Of a stretch of DNA of 64,000 nucleotides, positions 1 to 64,000 are shown one piece after another. The position numbers were made by a program, and so were the translations under genes. Origin of the DNA: Eunapius fragilis (Eukaryota; Porifera; Demospongiae; Spongillida; Spongillidae). The notes under the pieces were generated by a model, which did no database searches, was not told where the DNA came from, and saw nothing but the letters and a program-made list of their open reading frames with translations. Each line of letters begins with the position of its first letter. The first letter of the stretch is position 1. The stretch is from assembly GCA_963681505.1 (NCBI GenBank), contig OY811982.1:1837156-1901155 (forward strand), written 5' to 3'.

Positions 1-260
1 AGTCTGCCATTAATGCCGCGTGCACGGTTTTTTTAATGTGACGAAGTTTAGCTACAGGAATTGAGCAGAATAGTTGCCAAGGTTGTAAAGGAGGCAAAAG
101 CATACTTAGCACATTGTAATGATACATTCTATCTACAAGTGACCACATGTTGACATCTATTGAATTATATTTAAAATTTGTCCAGCTCTGAAATTGAATT
201 CCAAATAAAATGTTTTGCTTACACTGCAATTGGTAATGGTGTTGTTTTCCATATACCTAC

Positions 261-617
261 TTGAAGCAAGGTACATTCAAGCCATGCACCAGCAGTAGAA
301 ATGCAGAAGAAATTGAAGCAGACACCAGCTCAGGTGGTAAAGAGGACAAGGCTGATGTCAATGATGGTGATGATGAAGATGAAGATGATGATGACAATGA
401 TGCTATAACTGCAAATCACTCAGTTGATTATATTTTTGGTGAAGAAGACAAAGAGAATGAAGGTGATGATGACCTTGAACAGGAGATCTGCTCTGAAGTT
501 AAGGATAATGGCATTGCACCTTCAAAATACTTAATGTATGGAAATGGTGACCCGTTACGGGGTGCAAAGTTGCTAACAGGAGTTTGTGTTGGGGGGAAAA
601 ATCTGGCCTTGGCATAG
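261..617 (+). CDS. Acidic low-complexity open frame, function unknown
   Basis: An open stretch of 118 codons that I do not recognise. Its centre is a run of Asp/Glu codons (about residues 30-85), and the last third has no family motif I can name. The GAT/GAA-rich DNA could be a simple repeat that happens to stay open, or an exon of a degraded gene or element. No matching second exon is obvious, although a similar acidic, charged segment is open at 1015-1160. No promoter or splice context decides the case. Confidence 0.2.
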   Translation: MKQGTFKPCTSSRNAEEIEADTSSGGKEDKADVNDGDDEDEDDDDNDAITANHSVDYIFGEEDKENEGDDDLEQEICSEVKDNGIAPSKYLMYGNGDPLRGAKLLTGVCVGGKNLALA

Positions 618-2640
618 TCATGGGACCTCGTGATCTAAATATGAAAGTTCACAATCATGCATGTGACGAGCCTTTGCTTCAAAAGGATATGGTGGCTTCA
701 GCAGTCCGCCTAGCTATAATGTCTTGATCGCGACTCAGAGGGTGAAAATTAGGGATGGTCGATCACAAGCAGAGGAATATGATCTTGCTGCAAATTTAGA
801 TATTTCAGAACAGAATTTAACTCTGAAAGCACCAAGGTTGGGCACGACGTCCACAACGTGGTGCTCAGTACGGACGAACATACCTTGAACCATATAAGAA
901 AGACATAAGGGAGATGTTTGATCATGGCACTCGTGTCTCCACAGACAAGGTGAGTCCATGTGCAATGTTGTAATCCTTCCAGTTGCTCCATCCAGGTCGG
1001 TACATGCACTTTACCTTGTGAAAACGAGATTCGGGCTGAAATTACTAGATTGTTTGGAAGGAAGAAAAGCAGTGATAAGGATAATATAACCAGTGCTGAA
1101 AGCGATAATGATGACGGGACTGAGGGTAGAAAAGAAACAATCTACCCCGGCAATATATAAAACCTTTAGAAGAACTCGTACAACAGAACCCAACAATCAA
1201 ATTAGCCTGAAGAAGCACTAGGCAAACTCAAAGCTGCATGCACTGGCAAACCAAACTGAGCATGATAAAGCGATATAAACTAAATTAAAGCAAGCAGCTT
1301 GAAAAGAAAATTCAAAATAAGAGAGAAAGCGAACCTTTTGTAGACAAGTTTACAATTTGCACGTACTCACTTCATGTTGTTATTTTTTTCTAAGCATATA
1401 CCGTTATCTGGTACATGTACAAACCCATACAGGCGCAAGCTAGCATCTCGATATGGCACATTTAGCTGCATGTATGCTTTGTAGCTCTATATAGACATGC
1501 AGGATAGAGGAGTAGTTAATGATTGCCAGCTTTGAATGATCTGTACAACCCTTGATACGACTGGAACTCCAAGCACCGTACCAGCCATGTGAACTATAAA
1601 AGCACGATACATACCGTATGGGTGCACGTGCGTACGCGCGGTAACGCACCCTCATTTTATAAATTGACTAAAAGGTGTATGCGGTAAAGCACTGAGCAAG
1701 TGTAAGAAACAAATAATACACTTTGCAGCAAACAATCCTAAGGTCAAAAGTCAAACGGAGCCTTTTTTTTTTTCACGATCTGAAATATATACATTTCTGA
1801 CGTTTGAACACAGTGAATTAGGCAGAAATTTAGCTCCCTCCCAAATGTGATTGGTTGTATAGCACGTGATGGGCCACGTGGTTGGGGGTTTAAAAGGCTG
1901 GTACCTTAGTATGAGTGTTCATTCTAAGCTTGTGTGCACCTTGCTGCAAACTTTGTGTTGTTGTTGTTTGGTTTGGTGGTGTTTTATCTGTCCTATAGGT
2001 GCAAAGCTTGATCAGGGAGTAGACCTTGAAGGCTGGCTGGATCTTTCTATGAACTATTTGTGTGTGTACCTGTTTGCAGAGCGATTGTTGGGTTATTTTT
2101 CCTGCCTTGAGGTTTTCTCCCAAAAATGGGTTTTTCCTCACTGTGGGTTTTTTCCGTGAGGGGGTGTGGGCCCACCCCCTCAAAATCAAATTTTGTTTGT
2201 GGCCCCGCTCTAAGGGTTGTGTGATGTTTTGTAATGCTGTGTGGTTGGATCAAGCCTTGGTGGCTGTGATCATCTTGCTGTGGTTGTTTTAAGTGGTTGT
2301 GTGTGTTTGGTGGCAGCGTGCACAATGAAGCTAAACCAATATTCTATTTGGTTATTTGGGGGGAAGGAGGGTGCTATACAGTGGGCATGTGGGAGGGAGC
2401 GGTTTTCACCGATTTGGACCCTCCTAGCTACACACCAGAGTGTCTTTATTTTCAAGCCGACCATCGGTCCTCACGCTGAAGACACCACTGAGTTGTTGTT
2501 TCAATGGTTGTAGACATAAAATCCTGTGTCAAAATAATCGTCAGTGGACCTTTCATATTTACACTTCCTCCAAATTTTGGCCGTTTTCACCCACTTTATT
2601 CACGGATACGGTGTTAATACAATTCTTACCAGAAATAGGT
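618..2640. other. Left flank without a recognisable gene
   Basis: Both strands contain only short, mutually contradictory open frames. Visible details are a pair of CACGTG boxes near 1863-1880 and a GGGTTTTT/CCTCA-rich stretch at 2085-2180. Nothing supports a gene model. Confidence 0.6.
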
Positions 2641-2700
2641 ATTGGTTGTATACTTGTATCGAAGGCAAGCCATGGAGATCTGTGGATGCTTTTAAGCAAA

Positions 2701-2850
2701 TGATAGTTGGAATGAGTGATGTTCTTTTTACCACGATTTCTGCTACTGCCAGTCAAGGTCTCTCACTACACGCAAGATTTCCTGCTGCTATAGCATATAG
2801 AACTACCTGCTGCAGCTGTGAACAGGTAAGAGAGGATGCCCGTATTTTAT
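2701..2850. repeat. Copy of the plexin 3' flank, upstream of plexin copy 1
   Basis: This segment (from TAGTTGGAATGAGTG to GGTAAGAGAGGATG) recurs just downstream of both plexin stop codons, at about 38208-38335 and 57240-57355. A 3'-flank segment lying in front of copy 1 is what a head-to-tail tandem array would leave. It may mark the end of a third plexin copy to the left or the breakpoint of the duplication. Confidence 0.6.
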
Positions 2851-2916
2851 TCGATATTATATTACGTAATGCTACATTGAAATTGTTTAAATTGATCAGT
2901 AATTGAAATTGATTGT

Positions 2917-5900
2917 ATGCATGTATCGACAAATATGAGCTGCCTCACCATCTGGGTAGCCATCTTCTACATCGTTCTCGGCCACCTGCTCTTTGACAAG
3001 TGCAGCGCGCAGGCCTTGAACCGTTTTGACGTCAACACCGGCACGGCAAACGTTGCAGTCGTCAGTTCCCGCGGCCAAGTGTTCGTGGGCGCCAATCTCG
3101 CGGGTAGCAGCGGGTGCTATCTTTACAGTCTGGATGGCAACCTGGGGCAGCGAGACAAGGTGCAATGTCGCAGCGGTGTGTCCATTTTGAAGTTGGTCCA
3201 TGCACTTGGCCCAGATGGGGGCACCGTCGTAGCCTGTATGAGTGATAGGTCCTGTATTGAATACTCCAGTAACAACTTGACAGCAGGGCCAGTCAGAATA
3301 TTTCAAAACGCTTTTACTACAACTAGCGATGATGGCATTGCATTGGTGAGTGCCCCGGTCATCGGGGGAGGAAACAGCTTCTACGTAGGCAGTAGCAACG
3401 GTACTGTGATCCTTATTGGTCAGTATGGACTTGACGGGGCAGCTGGGAGTGTGAGCAGGTCATCAGGAAACTTGTTTGGTGTGACTGCAGGCTCGTTCAC
3501 TCGCAACTGGTTTGGAGGGTTTGTGGCGGGCTTCTATACATACTTTGTTGTACTTGATTTAAGCCCATCTAGAGCTGGAATGAGGGTGTTGAGAGTGTGT
3601 GACAACAGCAATGAGACATCAGTGGCTGCCATGTATGAAGCAGAGGTAAACTGCTACAGTTCATCTGCTGTGGATGAAACCAGTAAAGTTGTGGGTGTGT
3701 CTCTATTGGAGTCATTCCCCAGTGGTGGAACCACACTAGTTATTGGACTTGTGACACCAAATGCTCCTCTCATTAGTCGTGTGTGCACTGTTGGACTGTC
3801 TTCAGTGGACAGTGCCATGAACACTGCCTCTTGTTCAGGCACCAGCTTACCATGGAGGGATACTGTCTCTTCTGCTCAGTCTTGCCCCAACAGATGCAAC
3901 ATTCCATCACCAGGAGCAGTGGAAGGATCAGCAATTACATTAGGAACAGCTGATATACCTGTAACTAGCTCAAACACTTTCACCTCCACCTTGGCATTCA
4001 ACTATGAATCTCTTGCATTACTGTTCATAGCCAGTGGATCATCTCTACAAACAGTGAGATTGAACTAAGATAATAGGATTCTCATCATTTCCTTTATCTG
4101 CCCCTCCCTCTCTAACAGTACAACATAACCAGTGCATCTGCAACAATTTTCTCCACATGGACAATGCCTGGTCCTGTGACCAGGCTGACATGGACTAGTG
4201 GACAGAACTATGTCTATGCCATCACAACCACTTCAGTAGGCCAATGACCATGTAGGGTGCCCATGTGACCCCTCCCCCTCTTCCCCCATAGGTGGTCCAA
4301 GTTCCCATAGAGCAGTGTTCCAGTTTCACTGACTGTCTGAGCTGTGCAGCTATTGTTAACCCTCTGTGTGGATGGTGTTCTGTGGAGCAGAAGTGTTCTC
4401 GAAGGTCACAGTGTCAGAACAGCACAGTGTCAACAAGATGGGTACAGGGTGGCACAAGCCTATGTCTCTCCAATACCAGTGTGACCCCAACCAAGTTTGT
4501 ACTGGAAACGCCAACTAATGTATGTGAGCTAGGATATAATTATGATCATGATCATATTTATACTCATGCAGATAACCCTTACAATCAGTTCTGGTCTTCC
4601 TCCCTTACTGACTGGAGAGAGCTTCCTATGTTTGTTGGCCACTGATAGTGGAGTGACCATCTCAGTACCATACTCAAAGGTCAACCAGACCACCTTCAAA
4701 TCCAACATCACTGGTGCTATATCACAACTGAATGTTGCAAAGCTAGGTATGTGGGGACATAGGGCTGTGTGCAAATGATGGTCATGGAATCTGATTGATA
4801 TCTTTAATTTCCAGTGGTGAATGTTGGCTTTGGCAGTTCAAGTCTAAAAATTCCATTTGCTACTACTAAACTGACTACATACAACTGTGCTGCAGCCACA
4901 AGGTATTAGGACTGATGTGTAGGTACTATACATGTCATATTTGCTCTGCAGTTGTAGCATCTGTCTCCAGAGTGATGGTGTGTGTGTGTGGTGTAATGTG
5001 GAGAAGAGATGTACTGCAGTGACCTCATCTTGTGCTAATGTCATCTCTGTGAGTTGAGATGTCTCCTATATGATATGTCATATCCATCCATCATCAGGTG
5101 AACCCAGCTAGTAATCAGACATATTTAGATGTGTGTCCATCTCTACTCAATGGTACCTACCTGTTACCTGTGACAGTCAGTAGAACACTTGTTTTGGACA
5201 CGAAGAACCTTCCCTCACAGGTACTGACAGTTTATTTTGTAGTTCTCTATACCTCTATGTGCTTGTTTTCTGATGCTGGTAGTTTTTTCTGTGATTCTCA
5301 ATATCTCAAGACCTTTGTCCATTTCCTAAAGTACTAGGAGCTCATTTTAGCACATAATTAATATATTCATGCAGTGTTGTTGTTGTAGGTGCGGCCTTTT
5401 GTAAAGGTACAATGAAGTACATCAGATGTACCACCCCCATGTGCTAATCACCTGGTGTGGTACTACCATCATGTGCTCATCATCTAATGTGGTACCACCC
5501 TCATGTGCTGATCTTATCATGTCATGTGCTGATCATGTCATGTCATGTGCTGATCATCTCATGAGGTACCACCTTCATGATCATCTCTTGCATATCACTG
5601 ATATCAGTGATGTAATAATGTACCTTTAATATACATATCTCATTCACTTATCAGCCATGTTCATATGTCAGTCAACTACCTTACCTGCTGTGGTAGCTGT
5701 GTGGAGTACATGAGGATGTTGTCATAGTGTCGAAAGTTGTCCTCATGATGGTTGTTGGAAAGGATACTTATGAAAAACACCTCATTATGAAGGGGAATTA
5801 GGGACGGAAGGGGATGGGGTACATGTTTGGTGTGTTGTATGATGCTGCAGAGTAGGTAAAAATAAACATCCTACATATGTATGAGATTGTATTTTGTGGT

Positions 5901-8720
5901 AGCTGTGGTCTCATATGGGAAGTGTATGTTCATGTTATCCACTAGTGTGTATGTGTGCCTACTACTGGCAGGAATAAAGTTGGCTTCCTAATGTGTGGGT
6001 TAGCCTCAGCAGGAATTTTGGGCCCTCATGCAGATTGCAAATATTTGGGGGGGAGGGGGCAGATTGTATGAGAGTGGGTACAAAGAGAAGAGCATTGAAT
6101 TTGTAAGGTGCTGTTTGTACTGAAAGATGTCCACTAGAACATGTGTCTCTCTGGTACATGCATATATAAGCCCTAGTTTTACGATTATGTCTGTAAAGCC
6201 TTACAATTTATGGCTGTTGAACAATTTATTATTTCCCTCCAGTTTCCCGGGTATAAGTACCTCTGTGGTCTTCAATCATCAACCTTCTCTCTCCTCCTAC
6301 CTACCAGCTACATCAGTAATACCTCCATTAGGTGTATGTATACTGCAGTTCAGGTGAGGAGTGGGGTGATGTCATCTCCTCTATCAAGATGGCTACCCTC
6401 TCCCCCCAGATCTCCCTTCCAGTTGGAACCACTAGTATGGTAGCTAATATCAGTCTTATTTGGACCAACAGTGGTACAGTTATGTACCCAATTGATCCTC
6501 TTGGAGTCATTCAAGGTGAGGACATGGGTGTTCATAGGTGTAGGAAGGGGGAGTTTCAAGTGTGGGGACTATAGTCCCCCACTCCCACTTCTTATTCAGC
6601 ATCAGGGCCCAATTAAATAAACTATGTTGGCGTGGTTTCAAAAATTTGCTCCATTACCATGCATACAGCTTATTGCAACTTCAAAACAAATAGCTGTCAA
6701 ATAAACCAGTCAATGCACCTCCCATTTCCACACTCATTTTTGAATACTTAATTCAGTCCCCCTGCGTTTTGACCCAATTGATATGTCACTGGTGTTTAGT
6801 TCTGACTTTAACTTTCCACCCTCATCTTCAGTGACACTGTATGACTGTTCTGCATTCTCTGCTCCTGTGTGTACCTCCTGCCTGGCTGTCAACATTGGTA
6901 CTGGGTATGACTGTGGATGGTGTAATGGTATCAGCAGTTGTGTTGCACCAGAAACCTGCTCTTCAACATTTGCCATCCAACCAAACCAATGCCCCTCTCC
7001 TGTGTTGGGCTATGTCTCTCCAACCTCTGGTCCATTTGGAGGAGGGACAAGACTGACCATCACAGGCACTAACCTTGGAGTGACAGTTGGGGACATTGTT
7101 AGTGTGACTGTGGGAGGAGTGTCTTGTATGGTACTGCCAGATTGGTACATAGCAGGGATACAGATTGAGTGTGTCACTGGAACATACACCTCTGGAGGGA
7201 TGCAGAATGTGATAATAACTATTAATAGATCTAGCACCATGGCAACAGCACAATCCAACCTCCAGTACACATATGTGAGGCCATCCATCTCTTCAGTATT
7301 TCCAAAGTCAGGACCAATGTCAGGAGGTACTAATGTTGTGATTGGAGGAATGTTCCTGAATGTTGGTAATGGAGTGAAAGGAGTACTACTGAATGGAGCT
7401 GTGTGTGTCATATTGTGAGTTGAAGATTTCCATCCACCATGATGTGTCCATGACCACTGTTGTACACCTCCACAGACAGTCATCACTCACACAGGTCACA
7501 TGCACATCATCTGCACAGAATGTGACAGGTGTTGGTTTGGTGACAGTCTACATTGACAGTGAAGTGACCACCAACACTGGAGTCACCTTTGAATATTCAA
7601 ACAACCCCAATTCCACTTCAGTGTCTCCTGTTAGGACCATACCAGCGTAAGTCCTAACCATGGTTAAACCATTGCTTGATGTTCATTCTTCCTCAGTGGA
7701 GGTATCATTCTGACCTTCACTGGAGCCTACCTCAATGTTACCCAGAAGGCTACCTTCCAGTTGATAACAAATGGAATGATGAAGGTATAATGCTAGAAAC
7801 ACAATGGCTAACAAGAACTACCTTATGTTATGTTTCTCCACCATCCTCTTCCTCCATCTCAGCTGGAATCCCTATGTAACCAGACATTCACCACTCTCAA
7901 GTGTTATGCTCCACCCCTGGGTTCAGATCTCAGTGGACCAGGTGTGTACCTGTTCCCTGGCATCAACTACACCATTAAGATGGATGGAGCTCCTGGACCA
8001 GTTGGAGACCCTCTGAAGATTGGAGTGGTCCCAAATCCTGTCTTCACATCTATCAATAATGATGACCTCACCCAGACGATTGGTTCTGTTAAGATCATAA
8101 GAATCAATGTAAGAGACTTGGTAGTCATAACAGTGATAGAAGTGATGATCAAGTGATCCCCTTATGTCAGGGTATGAACATCATGAGTGTTGATGTCCTC
8201 TCTGAGATCATGGTGACAGTTGGAGGAGAGAGATGTGCAATAGACCTGGGAACTACTACTGATACCGTGAGGGGCCCCATCTTACCTCGTGTCCATATCC
8301 ATGCCAATATTTTAATGTCCCAACAGGTCCTATCCTGTCAGCCACTTCAAAACATCACTGTATTGTCCACTGGTTCATCTAGGAAACGACGAACACCCTC
8401 TAATGGCATGGTATGATCTTTGAACCAAACATCCTTATGTATGAGTGCATGTTTTCCTCAGGTTGTAGTATCAGTGGGCAGATTCCTATACTATACACCT
8501 GGCAGAATCATGTTTGTGGTTGTATCACCACTCTCAGTAGCCGGGGTGGCAGGAGGTGTGGCAGGAGGTGGAGTCATCCTCCTCCTCCTCCTGGTACTGG
8601 TTGTGGCCATCATATTGTTGATCCACAGAAGGGATTCTTTGAAGAAGAGTCGTCAGGTGGATGCTCTGATGATACAGATGGAGACACTAGAGACCAACAT
8701 GGCTGAGGAATGCAAGAGAG
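2917..8720 (+). CDS. Plexin copy 1: Sema/PSI/IPT ectodomain and membrane exons 1-16
   Basis: Exons by splice sites and phase: 2917-4053, 4119-4235, 4292-4519, 4572-4746, 4815-4902, 4952-5048, 5098-5220, 6243-6353, 6410-6515, 6832-7414, 7476-7646, 7697-7784, 7863-8108, 8171-8266, 8327-8410, 8462-8720. Exons 1-2 form a diverged Sema-like propeller. Cys-rich PSI modules lie in exon 3 (CSSFTDCLSC, CGWC), exons 5-6 (CSICLQSDGVCVWC) and exon 10 (CTSCLAV, CGWCNG). IPT/TIG folds begin in exon 10 (SPTSGPFGGGT, FPKSGPMSGGTN) and continue into exons 11-14. Exon 15 ends with the basic site RKRR, a furin-type motif just outside the membrane. Exon 16 encodes a Gly/Val/Leu membrane helix followed by HRRDSLKK and a short coiled-coil-like segment. 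The frame is unbroken. Confidence 0.85.
5400..5600. repeat. Imperfect tandem repeat in plexin copy 1 intron 7
   Basis: The motif CATGTGCTGATCAT with GGTACCACC blocks recurs four to five times with varying spacing. It lies in the 1-kb intron between exons 7 and 8. The rest of that intron (5600-6240) shows nothing recognisable. Confidence 0.55.
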
Positions 8721-9358
8721 GTAATGTTACCTCTGTGTGCGCGTGTGTTTGTGTGTGTATGTGTGTGTGTGTGCATGTGCGTGCGTATTAAAGCCCATGC
8801 ATGAATAACATAATCTCGAAAGTAAGATTTATTATTTTAAGCAGCCCAATTCACGAGTTGAATGACAATTCCATGTGGCTTCTACATGGATTCATTATAA
8901 AAGCACTTACACTTTAAAAAAAAAAGCTAACTATAAGTGGTTTAAACAGACTTTGCACTATGGGTTATAATTGACACTATCAGTTTAGCGACGGGTGTTC
9001 CGTGAAAATCCGGGCGGTTTTTTTTTTTTTTGTGACCTCAGCCTCACAATTAATGCTTGATATACAATAAGGGAATCAAGGGCTGTAGCCCCAAGTGCCA
9101 AAGCTTAAAGAGAAGTACTCCTTGCTGTCCAGGTGTCATACTTTTCTCTCCCGGTTGCAATAATATTGTCCTTGGCCTTGATGCTCTCAGTTTGTTCTTT
9201 GATATTGGTTAGTGTACGTAAGCAGGCTATTACCACCATTCCCTCCTATCAGAATGTCCGTTGCGCTCTAGCAGGGCAATGCTCGTTCAGTTGAGTGGTT
9301 TGCCTAAAAAAAATCGAGCGAGAAAATGTGCACGCATTTTGCACTGGTACACCGAATG

Positions 9359-9399
9359 GAAGCTAGCCCCACATTCCTCAGCCCCACATTCCTTGCGGT
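9359..9399 (+). repeat. Left terminal inverted repeat of the large transposon
   Basis: The core TAGCCCCACATTCCTCAGCC is followed by a second CACATTCC and TGCGGT. It matches, inverted and with small differences, 24879-24929. The weak match may extend a few bases outward (GGTACACCGAATGGAAG against CGTAACCGCGTAGAAG). Confidence 0.65.
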
Positions 9400-9477
9400 T
9401 TAACACTTGCATACTGAACATCGGCGCGCGCGGTCTAAGCTATATAGCTATATGTAGCGAACAAGGGAGATTCTAAC

Positions 9478-9627
9478 ATGGCTTCGGTACTTACTGCCAG
9501 CGATTTGAGTGCAAAGAAGGTTACGTTTGCGCAGCAGCTGAATACGTCCCTTCAAAGAACAAGCTATAACGAGAAATCGAAGCGGCACCGATGTGGCGCG
9601 CCAATACCAGTGACTCGCAGAGATAGT
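9478..9627 (+). CDS. Possible first coding exon of the transposon
   Basis: An ATG at 9478 opens 50 codons that reach a GTAAGC donor at 9628, exactly where the first 163-bp unit begins. TATA-like sequence (CTATATAGCTATATG) lies 25-45 bp upstream. The exon ends in phase 0, and the acceptor before 13394 on the far side of the array also starts phase 0. A splice across the whole 3.7-kb array is therefore possible. The peptide is basic and matches no family I know. Without a transcript this stays a proposal. Confidence 0.35.
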
Positions 9628-12600
9628 GTAAGCACTCCAGAGTTATAGCCTCACATTGCTATGCATGTTGTCTGTCAATACAGGCATGTACAAGTGAGCC
9701 TTCATTTCATGGAGCCAAGATGGCCGAATATCTTCATCCAGGAAGGGGTGTGGTCAAACCCAGTGATCCACTAAGACAGTGTGAGCACTCCAGAGTACTG
9801 CTGGTGTATAGCCTCACATTGCTATGCATGTTGTCTGCCAATACAGGCATGTACAAGTGAGCCTTCATTTCATGGAGCCAAGATGGCCGAATATCTTCAT
9901 CCAGGAAGGGGTGTGGTCAAACCCAGTGATCCACAGAGATAGTGTGAGTACTCCAGAGTACTGCTGGTGTATAGCCTCACATTGCTATGCATGTTGTCTG
10001 CCAATACAGGCATATAGATGAGAGCTTACAATAAATGGAGCCAAGATGGCCGAATATCTTCATCCAGGAAGGGGTGTGGTCAAACCCAGTGATCCACTAA
10101 GACAGTGTGAGCACTCCAGAGTACTGCTAGTGTATAGCCTCACATTGCTATGCATTTTGTCTGCCAATACAGGCATGTACAAGTGAGCCTTCATTTCATG
10201 GAGCCAAGATGGCCGAATATCTTCATCCAGGAAGGGGTGTGGTCAAACCCAGTGATCCACAGAGACAGAGTGAGCACTCCAGAGTATTGCTGGTGTATAG
10301 CCTCACATTGCTATGCATGTTGTCTGTCAATACAGGCATGTACAAGTGAGCCTTCATTTCATGGAGCCAAGATGGCCGAATATCTTCATCCAGGAAGGGG
10401 TGTGGTCAAACCCAGTGATCCACAGAGATAGTGTGAGTACTCCAGAGTACTGCTGGTGTATAGCCTCACATTGCTATGCATGTTGTCTGTCAATACAGGC
10501 ATGAACAAGTGAGCCTTCATTTCATGGAGCCAAGATGGCCGAATATCTTCATCCAGGAAGGGGTGTGGTCAAACCCAGTGATCCACAGAGATAGTGTGAG
10601 CACTCCAGAGTACTGCTGGTGTATAGCCTCACATTGCTATGCATGTTGTCTGCCAATACAGGCATGTACAAGTGAGCCTTCATTTCATGGAGCCAAGATG
10701 GCCGAATATCTTCATCCAGGAAGGGGTGTGGTCAAACCCAGTGATCCACAGAGATAGTGTGAGTACTCCAGAGTACTGCTGGTGTATAGCCTCACATTGC
10801 TATGCATGTTGTCTGTCAATACAGGCATGTACAAGTGAGCCTTCATTTCATGGAGCCAAGATGGCCGAATATCTTCATCCAGGAAGGGGTGTGGTCAAAT
10901 CCAGTGATCCACAGAGATAGTGTGAGTACTCCAGAGTACTGCTGGTGTATAGCCTCACATTGCTATGCATGTTGTCTGCCAATACAGGCATGTACAAGTG
11001 AGCCTTCATTTCATGGAGCCAAGATGGCCGAATATCTTCATCCAGGAAGGGGTGTGGTCAAACCCAGTGATCCACTAAGACAGTGTGAGCACTCCAGAGT
11101 ACTGCTGGTGTATAGCCTCACATTGCTATGCATGTTGTCTGCCAATACAGGCATGTACAAGTGAGCCTTCATTTCATGGAGCCAAGATGGCCGAATATCT
11201 TCATCCAGGAAGGGGTGTGGTCAAACCCAGTGATCCACAGAGATAGTGTGAGCACTCCAGAGTACTGCTGGTGTATAGCCTCACATTGCTATGCATGTTG
11301 TCTGCCAATACAGGCATGTACAAGTGAGCCTTCATTTCATGGAGCCAAGATGGCCGAATATCTTCATCCAGGAAGGGGTGTGGTCAAACCCAGTGATCCA
11401 CAGAGATAGTGTGAGTACTCCAGAGTACTGCTGGTGTATAGCCTCACATTGCTATGCATGTTGTCTGTCAATACAGGCATGTACAAGTGAGCCTTCATTT
11501 CATGGAGCCAAGATGGCCGAATATCTTCATCCAGGAAGGGGTGTGGTCAAACCCAGTGATCCACAGAGATAGTGTGAGTACTCCAGAGTACTGCTGGTGT
11601 ATAGCCTCACATTGCTATGCATGTTGTCTGCCAATACAGGCATGTACAAGTGAGCCTTCATTTCATGGAGCCAAGATGGCCGAATATCTTCATCCAGGAA
11701 GGGGTGTGGTCAAACCCAGTGATCCACTAAGACAGTGTGAGCACTCCAGAGTACTGCTGGTGTATAGCCTCACATTGCTATGCATGTTGTCTGCCAATAC
11801 AGGCATGTACAAGTGAGCCTTCATTTCATGGAGCCAAGATGGCCGAATATCTTCATCCAGGAAGGGGTGTAGTCAAACCCAGTGATCCACAGAGATAGTG
11901 TGAGTACTCCAGAGTACTGCTGGTGTATAGCCTCACATTGCTATGCATGTTGTCTGCCAATACAGGCATGTACAAGTGAGCCTTCATTTCATGGAGCCAA
12001 GATGGCCGAATATCTTCATCCAGGAAGGGGTGTGGTCAAACCCAGTGATCCACTAAGACAGTGTGAGCACTCCAGAGTACTGCTGGTGTATAGCCTCACA
12101 TTGCTATGCATGTTGTCTGCCAATACAGGCATGTACAAGTGAGCCTTCATTTCATGGAGCCAAGATGGCCGAATATCTTCATCCAGGAAGGGGTGTGTCA
12201 AACCCAGTGATCCACAGAGACAGAGTGAGCACTCCAGAGTACTGCTGGTGTATAGCCTCACATTGCTATGCATGTTGTCTGCCAATACAGGCATGTACAA
12301 GTGAGCCTTCATTTCATGGATCCAAGATGGCCGAATATCTTCATCCAGGAAGGGGTGTGGTCAAACCCAGTGATCCACTAAGACAGTGTGAGCACTCCAG
12401 AGTACTGCTAGTGTATAGCCTCACATTGTTATGCATGTTGTCTGCCAATACAGGCATGTACAAGTGAGCCTTCATTTCATGGAGCCAAAATGGCCAAATA
12501 CCTTCATCCAGGAAGGGGTGTGGTCAAACCCTGTGATCCACAGAGACAGAGTGAGCACTCCAGAGTACTGCTGGTGTATAGCCTCACATTGCTATGCATG

Positions 12601-13155
12601 TTGTCTGCCAATACAGGCATGTACAAGTGAGCCTTCATTTCATGGAGCCAAGATGGCCGAATATCTTCATCCAGGAAGGGGTGTGGTCAAACCCAGTGAT
12701 CCACTAAGACAGTGTGAGCACTCCAGAGTACTGCTAGTGTATAGCCTCACATTGCTATGCATGTTGTCTGCCAATACAGGCATGTACAAGTGAGCCTTCA
12801 TTTCATGGATCCAAGATGGCCGAATATCTTCATCCAGGAAGGGGTGTGGTCAAACCCAGTGATCCACTAAGACAGTGTGAGCACTCCAGAGTACTGCTAG
12901 TGTATAGCCTCACATTGCTATGCATGTTGTCTGCCAATACAGGCATGTACAAGTGAGCCTTCATTTCATGGAGCCAAAATGGCCAAATACCTTCATCCAG
13001 GAAGGGGTGTGGTCAAACCCTGTGATCCACAGAGACAGAGTGAGCACTCCAGAGTACTGCTGGTGTATAGCCTCACATTGCTATGCATGTTGTCTGCCAA
13101 TACAGGCATGTACATAGGAGCCTTCATTTAATGGATCCAAGATGGTCGATTATCT
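9605..13155 (+). repeat. Left array: about 21 direct copies of a 163-bp unit
   Basis: Near-identical units recur every 163 bp, seen for example at 10313, 10476, 10639 and 10802. Each has a constant block CCAAGATGGCCGAATATC and CCAGGAAGGGGTGTGG. Each also has a donor-like GTGAGT or GTGAGC and, 66 bp later, an acceptor-like TGCCAATACAG. Two unit variants alternate (GTGAGCCTTCATTTCATGG versus GAGAGCTTACAATAAATGG). Because 163 is not a multiple of 3, the long open frames that cross two units change frame at each unit and are not genes. The last unit decays at 13110-13155. Confidence 0.95.
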
Positions 13156-13393
13156 TATCTTCCACATGACTGAGTAAATTAATACCTGTGTTCTACTGCC
13201 TCAGATTGACTTTTTTTTTCTCATGTCATATTTTTACATGGACTGCAAGATGTCAGTCAGACTTATTTGTTGATTACAGTGAATAGTTTCTTGTGACTTT
13301 CTTTTTTTTTTTAATGAGTACATGTGTGCTTTAAGCTTATGGATTGTGGGTGATAATCACTAATATAGATGTTTTGATTTTTATTGCGGGTAG

Positions 13394-16300
13394 CTGGTGG
13401 GAGTGATTAGCTCTCCTGTGGTGTTTCCCGCAACCTGCTCTGCTAATACCGATCCGTGCAGCACACCTTCCTCCATTGCAAGTGGTACAGTTACTTCTTT
13501 CTTCTTTGTTCTCTTGTTGGTTGCTTCGCTGTGGAGCCCAGTTATGGTATTTGCTTGTTTTTGGAATGACGAGTTTCAATTGAATGATGTAATCTATTTC
13601 GTGTGTGGTGTCCCTGGAATGAAGCCAAAGCGCAAGCATTGTATTGATCACGAACGGCTCGTTGCTGTTTTGATGCAGAAAGGCATTCCGCTGCCAAATG
13701 CGTCACGATCTGCCCCAGATGGATACTGGTTTTTGGTTGCCCAAGCACTATCCGGCTTCAAGTACCCCTCTTCAAAGTATACCTATGCAGTGTATAAGTA
13801 TTGGTTGAGTAACAGGAATCGAATGCAAGCCATTGCACAGGAGGACGCAATAGATCACAAAACACATGCAGAGGTATAGTTTCCTGCAATAGACATGGTA
13901 CCTTATTGTAATCATGCATAGGCCACATGCACCACCACTGAAATGGTGAAAATGACAACTCAGAGTGCGATGATGAGGTATATAAGGCTTTGCGCCGATT
14001 TTTTTTAAATCATGCTATTTTTTGAAGCCACTATATTGTCTATGCCATCAACCATATGATTCAGAAAGGTAGGGTTGTCGTATTATTTTTTGGTTCCTAT
14101 ATCATACATCATTTATTGTCATTAGGTTTATGATAGGCTGTGACTATTGTGCTGAATGGTACCATGGCAGTTGTGTGGGTGTTACACCTGAAGAGGCGAA
14201 GAAGATTGATGCTTACAGATGTCCAAAATGTGTATCACAGTCCATTGATTCACCATTGTATACAGATGGTTAGTGATAAGAATACTTGCCCTTGAAATGT
14301 ATTTAGTGAACCTTATATATGTAAATAAAGGAATAACTGAATCCCATTCTGTAAGAGATGGAAGCATGCACAATCAAGAGGTAGATTAAACACATGTTTT
14401 GTGCATCTTGTTCCCTAGCTGGTATTGTTTTTATTTATAGCTACCAGCATTGATAGAGGAGGGTGCAATGTCAATTTTGCAATTACAGCCTACAATCACA
14501 GATCTGGAGTTGCCGCCATCAGGAGATTTTTCATTGAGCAGAGTTGTATGGGATGCGAACTTTGCAGGAGAAAAAGTATCCCCATCATGGGTACATCTTT
14601 GTGCTGCCGGGCTGTCAAAGCTCAATCAGTTCTGTTCCTTTGCCTTTAGGAGGCACTGGAAAAAGAAAACCATTTCTCGTAAATCTTCAATATTTGTTTT
14701 CAAGGCTAGAGCCTACTGCACATTTTCAGGCTGCAATGTATCTGCAATGCTTTTAGTAAAATCCTGTGATGTTGCTAGTGATGAAGTGACCATACATGTT
14801 GAATGTTCAGGACGTATATGCCACACAATTGGTGAAAAACATGCCCGTCGTTTTAGTCATTGCATTAGAAAAGACCTGTACAAAAGTTTCCAAGATACTC
14901 ATATTGCTCCATCAAAAGAATATCTCAATAGATTACTTAAACTGACTGATGAACAGTTTGCTGCTGGAAATAGAGATGCTGTAGGTGCTACTACTTCAGT
15001 TTTGAAGAAGATATCTTCAGAAGCAAGATTGGTGCAACAAGAGCATACCGACCTAGTTACATCTCTCACTATCCTTAGGAAAAAACTAATAGACCGTCAA
15101 GACAAGGCACAAGTCTTAAACAAAAAGATTACTCCTATTCAAGGATTCATACAGTGCATCCAAGCTCACCCATTTTCTGTGATATGCTTTAATGACACTA
15201 GTGTTCGACTGTACCATGAAATGGCTAAGTATAGCCCACTGTTTTGTGATGCAACTGGCACCATTGTGTCAGTACCAAAAATAGACGGTGTTAAAACAAC
15301 AGTGTACTATTATTCAATTGTGATAAAACATCCTGTCGATGGAAAAGCTCCTATCCCAGTTGCAGAACTAATCACAAATGACCATACGGTTCTTTCATTG
15401 TGCTACTTCATGGAGACCTTTCGTCGTGCAGAAGGACTGGTATTTGGATTTAGTGCAATAACTAATCCATTGCAGTTCATAATAGACCGCAGCATGGTGT
15501 TGCTGCTTAGCATACTCCACGTATACAATTCAGAATCCTTGCAAGATTACCTTGAACGCACATTCAGAATCGTAACAGGATCAGGAACTGTTAATGATTT
15601 CAGAAAGGTGTCACCACATGCATGTACCAGTCATGTAATGCACTCAGCTAGCAAGAACTGCAAAAAGTGGTAAGCAAAGCTTTTTTCAAAATTAAATGAT
15701 AGTACATCCTTTTGAAAGTTGCAACTTTATTAGTATAAAAATTCCTAATATTCCACCATAATGACATGCTTATGTAAGAGTGCACAGCACATCTACAAGT
15801 TTAATGGATCTATATGCATAGCATCAATTAAATGTACTGTTGCTCATATTTTTCTCCTTCTTATGACATTTATTTGCACACGACCATGAGAAGGAGGTTT
15901 ATCTCTATATCATGATTTATACCATGCTGGGTATACGTAGATAGGAACATATAAGTAGTTCAGGTGTCTCAATACCTCCACACAGGTTTGGAAAAGAACA
16001 ATACAAGTTTTCGATGTTTTGTTTTTCTACCCTCGTAAATAGTTCAACACTGCGAGAGCTAGTTAGAAGGGCTGGACTACTTAAAGTACTGTATTGCTCA
16101 GAAATTGAATCTCCTACATTCAAACGGGCATACAACTCAATAGTTGATGATATAAACTCCCTGAACACTTATGATATTATCCAAGTTGAACTACCAGAGA
16201 CTGGACCAAGTGATCATGACAGCATATATGAAGAAAGTAGCTCTTCAGAAGACAATAGTGTTCCAGTCAATCCTTTTACAGAATACTTCAAGCGCAAAAC

Positions 16301-17242
16301 TGCCTCTGTTTGTGTTCCTTCTGACGGAGAGATAAAGAATACCTATTTTCAGCCTCAGTATTTTGAAGTGATTTTAAACAAATGGTTGCCCATGGCACCT
16401 TTTTGGACTTGTTTATTACTGGGTAGGTATTTTCTGTACTAATTGAATGCATGTTCATCACTTCATGTATTGTACAGGTGATCTTTCTCGACACAAGGTG
16501 GAAAAACCTTTGAATCTCTCCATCCTGGTAAAGAAATATTGTACATTAACACATGTAAAATGTATAGATTAAGCCATTTGAGATAGATTTTATAAATCTA
16601 AAAATACTGATATATTGATGTCTATTTTGCTTCTTTTTAAGCATCACCTGACAAAGACATCAGGGACCATTGAAGCTTGGAACTTCATTCTAAAAAAAAT
16701 TGATCACCCACAGAAACACATTAGACCAGATGTTTTTATACAACAGCATTGCGATATCATTGTTGCACGACAACGCCAATTTTTTGATGATCTACAGGAG
16801 CCATTTCGAAAAAAAATTAAGGTTCTGCACATTCATCTACATGTACATAGTTTTGACTTTGTCATACCTTTTAATTGCAGCAATCACTGAAAAGAAAAGC
16901 ATCTCGTCCTTTGAAGGAAAAGTGGGCCAAACGAAGTTGCAATATGAAGAAAAGGTCCAAATTCGGTTACTTTCAGAAAACATTGGAACCCCTGCCCTAC
17001 AAGATTGAAAGGTAATTTAATTTAATGGGTTGTGCAGATTTTATGTCATATATTCCAGTTCTGAAAATGTAGCAGTCTCTGATAGTGATGACCAGTCTCG
17101 GTACCAGTTAAACACTTTGTGTGATGCATTGCATTGATAAAACATATCTTATCAGTTTACTTGCACAACCAACCACAATTATAGACCAAGAGGAAATCAT
17201 AAAAAAGGAAGTTTCCAGGTCTCCATTACGGTTTTGTTATGA
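13394..17242 (+). CDS. PHD-finger and RNase H-fold transposase gene (provisional model)
   Basis: Likely exons: 13394-13873, about 13922-13977, 14028-14068, 14126-14268, 14441-15669, 15986-16422, 16478-16527, 16642-16821, 16881-17011, 17059-17100, 17185-17242. The PHD finger is built from [12 protein letters not shown] and [13 protein letters not shown], then CPKC. The long exon 14441-15669 carries D (FCDATGT, codon 15248), a second D (IIDRS, codon 15485) and a C-x2-H motif (CTSHVMH). A Glu candidate (TSGTIEAW, codon 16672) lies in a later exon. This order fits hAT/MULE/KDZ-type transposases with an insert before the Glu; I cannot fix the family. Problems are an in-frame TGA at about 13938 before the PHD, a phase mismatch into 14441, and a possible pair of 1-nt shifts near 14570 and 14750. 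Confidence 0.65.
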
Positions 17243-17364
17243 ACACTGTGTTATTGAACTATAGTAAAATGACTGTTTTTTTTTTCAGACCTTGTCCATC
17301 ACACAAATGTGTTGATTTAGAAATGGTGAGTTCATGTACACCATATTTCCTTTGTAATTATATA

Positions 17365-20300
17365 ATGGCTCCAAAAAATTTAAAAAAAAAGAGTTCAGGT
17401 GCATTACTGCATGTGCCCAAAAGACTGAACAAAGGCATAAAGGGCAAGTCCAATCTCTGCTGGCTGAACTCAGTTTTGCAGGCCACCTTGAGTACTCCAC
17501 TACTACCTCTGTTAAAAGGTACAGTGCTGTGGAGTTTTAATATAAGTACATTTACTTTTGTTTTTTTTACAGCTGCCACCTGTGCTAAGCGGCGTACATC
17601 CATCCAGAAGTGTTTTATTGATATTATGGACCAGCTTCAGGGTTCTACATGTGACCCTTGTGACTCCACACCACTTGCTGTAAGATTAGAATGAATAAAT
17701 AATACATTTACAAAAAGTAAACCATAAATGACAGAAGTTGCTCTGTAAAGAAGAAAAATCACTGCCAATTGGATTTCAAAATGATTGTATAGAGGGCATA
17801 TCGGCTTTGATAAACAAACTGTTTTCTAAGACAGATGTAAGTCTTTTGCTGTACATGATGACATTATGAAGACTTTTGCTTAGGAAATAGAGAAAATGTT
17901 CTCAACATTGGTACACAGAACAGCTGAATGCTGCTTAAAGGTGATCAGTTATATTTTGTGGTTGTAACCATCATGCTATCATACTTTATTGTGAAAGAAT
18001 GTTAATGAAACAGAATCATGGACAATACTTACATGTGGAGTGGGGAACAGTTGTGAAGAAAAGAGTATATATAATCTAATGATGAGCGTACTCGATGCAA
18101 AAACAACACTGGATCACATGCAATTGTCTGAAGTGTAAGCAGTGTTCTAAACTCACTGCAAAGACAATACAGTATCATTCACAGGTTTTGTAACATTTGT
18201 GAAAATCGACTGATTGTGCAACAAGCTGAAGTTCAGACGCCCTCAATTCTGATTATTCATTGTGACAGGGTATCAGATGATGGCCTCTCATGGAAAATTA
18301 AGAGTAGAATTACAATTCCAAGGTTTGTTTTATTTTTGTCCTTAGATGCCATCAAAATTAGATACTGAGTGCTTCATTGCAGTTCTTTCACACTGTCACA
18401 TAAGAGCCTTGAAGAAGATACTGAATACCAACTTAACTCAGTTGTGGTATGCCAACATGTGTACACATGTAAGCTCATACTAACAGCAGAAATTTTTATA
18501 GGTTCACCATGGTGATCACCCATATCATGGCCACTGTAACATACGTTTTGTACTTGTTCTATCTGATGTAATAATAATCATGTTGCAGATACCTGTTATG
18601 TACACAGCAATAACAAGTGGATTCATTACAATGATGCAATCGTATCCGAAATGTTATCTGAGCAATTCATTTCATCCAATGAAATAAAGGTAGAGAATGT
18701 TTTTAATGTTATGAACGTAATGCATCATCCAATAATGCAGGAAAATGTATGTCTTGCTGTATATACATCACCAATGAAGATTGTAAGTAAAACTAATTAA
18801 TGCATTTCCTATTCATAATGCTGTATTATGTCTATAGCCACTTGTGAATAAGGCGACATCAACTGAAGAATTCATGTCTTGCTGTCACAAATTTGTAAAC
18901 ATAATAATTATGTTTACAGTCATTCATATTAAAAATTATATTTTATACAGAATTACAAAGGTTTGCCATTGAATGCAGAAGCTGAGGTAAATTAAATGCT
19001 AACTGCTAGTTTCAACATTATAATATTATATATTTGTTTTGTAGCTCAGCCAGAGTATTCCTGAGCCACACTCAAGGTTTCAGTTGGATGGAAGTGACTT
19101 AAGCCTTCTAGCTTCTGAATCTTGGATTAATTCAAGAGTAGGAATTTAATACAAAATATAAATGTATTGTTGTACTAGCTCTTCAAACCCTAAACGTTTT
19201 ACAGATCATTGCAGCGTATATGGAGCTTTTGAAAACTTCAGCAGTGACAGTAATTTCACCATTACTTGTCTTATTTTTATAACCTGTTTGGGATGATATT
19301 CAGGAACAACGGAAGGTGATCTCTTTTGATCCTACATTTCTGCCAACCTTTAGCAGTAGGGGATACCAGAGCATCAAACACTACACCAAGGTACCATTCT
19401 TACAGACTGAATAAGTGGTTCTTAATATGATGTAATTTTAATTAGGGATGCAATATTTTTGAGCATGATCTCATGCTTTTCCCAGTACACAAGCCACAAC
19501 ATTGGAGTTTAGTGGTTAGTTGTTGCACAATAAATAATAATTTGTAACATGTTCATATCTATATGCAGGTTGTTTACCCGAAATTAAAATTCATACTCTG
19601 CATCGACTCTTTGCACTTCTCCAATGTAGATGAAGTGAACTGGATATGGTTAGATTTTATGTGGTCCACAGGCACTCAACTCAATTTATTCATATCTTCT
19701 AGGATGTATCTGTGTAGCGAAAGCTACAACCAATCAAGTCTACAAATTTCACCTTGTGAATGGAAGTATTATGATTCAGTAAATATGTATAAATACAATT
19801 TAACACGTCATCTAAACTTTATCATTGTTATTGCTAGAAGGATGCTCCAATTCAGAAGAATACAAATGACTGTGGGGCATTTGTGTGTTTTGTAAGTGCA
19901 TATAGATACCCTTCTAGAGTATAGATTTTATAACTACCTATAGGCAGCACGGCTGCTTGTGGAGGGATTACCATGCCTGCATACACAGGTAAAGTTAGAT
20001 AAATCAGTAACAGTATGAGACATACGTAATTCTGTGTCAAAGGAATCAGTAACAAGGTTTAGGTTACAAATGGTGTATGAACTATCTAATGGCAGCCTAT
20101 ACCCTTTGCAAGGTGACGAGGTATGTGCTGTAATGATCTAATCTACTATTTTGATCATTGACGGTGTTTAATAAAATCTAAGACCAGCGACAGTTTAGAC
20201 AGCTGCCCATACGATGACCCAAAAGAAGACCTAACATCTACATGTAGTGATGAGAACAATGATCACAGTGATAGAGAAAACATTGATCTGAGTGGCAGTA

Positions 20301-20961
20301 ACTCAGAATCAAGCTGTACAAATAATGATGTACAAGAATTCCTAATTCCAGAACATGAAAATACACCTGATCCGAATGACATATGTGGTCTTAAATGGGG
20401 CAGAGACCACTATATTCGATTTCTTCCTTCTCTTAAAAGACAGTCGTACACGTGAGTTAGGGTTTGATCAGTTTTCTGTGAAGGTTTACTATTTGTATGG
20501 CTATTGATTTCAGAGATGCTCAGTGTCCTTTTTCAAGAACATTCATAAGAAGTGTAGTGAAAGAGATGGAAGTAAGCATTAACTGATGGCTCTTCTAGTC
20601 AGTGAATGGCATTTCAGCCCACGATAAGGAATATTCTAAAAGGGAAGGTATGCACTGAATATCATGAACACATACAACTTGTCGAGAAACTGACCAAGCA
20701 GGATTGTGGCTGGCCTTTACAGCACTGCTACGATATGGTAACTGAATTCATTTTATTTGGGCACATAATGTTCCATTTAAGCTGTAGGTATCAGAGATAT
20801 TTTGGTACCTACAAGAACTGGAAAGTGACGTGAAATCGACAGCTATGGTATGCACTACACGAATAAATCGATTCATTGTTTGGCCTGAGGTAAGAAATCA
20901 AGGTAACTCCCCACCAGTGAAAATAATCATACTGTCATCCAGATCATCACTACCCTCATAA
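17365..20961 (+). CDS. USP deubiquitinase fused to Ulp1 SUMO protease
   Basis: Start ATG 17365. Exons end at 17518; then 17573-17679, 17735-17836, 17884-17940, 17998-18134, 18185-18322, 18383-18446, 18502-18535, 18589-18689, 18741-18782, 18838-18894, 18951-18986, 19045-19137, 19205-19249, 19304-19390, 19446-19514, 19569-19648, 19703-19778, 19838-19891, 19944-19988, 20043-20120, 20183-20451, 20514-20571, 20618-20647, 20702-20737, 20788-20961. All 26 join in phase (740 aa). USP parts: Cys box NLCWLNSVLQA, QNDCIEGISALINKLF, FCNIC, and His box GHYTCYVHSNNKW with YND. Ulp1 parts: WINSRIIAAYMELL, His in HWSLVV, Asp in CIDSLH, Gln and Cys in PIQKNTNDCGAFVC. An acidic tail follows. USPs remove ubiquitin and Ulp1 removes SUMO. 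Both active sites look complete. The gene starts 122 bp after the transposase stop. Confidence 0.85.
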
Positions 20962-21335
20962 TGAAGAAATATGCAATAGATCATAAGCAAGCCGTTGGAT
21001 ATTATCTTCAACACACACTACCCATTTAATTGTATTTTTAATGGGACAAATACTGCCACTCTACTTTAAAAACAGTTCCTTCCGTTTTTTGCTTTAAAAT
21101 ATCTCATTCAGCTTTCTTTGTCACTGGTTTTATACTTGCATAACAAATCACAAATGTTAATAAATTCATAAACAAAGAAATACAAAAAACAACTAAAATG
21201 TGTTCATTCCAACAATACATGAAAACAACATAGTAATAAACGAGGCAATACAAGACCTCATTGTAAGCGATTACCTCTTCCCCACACATATGTGCCATTC
21301 CTATGAAAGGCGAGGGCATGGCTGTAGTGGATAGT

Positions 21336-24300
21336 CAACATGCATAGCAATGTGAGGATACACCAGCAGTACTCTGGAGTGCTCACACTGTCTCTGTGGA
21401 CCGCTGGGTTTGACCACACCCCTTCCTGGATGAAGATATTCGGCCATCTTGGCTCCATGAAATGAAGGCTCACTTGTACATGCCTATATTGGCAGACAAC
21501 ATGCATAGCATTGTGAGGCTATACACCAGCAGTACTCTGGAGTGCTCACTCTGTCTCTGTGGATCACTGGGTTTGACCACACCCCTTCCTGGATGAAGAT
21601 ATTCGGCCATCTTGCCTCCATTTATTGTAAGCTCTCATCTATATGCCTGTATTGGCAGACAACATGCATAGCAATGTGAGGCTATACACTAGCAGTACTC
21701 TAGAGTGCTCACACTATCTCTGTGGATCACTGGGTTTGACCACACCCCTTCCTGGATGAAGATATTCGGCCATCTTGCCTCCATTTATTGTAAGCTCTCA
21801 TCTATATGCCTGTATTGGCAGACAACATGCATAGCAATGTGAGGCTATACACCAGCAGTACTCTGGAGTGCTCACACTATCTCTGTAGATCACTGGGTTT
21901 GACCACACCCCTTCCTGGATGAAGATATTCGGCCATCTTGTCTCCATTTATTGTAAGCTCTCATCTATATGCCTGTATTGACAGACAACATGCATAGCAA
22001 TGTGAGGCTATACACCAGCAGTACTCTGGAGTGCTCACACTATCTCTGTGGATCACTGGGTTTGACCACACCCCTTCCTGGATGAAGATATTCGGCCATC
22101 TGGGTTCCATTTATTGTAAGCTCTCATCTATATGCCTGTATTGGCAGACAACATGCATAGCAATGTGAGGCTATACACTAGCAGTACTCTGGAGTACTCA
22201 CACTATCTCTGTGGATCACTGGGTTTGACCACACCCCTTCCTGGATGAAGATATTCGGCCATCTTGGCTCCATGAAATGAAGGCTCACTTGTACATGCCT
22301 GTATTGACAGACAACATGCATAGCAATGTGAGGCTATACACCAGCAGTACTCTGGAGTGCTCACACTGTCTTAGTGGATCACTGGGTTTGACCACACCCC
22401 TTCCTGGATGAAGATATTCGGCCATCTTGGCTCCATGAAATGAAGGCTCACTTGTACATGCCTGTATTGGCAGACAACATGCATAGCAATGTGAGGCTAT
22501 ACACCAGCAGTACTCTGGAGTACTCACACTATCTCTGTGGATCACTGGGTTTGACCACACCCCTTCCTGGATGAAGATATTCGGCCATCTTGGCTCCATG
22601 AAATGAAGGCTCACTTGTACATGCCTATATTGGCAGACAACATGCATAGCATTGTGAGGCTATACACCAGCAGTACTCTGGAGTGCTCACTCTGTCTCTG
22701 TGGATCACTGGGTTTGACCACACCCCTTCCTGGATGAAGATATTCGGCCATCTTGCCTCCATTTATTGTAAGCTCTCATCTATATGCCTGTATTGGCAGA
22801 CAACATGCATAGCAATGTGAGGCTATACACTAGCAGTACTCTGGAGTGCTCACACTGTCTTAGTGGATCACTGGGTTTGACCACACCCCTTCCTGGATGA
22901 AGATATTCGGCCATCTTGGCTCCATTTATTGTAAGCTCTCATCTATATGCCTGTATTGGCAGACAACATGCATAGCAATGTGAGGCTATACACCAGCAGT
23001 ACTCACACTATCTCTGTGGATCACTGGGTTTGACCACACCCCTTCCTGGATGAAGATATTCGGCCATCTTGGCTCCATGAAATGAAGGCTCACTTGTACA
23101 TGCCTGTATTGACAGACAACATGCATAGCAATGTGAGGCTATACACCAGCAGTACTCTGGAGTGCTCACACTATCTCTGTGCATCACTGGGTTTGACCAC
23201 ACCCCTTCCTGGATGAAGATATTCGGCCATCTTGGCTCCATGAAATGAAGGCTCACTTGTACATGCCTGTATTGACAGACAACATGCATAGCAATGTGAG
23301 GCTATACACCAGCAGTACTCTGGAGTACTCACACTATCTCTGTGGATCACTGGGTTTGACCACACCCCTTCCTGGATGAAGATATTCGGCCATCTTGGCT
23401 CCATGAAATGAAGGCTCACTTGTACATGCCTGTATTGGCAGACAACATGCATAGCAATGTGAGGCTATACACCAGCAGTACTCTGGAGTGCTCACACTGT
23501 CTTAGTGGATCACTGGGTTTGACCACACCCCTTCCTGGATGAAGATATTCGGCCATCTTGGATCCATGAAATGAAGGCTCACTTGTTCATGCCTGTATTG
23601 GCAGACAACATGCATAGCAATGTGAGGCTATACACCAGCAGTACTCTGGAGTACTCACACTATCTCTGTGGATCACTGGGTTTGACCACACCCCTTCCTG
23701 GATGAAGATATTCGGCCATCTTGGCTCCATGAAATGAAGGCTCACTTGTACATGCCTGTATTGGCAGACAACATGCATAGCAATGTGAGGCTATACACCA
23801 GCAGTACTCTGGAGTGCTCACTCTGTCTCTGTGGAGCACTGGGTTTGACCACACCCCTTCCTGGATGAAGATATTCGGCCATCTTGGTTCCATTTATTGT
23901 AAGCTCTCATCTATATGCCTGTATTGGCAGACAACATGCATAGCAATGTGAGGCTATACACCAGCAGTACTCTGGAGTGCTCACACTATCTCTGTGGATC
24001 ACTGGGTTTGACCACACCTCTTCCTGGATGAAGATATTCGGCCATCTTGGCTCCATTTATTGTAAGCTCTCATCTATATGCCTGTATTGGCAGACAACAT
24101 GCATAGCAATGTGAGGCTATACACCAGCAGTACTCTGGAGTGCTCACACTATCTCTGTGGATCACTGGGTTTGACCACACCCCTTCCTGGATGAAGATAT
24201 TCGGCCATCTTGGCTCCATGAAATGAAGGTTCACTTGTATATGCCTGTATTGGCAGACAACATGCATAGCAATGTGAGGCTATACACTAGCAGTACTCTG

Positions 24301-24690
24301 GAGTGCTCACACTATCTCTGTGGATCACTGGGTTTGACCACACCCCTTCCTGGATGAAGATATTCGGCCATCTTGGCTCCATGAAATGAAGGTTCACTTG
24401 TATATGCCTGTATTGGCAGACAACATGCATAGCAATGTGAGGCTATACACTAGCAGTACTCTGGAGTGCTCACACTATCTCTGTGGATCACTCACTGGGT
24501 TTGACTACACCCCTTCTTGGATGAAGATATTCGGCCGTCTTAGCTCCATTGGAGGCGCACGCTTCTACGGAGAAGATATGCATGCCTCTATTGGCTGACA
24601 AACGAGCATATACACCAGCAGTACTCTGGAATGCTAACCGGTTTTGGTCAAACCCCTTCTTGGATGGGGGTGGTCAGAATCTTGTAGTTC
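21336..24690 (-). repeat. Right array: about 20 inverted copies of the 163-bp unit
   Basis: The same unit as in the left array, reversed, so the two arrays could fold onto each other. The variant with GTAAGCTCTCATCTATATG is more frequent here than on the left. One unit is shortened near 23005. The outermost unit (24540-24690) is strongly diverged. Confidence 0.95.
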
Positions 24691-24878
24691 TTCTAGTCCA
24701 TGTAGATGTACGTAGCTGCATTGGCATACAAGTGACCGATCCGATATACTCCAGTACTTGTAGGGTATACACTTGCATATATATATATACGCTGTCTTTT
24801 ACTCAACTGTTCTGTTCCTTCAACGTTTCGATAAGTTATATTTACGAACCGGCCGCTCATTATCAAAATAACAATCTG

Positions 24879-24929
24879 ACCGCAGGAATGTGAGGCGAAT
24901 GTGAGGCTGAGGAATGTGGGGCTAACTTC
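24879..24929 (-). repeat. Right terminal inverted repeat of the large transposon
   Basis: The reverse complement reads TTAGCCCCACATTCCTCAGCC, then two further CACATTC blocks and TGCGGT, matching 9359-9399. Flanking bases on the two sides show no clear target duplication. Confidence 0.6.
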
Positions 24930-25042
24930 TACGCGGTTACGAACTGTTCGTAACGGGTGAAGTGAAAATTTATGGACAAAACAATTCAATAGCAACAGGA
25001 CTCTTCAGTACCAATTTTGAAGCAATTTGGACACTCCAGCAG

Positions 25043-25126
25043 AACTTTTTATTCTGTCCTTTAGATCCCCTACGGTAGATACCTTTGTATGTACTGTAGG
25101 GATCTAAAGGACAGAAATAAAAATTA
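25043..25126. mobile_element. Short palindromic element
   Basis: The arms TTCTGTCCTTTAGATCCC and GGGATCTAAAGGACAGAA face each other around a 30-bp centre. It lies just outside the right end of the large transposon. Family unknown. Confidence 0.55.
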
Positions 25127-25183
25127 TCATATAAGGAAATTGTGTGGTACGACATGTTGAAAATAGAAAGTAGTTTGCGTTAA

Positions 25184-25314
25184 TTGGCGGAAGGTAGGTT
25201 ATCAACCGTCATCTGATAGCGTATGTGACTATATATGATAATAGCCCACATATGTGATAATAGCTCACATCGCTATCAGGTGGGTACAAATCTTGGTATA
25301 GTACCTTCCGCCAA
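25184..25314. mobile_element. 131-bp MITE-like hairpin
   Basis: It begins TTGGCGGAAGGTA and ends with the exact inverse TACCTTCCGCCAA. Inside are further inverted pieces (TGATAGCG and CGCTATCA). No convincing target duplication flanks it. Confidence 0.6.
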
Positions 25315-25437
25315 AACGAAGCGTTCAGACATTATAGCGATTCAAACCAAGAGCACTTTTATAACTTTAGAATTCACTTTAGATGCTGCATATGGTCTTG
25401 AGCTATTTTCATGTGCATGTGTTTATATGTATTTGGC

Positions 25438-25467
25438 GAGAAAATTTCTTTATAGACAAATTTTCTC
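25438..25467. repeat. Small perfect palindrome
   Basis: GAGAAAATTT and AAATTTTCTC are separated by 10 bp next to TTTGGC, resembling the end of another small element. Confidence 0.5.
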
Positions 25468-25555
25468 ATGAAATTTTCCCAAATTAGTATTATAATCATA
25501 GAACTGTTCTAAAATACATGCTCATTTTATAACTTATCCACACATGCCATTTTCA

Positions 25556-25616
25556 ACTATGATAAATAATGTATGATAAATAATGCATAATGTATGATAA
25601 ATAATGCATAATAAAA
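25556..25616. repeat. Short tandem repeat ATAAATAATG(T/C)AT
   Basis: The unit GATAAATAATG recurs three times, interleaved with CATAATGTAT. Copy 2 has only one such block near 50200, so the repeat expanded in copy 1. Confidence 0.6.
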
Positions 25617-26153
25617 TGCACATGAAAATGAAGCTCTGGACAATATGCAGTATCTGAGTGATAATATTGGTGAATTCCATTGAAGCTATATAGATTACAG
25701 AAGTGCATCATTCTGGCTTAACACATGCATACAGCTGCATGTTTTGAGGATGCTTATTCTTGGCACATGAAGGAGATGGCTAAGTAAGAGGTTACCACCA
25801 TGTGGGGTGCTGTTTGTCACAGGACAAACAATGTATGCTCTCTACAATACATGAGTCATATTGGACCTTTTATATAGAGCAAACTGATTCATAAAGCCAT
25901 CACAACAAGGTTTTATACAGAACCATTACTGTGCATTGTATAGAGCCAACACTATGGTTCTATGACCATTACTTTCTTTTTACTGCCTGACAAATTACTG
26001 CTATATAATGTGCTAGTCCATACATCCATCACACTGATTTTAGTTTATAACATGTATTTTTTTAAAATGTCATTGCATTATTCCATCCCTACACCCAGCT
26101 ATGACTTTCCTTATCCCATGCAAGTACTGACTTTCATTGTCCCTCCTCCCCAG

Positions 26154-26510
26154 CCTTCATTGAGCTGCAGACAGAACTACAGGATGTGGTCAATGTCCAA
26201 GACAAGAACTATCCCTACAGAGACTTCAGGTCCTTTGCTATGAAGTTCCTCTTTCCTACTGCTGATGGTGGCCATCCCATCCTGAAGCCAGTAAAGGTGA
26301 CCTATGCTTGTGTATGATTCCAACCAATCATGTGATGTGCATTGACCCATGGACAAGGGGTGTGCCCAAACGTATGCTGATTGGTTGAGCTGTTTATCAA
26401 AGCAGATTCCTGTTTCACATTTTGCAACGAAACACAATCCATTGATGTAGTTCGAAAATAACAAGTATAGTGTGCACACACACACACACACACACAAACA
26501 GACATACATA

Positions 26511-26552
<42 letters not shown>

Positions 26553-27031
26553 GATATTGACAATGCAACCTCTATTCTGCATTGACACTCCTAACCTTTG
26601 CAGTTCCCATGCACTGTGGAGCCAAATGAAACCTTAAGATCATTGCAGCTCTTTGAACAGCTGATTATGAACAAGCAGGTTTTGCTGACAGTGGTGCACA
26701 CCCTTGAGGAACAGCAGGGAAGGTTTACCATGATGGACAGGTTAGCTCCAACTACAGTAGGTAGGACACTGGTACTGATACTTGTGTCCTCTTCCCTCTC
26801 AACGGTATCTGCCCATTTTCTGTTATCATTAATGCCGCCTTTCCAAGTTACTTAACTATGTTCTTCTGGCAGACACAATGTGGCTTCACTACTGCTGGTG
26901 GCCCTACAGGACAATTTGACATATGCAACAGAGTGAGTAGAGATATAGATAATTAAATCCTCAGTTCAATTCCATTACAATGTATGAACTGGTGCCATGT
27001 GTGTGTGAGCATTTGTGCTCGTATGTACGTA

Positions 27032-27078
<47 letters not shown>

Positions 27079-30000
27079 AAGTCAGTGGGCAAGGGGTTTG
27101 TCTAACTAGTTAAGATCGAACACAATCTAAATTTCCAAGCTCTTAGCAGGAACTTAATGCATTCATAAAAATCACTTCAATACAAAAATGGGACAAACTT
27201 GATATCCAAACATGGTAATGTGGTCTTGCCCCCAGCATACTTCTGGAGCTGCTAAAGACTCACATGACAGCCTCATCTACTAGGGGTAGCCCCAAACTTC
27301 TCCTTAGAAGGACTGAGTCAGTGGCAGAGAAGCTTCTCTCCAACTGGCTCTGCTTCCTCCTCTATCCTTATGTCAAGGTATCGCACCCACCCAATAGACA
27401 CATTGATGTGACACACTCCTGTACATACCTACAAACGCAAGCCTTTAACACTTGTTCTGTTTGACAGGAATATGCCGGGGAGCCCCTGTTCATCCTGTTC
27501 AGAGCCATCAAAAACAAGCTGGAGAAAGGTCCAGTGGATGTTATCACTGGAGAGGCAAGATATTCTCTCAGTGAGGAGAAGCTACTGAGACAGCACCTTG
27601 ATGTGAACATGGTGGAGGGTGTGGTGGAGAATGGGAATGATGTCATTCCCATCAAACTGTTGGACACAGACACTATCTCTCAGGCCAAAGAGAAGATTCT
27701 AGACATGTTGTATAGGAACACTCCAGTCTCCAGAAGACCACAGCTCTCTGAGGTGGACTTGGAGCTGAGGAGAGGAAAAGCTGGCATAAAGCTTCACGAC
27801 CATGATGATAGCAATGAGAGGGATGGAGAGTGGGTTAAAGTGAACACACTTGGTCACTACAAGCTGGATCAGATGGTGGGCCTGATTTTTGTATTTCTCT
27901 TTTACATTTCCACATCATGGTACATTTGCACCACTCATTCACCTGGTAGTATTGCATGTCCAAATATATCATCTCCAGTATCTGTACATTCTCCACTTCT
28001 CAGTCCCAACTCCATATAAAGAACCCAAAGTGTCCTCAGCCTATATTCATGCTTACACCACGAATAGAAGGTCCTTTGAGTTCTTCCAGTAAGTGGCACA
28101 AGTTATGTTCAAGGCATTGGCCCATGGTGTGGTTTCTGCAGTGCATTGTAATACACAAGGGTGTACCTTTAGATAGAATGGTCGGATTGGATCCACTACA
28201 TCCCTCTGCCCTCCAGCCCCAATCTGAGATGTATGTGTACTTGTGGTTGATGTAGGAAGAAATCATCTATTGAACAAATCTTATGATATTTCAAAGCAGA
28301 TATTGCTGTAGGGAATATTGCTGTGTGGTACTATGATGTACTTACTTCTTTATTAAATGCTCAATTACCCTCCAGATGTGGACACTATAGGAGCCATTTT
28401 GGCCAGTAATATACATGCTGCTGCTGCTGCTGCAGTGGGGATCACTGAGGGAGAAAGGTACTACCATTTGGTGAGTTACTCCATGCTGGTTATTAAATTC
28501 ACACATGGGACTTTCAAGCTACATTTATAATTGGTGCAATTACAGGTACGATCTGAAATGGCAGACACAGACACAGGAGGGAAAGAAAGTGCACAGAGGC
28601 AAGACCACATGATCATGTCTGAGGTGTTCCTCACTAGACTACTATCCACAAAGGTGCAGCTGCCAAGTTTGGTATCCAGCTTCTTATAAGTGCATGTCCA
28701 TCATGTGGAAAATGCTGAACCCCTTTTTATACCATTGGGATCATTGCTATGAAAAGGAACCTATAACATGTTTTGTATATTCTAAACGTTTCCTAGGTCC
28801 TCTACAACGTCTTCTTACATGCAAGTAATTGGTCTGTCCATCATGGTGGTACAATGGCTTGAATATTTAATAATATCCGTACATCAGAATTGCATGTGTC
28901 ATCTTTGATGTTCCTTCTTGAAAATTTTTTTATATTGCATTAGGTCCTTTTTTGTCACATGTATGTTATCATTGTGATACGTGTAATGTAAGAAATTAAA
29001 TATGCATTTAAAACCAGTAGTGTACATCAATGGCAAATACTATAGTAATGTGATCGTGTGACATTAAATCATTATTTTAATCAACCACAATCAAGATAAA
29101 TGTCAATTGTCATAAATCCGCACATTCAAGCATTAGTCTAAATGGTAACAATTTCTTAAACTAAGGTCATTTGTATTCAATTTGACCAGAAATAAATTAT
29201 AATTTGCAATCATTTCGTGTTAACTATAATATACATATATATGCAGGCTAATATAGCAAATGCTACTGTTATTGTGTCGAGGATTTACAAGGGACTAATT
29301 AGGATTCTTTTTTCTTTGCAGAGAATCCTTCAGCCATATGTCGATGACCTCTTTAAAGTAGTCTTTCCTGTCTCAAGAGATACATCTCCCCCATGGCAAT
29401 CAAGTACCTCTTTGACTTCTTGGACCTCCAAGCAGCAGACATGGGCATCACAGATCCTGACGTGCTCCACATGTGGAAGACCAACAGGTTAAATTACTGT
29501 ACGATGCACACATTCTAATCTGCAATCTAAGTAGTACCATTGCACATGAGTATATATGGCGCATCAACCCTTTTTTTTTTAACAATTTGAATGTTGGTGC
29601 ACCTATTCATGTTCTAAAAATTTGAAGTTTGGTGCATCAACCTATTTCTAACAATTTATACACTTATTACATTAGCTTACTCTTGCGTTTCTGGGATGGT
29701 CTGATCCAGAATCCAGACTCTATCTTTGACATCCACAAGTCTTCCACAGTGAGCTCATGCCTGTCAGTGGTATCGCAGGCCTACAAAGAAGCCTGCTCCA
29801 CTGCAGAGGTCAAGTACACAAAGGACACACCCTCGGCCAAACTGCTGTATATGAATGAAGTGAGGCGATATAAGGAAGGGGTTAGCGAGTAAGTTTGCAG
29901 CCATCACCTATATTTGTGTATACATGTACCTCCACATTTGAAATCCTAGATGCATTTATTCAAAATGACAAAGAAATGTTTAGTTAGTATTTTTGTATAC

Positions 30001-31271
30001 CTTGCTGTCATACTGTGTCATGTTATTAACTCTACTGATAGTACAAGTAAATAAAAACATTCTCTACGAGAACGTTGGTGGGATATAGGATTTGATTATG
30101 ACATTGGTGGTGTAAAAAGCAAGGAAACAAGGTCTTATCAGAAGGGAAAATGTCATAGTCCTATATTTAGCACATTTCTAGGGCATGTGTTGTTTGTGTG
30201 CTAAATATAGGACTATGACATTTTCCCTTCTGATAAGACCTTGTTTCTTTGCTTTTTACACCACCAATGTCATAATCAAATCCTATATCCCACCAACTTT
30301 CTCGTAGAGAATGTTTTTATTTACTTGTTTTCTTAATTTTTTTTCATACCCAAGTAACCCAATGACTGTTGTATGGCTGCTTCTCCCTTTTCATTTCTTT
30401 CAATCCAGATATACTTTTATCTTTAGATACCGTAATTAAATTATACAAGACATAGGAGGCTGATAGTCGATTTTTTATCAAAGTATTATATTATATAAAA
30501 GCAAGTCCTCCAGCCGATTCTGAAGCTATTGGTGAAATTTTCATCGCTTAGAAATGTTCCTGTCCTGAGTTATGCGTTGCCAAGAAGAAGGAGGAGAAGA
30601 AGAAGAAGACGACCCGCCCCTTGTTCCGAGACTGGGTACGAGGACGGGCAGTACACTCTTGTTCTCAACAACCACGCGGTTCAGCGACATGAAACAAAAA
30701 CGAAACTACTCATTTTTGACTTCTAGATCGATTGCTAAAACAAGTTACACGATCCGATCGTCGGGAGTGTTGTTACAGACGGGTCGCGTTTTTAATGACA
30801 TTCATAGTCGGGGTCAAATCCTATATGGAAGTTTCTAACGAAACTTCCGATATTGGTTAACAGAATTTGAAGTTTGAAGAAATATTGCCTAATTGACTGA
30901 TCAACATGTGCGGATATGTAACAAAAATAGATGTATTCAATTCAAGTTGTGCCTATTAGCCTGTTAATGCAGTGTTACTTGTCATCTGAGCTCCCTGAAA
31001 TTGGAATCTCAAGGGACAATGCATGGATCCTTGCTTTATTATCCAAAGAGTTAATTTTGGGAAGAACAGGGAGGAAGGGAATGATACATTCAAATTTAAT
31101 TTGTTCATGAGGAGTGCTTTTGGTTAATAAGCCAAACTTCCATTACAGACTTCCTCACAATGTGATAGATAACTTATGTGTGTGCTGTTCGTTTATTGCT
31201 GTGGTGATTTGTTGTCTTTCACCACAGGTACTACAGCACCATTCAGTCCTTGCCCAAACTGGACCAACAGG
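26154..31271 (+). CDS. Plexin copy 1: cytoplasmic exons 17-27 (first half), frameshifted
   Basis: Exons: 26154-26296, 26604-26740, 26873-26932, 27236-27377, 27468-27875, 28004-28070, 28376-28470, 28546-28653, 29322-29487, 29676-29888, 31228-31271. The first GAP half carries the arginine motif [14 protein letters not shown]. Exon 21 (27468-27875) includes [16 protein letters not shown] and the inserted RhoGTPase-binding domain ([18 protein letters not shown]). Exon 24 has the second arginine segment [11 protein letters not shown]. In exon 25, copy 2 reads 27 bases where copy 1 has 26 (around 29388-29396), so the remaining GAP helices are out of frame and a stop follows at 29702. Exon 26 still encodes a good GAP segment in its own frame ([14 protein letters not shown]). 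Exon 27 is cut by an insertion after 31271. Confidence 0.85.
26475..26549. repeat. (CA)n microsatellite
   Basis: Interrupted CA dinucleotide run in intron 17 of plexin copy 1. It creates artificial Val/Cys open frames on the - strand. Confidence 0.9.
27034..27076. repeat. (GT)n microsatellite
   Basis: About 20 GT repeats in intron 19 of plexin copy 1. The corresponding intron of copy 2 has a TGTA/TG-rich run at 52317-52402. Confidence 0.9.
30043..30328. mobile_element. Hairpin MITE, family A copy 1
   Basis: A nearly perfect 286-bp palindrome in intron 26 of plexin copy 1. It begins ACAAGTAAATAAAAACATTC and ends with the inverse. Inner arms include GTTGGTGGGATATAGGATTT and GGACTATGACATTTTCCC. 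Two relatives lie at 52415-52639 and 58002-58283. Confidence 0.8.
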
Positions 31272-33132
31272 GTCCGTGTAAGAAACCGCCACTCAATATT
31301 TCAATTGTTCAATTTATTGGAATTTGCAATTTTGACGCACTAATTGCCGATTTTTGATGATATTTGGAATTTTCACTACGTGAATAATTGATCTAGCGAG
31401 GTTTTTTCAAATTTTCAAAATTTCAATTAAAAATTGGAAATTTGAAAATTTGAAAAATGCTTCGTGCGGACATTGTTTAATTCTCCAATTTATTCCCTCT
31501 CACGATCACAGACCCTGTGGAATGGAACCGAAGCGTTGACACCGGACACTCCCCTCTGGGAACGAGGGCATATTACAAGCTTAAGTGCCATGATTATGCG
31601 TGCGTAGTAGTATAGCAGCTGCCGCCACACCGTTCCATGTGCTTAGCCACACTTCGGCCCACACGACATTAGCCGACAGCTCTTTGTGCTTGGCAAGGTA
31701 ATAGTAGCCACAGATATTATCACTAATTAATACTCGATCGCACAGCTGAGCTTGCTAGAATATCGTGCGCTTTACAGTTACAGACGGCTCAGTTATGTTG
31801 AGCTATTTTGTTAAACATTTCCCGCTACTTTTGCGTGCTGTAACGTTTAATAGTACTAGTACGCAGCCAATGCAAATTGCGATTCAAGCTACAGTCTACC
31901 CTCGATATAGTCCGGGCTACGGGAACCCCCAAAATAGCGGACTGTAGGACAAACGGATAGTAGCGATGCGAAGCTTAGCTTACGAAGGGTTGGTTGGCAA
32001 GAGAAAAATAGCGGACATTATCGCGGATGGACTGTATCGAAGCAGACACTATCGAGGGTAGACTGTAGTAGCTTGAATTAATAAGTGTGAACACAACCCA
32101 GTTGATGTAGGGCCCCGTAGCTGGAGGTCTCAACTGATCATGACAGCAACCCTGTTTGCCCCCCCCCCCCCCCGGCGTGGGAGGGTGTTATGTCGGTCCC
32201 TTATGTGCACATTTCTTGCCCTCGGATTGTCCTGTTTCTAAACTGGTGCCATCACAAGTCCTGTTTATCAATATTTTCCTTTTCCCATTGCCTGTATTGC
32301 CTGTACATGTATGTCATAAATTTGTGCAATCAATGCAAGTATGTGTACCCAATTTTAAAACTCAGGTCAAAGTTAAGTTCTGTCTGTCCCCCTGAATTCT
32401 ATGTGGCAAGGTAGCCAGCCACACCAGCCCACTGTTTCATGTGAGCCAGCACCGCGTGCTGGAAGTGAGGTAGATGTGGGTTTTAAAAATCTGCTACAAC
32501 TAAATTACCACAAAAAAGTGGTCACCATGGTGACCACACCCCCACTCCCACCATGCATGCAAGTCAATGGCACCAGTGCGTACATGACCCTATCCCAATG
32601 ACCACAAAGTTCACCAATGGTGCAAGCAAGCTTCTCTGCCACATGTCTCTGGGTATGTCTGCAACACTTTCAGAGACTGCATGGAAATAAGAATGCGTGT
32701 GTCGATGATGTGCATTAGTGAGCTGAGAATGTGTGCAAAATGTAAATGGATAAAAATTGATCATAAGAGATAAGCACACCTACTACCACACATACACACA
32801 CTCACAAAGTAATGCCCCCACTAAAAACTTTGTGCAAGACCCACTTGTTGCATCCCTCCATCTTGATCATGAATTTTTAAAGCAGATCTAGACAATCTGG
32901 TGAATGTTCCTTGTTGCCAACAGGGTAGGTGTGTACATACAGCCTCTTCTTTGTCACCAGGCATATATGGTGTAAACTACGATGGATTGTCCAATTAGCA
33001 AAACAGACAACAGGAGACGGGGCAATTCTCTTGTGCACATGTGAGAATGGGGAACCCAATACTAAGGCTGGTACCCAATGCTGAACAAACGTATGGGAAT
33101 GACCCCATAGTGATGGCATTGGGTTCCCCATC
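31272..33132 (+). repeat. Left arm of the foldback element
   Basis: It matches 35875-37559 inverted. Once the 176 bp of a nested insertion are removed, both arms are 1685 bp. Landmarks are the AT-rich AATTTTCAAAATTTCAATT near 31410, a C run at 32160 and GTGGTCACCATGGTGACCAC at 32518. Open frames in the two arms mirror each other, which reflects the inverted repeat and not genes. Confidence 0.9.
31892..32065. mobile_element. 174-bp pogo/Tc1-like MITE with TA duplication
   Basis: It begins CAGTCTACCCTCGATA and ends TATCGAGGGTAGACTG, flanked by TA on each side (31890-31891, 32066-32067). The right arm has the empty site (CAAGCTAGTAGCTTG as read on the - strand, near 36935). CAGT-type ends with TA targets fit pogo/Tc1-mariner elements. 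Confidence 0.85.
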
Positions 33133-35874
33133 ATAAACTCTATTCAGCACCACACCACCCAAGGAGTAAGAATTGTTTGCAGAGACATGTCCAAAGGATA
33201 TTACACACTACATTTCTGATGAGCAATATTACCCACACATGGAGGATTTTTAGCCTTGCACTCTGAGCCTTGGGCTCTGAGCTGAACTACAAAATTGCTT
33301 TGCACTCATGTGCAAAGTTGGACTGCATTGCACGTAGGGCTCTATGTCAATAGCTCATGTGAACGACCTACCAGGCCACAATCACGCACATGCAAAACAC
33401 ACACATACACACACACACCACCATGCACCATATACATGCACTGACGCTTCAGAACCCAACTTTCAGCTTGAATGTAACATCTGACAGTCAGAAAACAGGA
33501 TATCCTAATAGCTTGTGTATGTGATGATGGTGAACATGTGTAGTAGAAATGTGTGAAGAGGGAGGTTACAGTCAGCCATATCTCCTGTAAAGATTACCAG
33601 TAAGAACACACCCTTACTTTCCCTTCACCCCACACCCTCACCTTTCCCTCCACCTCAAACTCTCACCTTTTCCTTTTTGCTTCAGTACTCTTGGAATCAT
33701 TCCACTGTCCAATCAGATGAAAGCATTACGTTATAGCATACAGCAATCTATAATGGCATCCCATCCTGCCACATACACACACTTTGAATATATGCAGAGT
33801 TGATATTCATATACTGTTACAGTGCTACACTTCATCTACGTCAACTTCTTCTGGTACCAGCAGTGTGAAGGAAACAATCTGAAGGCGGTGTAACTGTTAG
33901 AAGTGTGATATATAATACGTATTGCGTGGGTGAGCAACTTCATAGGCGTATCCCGATTATTCTATACTATAGGCTGCCCTATAGTTTAGGTTTGGCTGAA
34001 ACCAGGCTGTGCTTGCCACATTGGGAGGGGACTATGAAATGCCGTACATGTAGGGGCCAACCTTTTCATTTGAGCCATTTCAGCATTTGTAGTGACAAGT
34101 TAACATAGACGGACCTCCGTTAAGCAAATTAATGGTACTGTGCATGCCTGCACGTACGTGTCGTTGGAGAAATTCTTATATGCATGGTGGCTTGAGGGTA
34201 TGTAATGTATTACAGTGTGCCAGCGTTAGATGTATAGAAAATAGGCGGCGGATACAATTAGTGTGTAAACAAATAAGTACTGCACAGATGCCAAAATAAA
34301 TAAATAAATAAGAGTGATATAAAGTTTTAAATTAACATCTACGTGGAAGATGAACAATTAGCAACCCACTTGTCTGGACGCCATGATCTAGCAGCCAACT
34401 GTTTTGAAGTGGCGCCGAACTTGGATACAGAGTCCTAACACTATATCAATGGGTCCATTGGGAAGGAGGCCATGTAGTCAATTAAACGTTGTGAACCAAT
34501 TGTGCATGGTCATAAACTGTATTGAGTCATGACGTGACAAATTGCATACGCAAAGTGTGTTCTCTGATATTGCAGATGCATTACTGCTACCTTGTTAATT
34601 AGTTACAACGCCAACTATTGCCCATGATCAATGGCAGCAGTTTTGTTTGTAGGTGGAGGCACACACTAATAGTTGCTATGCACATTTACACACAGTGTCA
34701 CAGTTTGTTTGCATAAACAGAAGGAATGAGTGGCTGTGTGTATGATTTGCATTTGCAAATGTCTTATGAAGGGGTGGTATTGTGTGTATGTGTGTGTGTG
34801 TGTGTATGCAAGTGTGTTCTTGAGTATTTGATATGGCTCACCTTTGGACTGTGGCCACACCCTCTTATCTATGCTGTTCATATTATTCTGCCAGCGTGCT
34901 TGAAAAAAATGAATCCCTCCATTTGCGAATAGTTCATCCCACTCTGGCCCCTTCTCCTCACGAATGAGAACATCAGGAGAAGATGACTGCAGTGTTCCAT
35001 GATGACCACACCCACCCAGGCCTCAACTTACTATGGTGTGAAGAAATCGTCAAATAATCTGGTTATGATAAGCAGTTTGGCACATACATGCCAACGCTCT
35101 GCAAGGCAATTAATTCCTTTCAAACTCAAGCACAAGGAATGCTTCAGTTCATCCAGGATGGGTGGGTTGTTATAATTTGACACTGTGGGTGCCAGGCAGC
35201 CACGTAAGTAGAAAAAAGGGGTGCTGTATTGACTTATTTGGTTTTGCCTGAATGGTCCACCTTTACCACGTGCACATGAATGCTAAACCCTAGCCCCCCC
35301 CCCCCCCCCTCTTTTGTTAGTTTTAGGTTTCTTTCCAAGTGATCAGTGATATGTAATATTTAGAGCAGTGATATGCATTGCCTAACTAATGTGATATGAT
35401 GCAAAACGTTTCTAGGTAGTACATGTAGGGGCATGCAGCCTCCAACTGTAGCACAACAGGGGTGAATGATGCCTGCTCAACCTCACAGATTTGACCTGTG
35501 CACAGTACCATTCAGGAGCACTCTGGAAGAATTTCCGGAAGAATTTCTGTTGGTGGATCTGACTGAGAAAAAGGATATGTGTTAGTTAGGCAATGCATAT
35601 CACAGCACAAAATATATCATGTGAAAGTAAACCTAAAACTAACATGGGGGGGAGGGGAGGGTAGCACCCATCTGGTAGAGGCGGACCATAAGGCAAAACC
35701 GAATACGTCAATACAGCACCCCTTTTTCTACTTACGTGACTACCTGGCATCCACAGTGTCAGATTATAACAACTCATCCATCCTGGATGAGCTGAAACAT
35801 TCCAGGTGCTTCAGTTTCAAAGTGCTTGAATAAAAAATTCCTTGTTGGCACAGGGTAGCTGTGCACATGTTGCA
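33133..35874. other. Centre of the foldback element, no gene found
   Basis: The open frames are short and resemble no family. Contents are CA-rich runs (33400), a TG run (34780-34806), a C run (35285-35310) and the nested inverted repeat at 35113-35840. Confidence 0.6.
35113..35840. repeat. Nested inverted repeat inside the foldback centre
   Basis: The left arm of about 290 bp (35113-35400) has CTTCAGTTCATCCAGGATGG, CACGTAAGTAGAAAAAAGGG and TTAGTTTTAGGTTT. The inverse lies at 35585-35840, around a loop of about 180 bp. It is a second foldback structure with no visible coding capacity. Confidence 0.75.
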
Positions 35875-37559
35875 ATGGGGAACCAAATGCCATCATTGTG
35901 GGTCATTCCCACAAGTTTGTTCAGCATTGGGGAATCAGCCTTGGTGTTGGGTTCCCCAATCTCACATGTGCACAAGAGAATTGCCCCATCTCCTGTTGTC
36001 TGTTTTGCTAATTGGACAATCCATCGTAGTTTACACCATATATGCCTGGTAACAAAGAAGAGGCTGTATGTACACACCTACCCTGTTGGCAACAAGGAAC
36101 ATTCACCAGATTGTCTAGATCTGCTTTAAAATTCATGATCAAGATGGAGGGATGCAACAAGTGGGTCTTGCACAAAGTTTTTAGTGGAGGCATTACTTTG
36201 TGAGTGTGTGTATGTGTGGTAGTATGTGTGCTTATCTCTTATGATCAATTCTTATCCATTTACATTTTGCACACATTCTCAGCTCACTAATGCACATCAT
36301 CGACACACGCATTCTTATTTCCATGCAGTCTCTGAAAGTGTTGCAGACATACCCAGAGACATGTGGCAGAGAAGCTTGCTTGCACCATTGGTGAACTTTG
36401 TGGTCATTGGGATAGGGTCATGTACGCACTGGTGCCATTGACTTGCATGCATGGTGGGAGTGGGGGTGTGGTCACCATGGTGACCACTTTTTTGTGGTAA
36501 TTTAGTTGTAGCAGATTTTTAAAACCCACATCTACCTCACTTCCAGCACGCGGTGCTGGCTCACATGAAACAGTGGGCTGGTGTGGCTGGCTACCTTGCC
36601 ACATAGAATTCAGGGGGACAGACAGAACTTAACTTTGACCTGAGTTTTAAAATTGGGTACACATACTTGCATTGATTGCACAAATTTATGACATACATGT
36701 ACAGGCAATACAGGCAATGGGAAAAGGAAAATATTGATAAACAGGACTTGTGATGGCACCAGTTTAGAAACAGGACAATCCGAGGGCAAGAAATGTGCAC
36801 ATAAGGGACCGACATAACACCCTCCCACGCCGGGGGGGGGGGGGGGGGCAAACAGGGTTGCTGTCATGATCAGTTGAGACCTCCAGCTAGGGGGCCCTAC
36901 ATCAACTGGGTTGTGTTCACACTTATTAATTCAAGCTACTAGCTTGAATCGCAATTTGCATTGGCTGCGTACTAGTACTATTAAACGTTACAGCACGCAA
37001 AAGTAGCGGGAAATGTTTAACAAAATAGCTCAACATAACTGAGCCGTCTGTAACTGTAAAGCGCACGATATTCTAGCAAGCTCAGCTGTGCGATCGAGTA
37101 TTAATTAGTGATAATATCTGTGGCTATTATTACCTTGCCAAGCACAAAGAGCTGTCGGCTAATGTCGTGTGGGCCGAAGTGTGGCTAAGCACATGGAACG
37201 GTGTGGCGGCAGCTGCTATACTACTACGTACGCATAATCATGGCACTTAAGCTTGTAATATGCCCTCGTTCCCAGAGGGGAGTGTCCGGTGTCAACGCTT
37301 CGGTTCCATTCCACAGGGTCTGTGATCGTGAGAGGGAATAAATTGGAGAATTAAACAATGTCCGCACGAAGCATTTTTCAAATTTTCAAATTTCCAATTT
37401 TTAATTGAAATTTTGAAAATTTGAAAAAACCTCGCTAGATCAATTATTCACGTAGTGAAAATTCCAAATATCATCAAAAATCGGCAATTAGTGCGTCAAA
37501 ATTGCAAATTCCAATAAATTGAACAATTGAAATATTGAGTGGCGGTTTTTTACACGGAC
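35875..37559 (-). repeat. Right arm of the foldback element
   Basis: The 1685-bp inverse of 31272-33132 without the nested MITE. The G run at 36833-36849 mirrors the C run in the left arm. Confidence 0.9.
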
Positions 37560-37567
37560 CCAACAGG

Positions 37568-38110
37568 ATATGGATATTTACTTACGTGAGGCATCTCAGA
37601 CCTGCACTGCAGGCTACACAGGTGGACCAAATGAGGTATGATAAAAATGAAGGATGCAAACCACTCACTCAAACAAATTCATGACACATACACTTTTATA
37701 CATACATAATGTATGCTAACTGTGTTTTGCTCTGTCCTAAGCCACCAGCCACAACGTTAATTCTTGTAATTAAATACAGACCATGGCTGCATGCAATATA
37801 AAAATTAGTACAAGGAAACTTTCTATGGCTTCTTTTTGCAGCAAAAATTGAAGAACACTTGAAATGCCCTACATCACTATTGCTGTATTTCCAATGTCAA
37901 TGTTGGCAGTGTGAGAAACACTCTGTTCTTCATCCTTTACAGGAACCACTCTACTGCTTCCACTCAGACAGTGCGCTGTATGAGCTGCTGAAGTGTACAG
38001 CACAGTATTCCCTGGAAATATGTCGAGCTCTGATTGATGAACAGCGGGCCGAGCAGGCTGAAATATTTCAAGCCGTGATGGGATCGCTAAAAATACGACA
38101 TGTGCAGTGA
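37568..38110 (+). CDS. Plexin copy 1: end of exon 27 and last exon
   Basis: The rest of exon 27 (37568-37635, DMDIYLREASQTCTA) and exon 28 (37943-38110, stop TGA) follow the foldback element. They align codon by codon with 56640-56707 and 57009-57176 of copy 2. The last exon encodes the C-terminal GAP helices (YELLKCTAQYSLEICRAL) and ends KIRHVQ. These exons are intact but cut off from the rest by the insertion and the upstream frameshift. Confidence 0.85.
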
Positions 38111-38670
38111 ATTTTTGCAGATACAATTAATTTGTATATGCTAATAGTTCCTGACAGTATATGCTCACACATAGATTAGTTGGATTACATTATATTTCAG
38201 CAAAGGATAGTTGGAATGAGTGAATGAGTGAATTGTTATTTAACCATAATTTCAGCAAACTGCAGTCACGTTCTCACTCAATACACACAAAATTCCTGTA
38301 ATGGAGCCTACTGTGCATAGGTAAGAGAGGATGCCCAAGGAGTGCCAACATTGGAACTTGAGAGAATACTTATCTAGTTTTTAAGTCAACAGCTGCTCTA
38401 TGTCAACTGCTCTATTCTCTGTGTCAACAGGTCTATGTTCTATGTCCATTTTTTGTAGCGCAACCTACCTTGCACTACTCTTGTCACTGAAGAACCTATG
38501 AGTGCAATTCATACCCTTTAATCATGTGATCCACTGAACAGTCAAATGTGTTACCAGAAAGTGTCATAGGGTCAAACCATATGATGCACTTGATGATTTC
38601 ACCTGGCTCTAGCCAAGGTAGACACATACGACGCCTTCTTCGCACCCCAGGTGTGAAGAGTCCACTTTAG
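38111..38670. repeat. 3' flank shared by both plexin copies
   Basis: It aligns with 57177-57640, for example CCATTTTTTGTAGC, ACCTATGAGTGCAATTCATA and AGTCAAATGTGTTACCAGAAAG. The similarity fades near 38640/57650, which marks the right edge of the duplicated unit. Confidence 0.8.
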
Positions 38671-38919
38671 GCCTGATGGAGACTCAATGCTACTTCTTTC
38701 TACCAATATTGGGCACATTTAGCTGGTCAGCATCACTGATGTGTACTGCTGCTGCCTTTTTAATGCTGGGAGTGTTTCTCTTTTTCCTTCCAAACAACCT
38801 CTTAACAACTGTCCCTTTGTACCCTCTTCCCTCTTCCTCCTCACCATCATTCCTTGGACTAGCCTCCACCTTTTCTCCATGATCATCATCGCCACCCTCG
38901 ATCCGAACATTTAACCTCC

Positions 38920-39740
38920 TTTGATTCCTCAACTGGCACATTTTCCTCCATGCCTTCTAGCTTTCCCTACACTATCTTCTGACTCCTTTCCCGGCTTTTT
39001 ACTAGGGCAGATGCATCTGGTGGAACAAACCACACCAACTGGATGTGATCTTCTTGACTGCCTCTTCTCTGAAGGGCACTGATTCTGCGAAACAGCTTTT
39101 CTGTTGCTTTGCATATTGATACTTTCCTGCTGTAGTTCTTAGGAGACCTTGATGGTTGCAAGGACAGTGTACATGTGTGTGAAGATGTGTCATGATCCTC
39201 CCCATCTTCACTCCATTGAGCTGCTCTTAGATGGTAGCCTCTCTTTGGAACTCTCATTTTCTTCCTGGACTTCATGTTCTTGTGTCACCTTGGTATGAGG
39301 CCAATCCTCCCATTCCTTTCCCTACTCTTACCTTCTTGGCTATTCTCTTCTCCGTTGTGATCATTGTCCTCCATTTGATGCCTATCCACTGGACCATTTT
39401 CGTCCATCCGTATGTCCATGTCGCTATCTTCTAACTCCTTTCTCAACCTTCTCTCTAGGGCAGGTGCATCTGGAAGAACAAACCACGCACTATGACTGTC
39501 AGAAGAACCTAATATTCTTGACAGCCTTATCTCCAAAGGCTCTTGATGCTATAAAATATCTTTTCTGTTAATTTTTTCAAATCTCTTCCTGCAGCTGTAC
39601 TTAGAACTCTCAAGTGATGGCTTCAAGGGCAGTGTATATGGGTCTGAAGAGATGCTATGATCCTCTCATGTACCTTCACTCCCTTGAGCTGTGTTCTTAC
39701 TTCTGAATACTGCAAGATGGATGCCTTCCATCAGTTGACT
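38920..39740 (-). repeat. Diverged tandem duplication with open frames on the - strand
   Basis: Two blocks of about 330-370 bp (38920-39245 and 39370-39740) align with gaps. On the - strand both encode a shared core (WFVPPDASAL and WFVLPDAPAL) followed by acidic and basic stretches. This could be a duplicated exon of an unknown gene or element. More - strand frames lie at 38690-38941 and 39825-40181, with Lys/Arg/Glu-rich composition. I recognise no family. Confidence 0.4.
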
Positions 39741-40529
39741 TCCTAAGTCGCAATTCCTAGTTTGATGGTTCACAGATGTGATGCTCAGAAGCCAGAGTAA
39801 CCTGAACATCAGTGGCAACCAACCCTACATATTTGTGGAGTTATGCCAACTGCTCTGAGTCGTCCCCATCACTGTTATTACTACTGTTAATGATGGATTT
39901 TGGACTAGAGGATGAGAAAGATGAGACACCCATACCACTGCAGCTCCCTGCTGCACTGCTGCTTTGCCCCCTTCTTCGGGAGCATTCTCCCTTGCTCCTT
40001 CCTCTTTTATCAAGGCCTTTCTCTTTGCCTTACCAGTTCCTCTACATCGGTTCCTGGAGTCATGCAGTCTGAAAGACAACAATTTCAAAGGGAAAACAGA
40101 AGCTCTGGCTGGAGCCACGTGTAAAAACTGATGCAGTTCATCACAATTTAGAACATTATGTTTAGGTCCACGTGATGTCACTGGTCTCTAATGTGATGGA
40201 TGATTCAGAGGCAGGGCCACCAAGGTTGCAGAACATGTTTCCTGGACCCTATGTATATGATCATGCAAAAATGAAATAAAATCAGAGCATGACTAATCGA
40301 TTGCCAAATGCTGAAAGCAATTCGGCTAAAGAAACTGGCTGGAGGCAGGTCCTCTAAATGCCTGGGCTTGGAGATTTTGTTCCCCCCCCCCCCCCCCCCC
40401 CCACTCCATAGGCCTTTTCAGAAGTGGAGAGTGATGTTGAGATGGAGATCAAGCTTTATAGGGCCTACAGCCATACCGCTTTTAGCCAAATACTCATGAG
40501 TCTTACACCTCTAGCATCCCCATGCTTAT

Positions 40530-40720
40530 ACATGTAACAGTGTACGAAGTGTGCTGCTCTCCTGACTGAACGCGACTGTTGCTGCTGTCAAGAACTGGTG
40601 CACAGATTGTGCTACAGCATGCCTCAAGCCATCAACTTAAGTAAAGCCCCTAAACACATGTCCACTAATGGAGCACTCGCCACTGCTTACACAAGAATGA
40701 CGCACCAGGGCAAGAGAAAT
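40530..40720 (+). pseudogene. Possible fragment of a Cys-rich, P2X7-type C-terminal domain
   Basis: In one + strand frame the segment reads QCTKC, then TERDCCCCQELVHRLCY. The spacing C-x2-C followed by ExxxCCxE resembles the Cys-rich C-terminal domain of P2X7 receptors, which also occurs in many invertebrate element proteins. The frame is short, begins right after a stop and runs into unrelated sequence. If real it is a remnant. The match is by eye and weak. Confidence 0.2.
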
Positions 40721-41439
40721 CCAGTTCAACACACCAGTCCAGTACATAATACACTGTATGTACTGTGTTGTATGTGCTCGACTGGTATGTTGTATGAGGG
40801 GGGAGGAAAGGGGTGGCGCATTGCCCCTGCACCTTTATTAAAGTGGGAGGGTGGTGGTGAGGAGTACTAACTGGTATACCATCCGCAGAATTTTTAAATT
40901 TAGGTGAGATCCCCCCCACCCCCACACATACACACACACACACACACAAACTCCTAGCTCTGAAGCCTAGGTGAAGCCATATGGGTATATATGAAGCCAT
41001 GTGTGTGAATAGCTCAGCATCCAGTGGCCCAGTCCTTACAATCTATTGATCACTGCCACTATCAAGGCTTCCTTCGGGTAAAAAGAGACATGCAAATCTA
41101 CAGACCCCTAGAAATGGACCATGTAGATACAAAAAAATGCGCGCACACAAGCACACACACAATTTGCTATGACCATATGCAAAGTCTCCCATTTAAGCCA
41201 TGTAGCACCATGGAATGTAGAAATATGTGAGGAGGTGACAAGCAGATAGGCCGGCTAATAGCTGTACTGTATGTAGGACTCAGGAACTAGTAAGACACAC
41301 CCACCCATAATCAGAGCACTTGGTGTCATTTAAAGTAGGTTTCTCGATCACAGTGGCCACAGTGCCACATGCAATCCAGTAGGTACATCATACCCGTCCA
41401 AGTGCATGCAACAGTACATACAACACACCTACATTCTTA

Positions 41440-41690
41440 TGAACACACCAGTCCAGTACGTAAAACACACTTGTCCAGAACATTCTATACACCAGTCCAA
41501 CACACCAGCCCAGTACATGCAACATACAATGTACTAGTCCAGTACATACAACACACCAGTCCAGTACATGCAACACACCAGTCCAGTACATACAACACAC
41601 CAGTCCAGTACATGCAACATACCAGTACAGTACATACAACAACACACCAAACCAGCACACACATCACACCACCAGTCCAGTTTACGCATT
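41440..41690. repeat. Minisatellite of CACACCAGTCCAGTACATRCAA units
   Basis: About ten imperfect copies of a 20-22-bp unit (CCAGTCCAGTACATACAACA and variants). The open frames on both strands here come from the repeat. Confidence 0.85.
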
Positions 41691-42289
41691 CTTAACCCTA
41701 AAGGTTAGCAAATGTTAGTATGGACAAGTGTAAAGAGCTCATAGTGTGTAAAAATAGAAACTACTGTGGCAATAAGTAGTACGTTGGCTGTTTAGCTTGG
41801 AAGATATGTGGGTTTGGAGTCATACATAGAGATACTTGACTCCTGCAGGAGTCATGCATGGAGATACTTGACTCCTACCGGAGACATACATAGAGATACG
41901 TTACTCCTGAAGGTATCTTGATGCCTCCGGTCCCAATCTTTTCCGTTAACCTTTACAAAAGATGCACCACCAGCAAGAGCAACTCGAGAACTGCCTGCTT
42001 CCCCCATTTTTTTTACTGAGGTCACAAATAAAAAGGGATTCAAACATTGTCCCTTAAGCAAGACATCTGTCCTTCGTACGGGACATCAGGTGAATAGGGG
42101 TTAATAAGTAGCCATGATGCGTGCTTGTGTTAGCCAATCTTTATGTCCTCACATACATTTTTAACCACACCCCAAACATGATATCTCTAATTAAGTCTCA
42201 AAAAGCACTGCTTAAGCAGGTGACACAAGGAGTATTCTTTCACACATTAAAACCAACAAGCGCCACATGCACACACAAACACCATTACA

Positions 42290-42333
42290 TACACACACAA
42301 TGAAACATACACACACATACACAAAGAAATACA

Positions 42334-42385
<52 letters not shown>
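42290..42385. repeat. (CA)n microsatellite
   Basis: Uninterrupted CA core at about 42339-42385 with imperfect flanks. A further AAAATACACA repeat continues to 42450. Confidence 0.9.
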
Positions 42386-42387
<2 letters not shown>

Positions 42388-42702
42388 TGCACCAAAATAC
42401 ACATGTACTAGAATGCACCAAAATACACACATACTAAAATACACATGCACTAAGAACAGCCTTAGTCTTACGACATATATGTTCTGGCATCACACAATAC
42501 TTCGTTTTTCACTGTTGAATAATGTGCCATCAGGCTCTCATCTGCATATAGTGCCACCTGTGATTGGCTAAGCAATAAATTGTTAATATGTAATGCTACT
42601 AGTACCATACCGTCACTAAATATGCTTAACTTGTCCTCCTAATCCTGTAGCAAGCTGTTTGGCACCTGTATCAGGACTACAGGAGACAGCCCTCTTCAAA
42701 AG

Positions 42703-43802
42703 TTACGCTGCTTGTCTTTCTTCTCCAGGTGTAAGCGATGGTACACATTCATGTGCATCATATTCTACAGCTTTAACATCCCGACCACAACTTGTACAAT
42801 GAACCAAAACTTCTGATAGCAGCAGAAGTATACATAGCATTTGATGCTGGTCTGATATGAGATGGAACCAGGGGGCCATCATCTTAGCAGAAAGGAAAGT
42901 TCACAGAACCAGAGGCTGCTATCATATCAACTATGCACTTGAGACGTGCATACAAGTGGACTGCATGCAAGTTCCAGTGGCTGTGTGAGAATATTGGAAC
43001 ACAATACACATTTCAGCTCCTTCAAGATTGACATGCTGTTCTTGGCTGCCGTTAGTGGACAAGGCTCATGTAGAACAATTGGAAGAGGGGAAATCTTCCA
43101 CAGATGGGTAATGAGCAAGTTAAGAGTGATGCCTGCTTGCCATCCACTAGGCACTGTCGACCTCCTAACATGTCCATGTGCACACATTTTGAAGTGCTCA
43201 CATACCTGCAAGAACACTGTTATTTCATATACATGATTAAGCAATAGTTCTACCTTGCATTCCTTTTCCTCATGCTTAAGCCACTGAAATGGGATGACAG
43301 CACACTTGTAATGCAACCCCTCTGTGATTGTGCTGATGATTCTCTGCATTGAATGCTTGTACAAATGCAGAAACTTTCTGGCTGTATACAGGCAGCATCA
43401 CCAGAGGTGCAAATGCTAAAGGCAATTTTTAGCTCTGTTGCAATGGTAGCAAGTATTTGGCTTCTCTCTGGTCTTCTTTAGCCTCAGCCCACACACTCTG
43501 CAATGCATAGGCACTTGCTGGATGTGGTACTCCATTCCTATAATCATGTTCATGTACAATGCGTACGCATGGACGTAACTTTTGAAACGTGCATATGAAC
43601 AACGCATTCGGGAAATCGAGTTTGGTTCCTTTTCTTCAATAGTTTTCTCAACCACAGGCGGATTGGGATCCACTACAACTGTAGTATTCAAGAGACTTGC
43701 ATCGTTGATCGCGGACAAGCAGGAGCAGCCATACAGCAAAACATTATTCTGGCTAAGTTGCAAATTGAGCTTCGCCCTACTAGGATCATGATCAGCTGTC
43801 AT
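42703..43802 (-). pseudogene. RAG1 N-terminal-like (N-RAG) fragment, frameshifted
   Basis: Read on the - strand from 43802, the landmarks of the RAG1 N-terminal zinc-binding region appear in order. They are HCRVCGLRLKK, CYHCNRAKNC, WLKHEEKECKV (compare W-x2-H-x3-C in RAG1), a RING start LKCVLCSNILTQPLEL, and a late zinc motif VHCTSCGRDVKAVEYDAHEC, ending at a stop at 42703. Vertebrate RAG1 uses this region as a ubiquitin ligase. Similar N-RAG proteins occur in invertebrate transposable elements. The frame is broken: a stop lies at about 43414, the frame shifts after the RING's LVC, a stop follows near 42885, and the zinc motif is in yet another frame. No RAG1 core (DDE) is seen nearby. Confidence 0.65.
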
Positions 43803-43860
43803 GTGCCTTCATGGTTCCCGCTCATCATACCACAGGCCACAACATCTCTTTGAATCATCC

Positions 43861-43893
43861 GTTGACCTTGCAATTGCTGACAGCAAGGTCAAC
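43861..43893. repeat. Short palindrome
   Basis: GTTGACCTTGC and GCAAGGTCAAC face each other around an 11-bp loop. It could be a hairpin or a paired binding site. Function unknown. Confidence 0.45.
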
Positions 43894-44702
43894 CTCTCGG
43901 CTATGTAAAACTTTTTCATTGATATTTATATTTCCTTTATTTATTTATTGTTTATAACTTGACGAATGCATTATGCAAAATAAAATATTCGTTCCATTTG
44001 AACAAAAACTTTATCGATTATTCATAAAATACGCTATTTGTGGCGATAGACCAAATATGTCAGCGCTTTAGACTTATATATTCATTGTCGCATGCCTTTT
44101 GGTCATTTCTATTATATACTTACCTCATAGATCGGTGCACAGAGTACACTCAGCCGAGTTTCGTAACCACCCTCGTAATAATGTGCCGCGTTGCTCTTTA
44201 TATAAAAACGGCCTGCGCATACGTAATGGTGCGATTTGAAGTGTGCGCATAGAATGAATATGTCGTGTCTAGTGCTCTCAGTTGTTATCATTTATACATT
44301 AGCTGGTTCTTTTGAGTTTTATGGGACGCAACCAGACTCATATTGTCTGGTCCCCAGACTAATGGTATATAGGCCTGGTGGTGTATATGCGGCAAGGATA
44401 GAAGGGGTTGAAATAAAAATCACATTTTATGGTTCAAAATGATACCATGAATACATGGATCCAGACAAAAGAGCTGGTATTGCTTACGAGGACCAGATTT
44501 AAAAATAAATAAAACCATTTATAGTCGCAGCATCACCGATACGCTAATCGCATTATTATGTAATCGCGTTGTGTGTACGTGCATAGATATTATAATATCT
44601 ATGGTACGTGTACGTTGTATAATCGTTAACCAATGCTAATTTGTGCACAACTAATTAATAAAAATCGAATAGTGCAGTGACGTAAATTATGCATGTTCTG
44701 CC
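43894..44702 (+). other. Upstream region of plexin copy 2
   Basis: AT-rich, with a self-complementary block ATAGATATTATAATATCTAT near 44584 and ATGGTACGTGTACG after it. It has no clear similarity to the region before plexin copy 1, so the two copies probably have different promoters. No coding frame is supported. Confidence 0.5.
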
Positions 44703-47700
44703 ATGAAGGGTTGGAACGCTGTATCGTTATGTATTCGGATCGGCCTACTATTTGCAGTATGCGAGGCCCAGTCCCCGCAGTTCAATCAGGCGACGGACCT
44801 AGCCGTCGGCTCCAGCGGGCAGGTGTACGTGAGCGACACCGTCAACGGAAGGAGTGTAGTGTACAGATTAAACAGCAGGCTAGCCCAACAGGAATCGGTG
44901 ACGCTTCCAAGTGGAGTATCCGTTGTAAGGTTAGCCCTGAGCCCGGACGAGAGCAGACTGGTCGTGTGTGTAAGCAACAGGAGCTGTATCTCTTATGATG
45001 TCAACAACCTATCCAATGGTCCTCTAAGCATGTTTCAGAGCGTCTTATCCGACAGCACTAACGTGGCTTTGGTGAGTGCCCCGGTCATTGGAGGAGGAAC
45101 CAGCTTCTACGTAGGCAGTAGCAGCGGTACTGTGATCCTTATTGGTCAGTATGGACTTGACGGGGCAGCTGGGAGTGTGAGCAGGTCATCAGGAAACCTG
45201 TTTGATGTGACTGCAGGCTGGTTCACTCGCAACTGGTTTGGAGGGTTTGTGGCGGGCTCCTATACATACTTTGTGGTACTTGATGTGAGCACATCGCCAA
45301 TATCCAGACCTGGAGTGAGGGTGTTGAGAGTGTGTGACAACAGCAATGAGACATCAGTGGCTGCCATGTATGAAGCAGAGATAAACTGCTTCAGTTCAGC
45401 AGCTGTGGATAGTAGCAGTGCAGTTGTGAGTGTGTCTCTGTTGGAGTCATTCCCCAGTGGTGGAGCCACACTAGTTATTGGACTTGTGACGACTGTTGCT
45501 CCCATTAGTCATGTGTGCACTGTTGGACTGTCTTCAGTGGATAGTGCCATGAACACTGCCTCTTGCTCAGGCACCAGCTTACCATGGAGGGATACTGTCT
45601 CTTCTCCTCAGTCTTGCCCCAACAGATGCAACATTCCATCACCAGGAGCAGTGGAGGCACCATCAATGAATAGGAATGCATTAATATTGATCAGCTCTAA
45701 CACAGTCACCTACACTTCCACCTTGGCATTCAACTATGAGTCCCTTGCATTACTGTTCATAGCCAGTGGATCATCTCTACAAACAGTGAGCATTGGACTA
45801 AGATAATAGGATTGTCATCATTTCCTTCTTCTGCCCCTCCCTCTCTAACAGTACAACATAACCAGTGCATCTGCAACAATTTTCTCCACATGGACAATGC
45901 CTGGTCCTGTGACCAGACTGACATGGACCAGTGGACAGATCTATGTCTATGCCATCACAACCACTTCAGTAGGCCAATGACCATGCAGGGTGCCCATGCG
46001 ACCCCTCCCCCTCTTCCCCCATAGGTGGTCCAAGTTCCCATAGAGCAGTGTTCCAGTTTCACTGACTGTCTGAGCTGTGCAGCTAATGTGAACCCTCTGT
46101 GTGGATGGTGTACTGTGGAGCAGAAGTGTTCTCGTAGGTCACAGTGTCAGAACAGCACAGTGTCAACAAGATGGGTACAGGGTGGCACAAGCCTATGTCT
46201 CTCCAACACCAATGTGACCCCAACCATGTTTGTACTGGAAATGCCAACTAATGTATGTGAGGGGCATATTGTCTTACTGTCATATATTTTATCATGACCC
46301 TCTTTGCACCATTAATTAGATAACTCTTACAATCAATTCTGGACTTCCTCCCTTACTGACTGGAGAGAGCTTTCAATGTTTGTTGGCCACTGATAGTGGA
46401 GTGACCAAAACAGTGCCATGCTCAAAGCTCAACCAGACCACCTTCACATCCAACATCACTGGTGCTATATCACAACTGAATGTCCCAAAGCTAGGTATGT
46501 GGACATTGGGCTGTGTGGACATCATGTGATGTGATGATATCTTAATTTCCAGTGGTGAATGTTGGCTTTGGCAGTTCAAGTCTAAACATTCCATTTGCTA
46601 CTACTAAACTGACTGCATACAGCTGTGCTGCAGCCACAAGGTAGCAGGACCAGGCATTGCAAAATGGGTGGGCATTATATTTGCTCTACAGTTGTAGCAG
46701 CTGTCTCCAGAGTGATGGTGTGTGTGTGTGGTGCAATGTGGAGAAGAGATGTACTGCAGTGACCTCATCTTGTACTAATGTCATCTCTGTGAGTTGAGAT
46801 GTCTCCTCAGTGATATGTCATAACCATTACATCATCAGGTGAACCCAGCTGGTAATCAGATATATTTAGATGTGTGTCCATCTCTACTCAATGGTACCTA
46901 CCTGTTACCTGTGACAGTCAGTAGAGGACTGGTGTTGAATACAAAGAACCTTCCAATGCAGTTACTGGTAATTTAATCTTTGGTTCTCATTACTCTAGGT
47001 TTTCTGTTCATGTGATTCTCAATGTCTCTAGTTCCTAAAGTACTAGAACTCCTTGAGAGATGTATTTTGCGGAGGGTGTGGGAAGTCTGCATTCATGTTA
47101 TCCATTGTGTTGGAGAGGTGTGTATTTGGCAGAGGTTGGCTGCCTTATGTGTTAAGCTTCAGCAGGAATTTTGGGCCCTCATGGTGGCAGTGCAGATTGC
47201 AATTATTTGGGGAGGGGGGGGGGGTGCAGATTGTTTGTATTGGGGGTGGAGGGGTACACGCATTCACGGAGAAGAGCATGGTGAGTTTTTAAAGGTACTG
47301 TAGGAACTGAAAGGTGTCCTCTCTGGTCTATAACCCACGTTGTACGAAAGCCTTACAATCCATGGCTACAGAACAATACATTATCTCCCTCCAGTTTCCC
47401 GGGTATCAGTACCTCTGTGGGCTTCAATCATCAATCTTCTCTCTCCTCCTACCTACCAGCTACATCAGTAATACCTCCATTAGGTGTATGTATACTGCAG
47501 CTCAGGTGAGGAGTGGGGTGATGTCATCTCCTCTATCAAGATGGCTACCCTCTCTCCCCAGATCTCCCTTCCTGTTGGAACCTCTGCTATGGTAGCTAAT
47601 ATCAGTCTTATTTGGACCAACAGTGGTACAGTTATGTACCCAATTGATCCCCTTGGAGTCATCCAAGGTGAGAACATGGGTATTCATAGGAAGGGGCTGA

Positions 47701-49974
47701 GGACTGGGGGACTAGTCCCCCTCCCACGTCTATTAATATTCAGTACGAATAATTCAATAAGTTCTTATGCTGATGTGAGTGCCTAATGTAAAGCAAGCAA
47801 TGAAGTATAATTACAAAGTTCTTCAGGAGGAATGGAGGCAGGTACTTATTCATTTGGGTGGGCCCAATAATACGTATTATGTACATCATACAGTTTATTA
47901 AAACTGCAAGAAACAATAGCCACAAATGAAACCAGTCACATGCACCTCCCATTTGCCACACCTACTTATTAAGAGTTACTTCAGTCCCCCTGCTTTTTGA
48001 ACCATTGCTACGCCACTAGTGTTTAGACCTGACCTTAACTTTCCACCCTCATCTTCAGTGATACTCTATAACTGTTCTGAATTCTCTGCTTCTGTGTGTA
48101 CCTCCTGCCTGGCTGTCAACATTGGTACTGGGTATGACTGTGGATGGTGTAATGGTATCAGCTGTGTTGCACCAGAAACCTGCTCTTCAACATTTGCCAA
48201 CACATCAAACCAATGTCCCTCTCCTGTGTTGAGCTATGTCTCTCCAACCTCTGGTCCATTTGGAGGAGGGACAAGACTGACCATCACAGGCACTAATCTT
48301 GGAGTGACAGTTGGGGACATTGTTAGTGTGACTGTGGGAGGAGTGTCCTGTATGGTACAGTCAGATGGGTACATACCAGGGACACAGGTTGAGTGTGTCA
48401 CTGGTGCATACACCTCTGGAGGAATAAAACAGAGTGTCACATTCAGTGTACTCATAAATAGATCTGATACCATGGCAACAGCACAATCCAACCTCCAGTA
48501 CACATATGTGAGGCCATTCATCTCTTCAGTATTTCCAAAGTCAGGACCAATGTCAGGAGGTACTAATGTTGTGATGGGAGGAATGTTCCTGAATGTTGGT
48601 AATGGAGTGAAAGGAGTACTACTGAATGGAGCTGTGTGTGTCATATTGTGAGTTGAAGGTTTCCATCCACCATGATGTGTCCATGACCACTGTTGTACAC
48701 CTCCACAGACAGTCATCACTCACACAGGTCACATGCACATCATCTGCACAGAATGTGACAGGTGTTGGTTTGGTGACAGTCTACGTTGACAGTGAAGTGA
48801 CCACCAACACTGGAGTCACCTTTGAGTACACAAACAACCCTAATTACACTTCAGTGTCTCCTGTTAGGACCATACCTGCGTAAGTCCTAATTAGATGAAC
48901 ATCATGGTTATATCATTGCTTGATGTTCAGTGGAGGTATCATTCTGACCTTCACTGGAGCATACCTCAATGTTACCCAGAAGGCTACCTTCCAGTTGATA
49001 ACAAATGGAATGATGAAGGTATGATGCTATGAAACACCATGGCTAACAAGCACAACCTTATGTTATGCTTCTCCACCATCCTCTTCCTCCATCTCAGGAA
49101 TCCCAATGTAACCAGACATTCACCACTCTCAAATGTTGTGCCCCACCCCTGGGTTCAGATCTCAGTGGACCAGGTGTGTACCTGTTCCCTGGTATCAACT
49201 ACACCATTATGATGGATGGAGCTCCTGGACTAGTTGGAGACCCTCTGAAGATTGGAGTGGTCCCAAATCCTGTCTTCACATCAATCAATAAAGATGACCT
49301 CACCCAGACGATTGGTTCTGTTAAGATCATCAGAATCAATGTAAGAGACATGGTAGCCATAACAGTGAATGTATGTGATAGTCATGTGATCCCCTCTGTC
49401 AGGGTATGAACATCATGATTGTTGATGTCCTCTCTGAGATCATGGTGACAGTAGGAGGAGAGAGATGTGCAATTGACCTGGGAACTACTACTGATACCGT
49501 GAGGGACCCCATCTTTCCTAGTGTCCAGACCCATGCCACTCTATTATGTTCCACAGGTCCTATCCTGTCAGCCTCTACAAAATATATCTGTATTGTCCAC
49601 TGGTTCATCTAGGAAACAGGTAACACCCTCTAATGCTAATGGCATGCACGGTGTGACCTTTGAACCAAACACCCTATTGTATGAGTGCATGTTTTCTTCA
49701 GGTAGTGGTATCAGTGGGCAGATTCCTGTACTATACACCCGGCAGTGTCACGTTGGTGGCTGTGTCACCACTCCCAGTAGCTGGGGTGGTAGGAGGTGTG
49801 GCAGGGGGTGGAGTCAGCCTCATCTTTCTCCTGGCAATGCTGGCATTGGTTGTGGCCATCATACTGGTGGTCCACAGAAGGGATTCTTTGAAGAAGAGTT
49901 GTCAGGTGGATGCTCTGATGATGCAGATGGAGACACTAGAGACCAACATGGCTGAGGAGTGCAAGAGAGGTAGT

Positions 49975-50016
<42 letters not shown>

Positions 50017-53000
50017 TGATTATGTATTAAAGCCCACGACAGCATCGCGAAAGTAAGATTACAATATTATAGGAGAAGTTAGTCTCAGAATATATTATTT
50101 TGAGATGAGTTCCAAAATATACGCTCATTTTATAACTCCTAATTATATTTCCACCGATGCTATTTTCATGGAAACTATCCCCTATGTACATGTATTATAA
50201 ATGATGTATAATAAAATGCATATGAAAATGAAGCTTTGGACGATATGCAGCATCTGAAATAATAATGGTGAAGCCAATAAAGCTGTATAAATTACAGAAG
50301 TGCATCATTCAGGCTTAACACACACTGCATGTTTTGAGGAATATATGCTTATTCTTGGTACATGAAGGGGGTGTCTAAGTGGTTACCACCATGTGGGGTG
50401 CTGTTTGTCACAGGAACTGCTGTCTGTTATAGGTCTGTTATAGCCATGTACAATAGGGCCAGATGTCACAATTAGAACCTTTTATCCCCAATTCTTATAA
50501 CTTTGCAACAAATAGTGGGATATATTAAAGTTTGAATTCTTATTATTGGCATTGTTTACCTGTCGGTGCTAAATTATACATGGTGCAGAGTTTTAAGTCT
50601 TGTCCTCCTGTACATAGATGGGTTAGGGCATATGGTTTGCAAGAATTCTTGCTAATTCCAATTAAGTGATTGCCCCAACTTTTGGGACAAACATTTAATA
50701 GTTGTGTGATAGGAAGTAGAAAGAATGAATGCAAACCAACCGTTCCTATGACTTTATTCATCCATGTACAGAGAAGGACCACTCTTAACATACACTCTGC
50801 ACCATGTATATTTTAGCACTTATGCCTGCAAATAATCATTTGTCCCACAAATTGTCCCAAAGTTTTAAAAATTGGTGTTATAGAGCAACTACAGATTCAT
50901 ATAAAGCCATCACAACAAGTCGTTTTATACAAAACCATTACTACATGTTGTATTGAGCCATCACTATGGGTTTTATGACAATTTTTTCTGAAATTACACA
51001 AATACTGCTATGTATATGCTAGTCACACTGATGTTAGTTTAACATTTCATTTCCAATCGTCCTTCTTTAAGGAGCATGGTCCTTACATAAGTACGATGTT
51101 GAAGTAATAATTCTATCTATATGTATGCTGCGTCGAAATCATTAATAAAAAAAGACCGATATTCCATCACTAAAATGGGTGGACCAAGTTGTTAGAATCA
51201 GTATGAACTAGCCGTTCTCGTCAAAGCTGGAAAAGGAGCCTTTGTACAATCGGAAAATGAAATAAACTGCTCTTAGTTTTCATGATAATATACATGTAGT
51301 TCAAAAATGCACACGCTTAATTAAGGATGATGAGCTGGACATCATAAACATTAAAAATATTTTTAATGTTAAAATTCCCTTTCATAATTCTACCCCTCCT
51401 CCCAGCCATGACTTTTCTTATCCATCCTCCCCGGCACTGGCTTTCATTGTTCCTCCTCCCAGCCTTCACTTTCATTGTCATTGTACCTCCTTCTCAGTCT
51501 TTACAGAGCTGCAGACAGAACTACAGGATGTGGTCAAAGTCCAAGACAAGAACTATCCATACAGAGACTTCAGGTCCTTTGCTATGAAGTTCCTCTTCCC
51601 CACTGCTGATGGTGACCATCCCATCCTGAGGCCAGTAAAGGTGACCTATGCTTGTGTGCAATTCCAACCAATCATGTGATGTGCATTGACCCATGGACAA
51701 GGGGTGTGCCCAAAACTTATGCTGATTGGTTGAGCAGTTTATCAAAACAGATTCCTGTTTCACATTTCGGGGTAAAAAATGTTGGAAATTAACAAGTATA
51801 GTGTGCACACACTCTCATACACACACACCACACACACACACAAGGATATTAACAACCTTTTAAATATAAATAGTGCCTATTCTGCATTGACACTCCTAAT
51901 CTTTGCAGTTCCCATGCACTGTGGAGCTAAACGAAGCCTTAAGATCATTGCAGCTCTTTGAACAGCTGATTATGGACAAGCAAGTTTTGCTGACTGTGGT
52001 GCGCACCCTTGAGGAACAGCAGGGCAGGTTTACCCTGCAAGACAGGTTGGTTCTCGCTGGGTAGGGACATGTCCTCTTCCCTCTATTCTGTACCTGCCCA
52101 TATCAGGCTTTCCGTAAAGCTGCCTTTCCAAGTTACTTAACTATTTTCTTCTGGCAGATGCAATGTGGCTTCACTACTGCTGGTGGCCCTACAGGACAAT
52201 TTGACATATGCAACAGAGTGAGTAGTGATACATGTATTGATAACTAATAAATTAAATGATCGGTTCAAATAATATAGTCCATTGTGATGTATTAATGCAT
52301 TGATGCCATCAGTGCGCATATTTGTGTGTGTATGTGTGTATGAATGTGTGTATTTGTGTGTGTATGTGTGTATGTATGTGTGTATGTGTGTGTGTGTGTG
52401 TGCAAATTAAAAAAGATATAAAAAACATTTTCTCTGAGAAATTTGGGGGTATATAGGAATGGTGGTGTAAAAGTAATATTAGCACTTCTGTATAGCTGCA
52501 CATACATTTTACGTTGCTAATAATAGAGCTTTAAATTTTCGTATCATCATTGATCCCTTGTTCCCTTCCATTTTACACCAACATTGCTTTCAAATCCTAT
52601 ATACCACCAACTTTCTCAGAGAGAATGTTTTCAATATCTTGTGATATTCATGATATCGCACAAATCCTATATGGAACCTACTAATAGGTTCCGATAATGT
52701 CAGTGGGCAAGGGGTAAATGTAACTAGTTAAGATCAAACACATTTTACATTTCTAAGCTCTTGGTAGGAATAAAAACCAAATCAATTCAACACAAAAATG
52801 GTTCAAACTTGATACCCAAATATGGTAATGTGGTCTTGCCCCCAGCATACTTCTGGAACTGCTAAAGACTCACATGACAGCATCAGCTACTAGGGGTAGC
52901 CCCAACCTTCTCCTTAGAAGGACAGAGACGGTTGCAGAGAAGCTTCTCTCCAACTGGCTCTGCTTCCTCCTCTATCCTTATGTCAAGGTATGTTGTGAGA

Positions 53001-56000
53001 CCTTGCCCATCCAATAGCCACATTTATATGACACATACCTATACATACCTACATATGCTTTCACAATTGTTCTGCATGACAGGAGCATGCTGGGGAGCCT
53101 CTGTTCATTCTGTCCAGAGCCATCAAAAGCCAGCTGGAGAAAGGTCCAGTGGATGTCATCACTGGAGAAGCAAGAAATTCTCTCAGTGAGGAAATGCTAC
53201 TGAGACAGCACCTTGATGTGAACGTGGTGGAGGGTGTGGTGGAGAATGGGAATGATGTCATTCCCATCAAACTGTTGAACACAGACACTATCTCTCAGGC
53301 CAAAGAGAAGATTCTAGACGTGTTGTACAGGAACACTCCAGTCTCCAGAAGACCGCAGCTCTCTGAGGTGAACTTGGAGCTGAGGAGAGGAAATGCTGGC
53401 ATAAAGCTTGACGATAGCAATGAGAGGGATGGAGAGTGGGTTAAAGTGAACACACTTGGTCACTACAAACTGGATCAGATGGTAAGCCCAGTTCAATATT
53501 TCTCTGTGCTTCCACATTATGGATATAAACCATCACATTTGCATCACTCATTACCATGGTAGTAATAGTATTGCTTGTCCAAATCTATCTTCTATCACCC
53601 TCATCTCCCAACCAAATGTACCTATACATTCTCCACTCCTCAGTCCCTGCTCTATGCAAAGAACCCAAAGTTTCCTAAACCAACGTTCATGCTTACACCA
53701 CGAACAGAAGGTCTGAGTTCTTCCAGTAAATGAAGTGTAAAGGGGCCACAAGTTATGTTCAAGGAATTGGCCCATGACTGCCGCACATTATAATATACAA
53801 GGGGTCAGATAGTATGGTCTGATTGGATCCACCACATACATGTAACTCTGCCCTCCCATCTCCACCCCTTTAGACCTTCTGTGATCACGTGTGTAATAAT
53901 ACCATATGTATACTTGTGGTTGATGTAGGCCAAACTCAATTACTGAACAAATCTGGTTGCAGGGCATATTGCTGCATAGCCCATGCATGGTAACATGATC
54001 TGCCTTTACATGAGGAAAAACAATATATATCTACCCCAACCATGATAGGGAGCCTTATGAAGTAATTGGATTAGTTTACAACGTGCCATACATAGTACTG
54101 AAAAAAATAAATGAACAGTATTATCTGTTTATGGCGTACTTGCTTCTTTATTTAAAATAAATGCTCAATTGCCTTCCAGATCTTGACATTATAGGAACTA
54201 TCTTGGCCAGTAATTACCATGCTCATTCTGCAGTCGGGATCACTGAGGGTGGAAGGTACTACCACTTGGTGAGTTACTCCGTGCTGGTTATCAATAAATG
54301 CATGTGAGGCTTTCAAGGTACATTTATAATTGGTGCAAATACAGATGCGATCTGAAATGGCAGACACAGACACAGGAGGGAAAGAAAGGGCACAGAGGCA
54401 AGACCATGTGATCATGTCTGAGGTGTTCCTCACTAGACTACTATCTACAAAGGTGCAGCTGCCATGTTTGGTATCCAGCTTCTTATAATTGGATCACAGG
54501 ATGTGTGTCCATCATGTGGGAAATGGTGAACCCCTTTTTATACCATACAGCTGTGAAAAGGGACCGATCGCATGTTGTTAAATCTAAAAGTTACGTATAG
54601 GTCCTCTACAACTTCTTTCTTACATGCAAGTAATGGACCAGTGTTACAATGGCTTGTGACAACTTTGATGCTCCTTCCTGGAAAAGTTTTCATATCGCAT
54701 TAGGTTTCTTTCCATCACATGTATGTTGTCATTGTGGTGCATGTAAGTAAGAAGTTCAAGATGCATTTTGGCAAATGCAACATTAGCTGTGAAATTTGAT
54801 CATGTGACACTAAATTATTATTTTTAATCAACCTCAGTGTCGATTGTATACTATCAGGAACTACGTTAGTAGATCCACACCATGTTAAGATTCATGCCTG
54901 TATGTAGTACAGTAAGAATATACATTCCTTGGCGTTCAGTTTCATGTACATAAAGTCATAGGTGCTCGTAGAAAATTCTACATTTTTTACTGTTCAAAGC
55001 TTTGTGACTTAAGGCACAATTTTTTGTTCTTCAATGCCCATTTTGGGGGATTGGAAGGTAAAACGTCTTGCAACTGCTGTAAGAGGTATCTCCAAGCAGT
55101 TTTAATGCTATGTTCTGAGAGTAGATATCTCTTATCATAATACGTATTTAAAGTAACCTAGTAGATAGCAGACTTTAAGCTTTACTACATAGTATTGTGA
55201 CTTAATTTAGTCACAATGTAGCCTCGTCCCCAGGCCATCAATTAAAGTTTAGGAAAAAAGACGTCTTTTTCCCTAAACTTTAATTGACGGCCTGGGACGA
55301 GGCTAGTCACAATGATGCGGTAGTTACACGTCTTATGTGAGATTGCGTACAGAGAATGCCAAGTATTGTAAAAGTTATGCATAGGCAAGTGTTTATATTT
55401 GCATACTAAGAACACACATGCATCCATTCTATAAGGGAAGTTTCAAAATCACAGTTTGTTATTTAAGAATTTGTCGTATTTCTTCATTGAAATGTATTGT
55501 GACTTGAGTCACAATTGGTCAACCTATGGTTAATCAACATTCCTACGCTTAGGTGCAGCTGGTCCATTAGGATTCTGTTTTCCACTTTGCAGAGAATCCT
55601 TCAGCCATATGTTGACAACCTCTTTAAAGCGGTCTTTGCTGTCACAAGAGATACACCTCCCCCCAAGCCAATCAAGTACCTTTTTGACTTCCTGGACCTC
55701 CAAGCAGCAGACATGGGCATCACAGATCCTGACGTGCTCCACATTTGGAAGACCAACAGGTTAACTTACTGAATTTGCATGTACTTAGCCACTAGTACAG
55801 AGTATGCATGCACATTCTCATCAACCCATTACTGAATGTTCATCAACCCATTTCCAACAATTTATACATCTCCTACATTAGCTTACTCTTGCGTTTCTGG
55901 GATGGTCTGATCCAGAATCCAGACTTTATCTTTGACACCCACAAGTCTAGCACAGTGAATTCATGCCTGTCAGTGGTATCGCAGGCCTACAAAGATGCCT

Positions 56001-57176
56001 GCTCCACTAGAGAGGCTAAGTACACAAAGGACACACCTTCAGCCAAACTGCTGTATGTGAATGAAGTGAGGCAGTACAAGGAAGGGGTTAGGCAGTAAGT
56101 TTGGAATATATTGTGTACTCATGGTACTAGGCTGCTCTCTCACACTTGAAATCGTAGATGCATTTTTTTTAAATGACAAAGAAATGTGTAGTTAGCAATA
56201 AGATGCATTTTGTGTACCTTGCGGTCATTTATATCAGTTATTAGATCAATCGATAGTATATATAAGTTAACTGAATTTGAAAGAATGTCTTTAATCATTA
56301 TGTGCACATATGTAATGAAAATGTCGAAAAATTATACCTACATGTATTAGCCTGTTAATGCAGTGCTGTTTGTCGTCTATAAGCTCCCTGACATGGGATA
56401 GTTACTCCTTTTCAAGGGACAATGGATCCTTGCATTATTATACCGAAGAGTTAATTTTGGAGGGAATAATACAATTGGTTCATGAGGAGCTGCTTTTGAT
56501 TAATACGCCACAAACTTCCATTACAGACTTGTTCAGTGTGAAATAGATAACTTATGTGAGTGCTTTCGTTTATTGGTATCGTGGTATGTTGACAGGTACT
56601 ACAGCACCATTCAGTCCTTGCCCAAACTGGACCAACAGGATATGGATATTTACTTGCGTGAGGCATCTCAGACCTGTACGGCAGACTACAGCAACAAAAC
56701 AGCTGAGGTATGATGGGGGAGAGTCATAAGCTCCCCCATCGGTGTCTGGGGCATAGCCCGAGAAGCAAAGCTTTTTGCATGACATTTATCTGTTTAACAA
56801 AACTACAAAACAGCACACAATTATCATTATTCTTATTCATTATTCTTTGTGGATCCAAAAGAGGGGTTTGCAACCCCCCCACCCCTCCCTTGGTTATAGT
56901 TACTTTTTACAGCACAGCAGTACTTTGAACAACGTTTGAATTCCCTGCATCACTGCTGTATTTAAATGTTGGCAGTGTGAGAAATGCTCTGCTTTTCTTC
57001 CTTTACAGGAACCACACTACTGTTTCCACTCAGACAGTGCGCTATATGAGCTGCTGAAGTGTACAGCGCAGTACTCCCTGGAAATATGTCGAGCTCTGAA
57101 TGATGAACAGCGAGACAAGCAGGCTGAAATATTTCAAGCCGTGATTATATCACTAAAGATACGACATGTACACTGA
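44703..57176 (+). CDS. Plexin, tandem copy 2, intact
   Basis: Exons 1-16: 44703-45785, 45852-45968, 46025-46252, 46320-46494, 46553-46640, 46692-46788, 46839-46967, 47395-47505, 47562-47667, 48059-48647, 48709-48879, 48931-49018, 49098-49340, 49403-49498, 49557-49619, 49702-49969. Exons 17-28 are listed in the cytoplasmic entry. The sum is 5457 nt, 1818 aa plus stop, with every junction in phase, close to known plexin lengths. The start Met at 44703 opens a signal peptide (IGLLFAVCEAQ). Order: Sema-like region, PSI modules (CSSFTDCLSC; CSSCLQSDGVCVWC; CTSCLAV), IPT/TIG folds (SPTSGPFGGGT; FPKSGPMSGGTN), membrane helix (LIFLLAMLALVVAIILVV), HRRDSLKK, GAP. A cell-surface receptor for semaphorin-like ligands is expected. 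Exon 15 lacks the RKRR of copy 1. Confidence 0.92.
49977..50011. repeat. (GT)n microsatellite
   Basis: About 17 GT repeats directly after the exon 16 donor of plexin copy 2. Copy 1 has a GTGTGTGC-rich stretch at the same place (8735-8788). Confidence 0.9.
51498..57176 (+). CDS. Plexin copy 2: cytoplasmic split RasGAP with RhoGTPase-binding domain
   Basis: Exons: 51498-51640, 51909-52045, 52158-52217, 52846-52987, 53083-53481, 53644-53710, 54180-54268, 54345-54452, 55593-55759, 55882-56094, 56596-56707, 57009-57176. Motifs in order: [11 protein letters not shown] at the start of the cytoplasmic fold; LLLRRTETVAEKLL (first GAP arginines); [16 protein letters not shown]; the RhoGTPase-binding insert ([18 protein letters not shown]); [11 protein letters not shown] (second arginine); [18 protein letters not shown], which is in frame here but shifted in copy 1; [28 protein letters not shown]; and YELLKCTAQYSLEICRAL near the end. 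The key arginines and the Trp/Asn region of the GAP pocket are kept, so Ras/Rap GAP activity is likely. Rho-type GTPases would bind the insert. Confidence 0.92.
52317..52402. repeat. TG/TGTA-rich simple repeat
   Basis: Imperfect TGTGTA and TG repeats in intron 19 of plexin copy 2, directly before a hairpin MITE. Confidence 0.85.
52415..52639. mobile_element. Hairpin MITE, family A copy 2
   Basis: The arms AACATTTTCTCTGAGAAA and TTTCTCAGAGAGAATGTTTT, plus GGTGGTGTAAAA and TTTTACACCAACAT, match the family at 30043 and 58002 but are shorter and more diverged. It lies in intron 19 of plexin copy 2. Confidence 0.65.
53989..54150. other. Plexin copy 2 intron 22, no extra gene
   Basis: The interval 53711-54179 is AT-rich intron sequence aligning in part with 28071-28375 of copy 1. 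Intron 24 (54453-55592) is long but holds only the 87-bp MITE at 55219. Confidence 0.6.
55219..55305. mobile_element. 87-bp Mutator-like MITE with 9-bp duplication
   Basis: A palindrome with ends TAGCCTCGTCCCCAGGCC and GGCCTGGGACGAGGCTA, meeting at GACGTC. It is flanked by GTCACAATG on both sides (55210-55218 and 55306-55314). A 9-bp duplication is typical of Mutator-like elements. It lies in intron 24 of plexin copy 2. Confidence 0.85.
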
Positions 57177-57650
57177 ATTGTTGTAGATAAAATATTCATA
57201 GTTAGCATATACTGTTAGTAACTACTAGCATAGGTTCCTAGTTGGAATGAGTGATGTTCTACACCAACCATAATTTCTGCAACTGCAGTCACGTTCTCAC
57301 TCACTGCACACAAGATTTCCTGCTGCTACTGTGCAGAGGTAAGAGAGGATGACCAGGGAGTACCAGTATAGGAACTTGTGAGAATACTTTATCTAGTTTA
57401 TAAGTCAACAGCTCTATGCTCTATGTCAACTGCTCTATGCTCTATGTCCATTTTTTGTAGCACAACCTACCTTGCCACCATACTCCTGTCACTGAAGAAC
57501 CTATGAGTGCAATTCATACCCTTTGATCATGTGATCCACTGAACAGTCAAATGTGTTACCAGAAAGCATCTTAGAGTCAAACCATTTGACGTACTTGACG
57601 ATTTGACCTGGCTCTGGCCGACCTTCTTCGCACCCCAGGTAATAGTGTCC
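57177..57650. repeat. 3' flank of plexin copy 2, shared with copy 1
   Basis: It aligns with 38111-38640 and, in part (57240-57355), with 2701-2850. It includes CTCTATGTCAACTGCTCTATG repeated twice. Confidence 0.8.
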
Positions 57651-58001
57651 ATTGGACTTCCACCAGTGCTAGCTTCATCAAGTTCCCTTCATGTTGGGAC
57701 ATCCACACCACTACAAGGCCCCTTGCTCTTCCTTATCAGGGTACCCCCATTTCCTTAGATGCTGCACTTCCACATCGAGACACTGCCTCTCTAGGACCAT
57801 TCCATCCAGTAGATGCCCACCACCACACAGTATACCCTGCTGCTCCACCAGTACATGCAACCCCCACTTCCACCTCCACAATTAGACACCATTTGTGGAT
57901 CCTAATACACCGTCTTCATATCTGGAGAGGTCTGCTGCAACTAAATATTCTTGCAACCCAATTGGGCACCATGTCATTATTAGAAATTCAAAATAGATGA
58001 A
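57651..58001 (+). other. Pro/His-rich open stretch, unassigned
   Basis: One + strand frame stays open over about 100 codons with many Pro, His and Thr codons and ends in WRGLLQLNILATQLG. It resembles no family I know and may be a remnant of an exon or chance. Confidence 0.2.
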
Positions 58002-58283
58002 ACAAGTAATAAAAACATTCTCTATGAGAAAGTTGGTGGCATATAGGATTGGAATAAGGTTGGTGTAAAAAGGAAGGAAACAAGGGTCTAATAAGAAGGG
58101 GAAATGTATAATAGTCCTATATTTCGCACGCAACATAATGTCCTACAAATGGGCGAAATAAAGGACAATTATACATTTCCTCTTCTTATTAGACCCTTGT
58201 TTCCTTCCTTTTTACATCAATATTGCCTTATTCCAACCCTATATGCCACCAACTTTCTCATAGAGAATGTTTTTACTACTTGT
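58002..58283. mobile_element. Hairpin MITE, family A copy 3
   Basis: A 282-bp palindrome with ends ACAAGTAATAAAAACATTC and its inverse. Inner arms GAAAGTTGGTGGCATATAGG and CCACCAACTTTCTC match 30043-30328 closely. Confidence 0.8.
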
Positions 58284-58556
58284 ACAATCATCGGTCGATG
58301 CGTTGTATAAAGGGACATCAGTGGAATGGAGAACAATTAAGACAACTATAAGTCTTAGAATTGATTGATATCGATGCCATCATCAGCGTTTGATACACAA
58401 GTCAAGAGCATACCTAATGAAGCAGTGATGGGTTTTCCTGCGGCAAACAATGGAAACTAACACATCTCAGATACTTGTTATCTCTGCACATCCTTCACCT
58501 ATGCAGTGATCCATTTTATGAACACAAGCAATGGAGTCCTGAAATCAGTGACGTGG

Positions 58557-58734
58557 CACAGCAAAAAAAAAAACACGTCGAATCAATTCTTGAATTTCAA
58601 TTGATTTGTCTTACATTCTGGTACATAATGTTAGCAGTTTGTACCAGGTATGTAAACATTTATTTTTGTACCAGAATGTAAGTGACAAATCAATTGAAAA
58701 TCTAGAATTGATTCGACGCGTTTTTTTGTTGTGT
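58557..58734. mobile_element. 178-bp palindromic element
   Basis: The arms ACACGTCGAATCAATTCT and AGAATTGATTCGACGCG, with inner arms GACAAATCAATTGAAA and ACATTCTGGTAC, fold into a long hairpin. The ends carry A and T runs. Family unknown. Confidence 0.7.
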
Positions 58735-58739
58735 GGTGG

Positions 58740-59979
58740 TTTATGATTTTAATAAAAACATTGTGATCAATTAACTTGAAATTTTATCTTATTTTCAACT
58801 CAAATGTGATAGCAATGTTTTTCCACGGCAGTTCCCCTAAATGGACGTAGGAGCATAAGCAACATGACACATTATGTCCATTGACTGAACGCAATATCCA
58901 TGGGCCACAAAAAAAAACAGTAATCGGTTAGACAAGGTGAACCATTCCTCGTGCGAAAAACACCCCCGCCCACTCCACTTAATGGCGAGTCATCAATTCT
59001 CCTACGCACTTTCGTTTTCTTGTTCATTCCCATTGCAAATAGCGCGTATAAAACGTCAGCGCACGCGCAGTCCCGTTTTTTTTTTCGCGGGTATCGAAAT
59101 GGAAAATTTAAGGTCACGCCTGAGTATAGTCTCGTTCCCAGACTCTATTAGAGTTGCGAACGCTGGACCTTTAACACAGGTATGCATTGGATTTGATATT
59201 AGGCGTGTCTACGTACGTGGAAGACACATGGCTACGTGAACGCTTAGTGTCGGTCGCAATGCTCGTGATTCTGACGTGCAAATGTTGACCAGTGTGCCGG
59301 AAGGTTGGCGCGCCAATCAGGCATGTGATAAATGGCATTCCAGTGGCCTGGCATTTTGTGTGATTATTAATAACGTGTCTATTGCCCAGAGTAATAACAT
59401 CCTGTTTGTTCACAGCATAAAATCCGGGCAGCTATGTTTTTTGAGTCTTTGTTATTAGCTCGGACGAGCTGATACTTTTAGTGCGTTTACGTTGGCACAG
59501 GTTGATTATGTGTTTAGAGGGCCGCATAAGCGATATTTGCTCCAATATGATTCTCAAATAGTAGAGGGGAACCGAAGTGCATGGCCAATTCTCAACCTTT
59601 AAATGAGAAATCCAGCTTGTTAATTAAAGTAGACGCTGGAATACCTGGGTCCAAGGAGGCCAGGAAGCGTGCAGTGTAGGTTCCACGCGACCAAGAGTAA
59701 AAAGCGTTCCCCATGCCCTTACAGCCTGTCTAGGGGGGTGTCAGAAATTTTCCTCCAATGTTATGCACTAATTAATCTGTCCACGCGGTACGACATATAT
59801 CTCTGGAGCAATCACTTGAGAAAGAGCCCAAGAGCTGCATCATCTCTTGGTCCCCTCCTGCATGGATCGAGGAGTTACCCCCCCCCCCCCCCCCTCCCCT
59901 CCACCTCCCCACCACCGCCACCACCACCAACTACTACTTCTTTCGGGCACGGCGGTTTGCTCCATTAAACGCGTGGAAA
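58740..59979. other. Right flank, no supported gene
   Basis: The open frames are short and conflict between strands. A CTCGTTCCCAGACTC piece near 59129 resembles the end of the 87-bp Mutator-like MITE. A C run with CCACCACC follows at 59879-59932. Confidence 0.6.
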
Positions 59980-59987
59980 GTTGGCCC

Positions 59988-60280
59988 CAGTGGCGGCGCG
60001 AGGGTCTCTGGCGCCCGGGGGCAGATTATGATATGGCGCCCCCCCCCCCCCCCGCCCCCCAACGCATCCGTGCAGTCTTAATTGCTATCCTTGTGGAGGT
60101 CCTGAGTCGGTGACAGTGGAGATAACCTATAGCGGTATTTGCGGTATTAACACTTTGAAGTCGAGGAATCATTGTTTCCCCTTTGTTTAGTAGGCCTAGC
60201 CTTTTATTTATTGGCCTTAGCAGGCGCCCCCCTTGTCCCGGCGCCCGGGGGCAATTGCCCCCCCCCTCCCGCCGCCACTG
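59988..60280. mobile_element. 293-bp hAT-like MITE with 8-bp duplication
   Basis: The ends CAGTGGCGGCGCGAGGG and CGCCGCCACTG are flanked by GTTGGCCC on both sides (59980-59987 and 60281-60288). CAGTGGCG-type ends with an 8-bp duplication fit hAT elements. GGCGCCCGGGGGCA and TGCCCCCGGGCGCC form inner arms. Confidence 0.85.
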
Positions 60281-60487
60281 GTTGGCCCTACGCCCGAAAT
60301 ATTGAAATTTAGCAACGAACCAGACAACCGATGTCACTTGGAATGTGCTTTTGCACCAAGACACCAAATGCACAATATACCTTTTTAAAAACATACTAGA
60401 AGTGGCAAACACCTCTGATTGTTATAGAAAAGCATAAATCACCGGGCCTTACGTTGCTAACTGTCAGTATGAGCTCAATTGTCTTAA

Positions 60488-60841
60488 GCTGGGTTTCAAC
60501 TTTACAATATGACGCTAGCTGAATGTTGCGTCAGCGTCAATCATCAGTGTCCGCATCGCTGAATCGTCATATTGTAAACAATTACGTGACGTGACGCTGA
60601 CGCTGACGCCGACGCTGACGCCGACGCCGACGCTGACGCTGACGCCGATGCCGACGCTGACGCTGACGCCGACGCCGACGCTGACGCTGACGCTGACGCT
60701 GGAATAGAACTCAAGTCTATTCCAGCGTCACGTCACGTTAGTGACGCTGGGGTATGCAATGATTGTTTACAATATGACGATTCACCGACGCTGACGCTGA
60801 CGGTGACGCTGACGCAACATTCAGCTAGCGTCAAACCCAGC
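60488..60841. mobile_element. 354-bp TTAA-type MITE with a GACGCT/GACGCC array
   Basis: The ends GCTGGGTTT and AAACCCAGC are flanked by TTAA (60484-60487, 60842-60845). Behind them both arms carry GACGCTAGCTGAATGTTGCG; the left arm has 14 extra bases. An inner hairpin (TCATATTGTAAACAATTACG) encloses about 20 GACGCT/GACGCC hexamers at 60590-60700. TTAA duplications are typical of piggyBac and Kolobok elements. Confidence 0.85.
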
Positions 60842-60845
60842 TTAA

Positions 60846-63800
60846 ATTACGCACTGAGTATTTCGATATGGTGTGTACAAAAAAGGAATATGACATTCAG
60901 GAACTGAGAACAAATACAGCGGTAAAATACACAGTAGGTTGTACCTGTTTTTGCTAAATACTAACCATGACGCATTTTCTGAACTATACGTTGAGCGTTC
61001 GAAAATCCACCATTATTTGGAGGAGGGGTCTAAAGAATTTAAGACGTGATGAATTTTTTTGGTTTTTTGAGATAGTACAAATGAGTTCAAATAACAACTG
61101 CTCTGTGCATGTAATATGCATGACCCAGCAGCCGCATTCAGACGTGTATATTGTTAAAATACAAATTTATTGAGGTTCTGCAGAGCTACAGGACTTATTG
61201 TTCTTTGTTCTCTTTGCAAGAGGTGGGATGCAGCTAGCAATTGTGGCTCGATACTTAAGATATGTTCCTTTACTATACACTGTAGGTTCTTCACTCTGTC
61301 TTTGATGGGAGCATATGCCAGGGCAAGCCGATTAAACTTGGCATGCATGGACTCTGCATGTTTATATTTCGTAGAAGGGACCGACCCTCTGGCAGACTAA
61401 TATACTGCCTCAAGAAGTGGGTACAAGGAGGAGGTGTAGGTGACATCCAGGCAAGGGGTATGAAAAGACAGCGTAAATATTGTGGAGCGATGCAGGTGTA
61501 ACAAATGGTGTCTATCGGGTTGCACTCTCACACTTGAAATAACGGATGCAATTATTCAAAATCACAAAGAAATTTGTAGTTAGCTATGCGATGCGTGTCT
61601 AATTTAATATCGATACTTGACATCATGTGTGCCTATGTAATTAATACTACTAGTGTACAACTATGCATAATGAATATGATGCATGTATTATACTATTTTT
61701 AAGCAAATGTAGGGTGGATTCAGGGTGGGGGTAGGGGGTCTGTCACGGCAAAAGTGGTTCTATACCTAAAAGTGGTCCGGCGGACCACTTTTGGTCGCCA
61801 AAAATGGTCCGGCTTTGTCCGCCAAAAGTGGTCCTGCCTTGCCAAAAACGGTCCGCTATTCGATCACTGAGTAACAATACATGCAAGTGTGTCCAAGCTT
61901 TTTTTTGTCAGCTGGCTACCTACAACGTTATAATTGTAAGTTTCTTTCGGGGCACTACGTACACATGCAAGTAATAAAGGGAGAATGATGAATTATATAA
62001 CGCTTGCGTGCTAGGGTAGCGTCAGGTATTGTCGCCAGGGGGGAGGAGTGTTCGCCACATTTCCTTTCAAACGGTTAACTTAGTTAAGCAATGTTGTGTT
62101 ACAATCCACCTACCATACGACGAAATACAGGGGGGTGTTGAACACTGCCAAGGGCGTCGGAAGGTAAAATACATTGGTCCGGTAAATAAATAAACAATGA
62201 GGTGGACTAGTCGGAGAGGCCCGCCCACAGCAACGGAAAGGGGAGCGCTGCAGATGCTTTCCGATCTGGGTCTGGGGTTTCGCCCCAGAAGTTTTGCCAG
62301 TTGTGCATTATTAATGAAGAAATTTCACTAAAATGACTAGCTCGCACGCGGCGTTAAGTGCTCGAACTCGGGGTAATGATCACGTGAGAGGCTTCCAATC
62401 CATATCACCGGTCTAGTCTTTAACTCTTTGGACGCCAAGTGTGTATTCATGCGTACGCACACAACCGTTATAATACCATTAATGTATAAATTAGATCTTA
62501 CATGGGAATTACAAAAAAATGTACAGTGTTGATCATTCACAATTCCATGATGCATGCAAATGCTTGCTGCACTTGTACCTTATAAGTACGTGTACAAGGT
62601 AATTATGCTCCTTCTTACATCTACTAATGAACACCATTATTCAGATGACTGCATTTTATTCTTCCCTATTAACAGCTAGGAATGTGTAACTAATTGACCA
62701 TCACTAGTGCTTAAATTGCCAGTTCACTTCCCTCTTTTGCCTGGCTCATATCATGGGTAGTAGCAACAGAAGGTGCTAGTAGGTTGTAATGGACAAACAA
62801 AATGCTCAAACATTTTTATGATTATGAGGTTACATGCATGCAAGTCAGTATTGTGTGTATGGACAATGGTATTCAAAGTGGTATTCAAAGTGATTCTATA
62901 GTCACAACACAACACAGCAATGCATGGTTGTGTGAACATGCATGTATATATGCAATTGGCGTTCAAACAGTTAAAGTTAATTCGATGCTTGCCCAAACAA
63001 TTTAATTGTAGTGAAATACGCCCGCAAAATGGCAAATAAAAACAATAGCTGTGACGTTTTGAATATTTATCGATACCCATACTTACCTATGCCCTTATTC
63101 ATATTATTTTATTTTTTTAAGAAAATATTGGACCTGCCGGACCGGTTCCGACGCTGATGACTGCAACCATAGGTGGCGAAAGATCAACCGCACTGGAGAC
63201 TATACCAGAAATCCGATTAATTGAATAAAACAGTTGTTTTCCCTCTTACGGAGCACGTTTTTGAATAAACGAAGCGGTATTAGTATAGAGTGAGGGCTGG
63301 CAATCTCTTGGAATCAGGTATGTTTATATAATTATCCCTCCTGTTTGCTGTATATTCAAGACAACCGACATCGGTACTCGCGGGTGGCGAACACTAGGAG
63401 TACTAAAAAACTGGCACTGTATGAAATACAATTTGAGTGTTGCATAGCACTTCTGCGTATTCCTCCACCAGCCAGGAAGGATCTAGGATTGTTTACAAGC
63501 TTTTCTCAGGTAAGCATCCCCTCATTTCAGCTTTTACATCCTGCTTGCAAGCTATGAAGTGGACCCTTAGGTACTTCAGCAGTATTGTGATCATTTGAGG
63601 TGCTGGCTAAGTTCTACTGCCTCTGTAACAGCATGACACTTAACCTCTGTACACTTAAATTTCATGAACTTCATTACTTAATATGTCACTACTATGTCTA
63701 AATTAATAGTATACATAAAAGAGCTGGCTGCAAACACAGAGCATTGAAAAAAAAATGCTCTTTTCCTTTTCCTGTTGTTCTCAACAGGTTCCCTGCCGTG

Positions 63801-64000
63801 CTTTTCAGTCATTTCTATGTGGTGATCCATTGAACCTATGTGGTCGAAAAAGAATGAGCAGCACCGATTATTCATAAGATACAGAATTGTACTGTGTTGT
63901 GAAAAACCAATGTGGAAAGGCGCTTGGATGGCTTTTTTTGAACACTGACATTAGTTGAATATTGGTAAAGTAACTGCATGCGATGGAAGTAATTTTATCG
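60846..64000. other. Right end of window, no recognised gene
   Basis: The longest frames (61170-61400, 62751-63080 on the - strand, 63345-63510) match nothing I know. The last ends FTSFSQ at a good GTAAGC donor (63510), so it could be one real exon, but no partner exon is visible. At 61749-61855 the motif AAAGTGGTCC recurs with inverted copies. Confidence 0.5.
61749..61855. repeat. Clustered AAAGTGGTCC motifs, direct and inverted
   Basis: AAAGTGGT or AATGGTCC appears five times, with the inverse GGACCACTTTTGG between. It may be the end of a mobile element or a short tandem array. Confidence 0.5.

Follow-up and report, generated by a model that had tools for sequence, protein, structure and literature searches.

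The stretch of DNA analysed here, referred to as the window, comprises 64,000 nucleotides of the sponge Eunapius fragilis (contig OY811982.1, positions 1,837,156 to 1,901,155, forward strand). It contains two plexin-like genes arranged as tandem paralogs, copy A (3340-38614) and copy B (45066-58283), which are collinear in pieces with 75-93% identity. Copy A contains a transposable element, the features of which are compiled in Table 1. Since the exons to the left of the element encode a TIG domain and those to its right the plexin cytoplasmic domains, the element would be located within an intron of the plexin-like gene. In the matching region of copy B, no counterpart of positions 8829-25506 of copy A is seen, apart from a 52-bp inverted match to 25378-25427, a stretch of copy A outside the element. 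The stretch missing from copy B exceeds the element by approximately 1.1 kb, and the site is, therefore, not a clean empty one; the comparison of both copies supports insertion of the element into copy A or, alternatively, its loss from copy B.

The boundaries of the element are the points at which similarity to other copies ends. In the first-pass annotation of this DNA the element itself had been recognized and its limits set at 9359 and 24929; the true ends are found 8 bp further out on either side. Both ends open with ACCG, from which the conserved terminal repeat continues. The inverted 163-bp arrays flanking plus-strand exons, described in the same annotation, are recovered by TRF and by comparison of their orientation. 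AAGATGGCCG and CCTCACATTG occur 19 and 22 times, respectively, in the left array and 18 times each in the right one. The G+C content is 35-38% in 2-kb windows from 14001 to 21000 versus about 47% in the arrays. The arms are unlikely to be misassembled, because independent copies on other contigs share the same ends, arrays, and gene.

Table 1. Features of the element and of its insertion locus (positions refer to the window)
Feature	Positions	Strand	Remarks
Whole element	9351..24937	+	15,587 bp; within a putative intron of plexin-like gene copy A
Left terminal inverted repeat	9351..9391	+	begins ACCGAATGGAAGCTAGCCCC; 88% to right end over 41 bp
Right terminal inverted repeat	24897..24937	-	begins ACCGCGTAGAAGTTAGCCCC on minus strand
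Left array	9644..13156	+	163-bp unit x 21.6, 96% matches (TRF)
Right array	21336..24549	-	same 163-bp unit x 19.8, 94% (TRF); inverted relative to left array
Single gene model	13619..20961	+	36 exons, 1,613 amino acids, no internal stop
Linker exon, 56 nt	13922..13977	+	omitted from model; presumably skipped
PHD finger	14028..14268	+	exons 14028-14068 and 14126-14268; Pfam PHD E 9.3e-9
Transposase domain	14448..16821	+	D/D/CxxH/E; main exon with 106 genome matches
USP (UCH, C19-type) domain	17392..18894	+	NLCWLN Cys box, GHYTC His box, YNDA; Pfam UCH 4.9e-28
Ulp1/SENP (C48) domain	18951..20120	+	HWSLV, IDSLH, QKNTNDCG; Pfam Peptidase_C48 3.2e-21
Element-free matching site in plexin-like copy B	50060..50109	+	similarity of copy A stops at 8829 and resumes at 25506

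The gene model was read from the sequence and refined against two divergent families and the indels of other copies. Its 35 introns are all of the GT-AG type, with a median length of 55 bp, and the gene reads as one spliced polyprotein with the order PHD finger, DDE-type transposase, USP, and Ulp1. The linker exon was left out because the window copy is devoid of one base in comparison to the 57-nt in-phase form; according to the copy alignment ten bases are missing in copy C16, while in six other copies of the window family the exon is longer by at least one base. An early model including this exon was dropped after the first PHD exon had been found. Also dropped was an early splice model running through MAPKNLKKK into the USP domain, where several copies carry indels and an intron fits; the queries for the Pfam, PDB, and genome USP-Ulp1 searches still began at MAPKNLKKK, which is intronic in the final model. 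Length changes of a poly-A run, observed in several copies, fall within intron 17326-17391, which separates transposase and USP, and need, therefore, not break the frame between them.

The nearest solved relatives of the PHD finger are those of PHF2 (2.8e-20), BPTF, and PHF8. These fingers read H3K4me3 via aromatic residues, and at the matching places of the element's finger Y, M, and W are found by eye. For the transposase, nothing was retrieved above the Pfam cut-offs, the weak matches being DUF3958 and DUF6279 only, and an AlphaFold prediction of its exon made without alignment had a mean pLDDT of 36.9, which is too low for use. The search for relatives of the transposase in viral and prokaryote contigs returned pattern matches, none of which was confirmed. 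USP46 and USP12 are the nearest PDB chains of the USP domain, and SENP2 (9.3e-28) and SENP1 the nearest solved relatives of the Ulp1 domain; the predicted role of the two enzymes is the removal of ubiquitin and SUMO tags. The four domains had already been named in the first-pass annotation; Pfam bears out PHD, USP, and Ulp1, and for the transposase this is done by motifs kept in three families.

The genome searched comprises 219 Mb in 24 contigs. The transposase exon matches merge at 5 kb into 64 clusters, and the terminal core motif has 241 matches at up to two mismatches, with none for the reversed control. Ten further copies were fetched from other loci, eight of which have at least one matching end; copy C5b has no matching end in the fetched stretch and copy C23 a weak one only. 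Among the 100 end-motif matches listed, each of which is exact and located on one of the contigs C1-C8, there are 25 inward-facing pairs less than 30 kb apart and no outward-facing ones. A transposase match is enclosed in 17 of these 25 pairs, and the eight pairs devoid of one may represent non-autonomous copies. Perfect 9-bp target duplications are present at 8 of the 18 end pairs examined overall. Within the window family they are seen in four of the seven copies with both ends seen (C16, C8, C4, and C15b) and not in copies C15a and C5a or in the window copy itself, the flanks of which (CACTGGTAC/TACGAACTG) contain no target duplication; in family C, the only copy with such a pair, C2f, is without a perfect one. 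Of the 25 inward-facing pairs, four are among those already counted, and ten others were read in addition. These ten include four perfect 9-bp duplications, one of 8 bp, one with a single mismatch, and four pairs with at least two mismatches and no 8-bp match. The element family is multicopy and mobile, with defined ends and 9-bp target duplications, which substantiates the transposon reading of the first-pass annotation, including the further copies sharing its ends; of a target duplication at the window copy nothing was found.

Copy C16 contains no indel or stop across the 4842 coding bases of the window model, from which it differs at about 11 coding positions. Frameshifts or stops are present in copies C8, C1, C5b, and C23; in copy C3, a single stop is located close to the C terminus. 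Copies C23 and C5b are decayed. A USP-Ulp1 gene standing alone at conserved host loci of related species had been named as the finding that would contradict a transposon origin; in this genome, the USP-Ulp1 search gave 140 matches in 39 clusters (79 of 348 candidates scored). A transposase match is present within 10 kb of 32 of these clusters, three lie beside a listed element end, and four are isolated single-exon matches. Conversely, a USP or Ulp1 match is found within 10 kb of at least 32 of the 64 transposase clusters; this is a lower bound because each exon is searched separately and the exons are of small length.

With regard to its class, the element looks and probably works like Rehavkus, a likeness that refers to published features. 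In the available text of the reports, Rehavkus elements, described from arthropods and annelids, have 9-bp duplications, terminal repeats of 26-400 bp, a PHD finger, and a minisatellite beside the repeat (PMC6446971), and the inverted termini of Rehavkus-1_TC of Tribolium contain a 164-bp tandem unit (PMC10218199). The sponge element shares the 9-bp duplications (at 8/18 end pairs, absent at the window copy), the PHD finger in the transposase protein, as judged by eye also in families B and C, and inverted repeats of 41 bp (88%) with arrays beside them. Unlike Rehavkus, it has about 20 units per arm instead of mostly 5 and 8, measures 15.6 kb instead of 9.5 kb, and carries USP and Ulp1, neither of which is mentioned for Rehavkus in the accessible portions of these two reports. 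With both inverted arms built of one tandem unit, the window family is additionally Foldback-like; this does not apply to family C.

A canonical Mutator assignment by sequence was not supported. The Pfam MULE profile (PF10551) is absent from the element, its 45 genome matches including none at the window locus, and hhalign against two Mutator proteins encoded in this genome gave 0.2% for both, in comparison to 0.1-0.9% for 20 shuffles of the first. KDZ/Zisupton, the first guess, was rejected, given that Pfam KDZ (PF18758) has no match in the element. A separate, undescribed superfamily, convergent on 9-bp duplications, PHD finger, and array-built ends, would account for a transposase that has no match above the Pfam cut-off and that compares with the two Mutator proteins no better than the 20 shuffles do. 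This is, however, unlikely, since the D/D/CxxH/E pattern, present by eye in the element transposase, has an order which we take to fit Mutator-type transposases. Moreover, PHD finger, 9-bp duplication, and minisatellite are already united in Rehavkus, including units of 164 bp in Rehavkus-1_TC, as far as the available text goes (PMC6446971, PMC10218199).

Other transposons with comparable parts differ in defined respects, as judged from the accessible portions of the respective reports. Tandem-unit inverted ends are also found in Tm1, with duplications of mostly 9 bp (PMC3169594), and in Tetris, with duplications of 8-10 bp (PMC4079207); the transposase of Tm1, however, is a Mutator one of the Phantom type that contains a FLYWCH finger, for Tetris no coding copy was found, and USP or Ulp1 are mentioned for neither. 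Ginger1 and Mutator transposases may carry Ulp1, in some cases together with PHD, on the transposase protein, while USP together with Ulp1 is not mentioned and the Ginger1 transposase is of the Gypsy-integrase-like type (PMC2836005). The Trichomonas protein XP_001314237.1, composed of transposase_11 and Peptidase C19 (PMC2836005), has in common with the sponge element a USP-type C19 domain beside a transposase, but the latter is of the transposase_11 type, and Ulp1 or PHD are not mentioned. Helitrons contain deubiquitinase domains of the VTD or OTU type, and transposon VTDs are reported to be active (PMC9741609); Helitrons are rolling-circle elements with other protease families and without a DDE transposase. 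A single element with PHD, transposase, USP, and Ulp1 was not found in the literature searched, which was outside Repbase reports and most subscription journals and was represented by portions of PMC6446971, PMC13359780, PMC3169594, PMC10218199, PMC4079207, PMC2836005, and PMC9741609; protease terms do not occur in PMC12730594. The first-pass statement that no element combining this set was known, thus, holds for the full set within that literature, although every part has a precedent. What appears to be novel is the combination of a chromatin reader with ubiquitin and SUMO erasers in one element gene.

Two further families, B and C, have transposases that are 57% and 50% identical to that of the window family (family A). 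In both, the domains follow each other as PHD, transposase, USP, and Ulp1, and a full PHD finger is seen by eye (YCVC and YCIC exons). The three families have the same D, D, CxxH, and E motifs save for one residue between C and H; HACxSH and TIEAWN are among the transposase motifs kept in all three, as are the His, Asp, and Cys motifs of Ulp1. The USP Cys box reads NLCWLN in family A and YTCWMN in family B; the first family C copy has lost it, while its sister copy has RLCWRN. Both the conserved domain order and the intact frames of the composite gene are direct observations.

Selection could be assessed mainly in one pair, the window copy and copy C15a, which differ at 103 of 4833 exon positions and 101 of 2437 intron positions. 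Transposase and Ulp1 each have a pN/pS of 0.11 and USP has one of 0.25 (Fisher p 0.0009 for Ulp1 and 0.0004 for USP); the values of the N-terminal part (0.34, p 0.10) and of the PHD finger (0.24, p 0.16) are not significant. Copy C8 compared with the window copy shows the same tendency at lower power (USP 0.27, p 0.04; transposase 0.42, p 0.09; Ulp1 0.26, p 0.37), whereas copies C16 and C3 are too near the window copy for the test. For transposase, USP, and Ulp1 of the decayed copies C23 and C5b, values of 0.33-0.89 were obtained. In this one informative pair, USP and Ulp1 are under purifying selection.

Pack-MULEs carry captured host gene fragments as passengers, and the USP and Ulp1 domains might, by analogy, be captured fragments without a role in transposition. 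This would be compatible with the loss of the USP Cys box in one family C copy, with the weaker constraint on USP than on the transposase (0.25 versus 0.11), and with the tendency of Mutator elements towards acquisition of host gene fragments, as stated in the available text of PMC6446971. Passengers would, however, hardly be expected to retain the same order in three families with 50-57% transposase identity, to keep their catalytic motifs, and to be both under purifying selection, which makes this explanation quite improbable. That a domesticated host gene came to lie by chance between satellite arrays, as might be thought from the open frame and the missing target duplication of the window copy, is rejected for the family in view of the ten further copies elsewhere, of which eight match in one end or both, the perfect duplications flanking 8 of the 18 end pairs, and the decay of copies C23 and C5b.

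The element is likely a cut-and-paste DNA transposon of the Rehavkus/Foldback kind, autonomous now or until recently, that encodes one spliced PHD-transposase-USP-Ulp1 polyprotein and moves by a mechanism which may be outlined as follows. The transposase domain would bind the ends of about 41 bp and perhaps also a TIR-like core in each 163-bp unit. Subsequently, it would bring both ends into synapsis, excise the element, and carry out a 9-bp staggered insertion. The PHD finger would tether the complex to active chromatin marked by H3K4me3, while USP and Ulp1 would deprive the transposase, repair proteins, or silencing factors of their ubiquitin and SUMO tags, by which transposition would be favoured. 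The pairing of a transposase with a PHD finger and two predicted tag-removing enzymes is suggestive of an element that either counters the protein-tagging machinery of the cell or makes use of it. Protection of transposition proteins from degradation has been suggested by the authors of the Helitron study (PMC9741609) and action on DNA repair by those of the Ginger study (PMC2836005), both according to the available text. A more specific scenario is offered tentatively: the PHD finger might aim insertion at H3K4me3 chromatin and the two proteases might strip ubiquitin and SUMO from the silencing or degradation machinery at these sites, the whole acting as a built-in anti-silencing device kept across at least three families.

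In the accessible portions of the reports, Ulp1, OTU, VTD, and C19 domains occur in transposons one or two at a time (PMC2836005, PMC9741609). Here, predicted erasers of both ubiquitin and SUMO share one open and constrained transposase frame in near-identical intact copies, and therefore it becomes directly testable whether a transposon needs tag removal, and from what. The repeated ends are a case of satellite-like arrays that belong to a mobile element and not to its surroundings.

The terminal core is common to the three families. Arrays as a constant feature were rejected, because the units of family B are at best weakly similar to that of family A. In family B, the left array is built from a 173-bp unit, and one copy additionally has a right array with a 153-bp unit; family C carries an array on the left side only, its unit measuring 173 bp. 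The units of families A and C share the islands TATAGCCTCACATT and CAAGATGGCCGA, and their best local alignment scores 42 versus 25 for the top shuffle (0 of 300 as high); for the A unit against the two B units, 7 and 10 of 300 shuffles score as high, all shuffles preserving base composition only. The 11-mer AGCCTCACATT is present in the right terminal repeat as well as in the A and C units (4/300 and 2/300 as high). For the left terminal repeat and the A unit, 9 of 300 shuffles are as high; when the right terminal repeat is compared with the B units, the corresponding numbers are 48 and 83 of 300. There is, thus, modest evidence that the arrays of families A and C multiply a putative transposase-binding core, and arrays of this kind have been reported for Galileo in the available text of PMC4079207. 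In addition, CCAAGATGGCCG within the 163-bp unit presumably resembles a YY1-type site.

The two tandem plexin-like genes, copies A and B, which encode TIG, plexin RBD and cytoplasmic domains, offer a natural comparison for insertions. The stretch missing from copy B exceeds the length of the transposon; this may be due to two MITE-like sequences lying directly to its right. Two palindromic, MITE-like repeats, 30043-30328 and 58002-58283, are approximately 80% alike and occupy different positions in the two paralogs, and parts of both are matched by the repeat at 52555-52642. Besides the transposon, copy A holds another insertion at 31270-37561, which has inverted ends of approximately 1.7 kb (identity 98.0 and 99.5%) and is flanked on either side by CCAACAGG; the corresponding empty site is found in copy B at 56632-56639.

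Most of the 163-bp array units of the transposon contain AAGATGGCCG, with 19 occurrences in the left array (9644-13156) and 18 in the right (21336-24549). This motif, which resembles a YY1-type site, is also contained in the array unit of the related family C of the same genome. Three short, inward-facing pairs of the transposon's terminal motif, located on contigs C4, C6 and C7 and devoid of a transposase match, are likely non-autonomous relatives.

Host genes and repeats in the window and, on contigs C4, C6 and C7 of the E. fragilis genome, short terminal-motif pairs
Feature	Position	Remark
Plexin-like gene copy A	3340-38614	tandem duplicate of B
Plexin-like gene copy B	45066-58283	tandem duplicate of A
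Palindromic MITE-like repeat	30043-30328	
Palindromic MITE-like repeat	58002-58283	
Palindromic MITE-like repeat	52555-52642	
Palindromic MITE-like repeat	55219-55305	
Short palindromic MITE-like sequence	25046-25123	directly right of transposon
Short palindromic MITE-like sequence	about 25186-25312	directly right of transposon
Short terminal-motif pair	C4:2844646-2845454	
Short terminal-motif pair	C7:3186285-3188045	
Short terminal-motif pair	C6:2685434-2686701	
(TGACGC)n array	60587-60701	outside transposon
22-bp minisatellite	41412-41641	outside transposon
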